Assembly: GCF_003755175.1 (NCBI RefSeq)
Contig: NZ_RKHX01000003.1
Location: 372,001-436,000, forward strand
Source of the DNA: Cellulomonas sp. PhB150
GTDB lineage: Bacteria; Actinomycetota; Actinomycetes; Actinomycetales; Cellulomonadaceae
Length of the DNA: 64,000 bases
Direction: 5' to 3'
The notes beneath the pieces were generated by a model. That model did no database searches. It was not told the origin of the DNA and saw only the letters and a program-made list of their open reading frames with translations. Positions 1 through 64,000 of the stretch are shown here, piece after piece (positions within the stretch are counted from its first letter, which is position 1; the number at the start of each line of letters is the position of its first letter). Position numbers and translations under genes: made by a program.

Positions 1-1426
1 GGATCCCCTCGGCCCCGCCCTCGCGGCCCAGCCCGGACTGCTTCCAGCCGCCGAAGGGCGCCGACGCGTTGGAGACGACACCCACGTTGAGGCCCATCAT
101 CCCGGTCTCCAGGCGCTCGACGAGGCGCTGCCCGCGCGTCAGGCTCTGCGTGTAGGCGTAGGAGACCAGGCCGTACTCGGTGTCGTTCGCGAGCCGGATC
201 GCCTCGTCCTCGTCGTCGAACGTGGCGATCGCCAGCACCGGCCCGAAGATCTCCTCGCGCAGGATCTTGCTCCCCGGCTGGACGTCGTCGAGCACGGTCG
301 CCTCGAAGTACGAGCCGGGCCGGTCGATCGCCGAGCCCCCCGTGCGGACGGTGGCGCCGCGGTCCACGGCGTCGCGGACCAGCGTCTCGGCCTTCTCCAC
401 CGCGCGGTCGTCGATGAGCGGCCCGACGGTCACGCCCTCCTCGGTGCCGCGCCCGACGACGAAGCCGGCGACCTTCTCGGTCACGCGGCGGGAGAACTCC
501 TCGGCGACCGACCGGTGCACGATGAACCGGTTCGCCGCGGTGCACGCCTGCCCGATGTTGCGGAACTTGGCTGCGATCGCGCCCTCGACGGCCCGGTCCA
601 GGTCGGCGTCGTCGAACACCAGGAAGGGCGCGTTGCCGCCGAGCTCCATCGACGTGCGCAGCACCCCGTCTGCGGCCTGCTTGAGCAGCTGCTGCCCCAC
701 CGGCGTCGATCCCGTGAACGAGAGCTTGCGCAGCCGCGGGTCGGCGATGATCGCCTCCGACACCGGCCCGGACGACGAGGTCGTCACGACGTTGAGCACG
801 CCCGCGGGCAGCCCCGCGTCGTGCAGGATCTGCGCGAGGAACAGCGTGGTCAGCGGCGTGAGTGCGGCGGGCTTCACGACCACCGTGCAGCCAGCCGCGA
901 GCGCGGGCGCGATCTTGCGGGTCGCCATCGCGAGGGGGAAGTTCCACGGGGTGATGAGGAAGCACGGCCCGACGGGGTGCTCCGAGACGATCGTCCGCCC
1001 GGTGCCCTCGGGGTTGATGCCGTAGCGCCCCTGGATCCGCGGCGCCTCCTCGCTGAACCAGCGCAGGAACTCGCCGCCGTAGGTGACCTCCCCGCGCGAC
1101 TCGGCCAGGGGCTTGCCCATCTCGATCGTCATGAGCAGCGCGACGTCGTCGGCGCGCTCCTGCAGGAGGTCGAACGCGCGACGCAGGATCTCGGCGCGCT
1201 CGCGTGGGGGCGTCGCCGCCCACGCGGGGAACGCCGCCGACGCGGCGTCCAGCGCGGCGATGCCGTCGTCGGCCGTCGCCGACGCGATCGTCTTGACGGT
1301 CTCGCCCGACGACGGGTCCGTGACGGTCAGCGTCGCGCCGTCCTGGGCAGGGCGCCAGCGGCCACCGATGAACAGTCCGTCGGGGACGCGGGCCAGCAGG
1401 TCGGACTCAGCTTCGTGGGTAGGCAC
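1..1426 (-). CDS. gabD: NAD(P)-dependent succinate-semialdehyde dehydrogenase, partial (3' end missing)
   Basis: Aldehyde dehydrogenase superfamily enzyme that oxidises succinate semialdehyde to succinate, the last step of the GABA shunt. I translated the minus strand directly. About 475 codons are present. Visible motifs are ITPWNFP (cofactor pocket), MELGGNAP with the general-base Glu, and GQACTAANR with the catalytic Cys. The reading ends inside the conserved SGLGREGG...EGI tail, so only roughly 15 C-terminal residues lie outside the window. GTG was chosen as start because no ATG precedes the conserved N-terminus; a GGAGG lies directly against it, so the exact start is uncertain. It lies downstream of pckG in the same direction, separated by a hairpin repeat. 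Substrate assignment rests on overall family resemblance. Confidence 0.88.
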   Translation of the reverse strand, partial: MPTHEAESDLLARVPDGLFIGGRWRPAQDGATLTVTDPSSGETVKTIASATADDGIAALDAASAAFPAWAATPPRERAEILRRAFDLLQERADDVALLMTIEMGKPLAESRGEVTYGGEFLRWFSEEAPRIQGRYGINPEGTGRTIVSEHPVGPCFLITPWNFPLAMATRKIAPALAAGCTVVVKPAALTPLTTLFLAQILHDAGLPAGVLNVVTTSSSGPVSEAIIADPRLRKLSFTGSTPVGQQLLKQAADGVLRTSMELGGNAPFLVFDDADLDRAVEGAIAAKFRNIGQACTAANRFIVHRSVAEEFSRRVTEKVAGFVVGRGTEEGVTVGPLIDDRAVEKAETLVRDAVDRGATVRTGGSAIDRPGSYFEATVLDDVQPGSKILREEIFGPVLAIATFDDEDEAIRLANDTEYGLVSYAYTQSLTRGQRLVERLETGMMGLNVGVVSNASAPFGGWKQSGLGREGGAEGI

Positions 1427-1471
1427 CCTCCGATCGTGCCCCGAGTCGCCGCGTTCTACCCGTCGGCGGCC

Positions 1472-1515
1472 TGCGTTCAGCGTTCCTGCCGACATGTGTG
1501 AGGAACGCTGAGCAC
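1472..1515. repeat. 44-bp hairpin repeat, copy 1
   Basis: A perfect 11-bp inverted repeat (1477-1487 and 1501-1511) with a 13-nt loop, between the pckG stop and the gabD start. The left 20 bases and right 12 bases recur exactly, at identical spacing, at 63191-63234, while the 12 bases between them differ. It could act as a terminator for pckG, but there is no T tract. The conserved-arm, variable-loop design resembles a dispersed intergenic repeat family. Confidence 0.75.
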
Positions 1516-1525
1516 GACGACGGCG

Positions 1526-3373
1526 TCAGTCGTCGAGCGCGGCACGCAGGTGCGCGAGACGGGAGTGCAGCGCGGGCGGCACGCGGTCCCCGAAGGTCGC
1601 GAAGAACTCCTGCGTGAGATCGGCCTCGAGCGCCCACGAGTCGCGGTCGACCTCGAACAGCGCCGCGAGCGCGTCGACGGACAGGTCGAGGCCGTCGGTG
1701 TCGAGCGCGCCGGGTGCGGGCAGCAGCCCGACGGGGCTCGTCACGGCCCCGACGTCCGTGCGCAACCCGCGGGAGCGGTCGACCTGGTCGACGACCCACG
1801 CCAGCACGCGCGAGTTCTCCCCGAACCCGGGCCAGATGAACTGCCCCGACTCGTCCTTGCGGAACCAGTTCACCTGGAACACGAGCGGCTTGTGCTCCAG
1901 CGCGGCCCCGACCTCCAGCCAGTGCTCCCAGTGGTCGGCCATGTCGTACCCGCAGAACGGCATCATCGCGAACGGGTCGCGGCGCAGCTCGCCGACCAGG
2001 CCCTCCGCGGCGGCGGTCCGCTCCGAGGAGATCGTCGCGCCCATGAACACCCCGTGCTCCCAGCTCTCCGCCTGCGCGACGAGCGGCACGTTGGTGGCCC
2101 GGCGCCCGCCGAAGACGATCGCGTCGAGCGCGACGCCCTCCGGGTCGTCCCAGCCGTCGGCGATCGTCGGGCACTGGGCGGCTGCGACCGTGAAGCGCGA
2201 GTTGGGGTGCGCGGCCGGGGTCGGGGAGTCGGGCGTCCAGGGGCGGCCGGTCCAGTCGGTCAGGTGCGCGGGGGCCTCGTCGGTCAGGCCCTCCCACCAG
2301 ACGTCGCCCTCGGGCGTGAGCGCGACGTTGGTGAAGATCGTGTCGTGGCTCAGGGTCTCGATGGCAGCGGGATTGGTGGCCTCGCCCGTGCCGGGTGCGA
2401 CGCCGAAGAAGCCGGCCTCGGGGTTGATCGCGCGCAGCGTGCCGTCGGGGCCGGGCCGCAGCCAGGCGATGTCGTCGCCGATGGTCTCCACCCGCCAGCC
2501 CGGCAGCGTGGGGCGCAGCATCGCGAGGTTCGTCTTGCCGCACGCCGAGGGGAACGCCGCGGCCACGTGGTAGCGGCGGCCGGTCGGCGCGGTCAGGCGG
2601 ATCAGCAGCATGTGCTCGGCGAGCCAGCCCTCGTCGCGGCCCATGACCGAGGCGATGCGCAGCGCGAAGCACTTCTTGCCGAGCAGCGCGTTGCCGCCGT
2701 AGCCGGAGCCGAACGACCAGATCTCGCGCGTCTCCGGGAAGTGCGCGATGTACTTCGTGGTGCTGCAGGGCCACGGCACGTCCGTCGCACCGTCGACGAG
2801 CGGCATGCCGAGCGAGTGCACCGCCGGGACGAACGGGGCGCCCGCCTCGACGAGCTCGCGGACGGCGGTGCCGACGCGCGTCATCACGCCCATGCTCACG
2901 ACGACGTAGGGAGAGTCGGTGACCTGCACGCCGATCTGGGACAGCGGCCCCCCGACCGGACCCATCGAGAAGGGCACGACGTACATCGTCCGGCCGCGCA
3001 TGCTCCCGACGAGCACCTCGTCGAGCTCGGTGCGCATCGCACCCGGCTCGCGCCAGTTGTTCGTCGGGCCGGCGTCCGACTGGTCCTGCGAGCAGATGAA
3101 CGTGCGCGACTCGACGCGGGCCACGTCGTCGGGGTCCGAGCGCGCCAGGTAGCTGCCGGGGCGCAGCGTCGGGTCGAGGGGAAGGAGCGTGCCGGTGCCG
3201 ACCATCTGCGCGATCAGGGCGCGGCGCTCGTCGTCCGAGCCGTCGCACCACACGACCGCGTCGGGCTCGGTGAGCTCGGCGACGGCGGCGACCCAGGCGT
3301 GGACCCCCGTGCGGGCAGCGGCGGAGACGTCGGCGAGAGAGGTGCGGGTGGGTGCGTCGGCCAGCGTGGTCAT
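1526..3373 (-). CDS. pckG: Phosphoenolpyruvate carboxykinase (GTP)
   Basis: Catalyses oxaloacetate + GTP to phosphoenolpyruvate, CO2 and GDP, the entry step of gluconeogenesis. At 615 residues it has the normal length of the GTP-dependent family. The P-loop-like kinase-1a motif [12 protein letters not shown] (about residue 273), the following [10 protein letters not shown] metal-binding segment, and the early [18 protein letters not shown] stretch are all typical. The ATG start has a good AAGGAG about 10 bases upstream and agrees with the family N-terminus; an in-frame extension further upstream is judged untranslated. The gene is divergent from ramB across about 130 bp, so both promoters lie in that gap, and RamB is a plausible regulator (inference). 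Confidence 0.95.
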
Positions 3374-3505
3374 GTCCTCGAGCTCCTTCCGCAGGCCTCG
3401 GGCGGCCCACGTCCTGTGCGTGAGAACCATCGTGTCGTCAAGCCTGGCCGGAATGCGGGCCCGTTCGGGTGTCAAGCATCGCGGTTCTTGACGTACGGTC
3501 AGGAT

Positions 3506-4963
3506 GTGACCACATCGGACGACGACGGCGACTCCCTGGTGCTCGGTCGCCGTGTGCGGCACCTGCGCACGGCGCGCGGGCTGACGCTCGACGCGCTGGG
3601 GGAGCGGGTCGGCGTGACGCCGAGCCTGCTGTCCCTGGTCGAGAACGGGCACCGCGAGCCCCGCCTCGCGCTGCTGCGGAGCATCGCCGACGCGCTCGAC
3701 GTCACCGTCGCCGACCTGCTCGACGCCGAGCCGCCCTCACGCCGGGCCGCCCTCGAGATCGCGCTCGACCGCGCCCAGCGGTCCGCAGGCTTCGAGCGCC
3801 TCGCGCTGCCGACCGTGCGCGCCGGGAAGTCGCTGCCGCTGCCGGTCCTCGAGCACCTCGTCGGCCTGCACGCCGAGCTCGCGCGGCGCGACCTCGAGTC
3901 GGTGGCGACCCCCGAGGAGGCTCGTCGGGCCAACACGCAGATCCGAGTCGAGCGCCAGGAGCGGGACAACTACCTGCCCGAGATCGAGCAGGCCGCCGAG
4001 GCCATGGTGCGCAAGGCCGGCTACACGTCGGGCGCCCTCACGCACCGCGCCGTGTCCCGGATGGCCGAGCAGCTGGGGTTCGCGATCATCCACGTCGACG
4101 ACCTGCCGAGCTCGACCCGCACGGTCACGGACCTGGCGAACGGCCGCATCTACCTGCCGCCCGCGTCGACGCCCGGCGGGCACGGCCTGCGCTCGCTCGC
4201 CCTGCAGGCGATCGCCCACCGGGTGCTGGGCCACGAGCGCCCCTCGTCGTACGACGACTTCCTGCGCCAGCGCATGGAGATCACCTACTTCGCCTCGTGC
4301 GCGCTCATGCCCGAGACGGCCACGGTCGAGCACCTGCAGCAGGCCAAGCGCGAGAAGGACCTCGCGATCGAGGACCTGCGCGACGCGTTCGGCGTGACGC
4401 ACGAGGCCGCGGCGCAGCGGTTCACCAGCCTGGCCACCCACCACCTCGGCATCCCGGTGCACTTCGTGCGGATCGGCGGCGACGGCGCGATCTACCGCGC
4501 GTACGCCAACGACGGCCTGCCGCTGCCGACTGACGTGACGGGCGCGATCGAGGGCCAGCTGGTGTGCCGGAACTGGGGCGTGCGCCGCGCACTGACCCGC
4601 CGCGACCGCTCGTCGGAGTCCTACCAGTACACCGACACCCCGGCCGGCACGTTCTGGTGCTCGACGCAGACCGGCTCGGGCACCACGGGACAGATGGCGC
4701 TGGCGGTCGGCGTGCCGTTCTCGTCGGCCTCGTGGTTCCGCGGCCGCGACACGAGCGTCCGGCACACCTCGACGTGCCCCGACGAGGCGTGCTGCCGCCG
4801 CCCGGCCGCGTCGTCGGCCGCCCGCTGGCAGGACGCGTCCTGGCCGAGCGCGCGCATCCACCAGCAGGTGTTCACCGCTCTGCCGACGGGCGCCTTCCCG
4901 GGCGTGGACGCGCGCGAGGTCTACGCGTTCCTCGACCGCCACGCCCCGCGCCCGGAGGCCTGA
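3506..4963 (+). CDS. ramB: RamB-type short-chain fatty acyl transcriptional regulator
   Basis: Cytoplasmic DNA-binding regulator of 485 residues. An XRE-type helix-turn-helix lies at about residues 12-66 ([20 protein letters not shown]). A central IrrE/ImmA-like domain follows, whose zinc motif is degenerate (AHRVLGHE near 237-244), so peptidase activity is doubtful. The C-terminal domain contains the Cys cluster [12 protein letters not shown]. This order is that of RamB/ScfR proteins, which in actinobacteria control acetate, propionate and glyoxylate genes. Start: GTG at 3506, preceded by a weak AGG; a TTG 18 bases upstream is the alternative. It is divergent from pckG, which suggests control of gluconeogenesis, though I could not identify a clear RamB box. 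Confidence 0.9.
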
Positions 4964-4972
4964 CCTCCGCCC

Positions 4973-5026
4973 GACCGGTCGGTTGCGCACGCTTCCCGGG
5001 CCGGAGGCGTGCGCAAGCCACCGGTC
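4973..5026 (+). terminator. Strong hairpin after ramB
   Basis: Starting 10 bases past the ramB stop, TTGCGCACGCTTCC (4983-4996) pairs with 5003-5016 over a 6-base loop with one G-T pair. The outer GACCGGT/ACCGGTC arms extend the helix after a small interruption. There is no T tract, which is usual for terminators in very GC-rich actinobacteria. Confidence 0.65.
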
Positions 5027-5084
5027 GTCGGTCTGCGGGGTCGTCGACCTGCGGGGTCGTCGTCGGGGGGCGAGGATCGGACCC

Positions 5085-5522
5085 ATGACCACCACCCCCG
5101 CCTCCGTCGCCCGCGCGGCCGGTCAGGTCGCCCTCGGCGCCGGCCTGCTGTTCGCCGGCACGTCGCACCTGACCACCGCGCGCGAGGAGTTCCAGGCGCA
5201 GGTCCCGTCCTGGTTCCCCGCCGACCCGGACGCGGTCGTGCTTGTCTCCGGCGTCGCCGAGATCGCCCTCGGCGCGGCGCTCGTCGCGACCTGGCGGCAG
5301 CCGGCCCGCGCCTGGGTGGGCGTGGCCGCGGCCGCGTTCTTCATCGGGGTCTTCCCCGGCAACATCGCGCAGCTCGTCGAGCACAAGGACGGGTTCGGCC
5401 TCGACACGGACACCAAGCGCGCGGTGCGGCTGGTGTTCCAGCCGGCGCTCGTCGCCGGGGCCCTGGTGGCGTGCGACAGCATCCGCACGCTGCGGGCGCT
5501 GCGGAAGGCTCGAGCGAGCTAG
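5085..5522 (+). CDS. DoxX-like small integral membrane protein
   Basis: 145 residues with about four hydrophobic segments (approximately 8-25, 45-65, 72-90 and 110-128) and the GLLFAGTSHL start typical of DoxX-like proteins. A GAGG lies about 9 bases before the ATG. The biochemical role of this family is poorly defined; some members link to thiosulfate or redox stress chemistry. It stands alone downstream of the ramB hairpin. Its TAG stop is shared within a CTAG tetranucleotide with the stop of a converging ORF remnant on the other strand. Confidence 0.7.
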   Translation: MTTTPASVARAAGQVALGAGLLFAGTSHLTTAREEFQAQVPSWFPADPDAVVLVSGVAEIALGAALVATWRQPARAWVGVAAAAFFIGVFPGNIAQLVEHKDGFGLDTDTKRAVRLVFQPALVAGALVACDSIRTLRALRKARAS

Positions 5523-5637
5523 CCGGCGAGGATCCGCGCGCGGGCGGCGGCATGCTCGTCGAACAGGATCCCGAACAGCACGAAGAACGCGACCATGTAG
5601 CCCGGCAGCTCCGGCTCGACCGTCTCGTCCCCCTGCG
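5519..5637 (-). pseudogene. Possible 3' remnant of a lost gene
   Basis: The minus strand reads about 39 codons with actinobacterial codon use, ending ...GYMVAFFVLFGILFDEHAA... and then ARARILAG-stop. The stop shares CTAG with the converging DoxX-like gene, as functional convergent genes do elsewhere in this window (33468-33471). Upstream the reading frame loses sense near the end of the GH2 gene. An ATG at 5596 would give only 25 residues. Best read as the C-terminal scar of a deleted gene; a genuine small protein is the alternative. Confidence 0.35.
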
Positions 5638-5658
5638 ATCTCGATGTGGACGGAATTC

Positions 5659-7701
5659 CTAGCGCTCCGTGCGCGCTCCCCGCCGGTTCGGCGCCTCGAT
5701 CGGTGCCGCGTCGACGTACGTCCAGGCCTGCGGGGCGTCCGCGTCGTCGACGAACCAGAGGTGGAGCCGAGCCGAGGGAACTCCGGTCGGCGCGGGGACG
5801 CGCAGCGTCACGGCCTCGGAGAGCACGAACGGCTCGGCCTTGACCGTGTCAGACTCGGCCACCACCTCGGCCCCGCCGGGCGACGGCGACCCCGGCGTCG
5901 ACCACGCGGCACGGACCCGCCCGGCGACGGTGGACGGTCCGTGGTGCGAGACGTGGACGTCGAGCACGAGCGGCTCGGTCGGCAGCGGGATGTCCGCCCC
6001 TGCGTGCGCGGGTACGAGGTCCACGACGAGCGTCGTCGTCGCGTTCACGTGCGCGGGGACGAGCCCGCCGCGGTCCTTGGGGCGACGGTCGGCGTCGACG
6101 ACGCCGGCCATCTCGTGCTCGACGTCGGCGAGCTCGGTGTACACGTAGCCCGCGAACCGGTCGTGGCGGCGCAGCTCCTGGGTCTGCCAGCGCATGCTCC
6201 AGGCGCGCTCGAGGCTCGTGAAGCCCGCGCCGTACTCGCTGTTGAGGATCGGGACGCCGGATCTCGGGTGGTCCGCAGAGCCGTACAGCGACTTGTCGAC
6301 GACGAAGTCCGGGCCGAGCCGGACCTCGAAGTGCTCGAGCGCACCCGTGGCCATCGCGGCCAGGTTGTCGGCCCAGCGCTGCGGGTCCTCGTCGTAGTAG
6401 TGCCAGTCCACGAGGTCGGTCCGCACGTGCGACCAGCCCGAGTTCTCGACGATCGGCCGGGTGTCGTCGAGGGCGCGCAGCGTGTCGTACGAGTGCGCCG
6501 CCGCGGCCGCCCGGTCCGGGCTGCCCGGGATGTCCCAGTCGAGGCCCCACTCCTCGTTCCACAGGCCCCAGACGACGATCGACGAGTGGTTCCCGTCGCG
6601 CTCGACCATCGGGGCGAGCTGCGCCTCGAACGCGTCGGCGGCGGCTGGTGTGAACCGGCTCGGGGCCGGCGGCTCGGCCCACACGAGCATGCCGACGCGG
6701 TCGGCGTGGTGCAGCCAGCGCGGCTCCTCGAGCTTGATGTGCTTGCGCACGAGGTTGTAGCCGAGCTCGGCGGCCAGGTCGATGTCCGCGAGCAGCGCCT
6801 CCTCGCTCGGGGCGGTGAGGCCCGTGCCGGGCCAGTAGCCCTGGTCGAGCACGCCGCGGACGTAGAGCCGCTCGCCGTTGAGGAACAGCTGCTCGCCGCG
6901 CGTCTCGATCCGGCGAAGTCCCGCGGTGACGAGGACACGGTCGTCGGGCTGCCCGTCCGTCACCAGCTCGATCTCGTACAGGAACGGGTCGGCCGGCGAC
7001 CACAGGCGGGGCTCGGGCACGGCGAGTGAGCCCGTCACGCTGCCGTCGTCGGCCCGCTCGAGCTGGACGGACGTCACGCCCAGCCGCGCGACCACCGAGG
7101 CCGACGCGGGGGCGTCGCCCGCGAGGCGGCCGGAGATGGCGAAGCCCGTCAGCGAGTCGCCGCGGACGGCCACCTCGGCCAGGTAGGTCCGCCCCCGGGC
7201 CTCGAGCCAGACGCTCTGCCAGATGCCCGACGTCGGTGTGAACGAGACCCCGTCGTAGTCGTCGCGCGGGATCGAGCGCTGCTTGCCGTGCGGGATCTCC
7301 CGCTTGTCGGCGGGTGCGACCACCTCGACGACGAGCTCGAACGCGTGACCTGGGCGGACGTGGTCGGTGACGTCGATCTCGAAGGAGTCGTAGCCCCCCA
7401 CGTGGCTGCCCACCTCGTGCCCGTCCACCAGGACTCGCGCACTGTGGTGGACCGCGCCGAAGCACAGCACGACGCGGGCCTCGCCCCACGCGGCGGGCAC
7501 CGTGGCGGTCCGGCGGTAGACGCCGCGCTCCATCCAGGTCCGGGCCACGCCCGACGCGGCGGTCTCCCAGGCGAACGGGACGACGATCGTCGCGGAGCCG
7601 GCCTCGGACTCGAGGTCCCACTCGCCGTTGAGGGTCAGCCACGACGCCGAACGGTCGCGGTCCGGGCGCGGGTACTCGGCGCGCGGGAGGGCTGAGGTCA
7701 T
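5659..7701 (-). CDS. Glycoside hydrolase family 2 enzyme (beta-glucuronidase/galactosidase/mannosidase group)
   Basis: A 680-residue cytoplasmic glycosidase (no signal peptide). The order is an N-terminal jelly-roll sugar-binding domain (about 20-180), an Ig-like domain (about 185-280), a TIM barrel (about 285-570) and an extra beta domain. WGLWNEEW carries the presumed acid/base Glu (about residue 383) and ILNSEYG the nucleophile (about 488). The specific beta-glycoside cannot be read from sequence; NEEW differs from the NEP form of classical beta-glucuronidases. ATG at 7701 follows AAGGCACCACC; an ATG 15 bases earlier is possible. It is the last gene of an importer operon, so it probably hydrolyses the imported glycoside. 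Confidence 0.85.
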   Translation of the reverse strand: MTSALPRAEYPRPDRDRSASWLTLNGEWDLESEAGSATIVVPFAWETAASGVARTWMERGVYRRTATVPAAWGEARVVLCFGAVHHSARVLVDGHEVGSHVGGYDSFEIDVTDHVRPGHAFELVVEVVAPADKREIPHGKQRSIPRDDYDGVSFTPTSGIWQSVWLEARGRTYLAEVAVRGDSLTGFAISGRLAGDAPASASVVARLGVTSVQLERADDGSVTGSLAVPEPRLWSPADPFLYEIELVTDGQPDDRVLVTAGLRRIETRGEQLFLNGERLYVRGVLDQGYWPGTGLTAPSEEALLADIDLAAELGYNLVRKHIKLEEPRWLHHADRVGMLVWAEPPAPSRFTPAAADAFEAQLAPMVERDGNHSSIVVWGLWNEEWGLDWDIPGSPDRAAAAAHSYDTLRALDDTRPIVENSGWSHVRTDLVDWHYYDEDPQRWADNLAAMATGALEHFEVRLGPDFVVDKSLYGSADHPRSGVPILNSEYGAGFTSLERAWSMRWQTQELRRHDRFAGYVYTELADVEHEMAGVVDADRRPKDRGGLVPAHVNATTTLVVDLVPAHAGADIPLPTEPLVLDVHVSHHGPSTVAGRVRAAWSTPGSPSPGGAEVVAESDTVKAEPFVLSEAVTLRVPAPTGVPSARLHLWFVDDADAPQAWTYVDAAPIEAPNRRGARTER

Positions 7702-7725
7702 GGTGGTGCCTTTCATGTGCGGGCT

Positions 7726-8595
7726 TCAGCCCTTGACGCTGCCGGCGAGGATGCCGTTGATGAAGTGCTTCTGGAGCACGATGAAGATGAGCAGGAGCGG
7801 GACGAGGGCGATGGACGCCGCGGCGAGGAGCTCGCCCGTGACCGTCGCGTAGTCGGCGCCGATCCGGTTGCCGGTGATGTTCTGCGCGAGCGACGACAGG
7901 ACCACCTGGAGGGTCGCCATCCGGTCGGAGCTGGCGATCACGACCGGCCAGACGAAGTCGTTGTAGATGTTCATCACCGTCAGCACCGCGAGGCCGGCGA
8001 GAGCAGGCCGGATGACCGGCAGGATGATCCGCCAGAAGATGCCGAACTCGGTGCAGCCGTCGACGCGGGCTGCATCGAGCAGCTCGTTCGGGACGGCCGT
8101 GATCACCTGCCGCATCCAGAAGATGGCGAAGGCGTCGACCGCCCCCGGCAGCACGAGCGCCTGGTACGTGTTGACCCAGCCCAGCTCCTTCATCTCCAGC
8201 AGGAGTGGGATGATCAGCACGATCGTCGGGAGCATCAGCGTGATCAGCACGGTGCCGAACAGCACGCCCTTGAACCGGAAGTCGTACTTGGCGAACCCGT
8301 AGGCAGCGAGCGGCGCGAAGAAGAGCGTCAGGCTGCCCTTGAGCAGCAGGACGATCGCCGTGTTCACGAACCCGCGCACGATCGGAACGTCCGCGAACAT
8401 CCGCGTGAAGTTGTCGAGCGTGGCGCTCGACGGGTCGAAACCGAGCGGGTCGTTGATGATCTGCGCCGCGGGCTTGAACGCCGAGAGCACCGCCCACGCG
8501 ACCGGCGCCAGGAAGGCGAGCGCCAGGACGACGAGGAACACCTGGGTGACGACGCCCGGCAGGCGTCGCCGGATGGTGACGGATGGAGTGGTCAT
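7726..8595 (-). CDS. Carbohydrate ABC transporter permease (MalG/CUT1 type)
   Basis: Inner-membrane permease of 289 residues with six hydrophobic segments. The cytoplasmic EAA loop reads DAARVDGCTEFGIFWRIILP, where the ATPase docks. It is the second of two permeases, starting one base after the preceding gene's stop (TGACATG), so translation is coupled. It partners with the adjacent MalF-like permease and the binding lipoprotein to import an oligosaccharide or glycoside. The importer family usually shares a distant MsiK-like ATPase, which fits the absence of an ATPase gene here. Confidence 0.9.
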   Translation of the reverse strand: MTTPSVTIRRRLPGVVTQVFLVVLALAFLAPVAWAVLSAFKPAAQIINDPLGFDPSSATLDNFTRMFADVPIVRGFVNTAIVLLLKGSLTLFFAPLAAYGFAKYDFRFKGVLFGTVLITLMLPTIVLIIPLLLEMKELGWVNTYQALVLPGAVDAFAIFWMRQVITAVPNELLDAARVDGCTEFGIFWRIILPVIRPALAGLAVLTVMNIYNDFVWPVVIASSDRMATLQVVLSSLAQNITGNRIGADYATVTGELLAAASIALVPLLLIFIVLQKHFINGILAGSVKG

Positions 8596-8596
8596 G

Positions 8597-9526
8597 TCAG
8601 TCCTCCGACCGGAGCAGGCGCACGAAGCCGAGCGAGAGCACCATGACGACGATCACGAGCAGGAACGAGTTGGCGGCACCCGTCCCCAGGTCGGCGCGGG
8701 TGATGTGGTCGTAGAGGTACAGGCCTGCAGTCGTCGTCGACCCGTAGGGGCCGCCGTCCGTGACCACGTACGGCTCGGCGAACATCTGGAAGATGGCCAG
8801 CGTCTGGAGCACCACGGCGAACATCAGGGTCCGACGGACGAGCGGCAGCGTCATGCTCCGCAGCTGCCGGAACCGCGACGCACCGTCGATGGATGACGCC
8901 TCGTAGACCGTGGAATCGATGGACTGCAGCCCCGAGAGCAGGATGATGACGATGAACCCCGTCGTCTTCCACAGGAACAGCAGCGCGAGCGTGGGCTTGG
9001 CCCACACGCTCGTGGTCAGCCACCCGACGTCCGGCAGCCCGAGCGCGTTCAGCACCGAGTTCACGGCGCCGTACTGCTGGTCGAAGACGACGACCCAGAT
9101 CTGCGCCACCGCGACGAGCGGCGTCACGAACGGCACCAGGAACGCGACGCGGTAGAAGCCGCGCATCCGGGTCTTCGCGTTGTCCAGGAGGACCGCGACG
9201 AGCAGGGCGACGACGATCTGCACCGGCACGATCAGCAGCCACATGACCGCCGAGTTGCCGAGCGACGACCAGAACGCCGGGTTGGTGAGCAGATAGGTGT
9301 AGTTCCCCCACCCGACCCACTGCGCCGATCCCGAGCCGCGCCAGTCGGTGAAGCTGAGCTGGAGCGTGAACAGCATCGGGTAGACGCCGAACGCCAGGAA
9401 CAGGGCGATGAAGGGGAAGACGAAGACGTAGGGCGCCAGCTTCCGTCGCGACGGAGACCGGTGCGGTCTCCGTCGCGACGTGGCCGACGGCGCCTGCGCC
9501 CGCGGGGGGGCTGGTGCGAGTGTCAA
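8597..9526 (-). CDS. Carbohydrate ABC transporter permease (MalF/CUT1 type)
   Basis: 309-residue membrane protein with a basic, Arg/Pro-rich cytosolic N-terminus (about 1-30) followed by six transmembrane segments. The EAA motif is EASSIDGASRFRQLRSMTLP (about residues 215-234). First permease of the operon, 34 bp downstream of the binding-protein gene. Together the two permeases should form the heterodimeric channel of a CUT1 importer. Substrate is unknown; the downstream GH2 enzyme points to a beta-linked glycoside. Confidence 0.9.
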   Translation of the reverse strand: MTLAPAPPRAQAPSATSRRRPHRSPSRRKLAPYVFVFPFIALFLAFGVYPMLFTLQLSFTDWRGSGSAQWVGWGNYTYLLTNPAFWSSLGNSAVMWLLIVPVQIVVALLVAVLLDNAKTRMRGFYRVAFLVPFVTPLVAVAQIWVVVFDQQYGAVNSVLNALGLPDVGWLTTSVWAKPTLALLFLWKTTGFIVIILLSGLQSIDSTVYEASSIDGASRFRQLRSMTLPLVRRTLMFAVVLQTLAIFQMFAEPYVVTDGGPYGSTTTAGLYLYDHITRADLGTGAANSFLLVIVVMVLSLGFVRLLRSED

Positions 9527-9560
9527 CGGAGTGTCCTCAGGTGCGCAGAGTGCAGGACGG

Positions 9561-10976
9561 CTACTGACGGTCCACGAGGTTCTTCTGGATGTCCTTGGTG
9601 GACTGCTCGATGACCTGGTCGGGCGTCATCTTCCCGTCGAGCATCAGCTGGATGTTGTTGCCCAGGTAGTCGACGGCGCCCGCCCACCATGCGGGGATGG
9701 GCGCGCCGCCCGGGATCTGCGCGCCTGCGTCGACCGCGGTGGCCCACAGGTCCTGGCCGCCCAGCGCCTCGACGGGCCCGAAGAGCGGCTTGGCCGGGTC
9801 GGCGGCCGGCTCGTAGCTCGGGATCGAGGTGTTCAGGCCGTCGGGATAGACCTCGTTCGGGCCCCACACGGACTGGTAGCCCTGCGGGTCGAACATGAGG
9901 AACTCGTAGAACAGCCACGCGAGCTGCGAGTTCTTGCCGTCCTTGGGCAGCGCGAACGACGAGCCGCCCATCGCACCGCTGCGGGCGCCACCCGGCGTCC
10001 AAGCCGGCAGCGGCATCGCCCGCCAGTCGCCCTTGGTCTTCGGGAGCAGCTGCTGCGGCGCGAAGTCGAACCAGATCGCCCAGGGGTAGAAGACCTCCCT
10101 GGCCGAGTCGAGCGGCTTGATGTCGCTCGGGCTCAGGTACTCCGCACGCGTGCCGAGCTTCTCCTTCTGCACGGTGTCCAGCCAGGTCAGGATCTGCTTG
10201 TACTCCGGGGAGTCCAGGCGCAGCTGGCCCTTCTCGTCGGCGATGCTCGTGCCGAGCTGGCTCGCGTACATCTCGAGCTGGAGCTGGCCGAGGAACGCGC
10301 TCTGCTCGAGGTGGATGGGTGCCGAGTCGGGCACCTTCGCCTTGTACTGCTTGGCGGCCTCGAGCAGGTCGTCGTACGTCTCGATCTTTGTGGCGTCGAT
10401 GCCCGCCTTCTCCAGCGCCGTGGCGTTGTAGTAGAGCAGGCCGGGGTCGAGGTCGAAGGGGACGCCGTAGATCCCGCCGTCGAGCGAGTTCACGTCGAGC
10501 TTCTGCTGGGCGATGTCGCCCGAGTACGGCTTGAGCACGTCGTTGAGGTTCCACAGGTACTGCGAGTAGCCGGCCACCTTGGCGTCGTCCAGGAAGACCC
10601 CGTCGGGCACGTCCGTGCCGGTGATCAGCGTGTTCTGCAGCTTGGCGTCGATGTCGACGGCCTCGTGGTTGACCTTGATGTCCGGGTACTTCGCGTTGAA
10701 GTCCTTGATCACGGCGTCGAAGACCTTGAACAGGTCGCCGGAGCGGTCCCAGATGGTGATCTCACCGCTGGGCGAGGCTTCGCTCGGCGCCTGCAGGACG
10801 TTCGGGTCGGCGGCGGCGGTCGTGTCACCCGGCGTCGAGCCCCCGGATGGCTTGGGGTCGCCGGAGGTGATCGAGGGGCCGCACGCGGCCAGTGCCGAGG
10901 TGGCGAGAAGCGCGCCGACGACCGCGGCGGTCGACCGGCGGAAACTCTGGCGGGGGCCAGTTCGTAGCTGGTGCAT
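9561..10976 (-). CDS. Extracellular solute-binding lipoprotein of a carbohydrate ABC importer
   Basis: 471 residues. The signal peptide carries a lipobox, ALAAC, with Cys32 as the lipid-anchored residue, so the mature protein sits on the outer face of the membrane. The body is a family-1 solute-binding fold with aromatic-rich ligand-site segments such as FYPWAIWFDF and VYPDGLNTSIPSYEP. ATG at 10976 was chosen over an upstream in-frame start because GGGAG lies just ahead and the signal peptide begins there. First gene of the importer-GH2 operon, divergent from the LacI regulator and preceded by its putative operators. Confidence 0.92.
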   Translation of the reverse strand: MHQLRTGPRQSFRRSTAAVVGALLATSALAACGPSITSGDPKPSGGSTPGDTTAAADPNVLQAPSEASPSGEITIWDRSGDLFKVFDAVIKDFNAKYPDIKVNHEAVDIDAKLQNTLITGTDVPDGVFLDDAKVAGYSQYLWNLNDVLKPYSGDIAQQKLDVNSLDGGIYGVPFDLDPGLLYYNATALEKAGIDATKIETYDDLLEAAKQYKAKVPDSAPIHLEQSAFLGQLQLEMYASQLGTSIADEKGQLRLDSPEYKQILTWLDTVQKEKLGTRAEYLSPSDIKPLDSAREVFYPWAIWFDFAPQQLLPKTKGDWRAMPLPAWTPGGARSGAMGGSSFALPKDGKNSQLAWLFYEFLMFDPQGYQSVWGPNEVYPDGLNTSIPSYEPAADPAKPLFGPVEALGGQDLWATAVDAGAQIPGGAPIPAWWAGAVDYLGNNIQLMLDGKMTPDQVIEQSTKDIQKNLVDRQ

Positions 10977-11023
10977 GGAGCACTCCCTTGTGCACTCGGG
11001 TGGCCAGGCGCGGCTTCTCCGCA

Positions 11024-11072
11024 ACGCTTTGCCAACGTGTGCAAACGTAGCCCTGGTTTGCACACGTTGCAA
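11024..11072. promoter_or_regulatory. Inverted-repeat LacI-type operators between importer operon and regulator
   Basis: A perfect 14-bp inverted repeat (11033-11046 and 11056-11069, 9-bp spacer) sits between the divergent binding-protein and lacI genes. Each arm lies inside a LacI-like half-site palindrome of the TTGCA...TGCAA type (for example TTGCACACGTTGCAA at 11058-11072). The arrangement suits two dimers binding cooperatively and controlling both directions. Confidence 0.65.
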
Positions 11073-11113
11073 GCCCTATGATCAGGGGAATCGCGAAGCC
11101 GGGAGGGTGAAAC

Positions 11114-12145
11114 GTGGCGGCAACGCTCCGAGACGTCGCGCTGCGGGCGAAGGTGTCCGTGCGCACGGTGTCCAACGTGGTCAGCGGGTACGAGCACGTC
11201 AGCGCCCAGATGCGCGCCCGCGTCGAGCGGGCGATCGACGAGCTGGACTACCGCCCCAACCCCGTCGCCCGCACGCTGCGCACGGGCCGGACCGGGGTCC
11301 TCGCGCTCGTCGTCCCCGAGATCGACGTCCCGTACTTCGCCGAGCTCGCGCGCGAGGTGATCACCGCAGCGGCGGACGTCGGCTACCGCGTGATGATCGA
11401 CCAGACCGGCCACGACCACGACCGCGAGCGCGAGCTGCTCACCGGCGGTGACCGCGGGATGCTCTTCGACGGCGTGCTGTTCAGCCCCCTGGTGACCCGG
11501 GCGGAGCTGCTCGCGATGCAGGACAGCCGCACGATGCCGCTGGTGCTCCTGGGGGAGCACGAGTTCGACGGCCGTTACGACCACGTCGCGATCGACAACG
11601 TGCAGGCCGCGCACGACGCCACCGCTCACCTGATCGCGATCGGCCGCACGCGGATCGCGGCGATCGGTGCGCAGCCGCAGGAGGACTACGCCACGCCGCA
11701 GCAGCGCACGGCCGGCTACGAGCGGGCGCTGCGCGCGGCGGGGATGACTCCGCTGGAGGACTACCTCCGCCCCGCGGTCCACTACAGCCGCGCGGATGGC
11801 TACCAGGCGGCCCGCGAGCTGCTCGAGGGCGCCGAGCGTCCCGACGCGATCTTCTGCTACTCCGACCTGCTCGCCATGGGTGCACTGCGCGCGGTCTACG
11901 ACGCGGGGCTGCGCGCCCCGGAGGACGTCGCCGTCATCGGCGTCGACGACATCGAGGAGGGGCGGTACTCGCGCCCCTCCCTCAGCACGGTCTCGCTGGA
12001 CACGCCGTTCATCGCCCGGGAGGCCATCGCCCGCATCACGGCGCGCATCGCCGACCCTGAGACGCCGGCCGTCCAGCTGACGGCGCCCCACACGCTCGTC
12101 GTCCGAGAGAGCACCGAGGGCCGCTCGCCGGACCTGGGTCGCTGA
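11114..12145 (+). CDS. LacI-family transcriptional regulator
   Basis: 343 residues: an N-terminal LacI helix-turn-helix (about 4-50, TLRDVALRAKVSVRTVSNVV) with hinge helix (NPVARTLRTG), then a periplasmic-binding-protein-like sensor domain (about 60-330). The GTG start has GGGAGG about 8 bases upstream. Divergent position and the intervening inverted repeats imply that it represses the importer-GH2 operon and probably itself until the imported glycoside or a breakdown product binds. It converges on the pseudouridine synthase gene, with only one base between their stops. Confidence 0.92.
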   Translation: MAATLRDVALRAKVSVRTVSNVVSGYEHVSAQMRARVERAIDELDYRPNPVARTLRTGRTGVLALVVPEIDVPYFAELAREVITAAADVGYRVMIDQTGHDHDRERELLTGGDRGMLFDGVLFSPLVTRAELLAMQDSRTMPLVLLGEHEFDGRYDHVAIDNVQAAHDATAHLIAIGRTRIAAIGAQPQEDYATPQQRTAGYERALRAAGMTPLEDYLRPAVHYSRADGYQAARELLEGAERPDAIFCYSDLLAMGALRAVYDAGLRAPEDVAVIGVDDIEEGRYSRPSLSTVSLDTPFIAREAIARITARIADPETPAVQLTAPHTLVVRESTEGRSPDLGR

Positions 12146-12146
12146 C

Positions 12147-13070
12147 TCAGCCCGCCCCGGCCAGCGGCAGCCGCCGCACGCTGCGGAACTCGCGCGCACT
12201 CCCGTCGACCGGGTCCGTGAACGCGACCCGCCCGGCCAGCAGCTGCAGCGGGTGGCGGAAGTCGTCGACCTCGACGTCCCGGACGACCGGGTAGAGCGGG
12301 TCGTCGACGATCGGGATGCCGAGCCCGGCCAGATGAAGCCTGAGCTGGTGGGTGCGACCGGTCCGCGGCGTCAGCCGGTAGATCCCGCGCCCGTCGACCT
12401 CCGACTCGAGCTCGACCAGCGTCTCGGCGTTGACCGGAGCGTCCGGCACCACCTCGGCCTGCCACGAGCCCCGCTCCTTGTGGATGTGGTTGCGCACGAC
12501 GACCGGGAGCTCGAGCTCCTCGCGCAGCGGCGCCAGCGCCCAGTACGTCTTGCTGACCTCCCGCCGCTCGAACAGCGTCTGGTAAGGCCCGCGCCACCGC
12601 TGCTCGGTCGCCAGCATCAGCAGTCCGGAGGTCACCCGGTCGAGGCGGTGCAGCGGCGACAGCTCGGGCAGGCCGAGCTCGGCGCGGAGGCGGACGACGA
12701 CGCTCTGCATGACGTGCCGGCCGCGCGGGATGGATGAGAGGAAGGCTGGCTTGTCGACGACGACGAGACGCTCGTCGCGGTGCACGACGTGGATCGGCGC
12801 GGTGACCTCGGGCTCGTCACGCAGGTCGCGGTGGAACCAGACGTACTGGTGCGGGGCGAACGGGTCGTCCTCGCGGACCGCCCGTCCACCGGCGTCGACG
12901 AACCTGCCGTCCGCCAGCATCCCCGGCACGTCGACGTGCTCGGGCAGCCGGTCCCGGAGCCACGCGCCCATCGTCGGCCACTCGTCATCGCGGGACCGGT
13001 CGCGGTCGGGGGTGCGCAGCCGGGCGGCGCTCAGGCCGTGCCGCGCCGGCAGCGGCGATTCGGGGGGCAC
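12147..13070 (-). CDS. RluA-family pseudouridine synthase
   Basis: Isomerises specific uridines in rRNA or tRNA to pseudouridine. 307 residues; PLHRLDRVTSGLLML contains the invariant catalytic Asp of the HRLD motif, and RTGRTHQLRLHLAGLG is the conserved C-terminal motif II/III region. The N-terminal ~80 residues form the extension seen in the actinobacterial subgroup. The RNA target cannot be deduced. Start is uncertain: GTG 13070 lacks a clear ribosome site; an ATG at about 12973 would shorten the protein but would remove conserved sequence. Confidence 0.85.
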   Translation of the reverse strand: MPPESPLPARHGLSAARLRTPDRDRSRDDEWPTMGAWLRDRLPEHVDVPGMLADGRFVDAGGRAVREDDPFAPHQYVWFHRDLRDEPEVTAPIHVVHRDERLVVVDKPAFLSSIPRGRHVMQSVVVRLRAELGLPELSPLHRLDRVTSGLLMLATEQRWRGPYQTLFERREVSKTYWALAPLREELELPVVVRNHIHKERGSWQAEVVPDAPVNAETLVELESEVDGRGIYRLTPRTGRTHQLRLHLAGLGIPIVDDPLYPVVRDVEVDDFRHPLQLLAGRVAFTDPVDGSAREFRSVRRLPLAGAG

Positions 13071-13179
13071 GCGGCGATCGTACGTGGCCGCTCGCGGCGG
13101 CAGACCCGGGCGGCGCGCTCGAAGCAGTCGAGTCCCCGGCCGCCCTCGCAGTGGGACTCCCCGGCACGTACCCACGCAA

Positions 13180-13195
13180 ATGGTCACGTCACCAT
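13180..13195. promoter_or_regulatory. Operator-like palindrome, copy 1 (imperfect)
   Basis: ATGGTCACGTCACCAT, a near-perfect 16-bp palindrome with a central CG as in LacI-family operators. It matches the copy at 13269-13284 at 14 of 16 positions, on the far side of the presumed promoter. Confidence 0.5.
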
Positions 13196-13268
13196 AACGA
13201 TTGCTCCCGGAAACAGATTGGCCACCCGCAGACCCTTGACAGGTCCGAGCGCGCGAGCAAGTGTGGCA

Positions 13269-13284
13269 ATGGTTACGTAACCAT
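13269..13284. promoter_or_regulatory. Operator-like palindrome, copy 2 (perfect)
   Basis: ATGGTTACGTAACCAT is a perfect 16-bp palindrome with central CG. Its centre is 89 bp from that of the first copy, with a -35-like TTGACA between, which would allow looping repression of the GH43 gene by a LacI-type repressor encoded elsewhere. Confidence 0.55.
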
Positions 13285-13505
13285 CTTGATGCCAGATCGG
13301 TCACCGGAGACCGAGAACAGTCCATCAGGTCCGCCGGCGCCCAGAGCTCAGAGCCCAGGCGCGGGCGGACGAACACAGACAGCCGAGCGCACGCCGAGTG
13401 CAGTTGTCGTCATGCCCGAACCGCGCGAGACGTCGCCTGACGTCCCGTCCACGGTGCCGACATGCCTCCACGGGGCTCGCCTGCAGGACAAGGAGTGCAA
13501 GCCAC

Positions 13506-16500
13506 ATGCCACGTCACACGCACCACGCAACCAGGAGAGCCCGGGCCGTCGGCCTGCTGAGCTCTCTCGCCGTTGCTGCCGCCGGTCTCGCCGCCGCGAG
13601 CCCGGCACTCGCTGCGCCGCCCGTCGCGCCGGGTTACCCCGTCGCCCTCGATGCGATCACCGCGCGGGACCCCTCCATCTATGCCGACGCGACGACGAAG
13701 ACCTACTACCTGTATACGGCAGGCGTCGGATCGGGGAGCTCACAGGTCAAGGTCCAGACGAGCAAGGACCTCGAGCACTGGAGCATGCCCGCCGCGGCGT
13801 ACACGGCAACCGGCACCACGGGTGCCTGGCAGATCCCGGACCCGGACCAGAACCCTGCGACCGACAATCCTCTGACGGCCACGCCGGCCAACCCGTCCTC
13901 GCCCGAGGTGCAGAAGGTCGGCGCCACCTACTACATGACCGTCACCCTGACCGACCCCGACGCGGTCCTGGAGACAGGGACGACCGGCTCGGGCTGGGAC
14001 AGCTCCGGCAACCGGTACTTCAGCACGCACCCCGAGGCGACCGTCGTGCTGTCGGCGTCGACGCCGCAGGGCCCGTTCGCCCCGGTCGATCTGGCGGACC
14101 CGGTGACCGACCTGGTCCTGACGACAGGGGACGGCACGCTCTACGTCGACCCCGACGGCACCCCGTACCTGGCGTACGCGCACGACTGGCACCAGAAGAT
14201 CGACGGGACGTTCGAGGCCGTCCAGCTGAACGCCGCGCTCGACGAGCCGGTCGGTGACCAGTTCTTCCTGTTCAAGGGTTCGGACGCGAAGTTCTGGAAG
14301 GAGAAGAACTTCGGCAGCCAGGACCCCGACTTCAACTCCGCGAACAGCGATCAGCAGGCGCCCTACGTCGCGTCGGACCCCGAGGTCATCACCGCTCCGA
14401 ACGGCGCGCTGGTCATGCTCTGGACGACGCAGCGCGAGGGGCAGCGCGCACAGATGCAGGCGATCTCGCCGACCGGCAACATCCGTGGGCCGTGGGTCCA
14501 GCAGCCTCAGCTGCTGCCTCGCGACCGTGGCGAGGCCAGCACGTTCACCGCGTTCGACGGGCGGACCCTGGTGCTCGCCGAGGCGGGGCCGGCGGCGAGT
14601 CCGCACGCCGAGCTGTACGAGGCGGGCTACGCCGACTCGGGCGCCCTGACGGTCGCGGCGCACCTCAAGGACCTCGACGGCGTGAGCGGCGTGACGATCG
14701 CAGACACGACGGCGCCGGTCATCTACGTGCCGTCCACCCGTGTCGTCGAGACCTCGAGCTCGCCTGCGTCCGTGTCCTACCGCGCGAGCGCCGTCGATGC
14801 CGTCGACGGCGACGTCGCGGTGACGTACTCGCGCACGCCCGGCTCGTACTTCTCCCGAGGCACGAGCACGGTCACCGTCACGGCGAAGGACAAGGCCGGC
14901 AACACCGCGACGGCGTCGTTCGACGTGATCGTCCGCAACCCGTCGGCCGCCACCGCCCCGCCCGCCGCACCGGCCACCGAGGCGCTCGCGACGAGCTTCC
15001 CGTGCACGATGCCGGACATGGGTCTGCACGACCCGTTCATCGTGGCCGACCAGGCGTCGAAGCGCTACTTCCTCTACACCAGCAACAGCCGCACCGGCGC
15101 GTGCGGGAGCGGCGTCCAGGCGTCGGGGACGATGGCGTACCAGTCGCTCGACCTCGTCCACTGGTCGGTGCCGACGATCGTCTACACGGTGCCGACCGGC
15201 GGGACGCAGTGGAACGCGAACACCAGCCCGTGGGCACCCGAGGTGCACGCCTACAAGGGGAAGTACTACCTGTTCACGACGCTGCACAACAACACGAGCG
15301 TCACCCACCCGGTCGACACCAGCGAGGACTCGAACCGATGGGTCGCCTCGACCCGGCGGGCGACGATCATCGCCGTCTCCGACACGGCCACCGGCCCCTT
15401 CGTCGACCTGAGCCCTGACGCCCCGGTGACGCCGGAGGACTTCATGACGCTCGACGGGACGTTCTACGTCGATCCCGCGGGCAAGCCCTACATGATCTAC
15501 GCCCACGAGTGGGTGCAGAAGCAGGACGGGACGATGGAGGCCATCCCGCTCAAGGACGATCTCTCGGGCGCCGCCGGCGATCCCATCCTGCTGTGGCGCG
15601 CCTCCGAGGTGCCGTTCTACAGCGACCCGCTCTACGGCGGCCGGTACACCTCGGTCACCGACGACAAGCTGCTGTCCAAGAAGCAGCTGCCCGGCTACGT
15701 CACTGATGGCGCCTTCATGAAGACCACGCCCGACGGTTCGCTCCTGACGATGTGGACGACCTACCGCGACGACCGGTACGTGCTCGCCCAGGCCATCTCC
15801 CGCACCGGCTCCCTCGAGGGCCCGTGGGAGCAGCTCCCCGAGCTCGACTACGCCGACAAGGGCCACTCGATGGTGTTCACCGCCTTCGACGGCACGACTC
15901 TCATGGTCGAGCACAACCACATGTCCGAAGGGACCGTGCGCGGTGAGATCTACCAGGTCGACGTGACCGACGACGGCTTCGTGATCACCAAGCACCGCCA
16001 GGACCTGGACGGCGTGCAGGGCGTCTCCCTCGCGGACAAGCTCGCGCCGAAGGTGTACCCGCCCTCGACGCGGGTCGCCACCCTGCCGCAGGGCGCGAGC
16101 CGTGTGCAGGTCGACTTCACCGCCATGGCCACGGACGACCGCGACGGTTCCGTCCCGGTCAGGTACTCCGTGCGGCCCGGCTCGTCCTTCGCCGTCGGCA
16201 CGACGAAGGTGACCGCGACTGCGCGGGACAAGGCCGGCAACGTGGGCAGCGCGACCTTCTCGGTCGTCGTCAGGGCGACCCCGCAGGCGGCCCCGGCGGT
16301 GACCACGCAGCCGGCGTCGACGACGAAGGCACTCGGCAGCACGGCAACCCTGCGTGCCGCTGCGAGCGGCTACCCGGCACCGACCGTCGCGTGGCAGCGG
16401 CGGGCTCCCGGGTCGACCGCGTGGGTGGCCACCGCGGGCACGTCAACGTCGCTCGGGGTGGCGGTCACCGCTGCCAACGACGGCGCGGCCTACCGCGCGG

Positions 16501-17108
16501 TGTTCAGGAACGCCGCCGGCACCGCCACGTCGACGACGGCCGTCGTCCACGTGACCCGCGTCGCACCGAAGGTGTCGACACAGCCGAAGTCGGTCGCAGG
16601 CGGGCTGACCTCGACCGTCAGCCTGTCGGCCAAGGCGTCGGGCTACCCGGCCCCGACGGTGACCTGGCAGCGTCAGCTGGCCGGCGACCGCACCTGGAAG
16701 GCGGTCTCGGGTGCACGGTCCACGACCCTCAAGGTCAAGGTCAGCGCCGGGCTGAAGGGCGCGAAGTACCGGGCGGTGTTCACGAATGCCGTCGGCACGA
16801 CGACCAGCAAGGCGGCGACGATCTCGGTCAAGGCCGCCAAGCCGGTCATCACCAAGCAGCCCGTGTCGGTGAGCGCGAAGGCCGGTAGGGCCGCGACCTT
16901 CCGCGTCACCGCTGCCGCCTCACCGAAGGCCACCTACCAGTGGTGGACCAAGGCGGCGGGCTCCCACACCTGGGTGCGTTCCGGCGGCAGGCACACGAGC
17001 CTGAAGCTGGCAGCCACGCACGCGCGGGACGGGTTGCAGGCGAAGGTCGTCGTGCGCAACGCCCAGGGCACCGTCACGAGCAAGGTGGTGACGCTGCACG
17101 TCAGGTGA
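13506..17108 (+). CDS. Secreted multidomain glycoside hydrolase with two GH43 domains, HYR and Ig-like modules
   Basis: 1200 residues. A Sec (possibly Tat) signal peptide ends near ALA-APP. Then come GH43 beta-propeller 1 (about 45-395), an HYR module (about 400-478), GH43 propeller 2 (about 498-845), a second HYR module (about 846-928) and three Ig-like repeats (about 933-1200). In each propeller the presumed base Asp (D55, D509; RDP/HDP motif) and acid Glu (E237, E678; DGTxEA motif) are visible. GH43 enzymes cleave arabinan, arabinoxylan or xylan side chains; the exact bond is unknown. No cell-wall anchor is seen. Both catalytic halves look intact, implying an internal duplication that has since diverged. 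Confidence 0.88.
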   Translation: MPRHTHHATRRARAVGLLSSLAVAAAGLAAASPALAAPPVAPGYPVALDAITARDPSIYADATTKTYYLYTAGVGSGSSQVKVQTSKDLEHWSMPAAAYTATGTTGAWQIPDPDQNPATDNPLTATPANPSSPEVQKVGATYYMTVTLTDPDAVLETGTTGSGWDSSGNRYFSTHPEATVVLSASTPQGPFAPVDLADPVTDLVLTTGDGTLYVDPDGTPYLAYAHDWHQKIDGTFEAVQLNAALDEPVGDQFFLFKGSDAKFWKEKNFGSQDPDFNSANSDQQAPYVASDPEVITAPNGALVMLWTTQREGQRAQMQAISPTGNIRGPWVQQPQLLPRDRGEASTFTAFDGRTLVLAEAGPAASPHAELYEAGYADSGALTVAAHLKDLDGVSGVTIADTTAPVIYVPSTRVVETSSSPASVSYRASAVDAVDGDVAVTYSRTPGSYFSRGTSTVTVTAKDKAGNTATASFDVIVRNPSAATAPPAAPATEALATSFPCTMPDMGLHDPFIVADQASKRYFLYTSNSRTGACGSGVQASGTMAYQSLDLVHWSVPTIVYTVPTGGTQWNANTSPWAPEVHAYKGKYYLFTTLHNNTSVTHPVDTSEDSNRWVASTRRATIIAVSDTATGPFVDLSPDAPVTPEDFMTLDGTFYVDPAGKPYMIYAHEWVQKQDGTMEAIPLKDDLSGAAGDPILLWRASEVPFYSDPLYGGRYTSVTDDKLLSKKQLPGYVTDGAFMKTTPDGSLLTMWTTYRDDRYVLAQAISRTGSLEGPWEQLPELDYADKGHSMVFTAFDGTTLMVEHNHMSEGTVRGEIYQVDVTDDGFVITKHRQDLDGVQGVSLADKLAPKVYPPSTRVATLPQGASRVQVDFTAMATDDRDGSVPVRYSVRPGSSFAVGTTKVTATARDKAGNVGSATFSVVVRATPQAAPAVTTQPASTTKALGSTATLRAAASGYPAPTVAWQRRAPGSTAWVATAGTSTSLGVAVTAANDGAAYRAVFRNAAGTATSTTAVVHVTRVAPKVSTQPKSVAGGLTSTVSLSAKASGYPAPTVTWQRQLAGDRTWKAVSGARSTTLKVKVSAGLKGAKYRAVFTNAVGTTTSKAATISVKAAKPVITKQPVSVSAKAGRAATFRVTAAASPKATYQWWTKAAGSHTWVRSGGRHTSLKLAATHARDGLQAKVVVRNAQGTVTSKVVTLHVR

Positions 17109-17115
17109 CCCGCGC

Positions 17116-17162
17116 GTGACCTGCGGAGACGCCGGCCGACTGCTGGCGTCTTCGCAGGTCAC
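17116..17162 (+). terminator. Hairpin after the GH43 gene
   Basis: An 18-bp stem with one mismatch: 17116-17133 pairs with 17145-17162 across an 11-base loop, seven bases past the stop codon. It is a strong candidate transcription terminator and could work in both directions, since the next gene converges. Confidence 0.75.
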
Positions 17163-17205
17163 CGCAAGGCTGGACCGACCAGCGACCCGCAACCGCTGAT
17201 CCGAG

Positions 17206-17535
17206 TCACCACTCCCCGAGGAACCACGACGGCTGCAGCACGGCAATGACGCACGTGCCGCACAGGAAGAACAAGATGGCTGCTCGTGCGCTGCGCGGCC
17301 GGACGTCAACCGCGGCGGTCGGTTCGCCGTGGGCGTGGTCGACTGCACCGTCCTGAAGCGCCAGCCGGTCGTTCCAGTGCACGACTGCGCGAAGTGGGTC
17401 GAATCTCGTGCCGAGCAGGAGCCGGAGGTTGAGGAGGGATGCGCTCGCCAGTCCACCGTCTGGTGTCCCACTGATCACGTCGAGCTTGGCGACGCCGATC
17501 AGGATCAAAGGTGGCAGCGAGGCCGCGATTGCCAC
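17206..17535 (-). CDS. Hypothetical small membrane protein, possibly 5'-truncated
   Basis: 109 residues from a GTG. Hydrophobic segments lie at both ends (about 2-18 and 85-103) with a hydrophilic middle. The frame stays open upstream to about 17611 and the added residues (…WFDPLVQGDSLHAP…) look like coding sequence, but no plausible ATG or GTG was found there and the neighbouring gene ends at 17608. This suggests loss of the original 5' end. Base composition is less GC-rich than its surroundings, consistent with foreign origin. No family recognised. Confidence 0.45.
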   Translation of the reverse strand: MAIAASLPPLILIGVAKLDVISGTPDGGLASASLLNLRLLLGTRFDPLRAVVHWNDRLALQDGAVDHAHGEPTAAVDVRPRSARAAILFFLCGTCVIAVLQPSWFLGEW

Positions 17536-17607
17536 AGCCTTGGCCGGTGCGTGGAGGCTATCGCCCTGAACGAGCGGATCGAACCAACGAGCTCGGGCCT
17601 GTCGGGA

Positions 17608-18558
17608 TCAGTTGATCTCCGACTTCCCCTGCCGCCAGTACCCCATGAACGCGACGGCCTTCCGGTCCACGCCGCACTCGGTCACCAGGTGGCGCCGCAG
17701 GGTCTTGATGACACCGGACTCACCGGCCAGCCACGCGTACATCGCGGCCATCTCGCGCAGGGGCTGGCCGTGCTCGTCGACCGGGACCTCCCAGAGCATG
17801 TCCTCGTCGACGTCCTCGAGCTCGATGTCGGCGGCCGGCGCCTGGCCGGGCAGCATGCGGGCGGCGGCGGCGCGGACGGCGGGGATCAGCAGGGTGCCGT
17901 GCGCCAAGCCGTCGCGGCCGAACCAGCGGACGGTCACGCCGGCGGGGGCGAGCAGGTCGAGGCGGTCGTCGCTCGAGGGCATCTCGATGAGGACCTCGCC
18001 GCGCGAGTCGGCGGGCAGGCGCTCGAGGATGCCGGCGATGGCGGGCAGCGCGGTCTCGTCGCCCGCGATGAGCAGGCGGTCGGTGACGGCGGGCGGGACG
18101 AAGTCGACGCCGCCGTGCGGGCCGACGGCCGCGCCGTTCGGGCCGCAGATGACGAGCTCGTCGCCGGGGGCCGCGGTCGTCGCCCAGCGCGAGGCCGGGC
18201 CGAGGTCGCCGTGCAGCACGATGTCGACATCGACCTCGCGGCGGTCGGTGCGCACGGAGCGGGCCGTGTAGGTGCGCATGGGGTGGCGGCGCTCGTCGGG
18301 CAGCGCGCGCCAGTGCCCGTACCAGTCGGCGGACGCGCCCAGCTCGAGCAGCTCGTCGTACGGGGCGTCGGCCAGTGGCAGGAAGAACTTGATCCGCTGG
18401 TCGAACCCGTTGTCGGCGAACCGGTCGAGGTCGTCGCCCGTGAACGTCAGGCGCAGCACGCTGGGGCACAGGCGCTGCACGGCGGCGACCTGGACCGCGA
18501 ACATGCGGAAGGTCGGCTCGGTCGCGGTCACCGTGTCGGTGGCGGTCGTCGTCGTCAC
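17608..18558 (-). CDS. Siderophore-interacting protein (FAD-dependent ferric-siderophore reductase)
   Basis: 316 residues of the ViuB/SIP family, cytoplasmic flavoproteins that reduce imported ferric siderophores using NAD(P)H to release iron. FAD-binding motif RTYTAR occurs near residue 95; the NAD(P)H-binding half includes LLIAGDETALPAI (about 165-177); the C-terminal AGESGVIKTLRRHL and MGYWRQGKSE stretches are characteristic. GTG start. A DtxR/IdeR-like box lies immediately upstream, so repression by Fe(II) is likely. No siderophore transporter is adjacent. Confidence 0.9.
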   Translation of the reverse strand: MTTTTATDTVTATEPTFRMFAVQVAAVQRLCPSVLRLTFTGDDLDRFADNGFDQRIKFFLPLADAPYDELLELGASADWYGHWRALPDERRHPMRTYTARSVRTDRREVDVDIVLHGDLGPASRWATTAAPGDELVICGPNGAAVGPHGGVDFVPPAVTDRLLIAGDETALPAIAGILERLPADSRGEVLIEMPSSDDRLDLLAPAGVTVRWFGRDGLAHGTLLIPAVRAAAARMLPGQAPAADIELEDVDEDMLWEVPVDEHGQPLREMAAMYAWLAGESGVIKTLRRHLVTECGVDRKAVAFMGYWRQGKSEIN

Positions 18559-18574
18559 GCGGCCAGGATAAGCA

Positions 18575-18593
18575 CAAGGTGAGGCTTACCTAA
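18575..18593. promoter_or_regulatory. DtxR/IdeR-type iron box
   Basis: On the minus strand the 19-mer TTAGGTAAGCCTCACCTTG matches the IdeR/DtxR consensus at 14 of 19 positions, including the intact TTAGGT half. It is centred about 26 bp upstream of the siderophore-interacting-protein start, overlapping its expected promoter. Confidence 0.65.
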
Positions 18594-18642
18594 ACCCCCT
18601 GTCCACGTGAGCCACGGCACGATGGCCGCTTGCGCGGCCGCG

Positions 18643-19731
18643 CTACGCGCCGAACGCGAGGCCCAGCAGGTAGGTCGCCGCGGCGGCGCCGAAGCCGATC
18701 GCGAGCTGGCGCAGCGCGCGCCTGCCGGGGGAGGCGCCGGACAGCAGGCCGACGGTCGCGCCCGTGCCGAGCAGCGCGAGGCCGACGAGCCCGGACGCCC
18801 ACGCCACCGCGACCAGACCCTCGGCGCCGAGCAGGTACGGAAGGACGGGGATGAGCGCCCCCGACGCGAAGAAGCAGAAGCTCGCGCCTGCGGCACCCAT
18901 CGCGCTGCCGACCGTCTCGTGCTCGTCGACGTCCGGCGCGGCTTCGTCGCTCCCCGGCACCCCGAAGGCCGACGACGTGGACTCGGTCAGCGACGCGAGG
19001 ACGAGGTCCGCGCGGGCCTGCGCGTCGCCGGGCGCCATGCCGCGCGCCCGGTAGACCAGCGCCAGCTCGTTGGCGTCGACGTCCAGGTGCGGCAGCGCGG
19101 CGCGCGCGGCCGGCCCGGGGCGGGAGGCCTCGAGCAGCTCGCGCTGGGAGCGCACCGAGACGTACTCGCCCGCGCCCATGGACAGCGCTCCGGCGAGCAG
19201 GCCGGCCAGGCCGGTGAGCAGCACGGTGTGCGGCGACGCGCCGCTCGCGCCGATGCCGAGCACCAGCGCGAGGTTGGAGACCAGGCCGTCGTTGGCGCCG
19301 AACACGGCAGCGCGGAACGTGCCCGACATCCGGTTGCGGCCGCGCGCGGCCAGGCCGCGGACGACCTCCTCGTGGATGCGCTCGTCGGCCGCCATCTGAG
19401 CGGTGGCGTCCTCGTCGTCGTCGTACTCCGAGCGGGCCTCCGCACGCTGCGCGAGGGCGAGGACGAACACGGACCCGAACCGGCGCGCGAGCCAGCCGAG
19501 CGTGCGCGTGCGGATGTCGCCGCGCACGGGCCGCCCCACGTCGGGCCCCAGCAGGTCGAGCCAGTGCTGCTCGTGGCGCTTCTCGGCGTCCGCGAGCGCG
19601 AGCAGGATCTCGCGCTCCTCACCCGCGCGACGCGACGCGAGATCGCGGTAGACGGCCGCCTCGGCACGCTCGTCGGCCAGGTACTGCCGCCACCGTCGGA
19701 CCTGAGCGCGGGAAGGCGGCGAGGAGGTCAT
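18643..19731 (-). CDS. Rubrerythrin-like / VIT1-CCC1 fusion iron transporter
   Basis: 362 residues. An N-terminal ferritin-like domain (about 10-140) has Glu/His spacing such as DERAEAAVYRDL and AEKRHEQHW for a di-iron site. The C-terminal VIT1/CCC1 membrane domain contains FGANDGLVSNLALVLGIG, SMGAGEYVSVRSQREL and a last pair of hydrophobic helices. VIT1 proteins export or sequester Fe(II)/Mn(II); the rubrerythrin fusion is known in bacteria. It shares an iron theme with the gene downstream. Start ATG 19731; an ATG at 19740 is equally possible. Confidence 0.88.
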   Translation of the reverse strand: MTSSPPSRAQVRRWRQYLADERAEAAVYRDLASRRAGEEREILLALADAEKRHEQHWLDLLGPDVGRPVRGDIRTRTLGWLARRFGSVFVLALAQRAEARSEYDDDEDATAQMAADERIHEEVVRGLAARGRNRMSGTFRAAVFGANDGLVSNLALVLGIGASGASPHTVLLTGLAGLLAGALSMGAGEYVSVRSQRELLEASRPGPAARAALPHLDVDANELALVYRARGMAPGDAQARADLVLASLTESTSSAFGVPGSDEAAPDVDEHETVGSAMGAAGASFCFFASGALIPVLPYLLGAEGLVAVAWASGLVGLALLGTGATVGLLSGASPGRRALRQLAIGFGAAAATYLLGLAFGA

Positions 19732-19749
19732 GGCACCCATGGTGGCAGG

Positions 19750-19775
19750 CAGTATTCGGACATCTCGGACATCGA
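19750..19775. promoter_or_regulatory. Tandem 9-bp repeat in the VIT1 promoter region
   Basis: TCGGACATC is repeated exactly in tandem (19756-19764, 19765-19773), next to a minus-strand AATACT that could be the VIT1 -10 element. A regulator binding site is possible but unproved. Confidence 0.3.
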
Positions 19776-19849
19776 GCCGAGTTCGAGTTGCCGAATCGGT
19801 GGGTCCGTTGGACCGTCGCATGTCACGAGAACAGGACTGGGGGCCGGCG

Positions 19850-20257
19850 ATGCGCGCCGAACGGACGGTGGACCCGCACTACAGGGCCGTCGCTCCTGCA
19901 CGCCACTGGGCCGCCGACAAGCTCGCCGAGGCCGGCATCCCGGCCGAGCGCCGCGAGCTCCTGGTCCTGCTCGTCAGCGAGCTCGTCACCAACGCGGTCG
20001 AGCACGCGTGGCCGCCCGTGATCCTGCGGGTCGACGTGGACGACGAGCGCATCCGCGTCGAGGCGACCGACAGCCACCGCGACGAGCCGGTGCTCCGTGA
20101 CGCCCCGCCGACCGACGGCGGGGGCCGCGGCGTGTGGCTCATCGACAGGCTCGCGAGCGACTGGGGGTCCGACCTCGACGCTGCAGGCGACTGCAAGACC
20201 GTCTGGTTCGAGCTGCGCACCGACGACCACGCCGGCGTCGCCGCCTTCGGCGCGTAG
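19850..20257 (+). CDS. RsbW-like anti-sigma / serine kinase ATPase
   Basis: 135-residue single-domain GHKL ATPase. The N box is LLVSELVTNAVEHA, the G1 box VEATDSHRDEP and the G2 box GGGRGVWLIDRL. Such proteins bind sigma factors and phosphorylate STAS antagonists in stress-response partner switching. No sigma factor is adjacent; the only STAS protein in the window lies about 33 kb away (52872-53210), so pairing is speculative. ATG at 19850 was chosen because GGGGG precedes it at about 8 bases; ATG 19820 is an alternative. The stop codon lies within a perfect 24-bp tandem duplication. Confidence 0.85.
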   Translation: MRAERTVDPHYRAVAPARHWAADKLAEAGIPAERRELLVLLVSELVTNAVEHAWPPVILRVDVDDERIRVEATDSHRDEPVLRDAPPTDGGGRGVWLIDRLASDWGSDLDAAGDCKTVWFELRTDDHAGVAAFGA

Positions 20258-20282
20258 CGCGTCGCCGCCTTCGGCGCGTAGC
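20235..20282. repeat. Perfect 24-bp tandem duplication spanning a stop codon
   Basis: GCGTCGCCGCCTTCGGCGCG plus TAGC is present twice, back to back (20235-20258, 20259-20282). The first copy encodes the last residues and TAG of the anti-sigma-type gene; the second repeats them as untranslated DNA. It looks like a recent slippage or unequal-crossover event. Confidence 0.9.
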
Positions 20283-20284
20283 GC

Positions 20285-20650
20285 TCAGTCCTCCCAGGGC
20301 GGCGTCTCGTCCAGCTTCGCGTAGTACTTGGCCAGGTGGCTCTTGACCCGGTCGCGGTCCTTGTCCGGCAGGTCCACGCCGCCGCGCGAGCCCTGCATCA
20401 CCGCAGCGGCGGCGAAGACCCCGCGCGGGACGGCCTTGAGCCTGCCGTCGATCACGTCGGCGATGAGCAGCTTGTAGCCGGTGAAGTTCTCCTTGGCGTC
20501 CGCGTCGTACCAGACGTGGGCGTCGCGGTACTTCGCGTTCGGCTCGTCCTGGGCGTCGGCCCACGCGCGGACCCGCTTCTCGGCGCCGGCGCCGTCCCAC
20601 GCGCGGTCGCGGTCCGCCAGGGGCAGGTCGCCGAAGCTCGTCACGGCCAT
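20285..20650 (-). CDS. Small hypothetical protein, translationally coupled to an F420 oxidoreductase
   Basis: 121 residues, hydrophilic, no signal or membrane segment. Conserved-looking blocks are NFTGYKLLIADVIDGRLKAV and KDRDRVKSHLAKYYAKL. The latter recalls short C-terminal tails found on some phage prohead-protease-type proteins and on free-standing bacterial relatives, but no function follows. Its ATG is two bases past the stop of the upstream oxidoreductase gene (TGACCATG), so the two are probably co-translated. Confidence 0.75.
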   Translation of the reverse strand: MAVTSFGDLPLADRDRAWDGAGAEKRVRAWADAQDEPNAKYRDAHVWYDADAKENFTGYKLLIADVIDGRLKAVPRGVFAAAAVMQGSRGGVDLPDKDRDRVKSHLAKYYAKLDETPPWED

Positions 20651-20652
20651 GG

Positions 20653-21639
20653 TCAGTCCTCCGTCGTCTTCGCCGCGGCCCGCAGGGCCTCGAGCAGGGG
20701 AGCGGCAGCCTCGTCGAGGAACCGCTGCTGGCCGTCGTCCCCGATCTGGACGATGGCCACGTCGGTGAAGCCGGCCTCCCAGTAGGCGGCGACGGCCTCG
20801 ACGTGCGCGTCGATGTCCGGCCCGCACGAGATGGACTCGGCGACGTCCTCGGGCCGGACGAACTGGCTCGCGGCCTCGAACCCGGCCGGCATCGGCAGGT
20901 CCGCGTTGACCTTCCAGCCGCCGCTGAACCACCGGAACTGGTCGTGCGCGCGCTCGATCGCGCGCTCGCGCGACGGGTCCCAGCAGATCGGCACCTGGCC
21001 GATCTTGCGGGAGGCCTCCCCGCCGCGTGCCTTGTCCCAGCTCGTCACGAGGTCGGCGTCCGGCTCGACGGCCACGAGGTGGTCGACGAGCGGAGCAAAC
21101 CGCTCGACCGAGTGGTCACCGCTGACCGCGACGCCGAGCTCGACCGGGTTCTCGGGCAGGTCCCACAGCTTGGCCTGGTCCGCCCGGAAGTGGTTGCCCT
21201 CCCAGGTCACGACCTCGCCGTCGAGCAGCGAGCGGATGATCGAGATCGCCTCCTCGAGCATGTCCTGCCGCTCCCCGACCGCCGGCCAGCCCTCGCCGAC
21301 CACGTGCTCGTTGAGGTTCTCGCCCGAACCGAGGTTGAGCTGGAAACGCCCGCCCGACAGCACCGCGAGGGTGGCGGCCTGCTGCGCGACGACCGTCGGG
21401 TGGTAGCGCATGGTCGGGCAGGTCACGTACGTCATGAGCTCGACGGTGCTGGTCGCCTGCGCGACCGCGCCGAGCAGCGTCCAGGCGTTCGGCGCGTGCC
21501 CCTGGCTGTCCAGCCACGGGAAGTAGTGGTCGGAGGAGACGAGCAGGTCGAAGCCCGCCTTCTCGGCGTCGACGGCGTAGCCGACCAGCTCGCGGGGGCC
21601 GGACTGCTCGGTCATGAGGGTGTATCCGAATCGGGTCAC
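20653..21639 (-). CDS. LLM-class F420-dependent oxidoreductase (G6PDH-like family)
   Basis: 328-residue luciferase-like TIM-barrel enzyme of the F420-dependent glucose-6-phosphate-dehydrogenase-like family. The opening TRFGYTLMTEQSGPRELV, SSDHYFPWL, and FQLNLGSGENLNEHVVGEGW segments are hallmarks of that group. Likely uses deazaflavin F420 as hydride carrier; substrate unknown. The GTG start keeps the conserved N-terminus and follows AGGGG; the ATG at 21615 would delete it. Transcribed divergently from the giant-gene pair, with a long inverted repeat between. Confidence 0.88.
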   Translation of the reverse strand: MTRFGYTLMTEQSGPRELVGYAVDAEKAGFDLLVSSDHYFPWLDSQGHAPNAWTLLGAVAQATSTVELMTYVTCPTMRYHPTVVAQQAATLAVLSGGRFQLNLGSGENLNEHVVGEGWPAVGERQDMLEEAISIIRSLLDGEVVTWEGNHFRADQAKLWDLPENPVELGVAVSGDHSVERFAPLVDHLVAVEPDADLVTSWDKARGGEASRKIGQVPICWDPSRERAIERAHDQFRWFSGGWKVNADLPMPAGFEAASQFVRPEDVAESISCGPDIDAHVEAVAAYWEAGFTDVAIVQIGDDGQQRFLDEAAAPLLEALRAAAKTTED

Positions 21640-21691
21640 CCCCTGACGGTCACACCGGGCGGCCCCGCGCGCACGTCGGCGACGCATCCCG

Positions 21692-21764
21692 CCGCACTTG
21701 TGACGGGAGTGCACTCCTGACGCAGCCGTCGCGCCCCACCAGACAACTCCTGTCACAAGTGCGG
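21692..21764. repeat. 19-bp inverted repeat with 35-nt loop in a divergent promoter region
   Basis: CCGCACTTGTGACGGGAGT (21692-21710) is complementary to 21746-21764 with one G-T pair. The left end also overlaps a separate perfect 12-bp palindrome, GGAGTGCACTCC (21706-21717). It lies between the F420 oxidoreductase and the first giant gene, where both promoters must be. It may be an operator, an RNA structure in a leader, or a dispersed repeat. Confidence 0.7.
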
Positions 21765-21879
21765 CTATCTCGGGCCGGTGGGTGGGGCGGTGGAGCCCTT
21801 GACGCGGATGGGCATGTATCTCTATGCCTGGTTTGTCCCCCTTTCGGGTGACACGGATTCCCGCGCGGAAGGCCAGGCG

Positions 21880-24800
21880 ATGACGCTCTGGGACGACCTG
21901 CCCGGCTCGACCACCTCCGGTGGGGCGCTCGACACCCTGCGCCCGCTGCTCGACTCGGTCGACACCCCGACCTCGACCGAGCGCGCCGAGGACGATGGCA
22001 CGTGGAAGATCTGGTCGACGACGATCGGCGGTGACCGGTCGCTCGAGATGGACCTGAGCAGCGGCGCGGTCACGCACGGCGGGTCGACCGGCGACGGGGG
22101 AGCGATCGAGCTCTCGTCCGGCTTCGGGATCGAGCTGGGGCTGCGGCTGACCGGCCCCGGTGGCGATCCCGACGGCACGGTGCGCGTCACCCTGACCGTC
22201 CCGAGCTCGGCGATCCGCATGCCGTACCTGCGCGGCGCGATGCTCGACGCCCAGGGACAGCTGCGCGCCGACCCGGCGCATCCCCTCGTGCGGTTCAGGC
22301 TCCCCAGCGTCAAGGTCCGCGTGCTGCGCCCGGCCGGCGGGTCAGTGAGCGTCGACCTCATCCCCGTGCCGAGCGCCGGGACGCCCGAGGACCCCGTGGT
22401 CGACCTGGTGCGGATGGAGCCGCCGTACGCGCTCGTCGGGCCGGGCGACGTGGTCGGGTTCGCGTTCCGGGCCGCGGTGCTCGACCTGTCCGGCACGGCC
22501 GGGCCGTCCGGCGTCCCGGCGGGTGCGCGCACGATGCCCGACGAGTGGCAGGGGCTCTACCTGCCCGAGGTGCGGCTGTTCGTCGCGCCGAACGGGCTCG
22601 AGGGGCTCGCCGTGAGCGCGGGCGTGCGCAACCTGTGGATCGGGTTCGGGGCGCACGCCGGCGTGACCGGGGAGCTCAACGCCGAGGTCGTCAACCGCGG
22701 GTCCGCGCCGACCGTGCGGATCCGCTTCCAGACGCCGGCGGGCGAGTGGATCGGCGTCCCGGACACCGACCCGATCTCCGCGGTCGAGCTGCCCGAGGAC
22801 GTGACGATGTTCGTCGACGGCGGCGGAGGCATCGCTCCCCTGCGCATCCGGCTGCTCGTCGACGGCACCGAGACCCTCTCCGACCGCGTCGCGCTGACCG
22901 TCCCCGACACGGGCACCGTGCACGTCGAGGTCACCGTCACGGACGCGGGGTCGCACGCGACGACGAGGACCTTCGACGCCCACCGCCGCACGGGTGCGGC
23001 CCACGGTTCGTCGTCCGCGCGCGACGTCGTGCCCACCACCACGTCGAACGTCGGCTTCCGGGTCCGCACGCAGGCCGCGACCGGCAACGCCGTGACCGTC
23101 TCGCTGAACGAGGACCCGCACGGAACGGTGACCTGGACCTGGGCCGGGCACGCGCCGGTCACCGGCCCGACCGCCCAGGTCGACGTCGCCACCGGCACGC
23201 CCGTCGACGTCCAGGCCCGGATCACGCGCACGGGCGGCGGGGCGACGACGACGATCGACGCCTACTACTCGTTCGACCACCCGACCCCCGACGAGATGCG
23301 CAGCGGCCCGTCCACGCCCTGGTGGATGGCGCCCGGCAACCTCCGCTCGCAGCGCTTCCGCACCCGCACCGATCCCGGCACGGCGCCGAACCTGCTCAGC
23401 CCGGACGGCCTGGCCCGCCTCGGTGCGCTGCCGAAGAACGTGCACTGGACCGTCGAGGGATGGGCCTCCTACGAGGGGCACTCCGGCACCGCGGGCTACA
23501 ACCGCGAGCTGTCCGAGCGCCGCCGCGACGCCCTGATCGCGCTGCTCGAGGACACCTCCCGCACGGAGCTGCACTTCACGGACGTCACCCCGGTCGACCC
23601 GGGGCACGGCGAGACCGACGCCCAGGCCAGCGGCCCGACCGGAACGCCCGCGCAGGACGCCCCCGACTGGTGGCACGCCCGGGCCAGCGCCGCGGTCGAC
23701 CAGACCATCGACGTCACCGCCCACCTCGAGCGCCCGGCCGCCGACCCGCCGCCGCAGACCACCGACCCGGCTCCCACCCGCACCCCGGTCCCGGCGTGCT
23801 TCCGCAAGCTCGGCGTCACGGTGGAGCTCGTCCGCTCGACGTTCGTGCGCGCGGAGATCTACGGCGAGATCGACATCCAGACCGCGGCCGAGAACCAGAT
23901 CGGCTCGGTCAAGCCCGGCGCGACCATCCCGCCGCGCGACAACCCGAACGACGGGATCAGCCAGTTCCTGCTGCGGCTGCGCATCGCCGAGGACCGCTCG
24001 AGCTGGGACGTCACCGCGCAGTTCAAGGCCATCGACGCGGACAAGGACGGCCTGTGGCAGCAGGTCCGCGGCGCCGGCGACCAGACCGGCCTCGACATCC
24101 TCGGGGCCGTCGCGGTGCTGTCCCCGCTGCTGGCCGCCGTCACGCCGCCTTCCCCCACCGCGGGCGAGCTCGTGCCGATGGTCATCGCCGGCGGGCTCGC
24201 TGTCGGCGTCGGCGCGGCCGGGGTCATCAAGACCCAGAAGATCACGCTGCACGGCGGGCAGCTGGTCGTCACGAGCGGGCTCGTCGACCCCGCCACCGGC
24301 GACGGTCCACGCAGCACGAGCGTCAGCGTGCTGCTCGACGTCGAGACGGCGTTCACGTTCGACATCGGCATCCTCAAGGTCGAGCCGACCAAGCCGCTGA
24401 CCGCGCGCTACAAGGCGGTCGGCCTGCGCTCGCAGTGGCGCTCCGACCCGCAGCCGGACGGGACCGTCCAGTACGTGCCGCTCCCCGTGTTCGACCCGTC
24501 GGCGGGCTACTCGCTCGACATCCCGATGGGCTCGCTCATCGGGCCCGACGCGCTCAAGGACATCCTGCGCGTCATCGGCGGCCGGATCAGCCGCGACAAC
24601 CCGCTCTACCTCGAGGTCGAGGTCGGCCTCGGCATCGACCTCGGCATCGTCACCGTCGACTCGGCGCGCGTGCGGATCCGGCTCGACCAGGCCGAGTTCC
24701 CCCAGCTCACCGCGCTGGGCGCGAGCATCGACGTGCCGAACGTCATCCACGGCTCCGGGTACGTCAAGATCGACGAGTCCGGGTTCGAGGGGGCGTTCGA

Positions 24801-27800
24801 CGCGACCCTGACGCCCGTGAAGCTGCGCATCGCCGCGCAGATCGCGGTCAAGCAGAAGGACGGCGTGACCGGGGTCCTCATCGGCGCCGAGGTCGAGTTC
24901 CCCGTGCCGATCCCGCTGGCCAACTCCGGGCTGGCGATCTACGGCTTCCTCGGCGGCATCGCCGTCAACTTCGCGCGCGACGAGCCCACGGGCGTCCAGG
25001 TCCCCGCCCTGGCGTGGCTGCAGTCCCAGCTCACCGACCCCAACGGCTCGGTCATGAAGCCCTCCGGCTGGAAGGTGCAGCCCGGTGCCTTCGCGGTGGC
25101 CGGCGGCATCCTGCTCGGCACGTCCGAGGGCGGCTACATCGTCCACCTCAAGGGGCTCGTGCTCGTCGAGGTGCCCGGCCCGCGACTGCTGTTCGCCATG
25201 AAGGCCGACGTCATCAAGGCGCCCCCGGCCCTGAAGAACCCGAGCGAGCAGGCCACGTTCCTCGCGGTGCTCGACCTCGACTTCGGCCGCGGCACGATCA
25301 CCATCGGCCTGGTCGCGTCCTACGAGGTGCCGAGCCTGCTGACCATCCGCGTCCCGGTGACCGCGTTCTTCGACGTCAACCACCTCGACCAGTGGTTCGT
25401 CGACCTCGGCACGAACACCAACCCGGTGACCGTCAACGTCCTGGACGTCTTCGAGGGCACCGGCTACCTCATGGTCCACGGCGACGGCACGACGATCCAC
25501 ATCGAGGGCCTCCCGCTCGTGACCACGGGCATCACGGTCGCCGTCGGGTTCCACATCAGCGTCGTGCTGATGGGCTCCAAGGCCGTCGGCCTGTACCTGG
25601 AGGTGGCCGCGGGCTTCGACGCGATCGTCTCGTTCTCCCCGTTCGCGATCGGCGGGCGCATCTACGTCTCCGGCGAGCTGCGGCTGTGGATCATCGGCAT
25701 CTCCGCGAGCGCCGAGCTGACCGTCCTCGTCGGGCGCCAGGTCGTCGACCAGGGGCTGCCGACCGAGCACGTCGTCGACCGGACGTACGTGCACGGCCAG
25801 GTGTGCGGCGAGGTCGACTTCTTCTTCTTCAGCGTCAAGGGCTGCGTCGAGCTGACCATCGGCGACCCGACCCCGCTGCCGCTCGTCCCACCGCCGCTGG
25901 TCTCGGGCGTCAGCCTGGTCTCGCGCTCGCCCGCGCTGGTGGACGGGTCCGCGGTGGACCGGGCCGTCGACGGGGTCATCGGCCGGGCGGTCGAGGCGGG
26001 GTCGGCCGACGAGCTGCCGAGCGTGCCGCTCGACGCGATCCCGGTCGTGCTGTTCGAGACCGCGCCGGGCGTCAAGGCGGGGGACGTCGTGCTCGGCGGG
26101 GTCGCGCGCGGCGCCAACGGGCTGCCCGCCAACCCGTGGGTCCAGCGGGGCGACTCCTGGTTCCGCTACCGCGTCACGAAGGTCGAGCTCGTCGGCGACC
26201 TCACGGCCGGCAAGACCCCGGCGACCTGGTGGGCGCGCGCACTCGTCGGCGACCCGCTGGTCGGGCCCGCGCTCGCCCTGCTGTCGTGGCTGCCGACCGC
26301 GACCCCGCGTGCCGTGACGCTCGGCCGCGAGCTCACGACGACCGTCGAGGAGCGCTGGGGCACGATCTGCACGCCCGTCGCCAAGGCCGTCCCGGTGCTG
26401 TGGACCTTCGACGAGCAGGCCACCGGCCCCTCCGCGGCGGGCTGGACGCTGACCGGGGTGGCGTGGCCCGACGAGCCCGGCACCTGGCGCTCGGCACCGC
26501 CCGACTCCCAGGCCGTGGTGCGCGAGCCGTGGCGGACCGGCGACGCGTTCGTCGACCTCCTGCAGGGCACGGACCCGGCCGTCGTCGTCGGCGACCGCGT
26601 GACCTGCCCGCGCAAGGGCGGGGTCCTCGGGACCCGCCGCGAGGCGCTGGCCGCCACGAACGGCTCCGCCGCGACCTTCGGGCCTGGCTCGCTGCCGGCC
26701 GCGGGCGCCGGGACCCCCGACGTGCTTGCGCTGCTCGCGGGGGGCGTCTCGCTGCAGGACGCGCAGGCCGCGTGGGGGCGCGTCGCGACCGGGGACGGCC
26801 AGAGCCAGTGCGAGGGGCGCATCCTGCGCTCGCCCACCGGCGACGAGCCCGAGCCCGCCCCGGGCGCCGACGACCTCGAGATCGAGCAGGTCAAGCAGGC
26901 GTGGGACGCGCTGCGGTTCTCCCCGAGCGAGCTCGCGGACAGCGTCACGCTGCGGGTCGAGGCGGGGCTCGCGTCGTTCGACGCGCTGCTGCTCGTGCCT
27001 CGTCGCGGCATCGAGAAGGGGCTGGTGCTGCGCTCACGCGACGCCGACGGGAACGTCATCGACGAGTACCGCGCGAGCGGCGCGGACATGATCACCTCGA
27101 GCCACCCCATCCCGCCGCAGTGGCTGGCCGACCCGTGGTCCGACCCCGTGCAGCGTGCGGCCCAGATCGCGGCGCGCGTCATGGCCGCCGGCGGGGGGCT
27201 GCTGCCGGTGCTGCTCACGCCGAAGGTGCCGGACGGCACGGTGGAGATCGAGATCGGCTGGGACCGTGACGCGAAGGACCTCCTCGGCCTCGCCTTCTGG
27301 GTCGTCGCCGCCGCGGGGACCACGGCGGCCGAGCTGCACCGCGAGGACTGGGACACCACGACGATCACCACGGACAAGGGCGCCGTCGTCACGGCCGTGA
27401 CCGACGACCCCGACGACCACGCCCTGCTGCTGCCCGGCCGCGAGTACACCGTGCGCGTGAGCTGGGAGGCGCAGTCGATCAAGCAGGAGGCCAAGCCGGC
27501 CGCCACCGTCCCCGAGTCGTACACCGCGGGCACCCCGCAGGAGTTCCGCTTCCGCGCCGACGGCACGGACAAGGCTCCCGAGCGGCTCGAGCCGTGGCTG
27601 CTGACCACCGCGCCGGGCGTCGGGGAGGCGGGCGTGCTGCTCGGCGAGCCGCTGCGCATCGCGCTGGCCACCCAGAAGGTCGGCGCGCTGTTCGACGCGT
27701 ACGGCGAGGAGATCCGGGTCGTCGTGCGGTCCGCGTCCGGCCGGCACCCGTCGCCCCCCGGCGGCGGTGGCCCCGGCGTGCCCCTGACGATCCCCGCCGA

Positions 27801-28614
27801 GGTCGACGGCACGCTGCTCGCCGCGGTCGAGGGGGTCGCGGTGATGACGCCGTGGCAGGAGACGGTGACCGCGCTGCTCGACACCCTGCCGTGCACGCCC
27901 GATGCCGGGTCGACGACCTACCACTCGGTCATCACGCTCGACTACCCGCTCGAGCCGCTGACCGACTACCTGCTCGACGTGCTCGCCGTGACCAAGGGCG
28001 CCCCCGAGAACGCGGAGGGCCGACGGCTCTACCGCGTGCCGTTCACCACGTCGCGGTTCCACGACGTGCCCGAGCTCGCCCGCCTGCTCGCCGCGACGCG
28101 CCCCCTGCACGCGCTGGTCCCGGTCCCCGCCGGGCTCGCGACCCTCGCGGAGCGGCCGACCGGCGGCCAGCTCGACGAGGCGTTCCAGGCGGCCGGGCTC
28201 CCCGTGCCGCAGGTGCCCCGGTACCCCGCGGTCCAGGTGCTGTGGTCGCCCGACGCGGTGCCGCAGCCCGTCGCCGTGGTCGTCGAGGGCAGCGAGGCCC
28301 TGTGGCGCTCGCGGCTGGTCGCGACGCGCGTCACGGGACCGGTCGACGCCGACGACCCGACGCACGAGTGGTGGGCGCCGAGGCCAGGCGACTGGATGAC
28401 GCTGGCCGTGGCGGGCGGCGGCGCACCGGTGACGCGCGTCGTGCGCGCACCCGGCGACACCCGGGCCGTGATCCTGCTGGGCGCGGGTGCGCGCGGCAAG
28501 CAGCTGACCGTGCAGCTGCGGCGGGAGGCCGACGACCTGTCCGGCACCGCCGCGGCGGCCGTGACCGCCGTGCAGGTGCTGCTCGAGCGGGCCCCCTGGG
28601 AGGTGGAGGACTGA
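21880..28614 (+). CDS. Giant beta-rich protein with OmpA-like segment, function unknown
   Basis: 2244 residues with no signal peptide (begins MTLWDDLPG). Residues 1-500 are beta-rich with Ig-like stretches. About 510-617 resembles an OmpA C-terminal domain (EGWASYEGHSGTAGYN, then LSERRRDA and DPGHGETDA), though the usual GHTD is altered. About 640-1330 is a long run of alternating hydrophobic strands (for example GGRIYVSGELRLWIIGISAS), reminiscent of DUF6603-type proteins; this resemblance is from memory and unchecked. About 1330-2244 is Ig/FN3-like. ATG 21880 is preferred because GGAAGG lies about 8 bases upstream; an upstream in-frame GTG (21778) would add 34 residues. Its TGA overlaps the next ATG, so the two proteins are coupled and may form one complex. 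Confidence 0.8.
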   Translation: MTLWDDLPGSTTSGGALDTLRPLLDSVDTPTSTERAEDDGTWKIWSTTIGGDRSLEMDLSSGAVTHGGSTGDGGAIELSSGFGIELGLRLTGPGGDPDGTVRVTLTVPSSAIRMPYLRGAMLDAQGQLRADPAHPLVRFRLPSVKVRVLRPAGGSVSVDLIPVPSAGTPEDPVVDLVRMEPPYALVGPGDVVGFAFRAAVLDLSGTAGPSGVPAGARTMPDEWQGLYLPEVRLFVAPNGLEGLAVSAGVRNLWIGFGAHAGVTGELNAEVVNRGSAPTVRIRFQTPAGEWIGVPDTDPISAVELPEDVTMFVDGGGGIAPLRIRLLVDGTETLSDRVALTVPDTGTVHVEVTVTDAGSHATTRTFDAHRRTGAAHGSSSARDVVPTTTSNVGFRVRTQAATGNAVTVSLNEDPHGTVTWTWAGHAPVTGPTAQVDVATGTPVDVQARITRTGGGATTTIDAYYSFDHPTPDEMRSGPSTPWWMAPGNLRSQRFRTRTDPGTAPNLLSPDGLARLGALPKNVHWTVEGWASYEGHSGTAGYNRELSERRRDALIALLEDTSRTELHFTDVTPVDPGHGETDAQASGPTGTPAQDAPDWWHARASAAVDQTIDVTAHLERPAADPPPQTTDPAPTRTPVPACFRKLGVTVELVRSTFVRAEIYGEIDIQTAAENQIGSVKPGATIPPRDNPNDGISQFLLRLRIAEDRSSWDVTAQFKAIDADKDGLWQQVRGAGDQTGLDILGAVAVLSPLLAAVTPPSPTAGELVPMVIAGGLAVGVGAAGVIKTQKITLHGGQLVVTSGLVDPATGDGPRSTSVSVLLDVETAFTFDIGILKVEPTKPLTARYKAVGLRSQWRSDPQPDGTVQYVPLPVFDPSAGYSLDIPMGSLIGPDALKDILRVIGGRISRDNPLYLEVEVGLGIDLGIVTVDSARVRIRLDQAEFPQLTALGASIDVPNVIHGSGYVKIDESGFEGAFDATLTPVKLRIAAQIAVKQKDGVTGVLIGAEVEFPVPIPLANSGLAIYGFLGGIAVNFARDEPTGVQVPALAWLQSQLTDPNGSVMKPSGWKVQPGAFAVAGGILLGTSEGGYIVHLKGLVLVEVPGPRLLFAMKADVIKAPPALKNPSEQATFLAVLDLDFGRGTITIGLVASYEVPSLLTIRVPVTAFFDVNHLDQWFVDLGTNTNPVTVNVLDVFEGTGYLMVHGDGTTIHIEGLPLVTTGITVAVGFHISVVLMGSKAVGLYLEVAAGFDAIVSFSPFAIGGRIYVSGELRLWIIGISASAELTVLVGRQVVDQGLPTEHVVDRTYVHGQVCGEVDFFFFSVKGCVELTIGDPTPLPLVPPPLVSGVSLVSRSPALVDGSAVDRAVDGVIGRAVEAGSADELPSVPLDAIPVVLFETAPGVKAGDVVLGGVARGANGLPANPWVQRGDSWFRYRVTKVELVGDLTAGKTPATWWARALVGDPLVGPALALLSWLPTATPRAVTLGRELTTTVEERWGTICTPVAKAVPVLWTFDEQATGPSAAGWTLTGVAWPDEPGTWRSAPPDSQAVVREPWRTGDAFVDLLQGTDPAVVVGDRVTCPRKGGVLGTRREALAATNGSAATFGPGSLPAAGAGTPDVLALLAGGVSLQDAQAAWGRVATGDGQSQCEGRILRSPTGDEPEPAPGADDLEIEQVKQAWDALRFSPSELADSVTLRVEAGLASFDALLLVPRRGIEKGLVLRSRDADGNVIDEYRASGADMITSSHPIPPQWLADPWSDPVQRAAQIAARVMAAGGGLLPVLLTPKVPDGTVEIEIGWDRDAKDLLGLAFWVVAAAGTTAAELHREDWDTTTITTDKGAVVTAVTDDPDDHALLLPGREYTVRVSWEAQSIKQEAKPAATVPESYTAGTPQEFRFRADGTDKAPERLEPWLLTTAPGVGEAGVLLGEPLRIALATQKVGALFDAYGEEIRVVVRSASGRHPSPPGGGGPGVPLTIPAEVDGTLLAAVEGVAVMTPWQETVTALLDTLPCTPDAGSTTYHSVITLDYPLEPLTDYLLDVLAVTKGAPENAEGRRLYRVPFTTSRFHDVPELARLLAATRPLHALVPVPAGLATLAERPTGGQLDEAFQAAGLPVPQVPRYPAVQVLWSPDAVPQPVAVVVEGSEALWRSRLVATRVTGPVDADDPTHEWWAPRPGDWMTLAVAGGGAPVTRVVRAPGDTRAVILLGAGARGKQLTVQLRREADDLSGTAAAAVTAVQVLLERAPWEVED

Positions 28615-31600
28615 TGGATCGCATCTCCCGTCCGTACTGGCTGCGGGCGACCGGGTCGCAGGTGCCGTGGGCGACGGTGCTGCGTGGGCAGCTCGTCGGC
28701 GTGCGCGGCCTGCACGCGACCACGCACGTGTCGGACTCGGTCGCGCCGTGGATCCGCAACGCCGCGGCCGAGCTCAAGGAGCGGGCCGTCGACGTGCAGC
28801 TGCGCTGGCAGTGCAACCCGCTGCTGGGCGTGCCGTTCGGACCGTTCACCGTGTGGGTGGGCCGGCCGCGGCCGAAGGTCGGCAAGGTCGACGTGGTGGT
28901 GCGCGAGCACGACGACGGGCTCGTCCTGCGGCTGCCGACGATCGCCGCGATCGTCGTCGTCGACTGCCAGGTCGTCGACGCGACCCAGCCCGTCGGCATC
29001 GTCGGGACCTACCGGGGCGGCGGGCTCACCGAGGCGATGGGCGCCGCGGCCGTGACCGTGCCCGGCGGCGGGCGCGCGATCCTGCGGCTCAAGACGGCGG
29101 GTATCACCCGCGTCCTGCTGAGCAACGGCACCGACCCCCAGGTCCAGATCGTGCCCCTGCAGGAGATGATCGACGACCCCGGCTGGAAGCCGATCGAGCT
29201 CGTCGGGCTGCCCGTCGACGCCACGTGGCCGGGCACCGACTACGACACCTCGAAGCAGGGCATCATCTCGGCGCTCACCGACCCGGTGACCGCGGCCCAG
29301 CAGCGCCTCGACCGTGGCGGCCCGCCGCTCGGCTGGGCGCCGGTGACCTCGACCGGGCACGCCGTCTCGCCCGCGTGGCGCGCGCCGGACCCGACCGCGC
29401 TGCTCAAGGAGGTCGTCGGGGACCTGCTGCCCCGGATCGACCGGCTCTACCGGCCCGGCCGCACCCCGGCAGACCAGGCGGCGCTCGCGGACTCCCCGCC
29501 GGTCGACCCGCCCTCGTCGGGCGGCCGGACGTCGTCGCTCGCGACGACCGCGACGCTCTCGCCGCTGTCCCTGCTGACCCTGCCTGCGTCGGCCGACCCG
29601 TTCCTCGCGCTGGCCACCGGCTTCGGCACCGCCTACCCGGCCACGCAGCTGCCCCGCGGCGAGGGTCTCGAGTTCATGGTCACGGCCGACTACCCCGACA
29701 CCCCGGCCCGCACCGGGCCGGTCCAGGTCGCCGCGTACGTCCCCGAGCCCGAGCCGCACATCGCCACCACCACCCCGCACGCGCTGACCACCCGCCGCTC
29801 GGGCCTGCTGGCGCCGGAGTCGCGCGACGGCGCGTGGCGCGAGTCGGTGCAGGTGCAGTGGGACCGCGTGCCCGGGTCGGTCGCGATGGGCCGACCGACG
29901 TCCGGGGTCATCGCCCGGTACACGGGGGCCTCGGCCGCCGAGGTGCTGGTCGACGAGCGGCTCGCGGGCGACCGCCGCGCGCTCGTGCTCGTGCCCGACG
30001 GGCCGGCCCCCACGCCTGCCTCCACCCGCACGTCGATGGTCGACGCCGACCAGGAGATCCCGCTCGGCAGCGGCGGTCGGCACGTCGGCTACCCCATCGC
30101 GGTGCAGGACGTGTTCGGCGTCTGGTCCCCGTGGGCCGACGTGCCCTGGGACGGCGACGAGCCCGGGCCGCCCGGGCCGCACGTCGTCGGCGTCTCGCTG
30201 ACCAGCAGCTACACCGGCTCGACGACGTGCCCTGCGACCCTGGCCGTCGAGATCTCCGTGGAGTGGCGCGACCGCACGCCCTCGTCGGTCGCGCTCGCCG
30301 CCGTGCTGTTCCGCACCCCCACGGCGGCTGCACCCCCGCCCGCGGGCGTCGACCCCGTCGCCGCCGCGCCCGCCGGGGCGTTCCGGCGCGACGTCACCCT
30401 GCCCTTCGTGGGCGAGACGCTGACCGGCCCCGGCGACGTGACGATCGAGCACCTGGACGAGGAGGGCGACGCGGTCGTCGCGCCCGGCTCCGCGCAGGGC
30501 GCGTACGGCCGTCGCTACCGGGTGACGATCCCGGTGCCGACGCTCGACTTCTCCGCCACCCCGCGCTGGGGCGTGCAGGTCTGGGCGCGCGTGCCGCTCG
30601 TCGCCGTGGGCGACGCGGGCTGGCTCCCCGACCCCGCGCACCCCGCCATCGCGAACGTCGCGAGCCCGGTGCCCGTCCCCCCGATCCTGCCGCCGGCCCC
30701 GCCCGGGGTGCCGATCGGCTCGACCCCCGACGCCCAGGGACGCAGCCACGTGCGCGTGCACTGGTCGGTCGCGGCGGGTGCGGCGCTCGACGGCCGCAAG
30801 GGCATCGCCGTGTGGGAGGCGGCCGAGACGTCGCTGCGGCAGGCTGCCGGCCTCGCGCAGAAGGCGCCCGACGGGACCCTGCCGGGCGTGCGGCTCGCGC
30901 AGCTGTGGGCCGCGTACGACGGGATGACGCCGACGGCGAGGCGCGCGGCCTTCCGCCGCCTGCTCGAGCTGCCCGGCACCGCCCGCGAGGCCGACGTCGC
31001 GCTGCCCGCGGGGTCGACCGACATCCACCTGTTCACCGTCACCACGCTGTCCCCGACGGGCGTCGCGTCCGACTGGCCCACCGGCTCGCCCGCGCACGCC
31101 GTCCTGCAGTCCGTGGCCGCGCCGCGCCTGCGCCACCCCGGGCCGCCGCGCGTGCGGACGGTGCTCGGCGCCGCCGGCACGGTCTCGGTGTCGCTGTCCG
31201 CCGACTCCGACGTGCCCGTCGCCTCGTTCCTGCTCTACCGCACCCGCTCCGCCGAGGCCGCCCTGCGCCCGGAGACGATGGGACCCGCCTTCGCGACGGT
31301 GCCCGCCGTCGCACCCGGCCCCGGCGCGCCCGTCGACCCGGCGTCCGGGCTTGCCCTGTACTCGGGGTCGTGGTCGGGGGCGTTCGACGAGTCGTGGGAC
31401 GACTGGCACGTGCGGGCAGTCGCCGTGCCCGTGCTCACCGTGCCCGTCGAGGCGGTTCGGGGCCTGCCCTCGCCGGCCAGCGACGACGTCGTCGTCCGCG
31501 TCCGGCCGGCCGGCCCGCCGGACCTCGCGCCGCTCGTCGCGACCGTGTTCGGCGGGGGTCACGACGGGGTGCTCGTGACCACGTCGACGTCGTCGACCTC

Positions 31601-32387
31601 CCGGACGCTGGCTGACGGGGTCTTCCGGGTCTCTGCCGTCGCGGACGGCATCGGGACTGCGGACCCGCTCGCGCTGGGTCTCGTGCCGGCCGGGCCCGTG
31701 ACCGGGACCTCGCCGCCTGCCGCGTTCGCTCTCGTCGCCGGACCGCGCGCGGCCGGGCGCACGCCTCTGGCCCTGTGGTTCACGCGACCCGTGGCCACCT
31801 CGGCGGTCGGGGTGGCCGTGACGCTCGTCGACCCGGCCGGACGCTCGTCGGCCCAGGCCGTGACCGTGCCCGCATGGGTGCCGGACCCGCCCTCGCTCGA
31901 CCTTGTCTCGGTCCAGCTGCTGTCCGGCTACGTGCTCGCGCGGGTCGCGTCGGACGCGCCGCTCGAGGACCTGCCTCCGACCGTCCTCACCGTGCTGGTC
32001 TCGGCGTCGCGCCGGACCTTCCCGCCGATCCGCCTGCCCCTGCGGGTGCCTGCGGCGGACCCGTCCGGTGCGCGGGCGGTCCGCGAGGCGCTGCAGCGGC
32101 TCGACCTGCCCGACGCGCTGAGCTCCGACGCCGTGAAGGACATCCGCCTGCCGGGCCTGCCGGGGCCGGTCACGCTGCCCGTCTCGCTGTCGATCGCGCT
32201 GCCGGACGTCCCCCGCCGCGCCCGGATCAGCACCGCACCGATCGTCGTGACGCGGGCGACCCTCGAGCAGCCGCACGAGTACGACGTGGTCGTCCGGGTG
32301 GCGCCGCCGTTCACGCTCCGGGTCTCGCTGCTCACCGGCGACGGTCGCTCCGCGCAGGTGTCTCAGGCGGTCAGGGCAGGGTCATGA
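28614..32387 (+). CDS. Giant beta-rich/FN3-like partner protein, function unknown
   Basis: 1257 residues, starting in ATGA overlap with the preceding giant gene. There is no signal peptide or obvious transmembrane helix. The N-terminal ~130 residues contain a WQCNPLLGVPFGPFTVWVGR stretch followed by strand-rich sequence. Proline-bounded modules from about residue 400 onward resemble FN3 or Ig-like domains (one begins PPAPPGVPIGS near 695 and contains VRVHWSV). Cysteines are few. No catalytic motif recognised. The 3' end overlaps the converging map gene by 17 bp. Probably a structural or binding protein acting with its neighbour (inference). Confidence 0.8.
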   Translation: MDRISRPYWLRATGSQVPWATVLRGQLVGVRGLHATTHVSDSVAPWIRNAAAELKERAVDVQLRWQCNPLLGVPFGPFTVWVGRPRPKVGKVDVVVREHDDGLVLRLPTIAAIVVVDCQVVDATQPVGIVGTYRGGGLTEAMGAAAVTVPGGGRAILRLKTAGITRVLLSNGTDPQVQIVPLQEMIDDPGWKPIELVGLPVDATWPGTDYDTSKQGIISALTDPVTAAQQRLDRGGPPLGWAPVTSTGHAVSPAWRAPDPTALLKEVVGDLLPRIDRLYRPGRTPADQAALADSPPVDPPSSGGRTSSLATTATLSPLSLLTLPASADPFLALATGFGTAYPATQLPRGEGLEFMVTADYPDTPARTGPVQVAAYVPEPEPHIATTTPHALTTRRSGLLAPESRDGAWRESVQVQWDRVPGSVAMGRPTSGVIARYTGASAAEVLVDERLAGDRRALVLVPDGPAPTPASTRTSMVDADQEIPLGSGGRHVGYPIAVQDVFGVWSPWADVPWDGDEPGPPGPHVVGVSLTSSYTGSTTCPATLAVEISVEWRDRTPSSVALAAVLFRTPTAAAPPPAGVDPVAAAPAGAFRRDVTLPFVGETLTGPGDVTIEHLDEEGDAVVAPGSAQGAYGRRYRVTIPVPTLDFSATPRWGVQVWARVPLVAVGDAGWLPDPAHPAIANVASPVPVPPILPPAPPGVPIGSTPDAQGRSHVRVHWSVAAGAALDGRKGIAVWEAAETSLRQAAGLAQKAPDGTLPGVRLAQLWAAYDGMTPTARRAAFRRLLELPGTAREADVALPAGSTDIHLFTVTTLSPTGVASDWPTGSPAHAVLQSVAAPRLRHPGPPRVRTVLGAAGTVSVSLSADSDVPVASFLLYRTRSAEAALRPETMGPAFATVPAVAPGPGAPVDPASGLALYSGSWSGAFDESWDDWHVRAVAVPVLTVPVEAVRGLPSPASDDVVVRVRPAGPPDLAPLVATVFGGGHDGVLVTTSTSSTSRTLADGVFRVSAVADGIGTADPLALGLVPAGPVTGTSPPAAFALVAGPRAAGRTPLALWFTRPVATSAVGVAVTLVDPAGRSSAQAVTVPAWVPDPPSLDLVSVQLLSGYVLARVASDAPLEDLPPTVLTVLVSASRRTFPPIRLPLRVPAADPSGARAVREALQRLDLPDALSSDAVKDIRLPGLPGPVTLPVSLSIALPDVPRRARISTAPIVVTRATLEQPHEYDVVVRVAPPFTLRVSLLTGDGRSAQVSQAVRAGS

Positions 32388-33135
32388 CCTCGGCACCGTC
32401 GTCGGTGATCGCGATGGTGTGCTCGCTGTGCGCGGTCCGGCAGCCCGTCGCGCTGCGCAGCGTCCAGCCGTCGGCGTCGGTGACGAGCTCGTCGGTGTCG
32501 GCCATGACCCACGGCTCGAGCGCCAGGAGCAGGCCGGGGCGCAGCGTGTAGCCGCGGCCCGCGCGCCCGTCGTTGGCGATGTGCGGGTCCTGGTGCATCG
32601 TCGACCCGACGCCGTGGCCGCCGAAGTCGCCGTTGATCGGGTAGCCCGCCGCGGTCAGCACCTCGCCGATCGCGTGCGAGAGGTCGCCGACGCGCGCACC
32701 GGGCATCGCCACCGCGATCCCCGCGCGCAGGGCCCGCTCGGTCGCGTCGATCATGGCCTCGTCCTGCGGGCTCGCGGACCCGACGACGAAGCTGATCGCC
32801 GAGTCGGCGACGACGCCCTTGAGCGAGACGGCGAGGTCGAGCGAGAGCAGGTCGCCGTCCGCGAGCGTGTAGTCGTGCGGCAGCCCGTGCAGGACCGCGT
32901 CGTTGACCGACGTGCAGATGTGGTGCCCGAACGGGCCGCTGCCGAACGACGGCGCGTAGTCGACGTAGCAGGACAGCGCGCCCGCGTCGGCGATCATCTG
33001 CCGGGCCCAGCGGTCGATGTCCAGGAGGTTGGTGCCCACCGTGCTGCGACCCTTGAGGGTCTGCAGGATCTGGGCGACGAGCGCGCCCGTGTCCTTGGCT
33101 CGGAGCAGCTCGGCGGGGCTGAGGATCTCGATCAT
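32371..33135 (-). CDS. map: Methionine aminopeptidase, type I
   Basis: Removes the initiator methionine from nascent proteins. 254 residues, type I length. The five metal ligands are visible in order: Asp in LSLDLAVS, Asp in VADSAISF, His in GGHGVGSTMH, Glu in LALEPWV and Glu in AHSEHTI. The substrate-site HHICTSVNDAVLHG stretch is also present. Start ATG, with an AGAAGG-like site upstream. It diverges from an XRE regulator across a repeat-bearing 66-bp gap, so that regulator may affect map expression. This may be one of several map copies, as actinobacteria often have two. Confidence 0.93.
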   Translation of the reverse strand: MIEILSPAELLRAKDTGALVAQILQTLKGRSTVGTNLLDIDRWARQMIADAGALSCYVDYAPSFGSGPFGHHICTSVNDAVLHGLPHDYTLADGDLLSLDLAVSLKGVVADSAISFVVGSASPQDEAMIDATERALRAGIAVAMPGARVGDLSHAIGEVLTAAGYPINGDFGGHGVGSTMHQDPHIANDGRAGRGYTLRPGLLLALEPWVMADTDELVTDADGWTLRSATGCRTAHSEHTIAITDDGAEVMTLP

Positions 33136-33162
33136 GGTGCCTTCTTCGTCGTCCTACCAATA

Positions 33163-33198
33163 ACTATCCCGGCCATACTATCCCGGTATTACTATCGG
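33163..33198. promoter_or_regulatory. Three direct repeats of ACTATC(CC)GG in a divergent promoter
   Basis: ACTATCCCGG at 33163-33172 and 33177-33186, and a shortened ACTATCGG at 33191-33198, are spaced 14 bp apart between map and the XRE gene. The sequence is noticeably AT-richer than its surroundings. Likely an autoregulatory operator for the small XRE protein; the third copy ends four bases before its ATG. Confidence 0.55.
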
Positions 33199-33201
33199 CT
33201 C

Positions 33202-33471
33202 ATGGTTCGACTGCCGCTCACCACTGCCGAGCTCGAGCGCGGGCAGCGCCTGGGCGCCCTGCTGCGCCGGGCCCGCGGCTCGCGCTCCATCCTGGAGACC
33301 GCGCTCGACGCGGGAGTCTCGCCCGAGACGCTGCGCAAGATCGAGTCGGGCCGCGTCGCCACCCCCGCGTTCCCGACGATCGCGGCGATCGCCGACGTGC
33401 TCGGGCTGTCGCTCGACGCGGTGTGGGCCGAGATCAGCGATCCCGCGGCGTCGGGCCGGCTGGCTTCCTAG
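33202..33471 (+). CDS. Small XRE-family helix-turn-helix regulator
   Basis: 89 residues, essentially one XRE/Cro-type DNA-binding domain (about 14-75): LETALDAGVSPETLRKIESG is the recognition core, followed by FPTIAAIADVLGLSLD. Probably acts as a dimer on the three-copy repeat directly upstream. Its TAG stop shares the tetranucleotide CTAG with the stop of the converging gene. Confidence 0.82.
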   Translation: MVRLPLTTAELERGQRLGALLRRARGSRSILETALDAGVSPETLRKIESGRVATPAFPTIAAIADVLGLSLDAVWAEISDPAASGRLAS

Positions 33472-34088
33472 GCCGCGACCGGGCGGGTCCACACCTCGCC
33501 CTCGCGGTGGAAGCCCACCCGCGTCAGGTACGTGCGGGCCTGGGCGTTGTCGCCGTGCTCGAGCGTCTGGAAGCCCTTCGCCGCGAACACCCCGCTGCGC
33601 TGGTAGACGTACTGCCCCGGGGTGAAGTCGCGGAACCGGGGCGTCACGTAGTCCATCTCGACGCGGCCGACACCGTTGCCCGCGTCGCGCACGACGACCA
33701 TCCCGACCGCCTCGTCCTTGCGCGCGACGACCCACACCGAACGGTCGTCGCCCACCGGGTCGAGGGTGTCGGGGCCGAACGTGGCGATGTCGTCGCGGTG
33801 CACGGCCAGGATGTGGCGCCACAGCGCGTCGTCGGTGCCCACCTCGATGACCTCGTAGGTCACGTCGTCGTTGCGCTCGCGCTGCAGCCGGATCACCCAG
33901 TAGACGTCGATGATCGTGATGACGCCGTTCATGACCGCGAAGGGCCACACGCCGATGGCGGCGTTGTAGCCCGTCGCGAGCGCCGCGCCGACGAGGTTCA
34001 TCCAGCGGAACCGCAGCACGCGCGCCTGCATGAGGGACAGGATCACCAGGAGCGACCCGACCCAGCCCAGCAGGTCGAACCAGGGCAT
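33468..34088 (-). CDS. YgjV-like membrane domain fused to a GNAT-like domain
   Basis: 206 residues. The first ~75 form three hydrophobic helices like YgjV-family proteins (WVGSLLVILSLMQ, RFRWMNLVGA, WPFAVMNGVITIIDVYWV). Residues 85-206 resemble an acetyltransferase-type fold (VGMVVVRDAG, FAAKGFQTLEHGDNAQARTYLTRVGF). The latter ends with the usual GNAT stretch for acyl-CoA binding, but the pyrophosphate loop is not clear. ATG overlaps the stop of the upstream oxidoreductase (TGATG). Function unknown; a membrane-tethered acyltransferase is a guess. Confidence 0.7.
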   Translation of the reverse strand: MPWFDLLGWVGSLLVILSLMQARVLRFRWMNLVGAALATGYNAAIGVWPFAVMNGVITIIDVYWVIRLQRERNDDVTYEVIEVGTDDALWRHILAVHRDDIATFGPDTLDPVGDDRSVWVVARKDEAVGMVVVRDAGNGVGRVEMDYVTPRFRDFTPGQYVYQRSGVFAAKGFQTLEHGDNAQARTYLTRVGFHREGEVWTRPVAA

Positions 34089-35158
34089 CAGCTCGCCCAC
34101 GCTTCGCGCGCGGTGGTGACCGGCTCACCGGTGCGGCCGGCCTCCTCGATCGCCAGGCCGAGCAGGTGGTCCTGGCAGCCGTCCGCCAGCGGGTAGGGCT
34201 GCTCGGCCTCGCCGCGGACCCACGCCCCGGTGGCGGCCAGGATGCCGGCGACCGCGAGGTCGTCGTCGGCGAGGCGCGCACCGTGGAACTCGTTCCGGTA
34301 CAGGACTCGCCCGTCGAGGCTGATGTGCTCGAGGTCGAACCCGTCGAGGTTCTGCTCGAGGCCGGAGACCCTGCGGTTGAACGTCGACGTGAGGATGGTG
34401 CGCTCGTCGACCCAGCGCGTGACGGCGTCGTCGACCAGCTCGCCGTGCGAGCCGCGGACCACGATCCGGTTGGTGCGCAGCGGGTTGTGCCACTGGTTGT
34501 CGGTGAAGTCGTACAGCGCGCTGCGGCCCTGGCCGAAGTCGAGCGTGGCCAGGATGTTCCATGCCTCGCGGGGCTCGCTCGCGCCGGTGAAGCCGTCCCG
34601 GCCGACCGGGTCGAGCAGCCGTTCGGTCGTCGTCGTCGCGCGGACGGTGACCTCGTCGAAGCCCACCCCGAGGAACCGACGGATCAGCCCGACCGCGTGG
34701 TACAGGTGCGTCGACGAGATCTGTACGCTGCTCGCCTCACCGAGGATCCCACCCAGCACCGCGGCGAGCCGCGCCGCGTGCGCCGGCATGAACGGGCTGT
34801 GCTCGGCGACCTGCACGAGGCCTGACGCGCCCACGTCGCCCCACAGCGCGCGCAGGCCGTCGGCGTCCGGCGCCGGGGGCGTCTCGGCCAGGACCGGAAC
34901 GCCGCGGGCGACCAGCTCGCGGATCGCGTCGGGCGTCACGGGCCACGGCGTCGCGACGACGACGAGCTCGGGCGCCGCCAGCTCCGCCGCGGTGCGCACG
35001 GTCGGCACGCCCCACAGGCGCTCGACCTCGGCGCCGCGCTCGGCGGTGCGCGTCACGACGCCCACGCAGGCGAGCTGCTCGGGCAGGAGCCGTGCCATCC
35101 GCACGAAGAACTCTGCGCGCCAGCCGCTGCCGACCACGCCGAACCTGATGGGAGCCAT
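34088..35158 (-). CDS. Gfo/Idh/MocA-family NAD(P)-dependent oxidoreductase
   Basis: 356 residues with an N-terminal Rossmann fold (IRFGVVGSGWRAEFFVRMA, about 3-21) and the family's C-terminal alpha/beta substrate domain. The usual EKP motif is replaced by AETPPAP (about 92-98), so the canonical lysine is missing and substrate handling may differ. Typical substrates are sugars, inositols or other polyols. GAGGA precedes the ATG. It is first in an operon with the YgjV-GNAT fusion, with which it overlaps. No regulator or transporter nearby defines the substrate. Confidence 0.85.
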   Translation of the reverse strand: MAPIRFGVVGSGWRAEFFVRMARLLPEQLACVGVVTRTAERGAEVERLWGVPTVRTAAELAAPELVVVATPWPVTPDAIRELVARGVPVLAETPPAPDADGLRALWGDVGASGLVQVAEHSPFMPAHAARLAAVLGGILGEASSVQISSTHLYHAVGLIRRFLGVGFDEVTVRATTTTERLLDPVGRDGFTGASEPREAWNILATLDFGQGRSALYDFTDNQWHNPLRTNRIVVRGSHGELVDDAVTRWVDERTILTSTFNRRVSGLEQNLDGFDLEHISLDGRVLYRNEFHGARLADDDLAVAGILAATGAWVRGEAEQPYPLADGCQDHLLGLAIEEAGRTGEPVTTAREAWAS

Positions 35159-35213
35159 GAACCGTCCTCGTCGTCGGTCGTACCAGTCCTGCGAGGCTAT
35201 CCGTCGCACGTCG

Positions 35214-35309
35214 TCGAGCCGACCACAGCCCCCGCCGCGGGCTCTGCCTTCCACAGATTCCGCGCTCGGCATCGGCAAGGCTCGAGCTGAGGGCAGTCTC
35301 AAGCCATGA
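35214..35309. repeat. Dispersed upstream element, copy 1
   Basis: The 19-mer beginning TCGAGCCGACCACAG (35214-35232) recurs exactly at 62068-62086. Further similarity continues (TCCACA near an ATTC, then GGCAG-CTCA-CCATGA), both copies ending at an ATG about 92-94 bp on. Here the ATG is at 35306, upstream of the vapB start preferred below. Confidence 0.5.
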
Positions 35310-35332
35310 GAATTCGAGCGCCAAGCCCAGAT

Positions 35333-35348
35333 GTAGCACAAGTGCTAC
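35333..35348. promoter_or_regulatory. Toxin-antitoxin operator palindrome
   Basis: GTAGCACAAGTGCTAC, a perfect inverted repeat (7-bp arms, 2-bp centre), ends 11 bases before the antitoxin ATG at 35360. Antitoxin-toxin complexes typically bind such sites to autoregulate. Confidence 0.7.
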
Positions 35349-35359
35349 CGTCGCTGACC

Positions 35360-35608
35360 ATGGACGTCGTCGGAGTACGCGAGCTACGCCAGAACGCGAG
35401 CGCGGTGCTCCGGCGCGTGGAGGCAGGCGAACGACTCCGCGTCTCGGTCAACGGCCGTGAGGTCGCCGAACTCGCACCGCTGGGCCGTCGGACGTGGTTG
35501 CACTACGACGAGGTGGCGGACCTGTTCGGTCACGAAGCCGACGACAGCCTCCGGGCCGAGAGCGACCAGCTCGACCACGGTCTGCGCGACCCCTTCGCCT
35601 CCGCATGA
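35360..35608 (+). CDS. vapB: Phd/YefM-family antitoxin (VapB)
   Basis: 82 residues. The N-terminal half is the Phd/YefM DNA-binding fold (VVGVRELRQNASAVLRRVEA then RVSVNGREVAEL). The C-terminal tail (about 50-82) is acidic and would wrap the toxin. ATG 35360 is preferred because the domain starts there and the operator lies just upstream; an ATG at 35306 would put the operator inside the gene. The TGA overlaps the toxin ATG. Confidence 0.88.
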   Translation: MDVVGVRELRQNASAVLRRVEAGERLRVSVNGREVAELAPLGRRTWLHYDEVADLFGHEADDSLRAESDQLDHGLRDPFASA

Positions 35609-35988
35609 GGGTCGTCCTCGACACGAGTGTCCTGATCGAGGGCCGACTCGACGCCATCGATGCAGAGCTCGCCGTCAGCGTGGTCAGCCTTGCGGAGCTG
35701 AACTTCGGCGTCCTCGCCGCGGACAGCAGTGCCGCGCGCGCTCGGCGACTCCGCGTGCTGAGCTACGTCGAGCGCCGGTTCGATCCGCTTCCTGTCGACG
35801 CGGAGGTGGCCTCGAGCTTTGGGCTGATCTCCGCAGCGGTCGTTGCTGCCGGCAGGCAACCGCGAGCGCGCAGCCTCGACCTGTTGATCGCCGCCACGGC
35901 GCACGCGCACGGCGCCGCGCTCGTCACGCACCACACCGTCGACCTCGTCGGGCTCGAGGGGATCGTGGACGTGATCCCGGCGGTCTGA
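35605..35988 (+). CDS. vapC: PIN-domain ribonuclease toxin (VapC)
   Basis: 127-residue PIN domain, a Mg-dependent RNase that stops translation, usually by cutting tRNA or rRNA. Acidic ligands are visible at LDTSVLIEG (Asp6), SLAELNFG (Glu, about residue 34) and RSLDLLIAATAHAHGA (Asp, about residue 94). It overlaps the antitoxin by ATGA and is complete. RNA target cannot be inferred. Confidence 0.9.
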   Translation: MRVVLDTSVLIEGRLDAIDAELAVSVVSLAELNFGVLAADSSAARARRLRVLSYVERRFDPLPVDAEVASSFGLISAAVVAAGRQPRARSLDLLIAATAHAHGAALVTHHTVDLVGLEGIVDVIPAV

Positions 35989-36076
35989 CTCCCGCCGCCC
36001 ACCCACTGCTGCCCGCCGGGCCACGTGTCGGACCCGGCTCGTACCGTGACGCTCTCGCAGACCCGAGGAGTACCCG

Positions 36077-36781
36077 ATGCCGAAGTCGTTCGACCAGACG
36101 CAGGCCCTGATCCGCACGCTGCTGGCCATCGCCGACGGCGGGTCTCCGCACGAGGCCGAGCGCGAGCTGGCCCGCAGCCGCGCGGAGAAGCTCATGCTGC
36201 GGCACAGCATCGACGAGGCGAGCGTGCGGATGACGCGCGAGGAGGCGCACGAGCCGATCCGCACCGACACCGAGATCGTCGGCTCGTGGGTGCTGGACCG
36301 GCTCGCGCTGCGGTCCGCGGTCTACGGGGCGTTCGGGTGCCGCTCGCTGCGGGTGCGGCGCGGCGGTGCGACCGAGCACGTGGCGTTCGGGTTCGCGTCG
36401 GACATGTCGATGGCCGCGGTGCTCGCCGACTCCCTCGAGCCGCAGATGCTCGCGGAGATGTACGCGCACGGGGGGACGGCGAGCGACAAGCGAGCGTTCG
36501 CCGCCGGGTTCACGATCGTCGTCGCGGACCGGCTCACGGCGTTCTACGCCGAGGTGCTCACCGAGGCCGAGGCGGAGGGCACGTCGAGCGCGCTCGTCGT
36601 GGCGGCGCGCGACACCCGGGTCGACGCCGCCCTGTCGGAGGCGTTCCCGCAGGTGCGCACGTCCCGGCGCCGGCTGAGCGGGGTGGGCTGGTCCGCCGGC
36701 GCCGCCGCCGGTGCGCGGGCGGACATCGCGGTCTCGGGGCGCAAGGTCGACCCGTCGACGACGAGGGCGCTCGGGGCGTGA
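36077..36781 (+). CDS. DUF2786 domain protein
   Basis: 234 residues. The N-terminal ~40 residues match the DUF2786 motif (LLAIADGGSPHEAERELARS then RAEKLMLRHSID). The rest is a conserved alpha/beta region with YGAFGCRSLRVRR and ASDKRAFAAGF. DUF2786 proteins are found in actinobacteria and their phages, with no known activity. A strong GAGGAG lies 5 bases before the ATG. It sits between the toxin-antitoxin pair and the nuclease-helicase in the same direction. Confidence 0.8.
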   Translation: MPKSFDQTQALIRTLLAIADGGSPHEAERELARSRAEKLMLRHSIDEASVRMTREEAHEPIRTDTEIVGSWVLDRLALRSAVYGAFGCRSLRVRRGGATEHVAFGFASDMSMAAVLADSLEPQMLAEMYAHGGTASDKRAFAAGFTIVVADRLTAFYAEVLTEAEAEGTSSALVVAARDTRVDAALSEAFPQVRTSRRRLSGVGWSAGAAAGARADIAVSGRKVDPSTTRALGA

Positions 36782-36823
36782 CGGCCCGGGCCGCACGTCG
36801 GTGGGCGCCGATACGGTCGCGGT

Positions 36824-39800
36824 GTGCTCCTCCTCGATGACGGCGGGCTCGTCCTGAGCCCCAGCGACCTCACCCACGCCGCGACCTGCGAGTTCGCGGT
36901 CGTGCGCGCGCTCGACGCGCGCCTGGGACGCGCGGCTCCTGTGCAGCTCGGGGCGGACGCGATGCTGGCGCGGGTCGCCACGCTCGGCGAGGTCCACGAG
37001 CAGCAGGTGCTCGCCGGGTACGGCTCGGACGTGGTCCGGATCGCCCGGCCGACGTGGGAGCACGCGACCGAGCGCGCCGCGCTGGTCGACGTCCAGGAGC
37101 GGACGCTCGCGGCCCTGCGGTCCGGCGCTCCCGTCGTCTACCAGGCGGGGTTCTTCGACGGCACGTTCAGCGGGTGGGCCGACTTCGTCGTCCGGCAGGC
37201 CGACGGCCGCTACGCGGTGCACGACACCAAGCTCGCCCGCAGCGCGAAGACGACGGCCCTCGTCCAGCTCGCCGCGTACGCGGACCAGCTGGTGCGTGCC
37301 GGCGTCCCGACGGCCGACGAGGTCCACCTGGTGCTCGGCGACCGCACGGTCTCCAGCCACCGGCTCGCCGACCTGCTGCCCGTCTACCGGGACCGGCGCG
37401 CGCGGCTGGAGGCCCTGCTCGCCGAACGACGGGCGGACGAGTCGCCGCTGCGGTGGCGCGACGAGCGGTACGCCGCGTGCGGGACCTGCGACGTGTGCGC
37501 TCCCGAGGTCGCCGCGTCGCGCGACGTCCTGCTGGTCGCGGGCATGCGCAGGACGCAGCGGGCGCGGCTCGCTGCCGCCGGCATCGACACCATCGACACG
37601 CTCGCCGCGTCCACCGAGCCGGTCGACGGGCTCAGCGCCACGACGCTCGGAGCGCTGCGGCTGCAGGCGCGCCTGCAGGTCGGCCCGGGCGGCGCGACGC
37701 GCGAGGACCCGGACCGGGCCCCGCTCGCGTTCGAGGTGATCGACCCCGCGGCGATCGTCTCGCTGCCGGCCCCGAGTGCGGGCGACATCTTCTTCGACTT
37801 CGAGGGCGACCCCCTGTGGACCGACGACTCGGTGCCCGCCGACTCGCCCGCGGACTGGGGCCTCGAGTACCTGTTCGGCGTGGTCGAGGCCCCTGCCGGC
37901 GAGGAGGAGCCGAGGTTCGTGCCTTTCTGGGCGCACGACCGCGCGCAGGAGCGCGCCGCCCTGGTGGAGTTCGTCCAGTACGTGCAGGCTCGCCTCGCCC
38001 AGCACCCTGATCTGCACGTCTACCACTACGCGCCGTACGAGAAGACGGCGCTGCACCGGCTGGCCGGCCGGCACGGCGTGTACGAGGACGTCATCGACGG
38101 CTGGGCGAGGACCGGCCTGCTCGTCGACCTGTATGCGACCGTGCGGCACTCGCTGCGGGTGGGCGCCGCCTCGTACTCGCTGAAGAAGCTCGAGCCGCTG
38201 TACATGGGTGACCACCTGCGCGAGAGCGACGTGACCAACGCAGCGGCCTCGATCGTCGAGTACGCCGAGGCCTGCGCCGAGCGCGACGCCGGGCACGACG
38301 ACGAGTGGCGGCGTCGGCTCGGGGAGATCGCCGACTACAACGAGTACGACTGCGTCTCGACGCTGCGGCTGCGGAACTTCCTGCTCGAGCAGGTCGACCG
38401 GCCGCCCGGGAGCGGGACGTCGGGGAGCGACGACGACGGCCAGGCCGGGCCTGGTGACGGAGCCGACCCGGAGGTCGACGAGCTCGAGGAGCGCCTGCTG
38501 GCCGCGGCGGCGGGGCTGCGCGGCGGGGCGGGCACGGGGACTGTCGAACCGGCCGCCCGCGAGCGCGACGCGCACGCGCTCGAGCTGCTCGGCGCGTGCC
38601 TGGCCTACCACCGGCGCGACGACAAGCCGTTCTGGTGGGCGCACTTCGCGCGGTTCCGGGACCCGGTCGACGAGTGGTCGGACGCCCGGTCGACGCTGCT
38701 GGTCACCGGTCCGGTCGAGGTGGTCGCCGACTGGCACACGACGGCGAGGGCCAAGCGGCCCCGACGCGAGCTCAGCATCCGCGGGACGCTCGAGCCCGGG
38801 AGCGAGATCAAGGCCGGAGCCAAGCCCTTCGCGCTCTACGACGGGCCACCGTCGTTCACGAACGTGCCGAGCAACGGGTTGCGCGGCGCGACCGGCTCCG
38901 AGGTCCTGAGCGTGGAGACCGTCGACGATCACCGTGCGCCGAACGGCGCGTGGGACGTCGTCACGATCCGTGAGTCGATCGCCCCCGACGCCGAGCGAGG
39001 CGACGAGCTGCCCATGGCGCTCACCCCCGGCTCGCCACCCGTCACGACGGGGATCGCCGCCGCGATCCGCGAGCTCGCGGCCCGCGTCGCGGACGGCCTC
39101 CCGCGGCTGCCGCAGCACGCGGCGCTCGACATCCTGCGCCGCGTCCCGCCCCGCACCCTGTCCGGCCTCCCGCTGCCTCGCCCGGAGGACGCCGAGGGCA
39201 CCACCGAGGCGATCACGGCCGCGGTCCTGGACCTCGACCGCTCCTACCTCGCCGTGCAGGGCCCGCCCGGGACGGGCAAGACCTACACGGGCGGGCACGT
39301 GATCGCGCAGCTCGCGATGCAGGGGTGGCGCGTCGGCGTCGTCGCGCAGTCGCACGCGGTCATCGCGAACATGCTCGAGTCGGTCATCGCGGCCGGCTTC
39401 CCGCCGGAGCGGATCGCGAAGCGGAGCAAGGACAAGGACGCGGACGTCCCGTGGCGGCCGGTCCCGACCGACTCGGACTACGGCACGTTCTACGCGTCGG
39501 CCGCGGGTGCCGGGTACGTCGTCGGCGGCACGACCTGGGACTTCGTCAACGCCAAACGCCTGCCCGACGAGCCCCTCGACCTGCTCGTCGTCGACGAGGC
39601 CGGGCAGTTCGCGCTGGCGAACGTGGTGGCCGTCTCGGGCGCCGCGCGCAACCTCCTGCTGCTCGGCGACCCGCAGCAGCTGCCGCAGGTCAGCCAGGGC
39701 TCGCACCCGTTCCCCGTCGACCGCTCGGCCCTCGGCTGGCTCGCGGACGGCCACGACACCCTGCCCGACGAGCTCGGCTACTTCCTCGACCGCACCTGGC

Positions 39801-40390
39801 GGATGCACCCCGCGCTCACGGCCGCCGTGAGCCGGCTGTCCTACGAGGACCGCCTGACCTGCGTGCCCCAGACCGCGGACCGCGAGCTCGAGGGGATCGA
39901 GCCGGGAGTCCGGGTGCTGCTCGTCGACCACGACGGCGACGCGGTGAGCTCCGCGGCGGAGGCGGCTGTCGTCGTCGAGCAGGTCCGGGCGGTCGTCGGC
40001 CGCCGCTGGCGCGACCCGGCGAGGGGCGTCGACCGGCCGCTGACCAGCGCGGACGTTCTCGTCGTCGCCCCCTACAACGCACAGGTGGCCACGGTGGCTC
40101 GCGCTCTGCGGGACGCGGGCCTGGGAGGGGTGAGGGTCGGCACCGTCGACAAGTTCCAGGGTCAGGAGGCTCCCGTCGCCCTGCTGACCACGGCTGCCTC
40201 GTCGCCCGACGACGTACCCCGGGGCATGGAGTTCCTCATCAACCGCAACCGCGTCAACGTGGCGATCTCCCGCGCCCAGTGGTGCGCCGTCGTCGTCCGG
40301 TCCCGCACGCTGACGGACTACCTCCCGACGCGCCCCGAGCAGCTCGCGGAGCTCGGCGCCTTCCTCGGGCTGGGCAGCCCGGCGGCGTGA
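36824..40390 (+). CDS. TM0106-type RecB-like nuclease fused to a DNA2/SF1 helicase
   Basis: 1188 residues. The N-terminal half has PD-(D/E)XK/RecB-like and RNase-H-like features of the TM0106 family: YAVHDTKLARSAKTTALVQL (about 143), a Cys cluster CGTCDVC (about 222) that could bind Fe-S, and FFDFEGDPLWTD (about 325). The C-terminal half is an SF1 helicase of DNA2/NAM7 type: Walker A QGPPGTGKTYTG (about 812), DEAGQFAL (about 925), LLGDPQQLPQ, and DKFQGQE with RNRVNVAISRA near the end. Such fusions act on DNA or RNA ends; repair or defence are both possible. GTG start with a weak ribosome site. Confidence 0.87.
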   Translation: MLLLDDGGLVLSPSDLTHAATCEFAVVRALDARLGRAAPVQLGADAMLARVATLGEVHEQQVLAGYGSDVVRIARPTWEHATERAALVDVQERTLAALRSGAPVVYQAGFFDGTFSGWADFVVRQADGRYAVHDTKLARSAKTTALVQLAAYADQLVRAGVPTADEVHLVLGDRTVSSHRLADLLPVYRDRRARLEALLAERRADESPLRWRDERYAACGTCDVCAPEVAASRDVLLVAGMRRTQRARLAAAGIDTIDTLAASTEPVDGLSATTLGALRLQARLQVGPGGATREDPDRAPLAFEVIDPAAIVSLPAPSAGDIFFDFEGDPLWTDDSVPADSPADWGLEYLFGVVEAPAGEEEPRFVPFWAHDRAQERAALVEFVQYVQARLAQHPDLHVYHYAPYEKTALHRLAGRHGVYEDVIDGWARTGLLVDLYATVRHSLRVGAASYSLKKLEPLYMGDHLRESDVTNAAASIVEYAEACAERDAGHDDEWRRRLGEIADYNEYDCVSTLRLRNFLLEQVDRPPGSGTSGSDDDGQAGPGDGADPEVDELEERLLAAAAGLRGGAGTGTVEPAARERDAHALELLGACLAYHRRDDKPFWWAHFARFRDPVDEWSDARSTLLVTGPVEVVADWHTTARAKRPRRELSIRGTLEPGSEIKAGAKPFALYDGPPSFTNVPSNGLRGATGSEVLSVETVDDHRAPNGAWDVVTIRESIAPDAERGDELPMALTPGSPPVTTGIAAAIRELAARVADGLPRLPQHAALDILRRVPPRTLSGLPLPRPEDAEGTTEAITAAVLDLDRSYLAVQGPPGTGKTYTGGHVIAQLAMQGWRVGVVAQSHAVIANMLESVIAAGFPPERIAKRSKDKDADVPWRPVPTDSDYGTFYASAAGAGYVVGGTTWDFVNAKRLPDEPLDLLVVDEAGQFALANVVAVSGAARNLLLLGDPQQLPQVSQGSHPFPVDRSALGWLADGHDTLPDELGYFLDRTWRMHPALTAAVSRLSYEDRLTCVPQTADRELEGIEPGVRVLLVDHDGDAVSSAAEAAVVVEQVRAVVGRRWRDPARGVDRPLTSADVLVVAPYNAQVATVARALRDAGLGGVRVGTVDKFQGQEAPVALLTTAASSPDDVPRGMEFLINRNRVNVAISRAQWCAVVVRSRTLTDYLPTRPEQLAELGAFLGLGSPAA

Positions 40391-40419
40391 GCGAACCGCG
40401 TCATCATGCGGCTCGCTCA
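40388..40419 (+). terminator. Hairpin incorporating the stop codon of the nuclease-helicase gene
   Basis: TGAGCGAACCGC (40388-40399, containing the TGA stop) pairs with 40408-40419 with one mismatch and an 8-base loop. Likely terminator. Confidence 0.6.
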
Positions 40420-40503
40420 GCGCACGTCCAGGTTCATCGCGTACGGTTCCGTGGTCCGCCGCCTCGTCGCCGGGGTGGAGCCCCCGAAACGACGGAGTAC
40501 CTC

Positions 40504-41493
40504 GTGCGCAGCACGACACGAGCCCGCGGCCTGGCCGCCGGTGCCCTCGCCCTGACCCTCGCCGCCACGCTCGCCGCGTGCGGCACCGACTCCGGTGACG
40601 GGTCGACCGCTTCGCCGACGGCCTCGTCGAGCAGCTCCCCGCAGCCGACGACCGCGACAGCGAGCGCCGCGGACGTCGCCTCGGTGAAGAAGATCACGGT
40701 CGTGGGTGACGCCGGCAAGGAGCCGAAGGTCACGCTCCCCGAGAAGCCCTTCTCCGTGGGCGGCCTCGTCGTGAACGTCGTCAAGGACGGCGACGGCGAC
40801 GAGATCAAGGACGGTCAGCACCTGAGCGTGCAGATCGTGGCGATCTCGGGTGCCGACGGCTCGGTCCTGCAGTCGAGCTACCCCGACAGCGCGGAGTCGT
40901 TCACGGCCGGCGCGACGCAGATCCCCGAGCTCGACGCCGCCCTCAAGGGCACGCACGTCGGCGTCCGCCTGACCTTCGCGGCCCCGTCCGCGGCCACGGC
41001 CACGACCGCCGCCGCGACCCAGGTGTTCGCGCTCGAGGTCGTCGGGGCCAAGACGATCCCGACCCGCGCCGAGGGCGACGCGGTCGCCCCCAAGGCGGGT
41101 CTGCCGACCGTCACGCTGAGCGACACCGGCGAGCCCACCATCAAGGCCTCGACGGAGAAGGCGCCGACGACGCTCGTCGCCCAGCCGCTCATCAAGGGCA
41201 AGGGTGCCGAGGTCAAGAAGGGCCAGACCGTCACCGTCAAGTACTCGGGCTGGACCTGGGACGGCACGGCGTTCGACTCCTCCTGGACGCGCACGCCGGA
41301 CACGTACGACGTGACCAACATCGGCGAGGCCAGCGTCATCGCGGGCTGGAACGAGGGCCTCGTCGGCCAGACCGTCGGCAGCCAGGTGCTGCTGGTCGTG
41401 CCGCCGGACAAGGGCTACGGCGACACCGCCCAGGGGAGCATCCCGGCGAACTCGACGCTCGTCTTCGTCGTCGACATCCTCGACGCCAGCTGA
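40504..41493 (+). CDS. FKBP-type peptidyl-prolyl isomerase lipoprotein
   Basis: 329 residues. A lipobox, LAAC, ends the signal peptide, so the mature enzyme is anchored outside the membrane; a Ser/Thr/Pro-rich linker follows. The C-terminal FKBP domain (about 225-329) is complete: VTVKYSGWTWDGTAFDSSW, IAGWNEGLVGQTVGSQVLLV, PPDKGYGDTAQGSIPANSTL. An earlier region (about 85-180) looks like a degenerate second FKBP domain, so the protein is probably a tandem with one active copy. GTG start with GGAG upstream. Role: folding of exported proteins. A hairpin follows. Confidence 0.9.
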   Translation: MRSTTRARGLAAGALALTLAATLAACGTDSGDGSTASPTASSSSSPQPTTATASAADVASVKKITVVGDAGKEPKVTLPEKPFSVGGLVVNVVKDGDGDEIKDGQHLSVQIVAISGADGSVLQSSYPDSAESFTAGATQIPELDAALKGTHVGVRLTFAAPSAATATTAAATQVFALEVVGAKTIPTRAEGDAVAPKAGLPTVTLSDTGEPTIKASTEKAPTTLVAQPLIKGKGAEVKKGQTVTVKYSGWTWDGTAFDSSWTRTPDTYDVTNIGEASVIAGWNEGLVGQTVGSQVLLVVPPDKGYGDTAQGSIPANSTLVFVVDILDAS

Positions 41494-41506
41494 CCCACGC
41501 TGCACC

Positions 41507-41551
41507 ACGGCCCGCGGGCCCGCCCCTGCACGGGGTGGGGCCGCGGGCCGT
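41507..41551 (+). terminator. Hairpin after the FKBP gene
   Basis: ACGGCCCGCGG (41507-41517) is fully complementary to CCGCGGGCCGT (41541-41551), with a GC-rich inner stem between. Fourteen bases after the stop codon; probable intrinsic-type terminator without a T tract. Confidence 0.7.
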
Positions 41552-41598
41552 TCGCATGCCTGGTCGCGGCCGCCCGCGGGTGCTCGTACGCTCGCAGC

Positions 41599-42216
41599 AT
41601 GGCGCGCTACCTGGACGTCCACCCCGAGAACCCCCAGCCGCGATCGATCGCCCATGTGGTCGACATCCTGCGCAAGGACGGCGTCATCGCCTACCCGACG
41701 GACTCCTGCTACGCGCTGGGCACGCGGATCGACAACCACCAGGGCGCCGAGCGGATCCGCAAGATCCGCCACCTCGACGACCGCCACCACTTCACGCTCG
41801 TGTGCGCGGACTTCGCCCAGCTCGGCCAGCTGGTGCACCTCGACAACAGCGCGTTCCGCGCGATCAAGGCCGCGACGCCCGGCCCGTACACGTTCATCCT
41901 GCTCGCGACGCCCGAGGTGCCGCGCCGGCTCGCGCATGCGAAGAAGCGCTCCGTCGGGGTGCGCATCCCGGACCACCCCGTGGTGTCCGCGATCCTGCGG
42001 GAGCTCGGCGAGCCCCTCCTGTCGAGCACGCTGCTGATGCCCGGCCACGACTGGCCGATGACCGAGGGCTGGCAGATCAAGGAGGAGCTGGACGACGCGC
42101 TCGACGCGGTCGTCGACGCCGGTGACTGCGGGACGGCGCCGACCACCGTCGTCGACTGGACCGACGGCACGCCCGAGGTGGTGCGCGTCGGGGCGGGCGA
42201 CCCCGACCGGTTCTGA
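41599..42216 (+). CDS. YciO/YrdC-family protein (threonylcarbamoyl-AMP synthase fold)
   Basis: 205 residues. The opening LDVHPENPQPRSI and the VIAYPTDSCYALG motif match the YciO branch of the YrdC/Sua5 fold. YrdC/TsaC makes threonylcarbamoyl-AMP for the tRNA t6A modification; whether YciO-type proteins do this in vivo is less clear. The basic surface motif KIRHLDDRHHFTLVC is present. It overlaps the uracil-DNA glycosylase gene by one base (TGATG) and should be co-translated. Confidence 0.88.
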   Translation: MARYLDVHPENPQPRSIAHVVDILRKDGVIAYPTDSCYALGTRIDNHQGAERIRKIRHLDDRHHFTLVCADFAQLGQLVHLDNSAFRAIKAATPGPYTFILLATPEVPRRLAHAKKRSVGVRIPDHPVVSAILRELGEPLLSSTLLMPGHDWPMTEGWQIKEELDDALDAVVDAGDCGTAPTTVVDWTDGTPEVVRVGAGDPDRF

Positions 42217-42911
42217 TGCCCGACGCGCTGGCCGACCTCGACGCCGAGGTCGTCGCCTGCCGCAGGTGCCCGCGGCTGGTCGCGTGGCGCGAGGAGGTCG
42301 GCGGGGTGCGCCGGGCCGCCTTCCGCGACGAGACCTACTGGGCGCGCCCCGTCCCGGGCTTCGGCGACCCGCACGCCCGGGTGCTCGTCGTCGGCCTCGC
42401 TCCGGCAGCGCACGGCGCGAACCGGACCGGCCGGATGTTCACCGGCGACCGCTCGGGGGACTTCCTGTTCGCCGCGATGCACCGCACCGGCTTCGCCTCG
42501 CAGGCGACGTCGACGCGCGTCGGTGACGGCCTGACCCTCACCGACATCCGCGCGACGGCCCCGGTGCGCTGCGCCCCGCCGGACAACGCACCGACGCCCG
42601 ACGAGCGCCGCACGTGCGCGCCGTTCCTCGCCCGCGAGCTCGAGATCGTCGACCCGGCGGTCGTCGTGGTCCTGGGCGGCTTCGGCTGGCAGGCGCTGCT
42701 CGCCACGCTGCGCGACCTCGGCTGGGACGTGCCACGGCCGCGTCCCGCGTTCGGGCACGGCGTCGAGCTGGTGGTCACCCGCGGCGCGACGAGGCTCACG
42801 CTGCTGGGCTGCTTCCACGTGAGCCAGCAGAACACCTTCACCGGCCGCCTGACCCCGGACATGCTCGACGCCGTGCTGCTGCGGGCTCGCGCGCTGTCGG
42901 AGGGCGCCTGA
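42216..42911 (+). CDS. Family 5 (type B) uracil-DNA glycosylase
   Basis: 231 residues. Base-excision repair enzyme that removes uracil, and in this family some other deaminated bases. Motif GLAPAAHGANRTGRMFTGD (about 62-80) lacks the polar Asp of other UDG families, as in UDGb, and CFHVSQQNTFTGRLT is the DNA-intercalation motif. N-terminal CRRCPRL with later cysteines (about residues 109 and 128) suits the 4Fe-4S cluster of families 4 and 5. Co-transcribed with the YciO-like gene. Confidence 0.9.
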   Translation: MPDALADLDAEVVACRRCPRLVAWREEVGGVRRAAFRDETYWARPVPGFGDPHARVLVVGLAPAAHGANRTGRMFTGDRSGDFLFAAMHRTGFASQATSTRVGDGLTLTDIRATAPVRCAPPDNAPTPDERRTCAPFLARELEIVDPAVVVVLGGFGWQALLATLRDLGWDVPRPRPAFGHGVELVVTRGATRLTLLGCFHVSQQNTFTGRLTPDMLDAVLLRARALSEGA

Positions 42912-42914
42912 CCG

Positions 42915-43538
42915 TCAGTCGTCGGCCATGCACAGGAGCTTGCCGGCGTCACCCTCGACCGTGCCGACGTACTGCTGCGGGCACTGCGACTCGTCCGTGA
43001 CCTCGGCGATCGCGCGGTAGGAGTGCGACGCCGAGCACGGCACGGCGACGGCGTCGTCCCCGTCGAGCTTCCAGCACGAGCCGACGGTCGCGGTGAGGTT
43101 CGCCGACTCCACCCAGGAGCTCGCGGCGACGCCGGCCGCCACCACGCTGACGAGCACCGCGATGCCGACGACCGCCATCGAGCGGCTCGTCAGGGCCGGG
43201 CCGCCGGACGCGCGCGAGGCGCGGTAGCTCAGGACGGCACGCACGAGCGACGCGATGCCGACGATCAGCCCGCCGTACCAGATCACGCCGCCGCCGTTGC
43301 GCGAGGCGATGAAGATCGCCACCGAGCTCGCGACGAAGAACGCGATGCCGATCCAGAACGACCGGACGGCGTGCTTGCGCTGGTGGTCGGTCTCCGTGAC
43401 GGAGGACAGCGGCTCACCCTCGATCCACAGCCGCCAGCCCGGGGGCGGGGGCGGCAGCGAGGGGTCCGGCGTCCAGCCGGCGGGAGGGACCCAGCCCTCG
43501 GGAGGGGCGGGCCAGTTCGGGGGCGGGTTGAAGCGCAT
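42915..43538 (-). CDS. Membrane protein with proline-rich cytoplasmic head
   Basis: 207 residues. A Pro/Trp-rich head (about 1-40, [18 protein letters not shown]) is of a type common in actinobacterial membrane proteins. Three hydrophobic helices follow (about 60-80, 84-105, 120-145), then an extracytoplasmic tail with Cys pairs ([30 protein letters not shown]) that probably form disulfides and resemble septum-formation-type domains. Start could be ATG 43538 or 43544. It converges with the UDG gene, with a 3-bp gap. Function unknown. Confidence 0.75.
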
Positions 43539-43609
43539 GCGCATCCATCGGCACGTGCGGGCTCGGCCTTGACGGGAATGCATGCCCCGGGCGATCCGTT
43601 GCTGACGGC

Positions 43610-44056
43610 ATGCCGCTGACCGGAGAGTACGCACCCAGCACGTCCGAGCACGCCCGCACGCAGGCAGAGACCTACGAGGCCACCGACGGCCGCGAGGCCA
43701 ACACGATGCGCGGCGTGCCGATCATCGTCCTCACGACCCTCGGCGCCACGAGCGGGAAGCTCCGCAAGACCGCGCTGATGCGCGTCGAGCACGAGGGCTC
43801 CTACGCGGTCGTCGCGTCCAAGGGCGGCGCGCCCGAGCACCCGCTCTGGTACCACAACCTCGTGGCGAACCCGCTGGTCGAGCTGCAGGACGGCGCGGAC
43901 AAGCGCGACTACCTCGCGCACGAGGCGTCCGGCGCCGAGCGCGACGAGTGGTGGGCACGGTCGGTGGCGAGCTGGCCCGACTACGCGAGCTACCAGACCA
44001 AGACCGACCGGCTCATCCCCGTGTTCGTGCTGACGCCGGTCGAGTCAGCCGAGTAG
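43610..44056 (+). CDS. F420-dependent nitroreductase family protein (Ddn-like)
   Basis: 148-residue split-barrel deazaflavin-dependent nitroreductase-family protein (DUF385). Family features include [20 protein letters not shown] and [20 protein letters not shown]. Likely reduces quinones or xenobiotics with F420H2, giving the window a second F420-type enzyme. The 3' end overlaps the converging aquaporin gene by 12 bp. Confidence 0.88.
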
Positions 44057-44782
44057 CAGCTTCCAGCCCCCGACGCCGATCACGCCGGCGACGATCGGCG
44101 CGGCCACGGGCACCCACCCGTAGCGGAAGTCTGAGCCGCCCTTGTGCTTGAGCGGGAGCAGCGCGTGCACGATGCGCGGCCCCAGGTCACGCGCCGGGTT
44201 GAGCGCAGGTCCCGTGGGGCCGCCCAGCCCGGCGACCAGCCCCCAGACCAGGAAGCCGATCGCGACGTGCGCGACGGCGGGCTCGGTCGCGGTCAGCGGG
44301 GAGTGCACGAGGGCGAGCGCGCAGGAGAACAGCACGACCGACCCGAGCAGCTCGTTGGCGAAGCCGTTCACGCGCGAGCGGGCGGCGTTGACCGTCGAGA
44401 ACGTGGCGAGCACGTCGTCGGTGCTCGTCGTCCGGTCGTAGTACGGCTTGTGGGTCAGGACGATCGCCACCTGTCCCGCCATCGCGCCGAGCATCTGCGC
44501 CGCGATGTACGGAGCCACGTTCGACCACGGGAACAGGCCCCAGGTCGCCAGGCCGATCGTGAACGCCGGGTTGATGTGGTTGCCGCTGATCCCTCCGAAC
44601 ATCACCGCGGGGATCATCACGCCGAACCCGTAGCCCATCGCGATGAGCGACCAGCCGCCGCCGTAGCCCTTGGATCCCTTGAGGTGCACGTTGGCGACCG
44701 CGCCGTTGCCGAGGATGATGAGGATCGCCGTCCCGATGAACTCGCAGGCGACTCGGGTCCACAGGTCGTAGGACGGGTCCAT
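44045..44782 (-). CDS. glpF: Glycerol facilitator / aquaglyceroporin
   Basis: 245 residues with six membrane helices and the two half-helix NPA boxes: [11 protein letters not shown] and [13 protein letters not shown]. The Asp after the second box (NPARD) is typical of glycerol-conducting GlpF rather than water-only channels. No glpK or glpD is adjacent, so solute remains open. Divergent from the HNH nuclease gene, with 102 bp between. Confidence 0.9.
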
Positions 44783-44884
44783 GCAGGTCAGCCTGTCAGG
44801 TGCGGCGCGGCCCGGCCAGGACCTTGAGCCGTCCACAGGTGGATCCGCGCCTCTGCGGCGGCCGTCGCGCGGCATCGTCGGGGC

Positions 44885-45553
44885 ATGCGAGCGCGCTGGG
44901 TGTGGGCCGCGCTGCTGGTCTGCTGCCTCGTCGTCGGGCTCGGCGGTCCGTGGTGGTCGCGCACGCGCGCGTCCGCGCAGTTCCCCGTCGCGGCGGCCGA
45001 CCTCGCCGCGGCCCGTGCCGCGCTCGCCGCGCTGCCCGTCCGAGCTCCCGGCTCGTCCGACGGCTACGAGCGCGAGCAGTTCGGCGCCGCGTGGGCCGAC
45101 GAGGACCGCAACGGCTGCGACACGCGCAACGACGTCCTGACCCGGGACCTGGCCGCGCCTGTCACGCAGGACTGCGTCGTCCTGCGCGGCACGCTCGACG
45201 ACCCGTACACCGGGACGCAGATCGCCTTCGCACGCGGCGCGGCCTCGGCCGCGGTGCAGATCGACCACGTCGTCGCGCTCGCCGACGCGTGGCAGACCGG
45301 GGCCGCGTCGTGGAGCGCCGCCCGACGCCGGTCCTTCGCCAACGACCCGGCGAACCTGCTCGCGGTGGACGGGGGCGCCAACCAGGACAAGGGCGCGTCC
45401 GACGCGTCCGCGTGGCTGCCGCCGGCCGTCGGGTACCGCTGCGTGTACGCGGTGCGGCAGGTGCGCGTGAAGGCGGCCTACGGGCTGTGGGTCACGCCCG
45501 ACGAGAGGTCGGCGCTGGCGCGCGAGCTCGGCCGGTGCGTCATCGGGCGCTGA
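44885..45553 (+). CDS. Secreted DUF1524 (GmrSD-C-like) HNH nuclease, paralog 1
   Basis: 222 residues with an N-terminal signal or anchor helix (about 4-25). The DUF1524 HNH core shows QIDHVVALADAWQTGA (about 118-133) and FANDPANLLAVDGGANQDKG (about 150-169). The preceding block contains DRNGCDTRND and two cysteines (GCDTRN, QDCVVL) that may form a disulfide outside the cell. Probably an extracellular DNase for nutrient scavenging or competition. A longer paralog lies at 47023-48063. The 3' end overlaps the converging M50-like gene. Confidence 0.85.
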   Translation: MRARWVWAALLVCCLVVGLGGPWWSRTRASAQFPVAAADLAAARAALAALPVRAPGSSDGYEREQFGAAWADEDRNGCDTRNDVLTRDLAAPVTQDCVVLRGTLDDPYTGTQIAFARGAASAAVQIDHVVALADAWQTGAASWSAARRRSFANDPANLLAVDGGANQDKGASDASAWLPPAVGYRCVYAVRQVRVKAAYGLWVTPDERSALARELGRCVIGR

Positions 45554-46262
45554 GCAGCCACCAGCCGCCGAGCGCCAGCGCGCCCAGGCAGACGAGCAGC
45601 AGCACCGCGACCCAGAACCCGCCCGGCAGGTGCGTGAGGCGGCCGAGCGCGCCCGCGTCGGACGTGTCCTGACGACCGCCGCGGCGCAGGCCACGGCGCT
45701 GCGACTGCATCTCGAGCACCGCGCGCGGCGCGCCCAGCAGCAGGAACCAGGTCACGGCGTGCGCGGTGATGCCCTGCACGTCCGACGAGCCCCACACGGT
45801 GACCACGACGAGCACGGCGCCGCTGACGAGCACCGCCCACAGCCCGTACCAGTTCCGGATCTGCACGAGCACGAGGACCACGAGCACCAGCAGCGCCCAC
45901 AGCACCCCGACCGTGTACCCGAGCGAGAGGAACCAGGCCGCCGCCAGGCCGACGATCGCCGGGCCGGGGTAGCCGGCCGCGGCGGTCGCGACCATGCCCG
46001 GCCCACGCGGCTTGCCGACCGAGACGGTCAGCCCGGAGGTGTCGGAGTGCACGCGGATGCCGGACAGGCGCCGCCCGACGAGGACGGCCACGAACGCGTG
46101 GGCCGCCTCGTGCACGATCGTCAGGGCGTGCCGGGCGATGTGCCACACCGTGGGGACCACCAGGCAGACGAGCACGACGGCGGCCGTGACGAGCGTGGCG
46201 GTCGTGGAGGGCGCGGGCTGCGGGGTGGTGACGTCGTGCCAGACGTCGGAGAGCCAGTCCAC
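45540..46262 (-). CDS. M50B-like membrane metalloprotease
   Basis: 240 residues with about five transmembrane helices. HEAAHAFVAVLVGRRL provides the zinc HExxH motif inside a membrane segment (about residues 51-55), as in site-2-protease-type M50 peptidases. The second conserved element (N/D with PG) may be the GYPGPAIVGL stretch. GTG start, 3 bp after the stop of the DUF2993 gene, hence one operon. Substrate unknown. Confidence 0.82.
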   Translation of the reverse strand: MDWLSDVWHDVTTPQPAPSTTATLVTAAVVLVCLVVPTVWHIARHALTIVHEAAHAFVAVLVGRRLSGIRVHSDTSGLTVSVGKPRGPGMVATAAAGYPGPAIVGLAAAWFLSLGYTVGVLWALLVLVVLVLVQIRNWYGLWAVLVSGAVLVVVTVWGSSDVQGITAHAVTWFLLLGAPRAVLEMQSQRRGLRRGGRQDTSDAGALGRLTHLPGGFWVAVLLLVCLGALALGGWWLLSAR

Positions 46263-46265
46263 CCG

Positions 46266-46970
46266 TCAGCTCTGGACGGTCAGGACGACGTCGTCGCCCT
46301 CGGCCGTGATCCGCAGACCGTCGTCCGTGACCTTCGCGTCCGTCAGGACGAGGCCCTTCGGCAGCCCCTCGACGGGGATCTCGATGCCCTCGAGCCGCGC
46401 ACCGCCGCCGCCGGGGATGTCGCTCGGGTCGACCTTGAGCCCGCCGAGCGAGAGCTCGGCGACGTCGGCCAGGAGCTTGCCCTCGGTGACGCGCGGGTCG
46501 ATCTGCGCCGCGAGGGTCAGCCCGAGGACCGTCCCGGAGACCTTGAGCTTGTCGTCGACCAGCGTGACCTTGAGGTCGAGCCCCGACCGGTCGGCCACGA
46601 CCTTCTCGATCGACGCGGTCGGCAGAGTCGCGGAGATGGTCGCGTGGTCGGCGGTGTACGGCTCGCTCGTGGAGACGCCCGTGGCCTCGACGTCGACGTC
46701 CGTCGCATCGAGCCCGCCGAGCGTGGCGCCCTGCACGTGGCCGGTCACGTCATCGATCGAGCCTGCCCACACCTGGGTGAGGAACGGGAAGCTGCCGACG
46801 TCCACCGACGGGGTGCCGACGACGCCTTCGAGGTTCTGCTCGATCGCGTCCACCGCACGGTCCTGGGTCTCGCCGGCCGCCCACCGGTCGGCGCCGACCG
46901 CGCCCGCGCCGAGGACGACGACGCCCACGACGACGCCGATCACCACGCCCCGCGCGCTCACGCGTCCCAC
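46266..46970 (-). CDS. DUF2993 protein (LmeA-like), membrane-anchored
   Basis: 234 residues. One N-terminal helix (about 8-28) anchors or exports a DUF2993 domain (about 35-234) made of repeated beta-strands. The family includes mycobacterial LmeA, linked to lipomannan elongation in the envelope, but no specific activity can be claimed here. GTG start. First gene of a two-gene unit with the M50-like protease. Confidence 0.8.
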   Translation of the reverse strand: MGRVSARGVVIGVVVGVVVLGAGAVGADRWAAGETQDRAVDAIEQNLEGVVGTPSVDVGSFPFLTQVWAGSIDDVTGHVQGATLGGLDATDVDVEATGVSTSEPYTADHATISATLPTASIEKVVADRSGLDLKVTLVDDKLKVSGTVLGLTLAAQIDPRVTEGKLLADVAELSLGGLKVDPSDIPGGGGARLEGIEIPVEGLPKGLVLTDAKVTDDGLRITAEGDDVVLTVQS

Positions 46971-47022
46971 CGCCGGCTGCTGGTCCTGTTCCGAGTCACC
47001 GGCCCACCGTAGGCGAGACGGG

Positions 47023-48063
47023 TCAGGGCGCCCACTCGCAGCCCACGCCGTCGCCGTCCCGGTCGAGCTTGCGGCTGTAGCCGGGGTCGCCCTCGTGCAC
47101 CGGTGCGGCGCCGGCCGCCCAGGCCGCCGCGCAGTTCGCGTACGTCACGTCGGCGTCGCGCGGCGCGGGCTTCTTCGTCGGCGCCTTCGTCGGTGCCTTG
47201 GTCGGCGACTTGGTCGGTTCCTTCAAGGCGCCGAGATCCGCCCCGCCCGGCCCGGGCACCGGGTCCGAGGTGGGCAGCTGCTGCGCCGGGCACGTCGAGA
47301 GCACGCGAACCATCGCGTCATGCTCGGCTGCCGTCACCCACAGGTCGTAGTCGAGCTTCACCGCGACCTGCCGCGCGACGTACTCGCAGCGGAACGCCTT
47401 GTTCGGCGGCAGCCACGTGGCGGCGTCGCCGTCGCCCTTGGACTGGTTGAGCGGGCCGTCGGCGGCGAGCAGGTTGAGCGGGTCGTTCGCGAACGCCGTG
47501 CGGCGCGCGTCGTCCCAGCGCTGCGCGCCCTTCTGCCAGGCGTCCGAGAGCGCGACGACGTGGTCGATCTGGACGGCGGTGGAGGTGTCCTGGCCGCGGA
47601 CGAAGTCGATGTCGTCGCCCGAGTAGCGGTCGTGCAGCGTGCCGGAGGCGACGACGCACTCACGCGTCCGGGCCTTGTAGGCGACGTCGACGAGGTCGCG
47701 CCCGAGGATGTCGTTGCGCGTGTCGCAGCCGTTGCGGTCGACGTCCTGCCACGCCGGGCCGAACTCGTCGCGGTCGTAGCCCGTGCGCGGCGCGCGGCCC
47801 TTGACGTCGAGGGCCTCGACCGCGGCGAGCGCGGTACCGGCTGTGCTGGACGGGGCGGGTGTGGGCGACGGGACCGGCGTACGCGACGGGCTCGGCACGA
47901 GGCTTGGTGCCGGCGTGGTCGCCGTGGCGGCCGGAGCGGGCGTGCTCGTCACCGACGAGGCTCCCGGCGTCTGCACCGCCGCGTCGCACCCGGTCAGGCC
48001 GGCGACCGCGAAGACTGCGACGACGCCGACCGCGGCGACGCGCCTCCTCGTCAGTGCCCTCAC
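47023..48063 (-). CDS. Lipoprotein HNH nuclease (DUF1524) with C-terminal excalibur domain, paralog 2
   Basis: 346 residues. The lipobox LTGC anchors the mature protein to the outer membrane face, followed by a Ser/Thr/Pro linker (about 30-70). The HNH core (about 75-235) mirrors the 44885 gene: DRNGCDTRND, QIDHVVALSDAWQKGA, FANDPLNLLAADGPLNQSKG. After a KPTKAPTK-type linker comes an excalibur calcium-binding domain (YANCAAAWAAG and RDGDGVGCEW). GTG 48063 is preferred because GAGGGG lies 5 bases upstream. A surface nuclease is likely. Confidence 0.87.
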   Translation of the reverse strand: MRALTRRRVAAVGVVAVFAVAGLTGCDAAVQTPGASSVTSTPAPAATATTPAPSLVPSPSRTPVPSPTPAPSSTAGTALAAVEALDVKGRAPRTGYDRDEFGPAWQDVDRNGCDTRNDILGRDLVDVAYKARTRECVVASGTLHDRYSGDDIDFVRGQDTSTAVQIDHVVALSDAWQKGAQRWDDARRTAFANDPLNLLAADGPLNQSKGDGDAATWLPPNKAFRCEYVARQVAVKLDYDLWVTAAEHDAMVRVLSTCPAQQLPTSDPVPGPGGADLGALKEPTKSPTKAPTKAPTKKPAPRDADVTYANCAAAWAAGAAPVHEGDPGYSRKLDRDGDGVGCEWAP

Positions 48064-48168
48064 CCCCCTCACATCGGCGCGGATCACCCCGGTCCTGAGG
48101 CCCGCACCCCTGGCGTGCGTCACAGTGCGGACCTAGCCTGGCGAGACCTGCACGACGAAGGACGCCCG

Positions 48169-48585
48169 ATGACGTGGCTTCTCCTGATCTTCGTCCTCAT
48201 CCTCCCGGGGGTGCTGTTCTGGCTGGCGGTGATGTGCATCCCGTCGCCCGACGAGCCGCCGCGATGGCGGACGGCCCTCGCCGCCCGGCTGGAGGAGCTG
48301 GCAGACCAGCTGCGCCACCGGCACCCGCCCCTGACCGACCCGTTCGACGCGCTGCGCGTGCAGGAGCGGCTGAGCGTCGTCGCGGACCACGTGCGTGCCC
48401 TCGAGCTCGACCCGCACCTGTACGCGCGGGCGGAGCGGATCATCGCGTCGCAGCTCGCGTACGACCAGCTGCTCGCCGAGGCGTGCCAGATGGCCGGTGT
48501 CGAGGTGCTGCCGTGCGCGCTCGGCGACCCGGGCGAGCGGTTCCGCGAGGAGGTCGAGCTCACGTCCCGCGGGTGGTCCTGGTAG
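48169..48585 (+). CDS. Hypothetical single-pass membrane protein
   Basis: 138 residues. One N-terminal helix (about 2-22) is followed by a charged, helical cytoplasmic or extracellular region with heptad-like Leu/Ala spacing (about 35-115). GAAGGA precedes the ATG. No family recognised. It converges on sbcC, 9 bp away, and diverges from the lipoprotein nuclease gene. Confidence 0.7.
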   Translation: MTWLLLIFVLILPGVLFWLAVMCIPSPDEPPRWRTALAARLEELADQLRHRHPPLTDPFDALRVQERLSVVADHVRALELDPHLYARAERIIASQLAYDQLLAEACQMAGVEVLPCALGDPGERFREEVELTSRGWSW

Positions 48586-48594
48586 CCGCCGGCC

Positions 48595-51500
48595 TCACGA
48601 CGCCAGGACGCGCAGGGTGCTCGGTCCCTCGGGCAGCGGCCGCACCTCGATGCGGTCGGCGATGGACTGCTTGAGCGCGTCCACGTGGGACACGACACCG
48701 ACCACGCGGCCGCCGGCGCGCAGCTTGCCGAGCTCGAGCAGCACCTGGTCGAGCGTGTGCGCGTCGAGCGTGCCGAAGCCCTCGTCGACGAACAGCGTCC
48801 CCAGGTCGATGCCGCCGGCCTCCGCCGTGACGACGTCCGCCATGCCGAGCGCGAGGCACAGCGAGACGTAGAAGCTCTCGCCGCCCGACAGCGTCCGGGG
48901 GTCCCGCTGCTGCTGCGTGCGGTGGTCGACGACCCGCATCGACAAGCCGGTGCGTCGCGAGCTGACGTCCTCCTTCTGCTCGGAACGCGTGAGCTCGTAG
49001 CGACCGTCCGACATCGCCAGCAGCCGCTCGTTGGCGGCGGCGACCACGTCCTCGAACCGGCGCGCGAGCACGTACGTCGCGAGCGACAGGCCCTTGCCGT
49101 TGTCGCCACCGGTGCCGGAGGCCAGTCCCGCGAGCCGCGTCACCGGTCCGCCGGCGGCCCACGCGGAAGCGAGCCGGCGCGCGGCCTCGAGGACGTCGTC
49201 GGCGGCGTCCTGCGCGGCTGCGGCGCGCTCGACCGCGACCCGGGCGTGCCCCTCGGCCGCGGTCGCCGCCTCGCGGGCGACGCGCTCGGCCTCGCGGGCG
49301 GCGGGCAGGTCGACCGCGGCGTCGGGCGCGAGCGCATTGATCTCGTCCTCGGCGAGGTCGGCCCGCACCCGCTCGACGGCGGCGGTGTACGCGGTGACCC
49401 CCCGCTCGAGCTCGGCGAGGTCGGAGCGGCCGAGCAGCGCCGCACGTGCGGCGGCCGCGTCGGCGAAGTCACGCTCCGCGAGGGCGCCCTCGAGCTCGGC
49501 GCGCCGGTCCGCGGCGTGCCGCTCCGCGTCCTGGCGGTCGGTGATGGCCGCCAGCAGCTCGGTCGCGGCCTCGACCAGGGCGAGGAGCACCGACTGCCGC
49601 GCGACGACGGTCGGGAACCCGGTGCTGGCGAGCGCGACCTCGGCCTCGTCGGCACCGAGCGCCTGCTGCAGGACCTCGACGCGACCCGTGACGTCGGCCT
49701 GGCGGGTCACGGTCTCCTGCCTGGCCGCTCGGCGGGCCGCGGTCGCCTCGTCGTGGGCGACGCACTCGGCCGTCAACCGCTCGGCGTCCGCGGCCGCCGC
49801 GCGGGCAGCCATGAGCAGGTCGCGCGTGCTCGCGAGGTCGGCGGCGACCTGCTCGGGGGTCGACCCGGAGAGCGCGTCCTGCGCCACGGCGACCCGCTCG
49901 GCCAGCCTGCCGTGCAGGTCGCGCGCCTGGCCGAGCGCCTCCTCCGCGGCCGAGCGCTGACGCTCGGCCGCCGCGACGTCGGCAGCGGACACGTGGTCGG
50001 GGGCGAGCGAAGCCTTGGCGGGGTGGTCTCCCGAGCCGCAGACCGGGCACGACTCGCCGTCCCGGAGCGCGGTCGCGAGCTCGCCGGCCAGCCCGGCGAT
50101 CCGCGCGGTGCGCAGCGCGGCCTCGTGCGCGACCGTGGCGGCCGCCGCCGTGGCTGCGGCGCCCTGACCCTCGGCGGCTGCCGCGAGCTCGCTCCGGGAG
50201 GCGGCGAGGGCGAGGTGGGCGGATGCCGACGACTCGAGCGCGGCCAGGGTCGCGGAGTGCTCCGGCACCCGTGCGGCCAGCGCCTCCGCGGCCGCGGACT
50301 GCTCCGCGAGCGTCGCACTCAGGGCCGGGCGAGCGGCGAGCCACCGGTCGTCGGCCGCGATCTCGTCGCGCAGCGTCTCGACCAGGTCGCGTGCGTCCCG
50401 CACGGCCCGGCGCTTGTCGTTGAGCTCGGCCTCGAGGCTGACGACCCTGGTGAGGGCCGCGGCGTCGCGCACCGCGTCCTCGCGGACGTCGCGCAGCGGT
50501 CCGAGGACGGCGGGGTCGACGTCACCCGGGTGGTCCGTGCCGTCACTGCCCCCGGTCACAACGGCGGCGAGCGCGGGCGGCGCGGCGTCGAGCGCGGCCA
50601 CGACGGTCTTGCGCGCCGTCGCGACATCGGCGAGCGCGCGGTCGGCGCCCTCGAGCAGGGGGCGCACGGCTGCGGCGGCCCGCGCCCGCTCGAGCACGAG
50701 CACCGCCTCGGCGTGCTGGGAGAGCGCGGCGTCGAGGGCTGCCTGGTCGGCGAGCAGCCGCGTCCGGCGGGCGATGAGCCGCTCGGTGCGGACGGCGTCG
50801 TCCAGTGCCACGCCGGCACCGGCCCGCGCGAGCTCGGCCGCCGCGGCCGTCGTCACAGCACCCTCGGCAGCCGCACCCAGCGCGACCGCGTGCGCGCCCA
50901 CGAGCGCCGTGACCTCGTCGATCCCCGCGGAGGCGCCGGCCGCCTCGACCGAGGCCCGCACGGCCAGAGCGTCGTCCTCGCCGAGGCGCGCCGCGCCGAT
51001 CAGGTGCGCGGCGGCCGTGCCCAGCGCGGAGCGTGCGGCCTCGATCTCGCGGTTCGCCTCGGCGCGCATCTCCGCGAGCCGCTGCTGCATCCGCTCGTAC
51101 ACCTCGGTGCCGAAGATCTTCTGCAGCAGCCCGCGGCGGTCCTCGGGGTTGGCGCGCAGGAACCGCGCGAACTCGCCCTGCGGCAGCACGATCGTCTGCA
51201 CGAACTGGGTGCGCGAGAGGCCGACGACCCGCTCGATCTCGAGCCCCGCCTCGTCGAGCCGGGTGATCGGCTCGCTGCCGGGGATCGCGCCCGTCGGGTC
51301 GTCGGGCTGGACGCGCCACATGCGGACCGACGCCTGCTGCTTGACCGTCCCCGCGCCGCGCTTCTTCGGCCGGTCGTACGCGGGCGTGCGCCGCACCCGG
51401 TAGGTCCCCGACCCGACCTCGAACGTGAGGTCGACGAAGCTCTCGACGTCCTCGGCCGCGTACGCCGAGCGCAGCCGGTCGTCGCTCGCCTCGGCGGACG

Positions 51501-51669
51501 CGACCTTGCCGTACAGCGCGAAGACGACCGCGTCGATCAGCGTCGACTTCCCGGAGCCCGTCGGGCCGTCGAGCAGGAACAGCCCGGAGGCGGACACGGC
51601 CTCGAAGTCGACCGTGTGCTCGCCCGCGATCGGGCCGATGGCCTGCAGGGTCATGGTGCGCAGGTGCAT
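48595..51669 (-). CDS. sbcC: Exonuclease SbcCD subunit SbcC (SMC-like ATPase)
   Basis: 1024 residues. ATPase of the Mre11/Rad50-type complex that opens hairpins and processes DNA ends. Walker A is DGPTGSGKSTLIDAV, the ABC signature LSGGESFYVSLCLAL, and Walker B LFVDEGFGTLD. Long coiled-coil arms flank the zinc hook CPVCG near the middle (about residue 541). The start overlaps the sbcD stop (TGATG), so subunits are co-translated. Confidence 0.95.
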   Translation of the reverse strand: MHLRTMTLQAIGPIAGEHTVDFEAVSASGLFLLDGPTGSGKSTLIDAVVFALYGKVASAEASDDRLRSAYAAEDVESFVDLTFEVGSGTYRVRRTPAYDRPKKRGAGTVKQQASVRMWRVQPDDPTGAIPGSEPITRLDEAGLEIERVVGLSRTQFVQTIVLPQGEFARFLRANPEDRRGLLQKIFGTEVYERMQQRLAEMRAEANREIEAARSALGTAAAHLIGAARLGEDDALAVRASVEAAGASAGIDEVTALVGAHAVALGAAAEGAVTTAAAAELARAGAGVALDDAVRTERLIARRTRLLADQAALDAALSQHAEAVLVLERARAAAAVRPLLEGADRALADVATARKTVVAALDAAPPALAAVVTGGSDGTDHPGDVDPAVLGPLRDVREDAVRDAAALTRVVSLEAELNDKRRAVRDARDLVETLRDEIAADDRWLAARPALSATLAEQSAAAEALAARVPEHSATLAALESSASAHLALAASRSELAAAAEGQGAAATAAAATVAHEAALRTARIAGLAGELATALRDGESCPVCGSGDHPAKASLAPDHVSAADVAAAERQRSAAEEALGQARDLHGRLAERVAVAQDALSGSTPEQVAADLASTRDLLMAARAAAADAERLTAECVAHDEATAARRAARQETVTRQADVTGRVEVLQQALGADEAEVALASTGFPTVVARQSVLLALVEAATELLAAITDRQDAERHAADRRAELEGALAERDFADAAAARAALLGRSDLAELERGVTAYTAAVERVRADLAEDEINALAPDAAVDLPAAREAERVAREAATAAEGHARVAVERAAAAQDAADDVLEAARRLASAWAAGGPVTRLAGLASGTGGDNGKGLSLATYVLARRFEDVVAAANERLLAMSDGRYELTRSEQKEDVSSRRTGLSMRVVDHRTQQQRDPRTLSGGESFYVSLCLALGMADVVTAEAGGIDLGTLFVDEGFGTLDAHTLDQVLLELGKLRAGGRVVGVVSHVDALKQSIADRIEVRPLPEGPSTLRVLAS

Positions 51670-52820
51670 CAGGCGCTCCGCTCCGCCGCGGCGACGTGCT
51701 CGTACGCGGCGCGCAGCACCGCGAGCTCGTCGACCGTGGGCGCGTGACCCGTGACGTGCTGGACGAAGTCCGCCCCGACGGCGACCGGGTCGTGCGCGGC
51801 CGTCACGGCGACGGCACGCGCGGCGACCGCGTCGGACGACGACCGGTGCTGGACCACGAGCGCGTGCGGGAACCGGTCACGCACGCGGCGGTACAGGTCC
51901 GCCGGCCGGTGCGCGTCCGTGACGGTCACCCGCGTCCAGGCGTCGACGTGCGGCTCGCCCGCCGCGCCGAGCAGCTCCTCGAGCGTGCCCGTGACGTCCG
52001 CGAGGCGACGGGGCACGGGCGCCGCGACGAGCTCGGTGCGCACCCCGCCGTCCGCCAGGTCCACGAGGACCGAGGACTTCGCGTGGTGCTGCTCGGAGAA
52101 GGAGTAGGCCAGGGGCGAGCCCGAGTACCGCACCGTCGCGCCGTCCGGCCCCGAGACGCGCTGCGGCCCGTGCAGGTGCCCGAGCGCCACGTACTCCGCG
52201 CCCGCGAACACGCCGGCGGGCACGTGGTCGACGCCGCCGACGCGGATGTCCCGCTCGGACTCGGAGGCCTCGCCCCCGATGACGAACGCGTGTGCCGCCA
52301 CGACCGCCCGGTGGCGGCCCGGGCGAGCGGCGAGATCGGCGCGGACACGGTTCATCGCGGCGACGGTCACGGCCTCGTGCGAGCGCGCGGGCACCGTGCC
52401 CTCGTCGTCCGCGAGCGCGTGCCGCACCGAGTCCGGGTCCAGGTACGGGATCCCGTAGACGAGCACGCCGTCGGGGAGCTCGACGGGCTCGGCAAGCCCC
52501 GCCACCCGGGTGCGCAGCCGGACCCGGTCGCGCATCAGCGCGGAGCCGAACCCCAGCCGCGTCGCGGAGTCGTGGTTGCCGGACGTCACCACGACGGTCG
52601 CGTGCTCGGACAGCTGCGCGAGCGTCTCGGACAGGAGCGTCACGGCCTCGACGGGCGGGATCGCGCGGTCGTACACGTCACCCGCGACGACCACCGCGTC
52701 GACCTGCTCGGAGCGCACCACGTCGACCAGGTGCGCGAGGTACGCCGCCTGGTGGTCGAGGAGGTCGACCCCGTGCAGCGTCCGGCCCAGGTGCCAGTCG
52801 GAGGTGTGCAAGAACCGCAT
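51669..52820 (-). CDS. sbcD: Exonuclease SbcCD subunit SbcD (nuclease)
   Basis: 383-residue calcineurin-like phosphoesterase of the Mre11 type. Metal-binding motifs in order: HTSDWHLGRT (residue 5), VAGDVYDR (about 46), SGNHDSATRL (about 81), and later AHAFVIGGEAS and ALGHLHGPQ. Forms a Mn-dependent nuclease complex with SbcC directly downstream. Confidence 0.95.
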   Translation of the reverse strand: MRFLHTSDWHLGRTLHGVDLLDHQAAYLAHLVDVVRSEQVDAVVVAGDVYDRAIPPVEAVTLLSETLAQLSEHATVVVTSGNHDSATRLGFGSALMRDRVRLRTRVAGLAEPVELPDGVLVYGIPYLDPDSVRHALADDEGTVPARSHEAVTVAAMNRVRADLAARPGRHRAVVAAHAFVIGGEASESERDIRVGGVDHVPAGVFAGAEYVALGHLHGPQRVSGPDGATVRYSGSPLAYSFSEQHHAKSSVLVDLADGGVRTELVAAPVPRRLADVTGTLEELLGAAGEPHVDAWTRVTVTDAHRPADLYRRVRDRFPHALVVQHRSSSDAVAARAVAVTAAHDPVAVGADFVQHVTGHAPTVDELAVLRAAYEHVAAAERSA

Positions 52821-52871
52821 GCCCGGACCGTATCCCGGGGGTCCGACACGACCTCGAAGGCAGGCCGCGGC

Positions 52872-53210
52872 CTACTGCGCGGGTACGCCGTCGGCGTCCC
52901 GGAGCTGGTCGGAGTAGCCGATGATCTCGAGCACCTCGCGCAGCACGCGGCTCGGGTCACGCAGCGCGACGTCGATGCCCGCCTCGGTCGCGGCATGGTG
53001 CAGCTGCATGACGAAGGCGATGCCCGAGGAGTCGATGAACGTCGCCTCGGTCGCCTCGATGAGCACGGGCGCGTCCGCCGTCAGGGCCAGCGCCATGGAC
53101 TCGCTCGCCTGCGCCCGCAGCGCAGCGTCGATCTCCCCGACCAGGCGCACGACAGTCGTCTCCGGGCCCGCCTCGATGCGGATGCTGCCCGCTTCTGCCA
53201 GGTCGATCAC
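52872..53210 (-). CDS. STAS-domain anti-sigma factor antagonist
   Basis: 112 residues, a single STAS domain. ATFIDSSGIAFVMQL has the phosphorylatable Ser in the conserved DSSG motif, so it is probably controlled by an RsbW-like kinase. GAGGGG lies about 6 bases before the GTG start. A kinase of the right type exists at 19850-20257, but whether they partner is unknown. Neighbours (YbaK, sbcCD) are unrelated. Confidence 0.88.
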   Translation of the reverse strand: MIDLAEAGSIRIEAGPETTVVRLVGEIDAALRAQASESMALALTADAPVLIEATEATFIDSSGIAFVMQLHHAATEAGIDVALRDPSRVLREVLEIIGYSDQLRDADGVPAQ

Positions 53211-53351
53211 GTGCGCCCCTCGTCGTCGTGTGCCGCTCGTCTGCCGGTCACGTTCTCGGCTCGGCGACAAGACCGTACGCCGGTCGCCACCGAGCGCCAC
53301 TCGAGAGGACCAACGGGCCGGGCGTACCGGACGTTCCCGGCGTGGCGTGCC

Positions 53352-53837
53352 TCACGCGGGGCTCTCGGGGTCGGTCACGTCGGCGACCGTCGCCCCGAGC
53401 GCACGCACCAGCGCGGACCCGTCGAGGCCGGCCGCGACACCGTGCGCGCCCGCTCCGATCGACACGTACCCGCCCGGCACGCGCGCGTCCGCGACCACCG
53501 GCCACGGCTGCAGCGACCCGAACGGCGTGATCGTGCCGCGCTCGTACCCGGTGACGTCGCGGGCGACCGCGGCGTCCGGCATCGAGATCCGGTTGACGTC
53601 GAGGAGCTCGCGCAGCTTGGGCCAGCTGATCGTGCGGTCGCCCGGCACCAGGACGAACACGTAGTCGCCCTCGCCGCGCCGCACCACGATCGTCTTGACG
53701 ATCCGGGCCGGCTCCACGCCGCGCGCTGCGGCGGCCTCGGCCAACGACCCCACCCGCCCGTGCCGGGTCAGCTGGTAGGCCAGTCCGCTCGCGTCCAGCG
53801 CCGCCACCGCGCGCTGCTCACCCTCCGTGGTCTCCAC
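53352..53837 (-). CDS. YbaK/EbsC-family aminoacyl-tRNA deacylase
   Basis: 161 residues with the prolyl-tRNA editing fold. The conserved lysine is in ARIVKTIVVR, and SIGAGAHGVAAGLDGSALVRAL is the usual C-terminal motif. These enzymes hydrolyse mischarged tRNAs such as Cys-tRNA(Pro) or Ala-tRNA. GTG start. Divergent from hrpA with about 105 bp between. Confidence 0.88.
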   Translation of the reverse strand: METTEGEQRAVAALDASGLAYQLTRHGRVGSLAEAAAARGVEPARIVKTIVVRRGEGDYVFVLVPGDRTISWPKLRELLDVNRISMPDAAVARDVTGYERGTITPFGSLQPWPVVADARVPGGYVSIGAGAHGVAAGLDGSALVRALGATVADVTDPESPA

Positions 53838-53943
53838 CGGATCACCGTACGACCCGTGCCGGGCGGATGACCGACGTGCCGCCCGTGGGCCGCCGACATT
53901 TCAAGGCGCGTGCAGGCCGCCGGGCCTGGGAGAATCGTGGATC

Positions 53944-56900
53944 GTGACCACCACCCCGCCGAGCCCGGCGTCCCCCGCCTCGCGCGGCCGCCGCGGTCGC
54001 GGTCGGGGCGGAGCCGCCCGACGAGAGGGCGCGCCGACGACGGGCGCCCGCCGCCCGCGCGGGGGCACGGGGGCGGGCGAGGCCGACGAGCAGCGCCGTG
54101 CCGCCCGCCGCGCGCGGGACGCCGAGCGCCGTGCGGCCGTCGTCCTGCCGCCGCTGAGCTTCCCGGAGCAGCTGCCCGTCAGCGCCCGGCGCGACGAGAT
54201 CGCCGCGGCGATCCGCGACCACCAGGTCGTCGTCGTCGCGGGCGAGACGGGCTCGGGCAAGACCACCCAGCTGCCGAAGATCGCCCTGGAGCTGGGCCGC
54301 GGCAGGGCCGGCCAGATCGGCCACACCCAGCCCCGGCGCATCGCGGCGCGCAGCGTCGCCGAGCGGATCGCCGAGGAGGTCGGCACCACGCTCGGCGAGA
54401 TCGTCGGCTACCAGGTCCGGTTCACGGACCAGTCGTCGGAGTCGACCCTCGTCAAGGTGATGACGGACGGCATCCTGCTCGCCCAGATCCAGCGCGACCC
54501 GATGCTGTGGTCCTACGACACGCTGATCATCGACGAGGCGCATGAGCGCTCGCTGAACATCGACTTCATCCTCGGCTACCTCACGCGGTTGCTGCCGCGC
54601 CGGCCGGACCTCAAGGTCGTCATCACCTCGGCCACCATCGACTCGGCGCGCTTCGCCGCGCACTTCGCCGACGCGGACGGCGTCCCCGCGCCGGTCGTCG
54701 AGGTCAGCGGCCGCACGTACCCGGTCGAGGTGCGGTACCGGCCCCTGTCGCCCGACGAGCTCGGCACCGACGGCGCGCCCGTCAAGGGCGCCAAGGACCG
54801 CGACCTGCCGACCGCGCTGATCGAGGCCGTCGACGAGCTCATGGTCGAGGGCCCGGGCGACATCCTGGTGTTCTTCTCGGGCGAGCGGGAGATCCGCGAC
54901 GCCGAGGACGCGCTGCGCGGCTCGCTCGGCCCGCGGGTCACCGACCCGCGCCACCCTCAGCACGTCGAGCTGCTCCCGCTGTACAGCCGGCTGTCCGCGG
55001 CGGAGCAGCACCGCGTGTTCGAGCGCCACCAGCACCGACGGATCGTCCTGTCGACCAACGTCGCCGAGACGTCCCTCACGGTGCCCGGCATCCGCTACGT
55101 GATCGACCCCGGCACCGCGCGGATCAGCCGGTGGTCCAAGGCCACGAAGGTGCAGCGGCTGCCGATCGAGCCCATCAGCCAGGCGTCGGCGAACCAGCGC
55201 TCGGGCCGCTGCGGCCGCGTCGCGGACGGCATCGCGATCCGGCTGTACTCCGAGGAGGACTTCGCGTCCCGGCCGTTGTACACCGAGCCGGAGATCCTCC
55301 GTACATCACTCGCGTCGGTCATCCTGCAGATGATCGCGGTGGGTGTCGCGACGACCCCCGAGGACGTCAACGACTTCCCGTTCGTCGACCCGCCCGACGA
55401 CCGCTCGGTGCGCGACGGCGTCCAGCTCCTCACCGAGCTCGGCGCGCTCGAGCACCGCGACGGCGCCACGCGCCTGACCACCACCGGCCGCGCGCTGGCC
55501 CAGCTCCCGATGGACCCCCGCCTGGCTCGGATGATCGTCGAGGGCGGCCACCGCGGCGTGGCGCGCGAGGTCATGATCATCGCCGCCGCGCTGTCCATCC
55601 AGGACCCCCGCGAGCGCCCGGCCGAGGAGCGCGAGCGCGCCGACCAGATGCACGCGCGATTCGCCGACCCCACGTCCGACCTGCTGTCCTACCTCAACCT
55701 GTGGCACTACCTGCGCGACCAGCAGCGCGACCTGTCCGGCTCGGCATTCCGCCGGATGTGCCGCGCGGAGCACCTCAACTACCTGCGGATCCGCGAGTGG
55801 CAGGACGTGGTCACGCAGCTGCGCGAGCTCGCCAAGCCGCTCGACATCGTCGTCGGCGCCCCCCGCCCGAAGGACGAGCCGGAGGGCGAGGTCGACGAGA
55901 CCGTGCGCACGGGCCAGTTCGCGCTCAGCTGGGACGGCGACCGCATCCACATCGCGATCCTGGCCGGGCTCCTGTCGCACATCGGGATGCAGGAGGCCAC
56001 CGAGGTCTCCACCCGCGGCAAGAAGCCCGACGCGCGCGGCGGGCGGCGACCGCGCAACGAGTACCTCGGCGCGCGCGGTGCGCGGTTCGCGCTGTTCCCC
56101 GGCTCCGGCCTGTCCCGCAAGCCCCCCGCCTGGGTGATGGCCGCCGAGCTCGTCGAGACCTCGCGCCTGTGGGGGCGCGACGCCGCGCGCATCCAGCCCG
56201 AGTGGGCCGAGGAGGTCGGCGCGCACCTGGTCAGGCGCACGTACTCCGAGCCGGCCTGGTCGACGAAGCAGGGTGCCGCCACCGCGTTCGAGAAGGTGCT
56301 GCTGTACGGCGTGCCGATCGTCGCGCAGCGCCGCGTGCTGTTCGCCAAGGTCGACCCGGCGCAGGCACGCGAGCTGTTCGTCCGGCACGCGCTCGTCCAG
56401 GGCGAGTGGACCACCCACCACCAGTTCTTCCACGAGAACCGCCGCCTGCTCGCCGAGGCCGAGGCGCTCGAGGCTCGCGCCCGCCGCCGTGACCTGCTGG
56501 TGGACGACGACGTGCTGTTCGACTTCTACGACGAGCGGGTGCCCGACGACGTCGTCTCCGCGCGCCACTTCGACCAGTGGTGGAAGACCGCCCGGCGCGC
56601 CACGCCGGACCTGCTGTCGTTCAGCCGTGAGCTGCTCGTGGCGTCCGACGCGGACCAGATCGACGAGTCGGCGTTCCCCTCGCGCTGGCCGCAGGGCGAC
56701 CTGTCGCTCCCCCTGACCTACCAGTTCCAGCCCGGCACCGAGGCGGACGGCGTGACCGTGCACGTGCCCATCGGCCAGCTCACGCGCGTGCAGCCCGACG
56801 GCTTCGGCTGGATGGTGCCGGGGCTGCTCGACGAGCTCGTCACCGCGACGATCCGCGCGCTGCCCAAGCCCGTGCGCGTGCAGCTGGTGCCGGCCCCGGA

Positions 56901-58200
56901 CGTCGCGCGCCAGGTAGCCGCCTGGATGCGGACGAACATGGCCGCCTGGACCGACACCGTGCGCGCCGGCGACTCCGCGCCCTCGTTCCACGACGCGTTC
57001 GCCTCCGCCGTCCGCGCGCTGCGGGACGTGGAGGTCGCCGACGACGACTTCGGCGACGACCGCCTGCCGAGCCACCTGCGCATGACGTTCCGCGTCGTGG
57101 GGGACAAGGGCGGGGTGATCGACGAGGGCAAGGAGCTCGCGGTGCTGCAGGACCGGCTCGCGTCCCGGGCGCAGCGCGCGGTGGACGACGCGGTGCGCAC
57201 GGCGGTCCAGGCGGCGATGGCCGAGGCCCGCGCGGCCGTCCAGCCCTCGTTGCCCTCGTCGGCGGTTCGTGAAGCACTCGTCCCCCTGAGCGGGCCGAAG
57301 GCTTCACCATCCGCGCCGGCGGCCGGCGCGGCGCCCGCGCTCGACCTCGTGCGTACCGGGCTCACGACCTGGCCCGCCGACCTGCCCGCGCTGCCCGAGG
57401 TCCTCGAGGCGACCGGCTCCGGTGGGGTCGTCGTGCGGGCGTACCCGACGCTCGTCGAGGAGCCCGACCGGTCCGTCGCGGTGCGCGCGCTGGCCGACGA
57501 GTCCGCCGTGCCGGCCGCCGCACGCGCCGGCCTGCGCCGGCTGCTGCTGCTCGACGTCGGCCTCCCGGCGGCCCGCATCACGTCCCGCTGGACCGGCACG
57601 CAGGCCCTCACGCTCGCGGCGAGCCCCTACCCGAGCACCGCGGCGCTGGTCACCGACGTGCAGCTCGCGGCGATCGACGCCCTCGTCGGCCCGACGGTCG
57701 TCCGCGACGCCGAGGCGTACGCCGCCCTGCGCGCGAGGGTCCGCGACGGGCTCGAGGACGCGGTGCACCAGGTGGTCGGCGCCCTCGTCACCGTGCTGAC
57801 CGCGTGGCGCGAGCTCGACGTCGACCTGCGCGGCGCGACGAGCCTGGCCCTGCTGGCCACCGCCCAGGACGTGCGAGCGCAGGCGAACCGGCTCGTGCAC
57901 GACGGGTTCGTCGCGGCCACGGGAGCGGCCCGCCTGCCGCAGCTGACCCGCTACCTGCGCGCGGCGCAGTACCGGCTGTCCAAGGCCGCGGACAACCCGC
58001 AGCGCGACGCCGACCTCGGCTGGCAGGTGCGCGACGCGGCCGAGCAGCTGGAGAACGTCCGGCCGGGTGCCGACCCGGAGAAGGTCGACGAGGTCCGCTG
58101 GCTGCTCGAGGAGCTGCGCGTCAGCCTGTTCGCCCAGCAGCTCGGCACGCCGGTCCCGGTCTCGCCGACGCGTATCCGCAAGGCGATCGCCGCGCTCTGA
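53944..58200 (+). CDS. hrpA: ATP-dependent RNA helicase HrpA
   Basis: 1418 residues, DEAH-box family, with the long C-terminal DUF3418 region seen in bacterial HrpA. A basic, disordered Arg/Gly-rich N-terminus (about 1-60) precedes the helicase core: GETGSGKTTQ (about residue 100), IIDEAHERSLN, TSATIDSARF, STNVAETSLT and QRSGRCGR. HrpA unwinds RNA and rescues stalled ribosomes. GTG 53944 start; no clear ribosome site, so possibly leaderless. Converges with the following gene, with a 3-bp gap. Confidence 0.93.
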   Translation: MTTTPPSPASPASRGRRGRGRGGAARREGAPTTGARRPRGGTGAGEADEQRRAARRARDAERRAAVVLPPLSFPEQLPVSARRDEIAAAIRDHQVVVVAGETGSGKTTQLPKIALELGRGRAGQIGHTQPRRIAARSVAERIAEEVGTTLGEIVGYQVRFTDQSSESTLVKVMTDGILLAQIQRDPMLWSYDTLIIDEAHERSLNIDFILGYLTRLLPRRPDLKVVITSATIDSARFAAHFADADGVPAPVVEVSGRTYPVEVRYRPLSPDELGTDGAPVKGAKDRDLPTALIEAVDELMVEGPGDILVFFSGEREIRDAEDALRGSLGPRVTDPRHPQHVELLPLYSRLSAAEQHRVFERHQHRRIVLSTNVAETSLTVPGIRYVIDPGTARISRWSKATKVQRLPIEPISQASANQRSGRCGRVADGIAIRLYSEEDFASRPLYTEPEILRTSLASVILQMIAVGVATTPEDVNDFPFVDPPDDRSVRDGVQLLTELGALEHRDGATRLTTTGRALAQLPMDPRLARMIVEGGHRGVAREVMIIAAALSIQDPRERPAEERERADQMHARFADPTSDLLSYLNLWHYLRDQQRDLSGSAFRRMCRAEHLNYLRIREWQDVVTQLRELAKPLDIVVGAPRPKDEPEGEVDETVRTGQFALSWDGDRIHIAILAGLLSHIGMQEATEVSTRGKKPDARGGRRPRNEYLGARGARFALFPGSGLSRKPPAWVMAAELVETSRLWGRDAARIQPEWAEEVGAHLVRRTYSEPAWSTKQGAATAFEKVLLYGVPIVAQRRVLFAKVDPAQARELFVRHALVQGEWTTHHQFFHENRRLLAEAEALEARARRRDLLVDDDVLFDFYDERVPDDVVSARHFDQWWKTARRATPDLLSFSRELLVASDADQIDESAFPSRWPQGDLSLPLTYQFQPGTEADGVTVHVPIGQLTRVQPDGFGWMVPGLLDELVTATIRALPKPVRVQLVPAPDVARQVAAWMRTNMAAWTDTVRAGDSAPSFHDAFASAVRALRDVEVADDDFGDDRLPSHLRMTFRVVGDKGGVIDEGKELAVLQDRLASRAQRAVDDAVRTAVQAAMAEARAAVQPSLPSSAVREALVPLSGPKASPSAPAAGAAPALDLVRTGLTTWPADLPALPEVLEATGSGGVVVRAYPTLVEEPDRSVAVRALADESAVPAAARAGLRRLLLLDVGLPAARITSRWTGTQALTLAASPYPSTAALVTDVQLAAIDALVGPTVVRDAEAYAALRARVRDGLEDAVHQVVGALVTVLTAWRELDVDLRGATSLALLATAQDVRAQANRLVHDGFVAATGAARLPQLTRYLRAAQYRLSKAADNPQRDADLGWQVRDAAEQLENVRPGADPEKVDEVRWLLEELRVSLFAQQLGTPVPVSPTRIRKAIAAL

Positions 58201-58203
58201 TCG

Positions 58204-59046
58204 TCAGGACCGCGGCTCGCTCGGCCCGTCCTCGCCGGCCACGAGGTCCCCGCAGCTGACCTCCTGCGCCGTGGTCACCACGGGGTCGTCCTTCGCGGCG
58301 CCGGTCGCGACCTGCTCGGCATCGCCGTTCGTCGCCGTCCTCCCGTCGGCGGACAGGTCCACGAACGTCCGCGTGACGTCGAACGTCGCGCCGTCGTCGG
58401 CCGACACCGCGTTCAGCCCGGCCAGCCGCAGGACCCCGCCGTCCGACGTGCAGCCCACACCCGTACCGGCGTCGCCGAACCCGCGGTCGAACGTGTACGG
58501 CTCGCCCTGCGCGTTCTGCACCGGCGTCACCGCGCACCCCGACAGCGAGAAGAGCAGCGCCTCACGGCCTAGGTCGACGAGCGCGATCGGCACCTCGTCC
58601 GTCTGGACGACCTGCACGACCGCCGACGCCGGCTCCGGGCTCGCGCTGTCGATCGCGGCGGAGAACGTCGCGCCGGACGCGGTCGTGATCCCGAACCGCC
58701 GGTCGGCGCCGCCGGTGATCCACCCCTGGTCCTCGCGGCCGTCGCCGTCCACGTCCGCGACCTCGGCGACACCGGCGTCCTCCGGCGTGGTGTCGTCCGT
58801 CGCGGCGCAGCCCGCGGGGGCAGCGGTCGTGGTGGTGGTCGCGGTCGGTGTGTCCGACGGCGTCGCAGCCGGGGTGCTCGTCGTGCTCGTCGTGCTCGTC
58901 GTCGGCTGCGGCGCCGCCGCGTCGTCGTCGTCGGGCCTCGTCGCGACGATCACCGCGACGACGACCGCCACCACGACGACGCACGCCACGATCACCCAGG
59001 CCCAGGTGCGGCGGGACGCGGTCGGGTTCGGCTCTGGTGTGCTCAC
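58204..59046 (-). CDS. Exported protein with Thr/Pro linker and Ca-loop-like motif
   Basis: 280 residues. One N-terminal membrane helix (about 14-36, VIVACVVVVAVVVAVIVAT), then an Asp-rich and Thr/Ser/Pro linker (TTSTTSTTST) encoded partly by a tandem 9-bp repeat. The extracytoplasmic domain (about 78-280) includes ADVDGDGREDQ, which resembles an FG-GAP/VCBS calcium loop, and four cysteines likely paired outside the cell. Function unknown; possibly a surface-binding protein. GAGGGG-type site upstream of the ATG. Confidence 0.78.
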   Translation of the reverse strand: MSTPEPNPTASRRTWAWVIVACVVVVAVVVAVIVATRPDDDDAAAPQPTTSTTSTTSTPAATPSDTPTATTTTTAAPAGCAATDDTTPEDAGVAEVADVDGDGREDQGWITGGADRRFGITTASGATFSAAIDSASPEPASAVVQVVQTDEVPIALVDLGREALLFSLSGCAVTPVQNAQGEPYTFDRGFGDAGTGVGCTSDGGVLRLAGLNAVSADDGATFDVTRTFVDLSADGRTATNGDAEQVATGAAKDDPVVTTAQEVSCGDLVAGEDGPSEPRS

Positions 59047-59069
59047 CCCTCCTTCCTACCCCGCGCGCC

Positions 59070-59861
59070 TCACCGCTGCCGCCGGAACAGCACGCTCGAC
59101 GCGACCCAGCCGACGAGCAGCAGGCCCACGCACCAGGCGACCGCCTGGGCGGCCGACGAGCCCACGGGGGTGCCCAGCAGCAGCCCGCGCAGGGTGTCCG
59201 CGACGGGCGTCACCGGGTTCCACGCGGCGATCGACGAGAGGACCGACGGCATGGACTCGACCGGGACGAACGCGCTGGAGACGTAGGGGAGGAACAGGAT
59301 GGCGAACGAGAACCCGCTCGCCGCCTCCGGACCGGACGCGACGACGCCGATGGCGACCGCGATCCAGGTCAGCGCGGCGACGTACAGGGCGATGAGGCCG
59401 ATCGCCGCGCACCAGTCGAGCACCGAGGCCTTCGCGTCGAAGCCGATGAGCAGTGCGATGCCGACCACGAGCGCGGTGGAGACGGCGTTGCGCGCCATGC
59501 TCGCCGCCACGTGGCCCGTCATCACGCCCGTCGCGCGGATCGGCATCGACCGGAACCGGTCCATGATCCCGGCGGTGATGTCGCTCGCCACGTCCACAGC
59601 CGTCGTCGAGGCGCCGTAGCCGGCGGTGAGCAGCAGGATGCCAGGGACGACGAAGTCGACGTAGTCCATGCCCGACTGGATGGCCCCGCCGAACACGTAC
59701 ACGAACATCAGCAGCAGCATCACGGGGAGCATGACCGCGAGCAGCAGGGTGTCGAGCTGGCGGGTGGACCGGCGCAGGCACCGGCCGACGAGTGCGAGCG
59801 TGTCGCCGAGGCTCCCCGTGGGCGACTGGTCGACGCGGGGGGTCAGGTCGAGGGTGGTCAT
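59070..59861 (-). CDS. ABC-2 type export permease (DrrB-like)
   Basis: 263 residues with six membrane helices of the ABC-2 fold. DRFRSMPIRATGVMTGHV and NPVTPVADTLRGLLLG are typical of DrrB-type daunorubicin/antibiotic exporters and similar lipid or drug transporters. Its ATG overlaps the ATPase stop (ATGA), so the subunits are coupled. Substrate unknown; likely a drug-resistance-type efflux unit controlled by the divergent TetR gene. Confidence 0.9.
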   Translation of the reverse strand: MTTLDLTPRVDQSPTGSLGDTLALVGRCLRRSTRQLDTLLLAVMLPVMLLLMFVYVFGGAIQSGMDYVDFVVPGILLLTAGYGASTTAVDVASDITAGIMDRFRSMPIRATGVMTGHVAASMARNAVSTALVVGIALLIGFDAKASVLDWCAAIGLIALYVAALTWIAVAIGVVASGPEAASGFSFAILFLPYVSSAFVPVESMPSVLSSIAAWNPVTPVADTLRGLLLGTPVGSSAAQAVAWCVGLLLVGWVASSVLFRRQR

Positions 59862-60766
59862 CGGGTCTCCTGGAGCTCTCGGGCCTCGGTGGTGGCGGCA
59901 TCGGCGGGCTGGCCGGTCAGGGTGAGGAAGACGTCGTCGAGGGTCGGGGTGCGCACGGCCCAGCTCTCGACGGGCAGGCCGCGGCGCTCGACGTCGCCGA
60001 GGATGCGGTGCACGTCGCCGACCGAGCCGTCGGTCTCGATGCGCTCGATCCCCGTGGGCGTCGTCAGCTCGACGTGCGCGGCGCCGACCTGGCCCTTGAG
60101 CTCGGCCGCCGTCCCGCTGGCGATGACGCGGCCGTGGTCGATCACCGCGACCCGGTCGGCGAGCTGGTCGGCCTCCTCGAGGTACTGCGTCGTGAGCAGC
60201 ACGGTCGTGCCCGCCCGGACGGCGTCGCCGATGACGGTCCACAGGTCGTTGCGGCTGCGGGGGTCGAGACCCGTCGTCGGCTCGTCGAGGACGAGCACCT
60301 GCGGGCGGCTGAGCAGGCTCGCCGCGAGGTCCAGCCGGCGTCGCATGCCGCCCGAGTACGTCTTGACCGGACGGCGTGCCGCGTCGGTGAGGTCGAACAG
60401 CTCGAGCAGCGCCGCGGGGCGGGTTCGCGCCTCGGTGCGGCCCAGGTGCGACAGCCGGGCCATGAGGCGCAGGTTCTCCTCGCCCGTGAGCAGCTCGTCG
60501 ACCGCCGCGAACTGCCCCGTGAGGCTGATCGCGGCCCGGACGCGGCCCGGGCTGCGGACGACGTCGTAGCCGGCGACGGTCACCGTGCCCGCGTCGGGGC
60601 GGAGCAGCGTGGACAGGATGCGGACCGTCGTCGTCTTGCCGGCGCCGTTGGGGCCGAGCAGGGCGAGCACCTCGCCGCGTGCGACCTCGAGGTCGACGCC
60701 GTCGAGGACGGTCACGTCACCGTAGGACTTGCGCAGCCCCTGCACGGCGATGATCGGAGCGGTCAT
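59858..60766 (-). CDS. ABC exporter ATPase (DrrA-like)
   Basis: 302 residues. Walker A is GPNGAGKTTTVR, the signature YSGGMRRRLDLAASL, and Walker B VLVLDEPTTGLD, followed by the H-loop region TTQYLEEADQLADR. The C-terminal DrrA-type extension (GDVHRILGDVERRGL) is present. AAAGGA precedes the ATG. It powers the adjacent permease. A palindrome lies just upstream between it and the divergent TetR gene. Confidence 0.92.
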   Translation of the reverse strand: MTAPIIAVQGLRKSYGDVTVLDGVDLEVARGEVLALLGPNGAGKTTTVRILSTLLRPDAGTVTVAGYDVVRSPGRVRAAISLTGQFAAVDELLTGEENLRLMARLSHLGRTEARTRPAALLELFDLTDAARRPVKTYSGGMRRRLDLAASLLSRPQVLVLDEPTTGLDPRSRNDLWTVIGDAVRAGTTVLLTTQYLEEADQLADRVAVIDHGRVIASGTAAELKGQVGAAHVELTTPTGIERIETDGSVGDVHRILGDVERRGLPVESWAVRTPTLDDVFLTLTGQPADAATTEARELQETR

Positions 60767-60798
60767 CGTGGTTCCTTTCTGCGTACGTCGTAAACTGT

Positions 60799-60817
60799 GT
60801 GTGTATGTCATACACAC
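60799..60817. promoter_or_regulatory. TetR-type operator palindrome
   Basis: GTGTGTATG, one central T, then CATACACAC: a perfect 19-bp inverted repeat between the divergent exporter and TetR genes. AT-richer sequence (TTATAG at 60818-60823) follows and could be the -10 of the TetR promoter. One dimer here could repress both directions. Confidence 0.75.
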
Positions 60818-60846
60818 TTATAGGATCGGACGTCAAGGAGGTTGCT

Positions 60847-62040
60847 GTGACCGAGCACGACGAGCTGGACCCCAGCGCCGAGGCGCGCGAGCAGCGCGAG
60901 GCCGAGGACGCACGCCGCGAGGCCGACGCGTTGCGACGCGACCGCGAGCGCGACGAGCGGGCGGCGCAGAAGGAGGCCGAGCGGGCTCGACGCGACGCCG
61001 AGAAGATCGACCGCACCCGCGCGAAGGACGCCGAGCAGGCGCGGCGGTCGGAGGACGAGCGCGAGCAGGACGCGGCGAAGGCGGCCGACGCCGCCCGGCG
61101 CGACCAGGAGCGGACCGAGCGCGACCGGGCCAAGGCGGACCAGAACGCGCAGCGCGAGCGCGAGCGGGCAGCCCGCGACGCCGCCCGCGAGGCGGGCAGG
61201 GCACTGCGCGACGCGGCGAAGGCCGAGCGCGCCGCAGCACTGGCGCAGCAGCGGGCCGCGCGCGAGGCGGAGAAGGCGCGCGCGGAGGCCGAGCGGGCCG
61301 GCGACGGACCGGGCCCGGACCTCGCCGGGCTCCCACGCGACCTCGCGGTGCTGTGGCGGGCACCGGCGCCGGGCCGACGCGGGCGGCGACCGGGCCTGAC
61401 CGTCGAGCAGATCGCCGACGCCGGCATCGCGCTGGCGGACACCGAGGGGATCGCCAGCGTCTCGATGGCGCGGCTCGCCGAGTCGCTCGGCTTCACGACG
61501 ATGTCGCTCTACCGGTACGTGTCGTCGAAGGACGAGGTGCTCGCGCTGATGTCCGACCGTGCGGGCGGGCGGCCGCCGCTCGTGGGTCCCAAGGTGGGGG
61601 ACTGGAGGGCGCGGCTCGAGGTGCTGCTCGGCGAGCAGCGCCCGGTCATCGCGGCGCACCCCTGGCTCGCGCAGACCACGTCCGTGCTGCACGCGCTCGG
61701 CCCCAACCGGCTCGCCTGGATGGAGGCGATGCTCGCGGCGCTCGACGACACGCCGCTGTCCCCGGCGGACCGGCTCGCCGTCACCGGCACGCTCGCCGCG
61801 CACATGCTCGACGAGGCGCGCGTCGCGTCGGCGATCGCTGCCCGGCGCACCGAGCTGGTGGAGGAGGACCTCGCCGCGTCGCCCGACGAGCTCGTCCTGC
61901 TGCTCGCCGACGAGCAGACGCACCCCGCCCTCGTGGCCGCCGCGCGCGCGGGGGCGTTCGCCGCGCCCGACGAGGGCGCGCTGCCGTTCGGGACGCGGGT
62001 GATCCTCGACGGGATCGAGGCGATGATCGCCCGCGCCTGA
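60847..62040 (+). CDS. TetR regulator with a long N-terminal charged coiled coil
   Basis: 397 residues, about twice the usual TetR length. Residues 1-165 are almost entirely Ala/Arg/Glu/Asp/Lys with heptad spacing (RERERAARDAAREAG, for example) and should form a long coiled coil or single alpha helix. The TetR helix-turn-helix (LTVEQIADAGIALADTEG, then SLGFTTMSLYRYVSSKDE) begins at about residue 195, followed by a TetR_C ligand domain. AAGGAGG lies ahead of the GTG start, supporting the long form. It presumably represses the divergent exporter. Confidence 0.9.
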   Translation: MTEHDELDPSAEAREQREAEDARREADALRRDRERDERAAQKEAERARRDAEKIDRTRAKDAEQARRSEDEREQDAAKAADAARRDQERTERDRAKADQNAQRERERAARDAAREAGRALRDAAKAERAAALAQQRAAREAEKARAEAERAGDGPGPDLAGLPRDLAVLWRAPAPGRRGRRPGLTVEQIADAGIALADTEGIASVSMARLAESLGFTTMSLYRYVSSKDEVLALMSDRAGGRPPLVGPKVGDWRARLEVLLGEQRPVIAAHPWLAQTTSVLHALGPNRLAWMEAMLAALDDTPLSPADRLAVTGTLAAHMLDEARVASAIAARRTELVEEDLAASPDELVLLLADEQTHPALVAAARAGAFAAPDEGALPFGTRVILDGIEAMIARA

Positions 62041-62067
62041 GCCCGGACCCCACGGCCCGCCTGAGCC

Positions 62068-62164
62068 TCGAGCCGACCACAGCCCCGGGGCCGGGCGCCC
62101 GCGTCCACAATTCGCCCCGGAACCCTGCCCCGATGTCGGAGCGCAGCGGCAGACTCACCCCATG
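62068..62164. repeat. Dispersed upstream element, copy 2
   Basis: Shares the 19-mer at 62068-62086 and a similar downstream layout with 35214-35309, ending at an ATG (here the start of the 3-methyladenine glycosylase). May be a shared promoter or leader module, or a relic of duplication. Confidence 0.5.
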
Positions 62165-62812
62165 ACCGATGTCGCCCTGGGCAACGCCGCCGCGGGGACC
62201 ACCTCCGTGGATCCTGCCGCCGCCCCCGCCAGCACCCTCACCGCCCGGCGCTGCTTCGGCGACGGCAACCCGCTGTACGAGCGCTACCACGACGAGGAGT
62301 GGGGCGTGCCGGTGCACGGCGAGCACGCCCTGTACGAGCGGTTCACCCTCGAGGCGTTCCAGTCCGGCCTCGCCTGGATCACCGTCCTGCGCAAGCGCCC
62401 CGCGTTCCGCGAGGCGTTCGCCGACTTCGACCCCGAGGTCGTGGCTGAGTACGACGACACCGACGTGGCCCGCCTCATGGCCGACGCGTCGATCGTCCGC
62501 AACCGCGCCAAGATCGACGCCGCGATCGCCAACGCCCGCGCCCTGCGGGACCTGCACGCAGCCGGCGGCACGCTCGACCAGATCCTGTGGTCGTTCGCAC
62601 CCGACCGCTCCGACTGGGTCCGCCCGTCCACGTGGGCCGGCCTGGCGGCGACGACACCCGAGTCGAAGGCACTCGCCAAGGAGCTCAAGGCCCGCGGTTT
62701 CCGGTTCGTCGGCCCGACCACGGCCTACGCCGCGATGCAGGCCTGCGGCGTCGTCGACGACCACCTCGCAGGGTGCCCCGTCGTCCTCGCGCGCACGCCC
62801 ACCACCGCCTGA
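62162..62812 (+). CDS. tag: DNA-3-methyladenine glycosylase I
   Basis: 216 residues. Removes 3-methyladenine during alkylation repair. The HhH-type TAG fold is clear: RCFGDGNPLYERYHDEEWG, ERFTLEAFQSGLAW with the catalytic-site Glu, and RFVGPTTAYAAMQACG. The four zinc ligands of Tag are Cys31, His43, and the C-terminal DHLAGC His and Cys. About 30 extra N-terminal residues precede the usual start; an internal start is possible but no better ribosome site is seen. Confidence 0.93.
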   Translation: MTDVALGNAAAGTTSVDPAAAPASTLTARRCFGDGNPLYERYHDEEWGVPVHGEHALYERFTLEAFQSGLAWITVLRKRPAFREAFADFDPEVVAEYDDTDVARLMADASIVRNRAKIDAAIANARALRDLHAAGGTLDQILWSFAPDRSDWVRPSTWAGLAATTPESKALAKELKARGFRFVGPTTAYAAMQACGVVDDHLAGCPVVLARTPTTA

Positions 62813-62914
62813 CCGCCGCACCCGGTGCAGGTGGCTGCCGCGCGTTGCTCCTGGCGGGTGACGTTGCCCGTGCGGAGTTCTGCCACGTCCCCCTAACGGG
62901 CTACTCTGCCGCGC

Positions 62915-63127
62915 ATGACCGATCTGCCCCGCAGCGAGCCCGGCGACGACGCCGCACGTGCCGCACGCGAGGCGCTGGTCGGATCGGCCGCCCCGGACGC
63001 GTCCATCCTCGCGGCGGTCCAGGACGGCCTGATGTCCGTCCCTGCGCCCGCGCCGAGCTCGTGGTTCGACGTCCCGTCGCAGCGCCAGCGCCCCCAGCCC
63101 TTCACGCCGCCCCGCCGCCGCGGCTGA
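62915..63127 (+). CDS. Hypothetical 70-residue protein
   Basis: Small soluble protein, Ala/Pro/Asp-rich, with a basic PRRRG C-terminus. There is no Shine-Dalgarno site, but TACTCT lies about 10 bases before the ATG, so it may be expressed from a leaderless transcript. Codon use is typical of the window. No family recognised; the hairpin repeat copy 2 follows. Confidence 0.5.
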   Translation: MTDLPRSEPGDDAARAAREALVGSAAPDASILAAVQDGLMSVPAPAPSSWFDVPSQRQRPQPFTPPRRRG

Positions 63128-63190
63128 TCCGCAGAGGCCGGCCCCCCAGCCCGGCCCGCCCCGCTCGCGTCCGGCTGGTCCCGGCACCGC

Positions 63191-63234
63191 TGCGTTCAGC
63201 GTTCCTGCCGCCAGGCGCGACCAACGCTGAGCAC
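63191..63234. repeat. 44-bp hairpin repeat, copy 2
   Basis: Left 20 and right 12 bases are identical to 1472-1515, with the same total length but different central sequence. The arms form an 8-bp stem here. It lies after the 70-residue ORF and before the SAM riboswitch. Confidence 0.7.
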
Positions 63235-63345
63235 AAGCGCGTCGGATCGGCTCTTGCGTTGCCAGCAGCCGTGGTGCGGACTCCGTCGTCTCACTGACTG
63301 GGAAACCTTGCCCACGATGCGAGAGCGTGGCTAATCTTCAGCCAA

Positions 63346-63435
63346 CCATCCAGAGCGGCCGAGAGACCTGGCTCATTGACGCCGCAGCAACCCCCTTCGC
63401 GACGAGGGTGTGGGTGCTTCCGCCAGGACCGATGG
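63346..63435 (+). ncRNA. SAM (S-box) riboswitch upstream of metF
   Basis: The leader contains an S-box-type core: P1 pairs CCATC (63346-63350) with GATGG (63431-63435), and GCGGCCGAGAGACCTGGC, CCGCAGCAACC and GGTGCTTCCGCC occur in the family order. It is immediately ahead of metF, a methionine-biosynthesis gene, as expected for a switch that lowers expression when S-adenosylmethionine is abundant. The ribosome site GGAG begins within the last bases of P1, which suggests translational control. Confidence 0.85.
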
Positions 63436-63443
63436 AGTGAACC

Positions 63444-63488
63444 ATGTCGCAGACCTCGTGTCTGAGCACCCTCGGGTCCGCCGCGTGA
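63444..63488 (+). CDS. Possible 14-residue leader ORF overlapping the metF start
   Basis: ATG at 63444 with GGAG eight bases upstream opens MSQTSCLSTLGSAA and then TGA, which overlaps the metF GTG as GTGA. Coupled termination-reinitiation onto metF is likely if it is translated. Alternatively, the ATG is unused. Confidence 0.45.
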   Translation: MSQTSCLSTLGSAA

Positions 63489-64000
63489 GCGCCGCGACCG
63501 TGGAACCGCGCACCCCGGCCGTGCACGCCGCGCCCGCACTGCGCCCGTTGGCGTCGGTGGACCGGCCGACGGTCTCGTTCGAGCTGTTCCCGCCCCGCAA
63601 CCCGCACGCCGCACCCCGGCTGTGGGAGACCATCCGCGCCATCGAGGACGTCCGTCCGGACTTCGTCTCGGTGACGTACGGCGCCTCGGGCAAGACGCGG
63701 GAGACCAGCCGCACGCTCGTCACCCAGCTGCTGCGCGAGACGACCCTCAACCCGATCGCGCACCTGACCTGCGTGGGGACCAGCCGCGCCGAGGTGACCG
63801 CGATCGTCGAGGAGTTCCTCGACGAGGGCGTGCGCTCGTTCCTCGCGCTGCGCGGCGACCCGCCCGTGGACCAGCCCGACTGGCAGCCGCACCCGGAGGG
63901 CCTGAACACCGCCGGGGAGCTGGTCGAGCTGCTGCGCGAGATCGAGTCGCAGCGCTGCATCGCCAGCCCGTCGCAGGCCGTGCGCGCCCGCGTGCGTCCC
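63485..64000 (+). CDS. metF: Methylenetetrahydrofolate reductase, partial (runs off the window)
   Basis: First 172 codons of the flavoenzyme that reduces 5,10-methylene-THF to 5-methyl-THF, the methyl donor for methionine synthesis. VSFELFPPRN, DFVSVTYGASGKTRETSRTL, NPIAHLTCVGTSRAEV and LALRGDPP are typical MetF motifs in order. GTG start with no ribosome site of its own; it overlaps the leader ORF stop. Preceded by a SAM riboswitch, giving feedback control by S-adenosylmethionine. Confidence 0.92.
   Translation, partial: MSAATVEPRTPAVHAAPALRPLASVDRPTVSFELFPPRNPHAAPRLWETIRAIEDVRPDFVSVTYGASGKTRETSRTLVTQLLRETTLNPIAHLTCVGTSRAEVTAIVEEFLDEGVRSFLALRGDPPVDQPDWQPHPEGLNTAGELVELLREIESQRCIASPSQAVRARVRP

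Follow-up and report, generated by a model that had tools for sequence, protein, structure and literature searches.

Outer-membrane beta barrels are formed by aromatic-rich strands, and OmpA-like domains bind peptidoglycan (diaminopimelate) through the Asp of a GHTD-type motif. The repeating beta-groove proteins, whose groove is hydrophobic inside and hydrophilic outside, include the AsmA-type TamB and YhdP as well as VPS13 and ATG2; according to PMC7613979, their repeat unit comprises five strands and a helix or loop that crosses over. DUF6603 (PF20248) is a Pfam family of unknown function, and no paper on it or on the gene set analyzed here was found in the open-licence PMC literature. In a 64,000-nucleotide stretch of Cellulomonas sp. 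PhB150 (here called the window), a DUF6603 gene (A) is directly followed by a second giant gene (B) and, in some relatives, by a third (C). Members of six phyla invest ∼3500 codons (∼4600 with C) in linked genes around a Pfam family to which no function has been assigned.

Gene A (positions 21880 to 28614, plus strand) encodes a protein of 2244 amino acids with homologues in 50 genome-contig loci, and gene B (28614 to 32387, plus strand) encodes a predicted tandem FN3/Ig-like protein of 1257 amino acids without a Pfam family. Both open reading frames had been correctly placed and sized in a first-pass annotation made from the sequence. An in-frame GTG is present upstream at 21778; ATG 21880 was taken as the start of A since the matches of relatives (e.g., in loci L006 to L010) begin at the ATG. 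The ATGA overlap that had been reported at the junction proved to be a one-base overlap, TGATG (28612 to 28616, plus strand), in which the stop codon of A (28612 to 28614) and the start codon of B (28614 to 28616) share a single base. ATGA overlaps are present in relatives, for example in the Massilia loci. Among 52 records, with genes as called, 32 have an A-B overlap of 1 or 4 bases and 47 have a spacing between −4 and +47 bases. Translation of A and B may be coupled via TGATG; a scan for promoters and terminators found nothing.

Of 54 records, which span six phyla and are in some cases plasmid borne, 52 have B directly after A, and A-B is well supported as a conserved module. Distance matrices of A and B were highly correlated (r = 0.989, 48 loci), as expected for any operon traveling as a unit. 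Against the nearest sister species, omega was 0.092 for A and 0.099 for B, compared with 0.047 to 0.172 for eight neighbors: both genes are intact and under purifying selection. The proposal of a tightly linked, undescribed pair was therefore borne out, since the pair recurs across phyla, is no decaying singleton, and has no close match to a characterized system. Its distribution is patchy (counting the own genome, 8 of 394 genomes in the class and 2 of the 36 that represent the genus); a whole-genome Pfam search with PF20248 was not used for prevalence because it failed to recover even the window's own copy of A. The tree suggests that the module was transferred between phyla. Apart from C, no blastp cluster of neighbors was common to more than 8 of 54 loci, the flanks being short and mostly unannotated.

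The DUF6603 match, anticipated at first pass from the look of the strand region, covers amino acids (aa) 911 to 1140 of A (24610 to 25299, plus strand) and lies above the curated cutoff (42 versus 27 bits, E = 6.4e-11). Only a sub-threshold PKD match was found besides in Pfam at E ≤ 1, and most relatives, scanned singly, score below the DUF6603 cutoff. An OmpA-like part, likewise anticipated, was found at profile level at about aa 510 to 606 (23407 to 23697, plus strand; best PDB chain, E = 2.2e-6 over ∼97 positions, with an aligned motif). It differs from peptidoglycan-associated domains in that the motif Asp is replaced by Ser in the window and its clade, whereas the majority of Halomonas/Paracoccus rows have an Asp there. 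The domain is missing from four short A proteins. Two Ala/Gly-rich hydrophobic stretches follow at aa 736 to 754 and 765 to 783 (24085 to 24228, plus strand; hydropathy, 1.89 and 2.07) and are helices in the structure model. An Ala-rich counterpart is aligned in the second deep clade, mostly sub-threshold in its Halomonas/Paracoccus part. In agreement with the first-pass annotation, no signal peptide was seen in either protein by inspection of the N terminus or in a hydropathy scan, which first exceeds its threshold at aa 736 of A and at aa 103 of B.

Directly behind the helix pair, 25 long beta strands are predicted (aa 783 to 1327; 24226 to 25860, plus strand), of which 19 have a clear hydrophobic face and 6 have none. 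The alternating-hydrophobic region reported earlier is real in that aa 784 to 1340 exceed local shuffles (z = 5.3), but it is not confined to this part: aa 1 to 330 (z = 3.5) and aa 330 to 515 (z = 3.9) are also above shuffles, so alternation alone cannot single out the strand run. The model of A was only fair (mean pLDDT, 70.3; pTM, 0.44). In its Foldseek search, ranks 1 and 2 went to outer-membrane ushers, ranks 3 and 10 to ApoB100 (TM-score, 0.07), and rank 4 to LptD; no TM-score exceeded 0.31 among the best 50 matches listed.

In residue makeup, the run resembles TamB and YhdP rather than outer-membrane barrels. Tyr plus Trp amount to 3.0%, and Val/Ile/Leu make up 52% of its hydrophobic face, compared with 3.0% and 54% in TamB, 4.7% and 42% in YhdP, and 8.7 to 11.3% and 35 to 41% in the LptD, TamA, and FimD barrels, these being five Escherichia coli proteins cut to hand-picked slices. 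Both strand faces are close to those of TamB and YhdP. Over a GC range of 43 to 75%, Tyr plus Trp of the run stay at 2.6 to 5.0% in 51 A proteins; 11 of 40 loci have a run no poorer in these residues than other genes, and the A protein of locus L014 has 22% aromatics on the hydrophobic face, near the 23 to 27% of the barrels. Reading the run as an outer-membrane barrel is weakened by the low Tyr-plus-Trp content at any host GC, and A shows neither the signal peptide nor the aromatic-rich strands of such barrels. The likeness to groove proteins lies in long amphipathic strands and does not extend to sequence homology: hhalign of A against TamB, YhdP, LptD, TamA, and FimD gave at most 0.3%, while VPS13 and ATG2 were compared through Pfam only. 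A differs from the groove proteins further by the lack of an N-terminal anchor and by the OmpA-like and FN3-like parts that flank the run. A repeat of five strands plus a crossing element is not visible in the model (pLDDT, 70), whose run consists of the 25 long strands, a few short ones, and a single internal helix.

The FN3/Ig-like character given to B at first pass is supported by the model of aa 1 to 1199 (mean pLDDT, 84.5), which consists of tandem FN3/Ig-like domains. Against the PDB, this model had 120 matches at E ≤ 0.001; FN3/Ig chains made up more than half of the best 50, two phage tail-tip chains were among them (ranks 40 and 48), and TM-scores were low, with none above 0.26 in the best 50 of 120. 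By sequence, B of the window matched no Pfam family and nothing in the PDB. Treating B and C as a single family was rejected (hhalign, 0.1%).

The third giant gene, C, with its degenerate PLD-like domain, had no place in the first-pass picture. It follows B in 24 of 48 records with room for it, as in Rhizobium tropici CIAT 899, and is missing from the window lineage and its clade; a search of the window's own genome, run without a positive control, gave no match elsewhere. C ends in a PLD-like domain without the catalytic His and Lys: at the HxK(x)4D motif of 17 aligned proteins, H or K is kept in none and D in all 17. By hhalign, the C end matches a Mycetohabitans PLD (probability, 97%; E = 5e-11 for this one comparison), which retains the catalytic motif and has cardiolipin synthase as its best match, far below the cutoff. 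In its remote locus, the Mycetohabitans gene has a weakly B-like neighbor on one side and, on the other, a gene that is annotated DUF6603. Pfam gave no credible match for six complete C proteins or for a partial one, and against the PDB by sequence only PLD alpha 1 appeared, at a nonsignificant E of 3.4 (0.088 for the C-terminal part, likewise not significant). It speaks against a lipid role that some members of the PLD fold have nucleic acids as substrates. The newness of these proteins is one of kinship: beyond the OmpA-like domain, the FN3/Ig-like folds, and the dead PLD-like domain, the libraries used yielded no characterized relative.

We tentatively favor, at clearly less than even probability, an unsecreted A-B (sometimes A-B-C) assembly in which A provides a hydrophobic groove for lipid or other apolar cargo and B a rod of FN3 domains. 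A, B, and, where present, C would be subunits of one assembly that binds together and stays in the cell. The long amphipathic strands of A would fold into an extended sheet, hydrophobic on the inside, in which the cargo is held, and the helix pair ahead of them may dock A on a membrane or open it to one. B as an FN3/Ig-like rod would serve as a scaffold together with two parts of A, its OmpA-like domain and its C-terminal beta domains, and the PLD-like domain of C may recognize the head group of a phospholipid or some similar phosphodiester. Lipid binding, one of the first-pass suggestions, gains indirect support from the PLD link, the composition of the run, and its low Tyr-plus-Trp content across the GC range, and we infer lipid as the cargo. 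The fair quality of the A model, its low TM-scores, the six strands without a clear face, and the lack of C in the window clade count against this reading. If true, this would add a further bacterial solution for handling apolar cargo in long beta grooves, including in Actinomycetota; if wrong, a widespread, selected module of giant proteins with no assigned role is still left. The Actinomycetota carriers are not known to have an outer membrane. A broader claim, that soluble, unsecreted lipid-groove machines unrelated in sequence to AsmA, TamB, and VPS13 occur in monoderms and diderms, with an A-B(-C) cassette moved between phyla and a PLD-fold subunit (its motif intact in the remote locus, dead here) handling the same lipid, is rather improbable as a whole.

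The same domains could belong to a structural or adhesive giant, in which A-B would be a rod-like scaffold or fiber that is stored in the cell, is freed by lysis or a nonclassical route, and attaches to surfaces or polysaccharides; the beta run would then be mere packing. The tandem domains of B and its two tail-tip matches agree with such a role, as do carrier names that point to soil and the rhizosphere and lectin-like matches, below the cutoff, of the C-terminal part of a remote DUF6603 protein. We regard it as unlikely, given that no signal peptide was seen and that, in our judgment, a plain adhesin would not usually have 25 long strands with one face rich in Val/Ile/Leu. No phage or viral relative emerged either: pattern scans of viral contigs confirmed none for A or B, a search of 50,697 phage records with a 507-aa part of A was negative, and PHROGs gave only E = 0.41. 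It is less probable still that A is the soluble precursor of a membrane pore or translocator, whose strands would enter the membrane to form a giant beta barrel, triggered by the hydrophobic hairpin, while B acts as docking arm. The helix pair ahead of the strands and the usher and LptD barrels at the top of the structural matches would fit, but TM-scores are low, the run is far poorer in Tyr plus Trp than the three real barrels whatever the host GC, and no neighbor family besides C recurs beyond the 8 loci noted above.

Patchy occurrence, plasmid copies, and the suggested transfer between phyla would be in keeping with a defense or conflict system of unusual size. We consider this very improbable: PADLOC-DB models gave 0 matches for A and B, two C proteins yielded one chance-level SIR2 match (E = 0.038), and no enzyme family was matched in A or B. 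That the genes are decaying or chance giant open reading frames, as the broken-up copies of two draft assemblies, L031 and L053, might indicate, is refuted for the window copy by omega values of 0.09 to 0.10, in the range of its neighbors, and by homologues in six phyla, and has practically no probability left.

In some relatives, a segment holding A, B, and two minus-strand genes (21616 to 34087) is absent, and the 320-aa gene and GFO/IDH/MocA gene on either side adjoin there. Of 19 retrieved loci that have no A, 6 show matches to these two genes only 71 to 94 bases apart, an empty site that had not been part of the first-pass picture.

Genes A (21880-28614, encoding a DUF6603 protein) and B (28614-32387) are adjacent open reading frames on the plus strand of the window, with a one-base overlap (TGATG) between the A stop and the B start. 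The ATGA junction given in the first-pass annotation was wrong for the window; overlaps of four bases are present in relatives, for example Massilia. Both genes are coding and under selection, because omega against Cellulomonas rhizosphaerae (A, 0.092; B, 0.099) lay within the range of eight neighbouring genes (0.047-0.172). The two copies of A were 96% identical, and the host of the window is thus a close relative of C. rhizosphaerae. At larger distances, omega climbed for most neighbours as well as for A and B, which both reached ∼0.5 in the comparison with C. alba; we interpret this rise as synonymous-site saturation in codon-biased DNA.

A single scan of genome contigs yielded A homologues at 50 loci. 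With the plasmid loci L002, L003 and L005 and the window added, and with a copy of the window (L001) and a remote Mycetohabitans locus (L004, treated separately) left out, the set held 54 A-bearing records. These are not independent, as they include two from Rhizobium tropici, four from Massilia, three from Halomonas and, with the window, five from Cellulomonas. An iterated profile detected B in 52 of them. The two others were L041, whose contig stops with A, and L005 from Azospirillum, where the gene after A (1,083 aa) showed weak likeness to B (hhalign, 28%). This Azospirillum region (10483-20823) comprises a shorter A-like gene, the 1,083-aa gene, whose N terminus looks B-like on visual inspection, and an unassigned gene of 786 aa. 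After four rounds, with the match list still growing at the last, the B profile had selected 53 of the 612 gene calls, whole genes or fragments, every one behind A in its own locus. The called B start lay -4 to +47 bases from the A stop in 47 of the 52 records, and 32 had an overlap of 1 or 4 bases. The five spacing exceptions were L010, whose DNA also offers a TGATG start, L033, L052, and the draft assemblies L031 and L053, in which A and B are fragmented into several frames, through either decay or sequencing error. In L052, a gap of 2,050 bases (9501-11552) separates the called end of A from B. Protein distances of A and B were correlated with an r of 0.989 (48 loci), as expected for any operon travelling as a unit.

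Carriers are rare: 8 of 394 genomes in the class, one of them with only a short match (E 5e-4), and 2 of the 36 genomes in the genus, the host's own being counted in both figures. A tree of the strand run of A had two deep clades. Since both mix phyla, requiring seven changes for Pseudomonadota and three for Actinomycetota (50 rows, 46 with a group), it suggests transfer between phyla; long branches meeting or paralogues could give the same tree. We also fetched 19 relatives' loci without A, 16 of them from the genus. In six, matches to a 320-aa gene (20653-21615) and a GFO/IDH/MocA gene (34088-35158) were only 71-94 bases apart, and hence the stretch carrying A, B and two genes on the minus strand was either gained in the window lineage or lost in relatives. 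In the other 13, the flanking pair was not adjacent in the short region retrieved; L068 and L071 carried a VIT gene on that side instead.

The only Pfam family above cut-off in A was DUF6603 (42 bits, aa 911-1140). A profile of 48 sequences (aa 505-1560) matched OmpA-type PDB chains within its first hundred positions (best E, 2.2e-6). The OmpA motif Asp, which contacts peptidoglycan, is Ser in the window clade and Asp in most rows of the Halomonas/Paracoccus clade. Short A proteins (∼1,750 aa) lacking the OmpA-like part occurred in L038, L047, L048 and L051 (Streptomyces, Mesorhizobium and Frankia), a single well-supported clade spanning two phyla. The OmpA-like domain is followed by two Ala/Gly-rich hydrophobic helices (aa 736-754 and 765-783). 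An Ala-rich counterpart aligned in the other deep clade, but in the Halomonas/Paracoccus part of that clade it was mostly below the hydropathy threshold, leaving a membrane role uncertain. From there to aa 1327, the A model contained 25 predicted strands of 9-19 residues, with a clear hydrophobic face in 19 and not in the other six. Conservation peaked at about aa 851-1400, and hydrophobic alternation at aa 784-1340 was 5.3 SD over local shuffles; it also exceeded them at aa 1-330 (3.5 SD) and 330-515 (3.9 SD), and not in the regions past aa 1340.

Since the A model was only fair (mean pLDDT, 70.3; pTM, 0.44) and its Foldseek matches (ushers, LptD, porins and ApoB100) had low TM-scores, the model did not settle the fold. 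Residue make-up was compared with five E. coli K-12 proteins, each cut to a chosen slice. The strand run of the window had 52% Val/Ile/Leu and 15% aromatics on the hydrophobic face and 3.0% Tyr+Trp overall, against 54, 10 and 3.0% in TamB and 42, 17 and 4.7% in YhdP. In contrast, the LptD, TamA and FimD barrels had 35-41% Val/Ile/Leu, 23-27% aromatics and 8.7-11.3% Tyr+Trp. Eleven A proteins including the window's spanned 43-58% Val/Ile/Leu, 13-22% aromatics and 2.9-4.0% Tyr+Trp, the 22% of L014 being close to barrel values. Over 51 A proteins, Tyr+Trp of the run was 2.6-5.0% in hosts of 43-75% GC, which ruled out host base composition as the cause; it was below that of other genes in 29 of 40 loci with enough genes (mean, 3.4 versus 4.1%). 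Because of this make-up and the lack of a GC effect, the analysis favours a putative inward-facing, groove-type sheet over a membrane barrel, five reference proteins being few. No sequence kinship of the run to TamB, YhdP, LptD, TamA or FimD was found (probability ≤0.3%). In known groove proteins, five strands are combined with a crossing element and the lining is hydrophobic (PMC7613979), and PMC11014939 discusses the groove of TamB as a route for phospholipids; A is compared with these proteins, not classed among them.

Window B matched no Pfam family at E≤1, and 41 B members matched only five families, in one or two members apiece (best, Big_6, E 0.013). Its model (aa 1-1199) was good (mean pLDDT, 84.5; pTM, 0.55) and gave 1,855 PDB matches, 120 of them at E≤0.001. 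FN3 or Ig tandem chains made up more than half of the best 50, which also included alpha-2-macroglobulin/complement chains, a mastigoneme protein and two phage tail-tip chains, all at TM-scores of ≤0.26. From the model and these dominant matches, B is predicted to be a string of FN3/Ig-like domains, as had been guessed from sequence; its arrangement had no close counterpart among the PDB matches listed.

Of the 48 records that extend 1,500 bases or more beyond B, 24 have a third giant gene, C, after it. It encodes 1,032-1,128 aa when whole and occurred in Pseudomonadota, Bacteroidota, Acidobacteriota and Gemmatimonadota, and in none of the Actinomycetota loci of this set, including the window. 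C was ruled out as a relative of B. Its last third resembled a PLD half (hhalign against the Mycetohabitans PLD protein, 97%, E 5e-11, a single comparison over 182 columns); all 17 of the C proteins aligned keep the Asp of the HKD motif and lack its His and Lys. The Mycetohabitans PLD protein has an intact HKD motif, and its nearest match was cardiolipin synthase, far under the model cut-off. Its gene sits between a 1,322-aa, weakly B-like gene (hhalign, 69%) and a DUF6603-annotated gene that Pfam missed here and the A alignment matched (99.9%). These three lie in a row on a megaplasmid (L004, 5201-18222) with transposase genes on either side. In L033, two genes (1061-6444) lie upstream of A-B-C, one of 1,290 aa and one of 504 aa that has a MotA/ExbB match.

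A and B overlap and are inherited jointly; we infer that their products may also touch, as one unsecreted assembly. The sheet of A would then line a hydrophobic groove, with a lipid or other apolar compound as cargo, which we tentatively hold to be the likeliest role. The helix pair and a third subunit of PLD fold are compatible with the groove and do not prove it. That A-B is instead a structural or adhesive giant, as the FN3/Ig-like string of B might suggest, is somewhat less likely. A pore, to which the usher and LptD matches could point, is less likely again, given the low Tyr+Trp of the run. Defence models had no match to A or B, no phage or viral relatives of either were found in the parts searched, and no neighbour family except C was common to more than 8 of the 54 loci. 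In the open-licence PMC literature, we found no paper naming DUF6603 or PF20248 and no published work on such a gene set, although papers outside that collection may treat them.

Two other plus-strand genes of the window encode multidomain proteins. One (13398-17108) specifies a glycoside hydrolase family 43 protein with HYR and several I-set/Ig_3 domains, which are best known from animals. The other (36824-40390) encodes a 1,188-aa protein in which a RecB-like nuclease part of the TM0106 type is joined to a helicase part.
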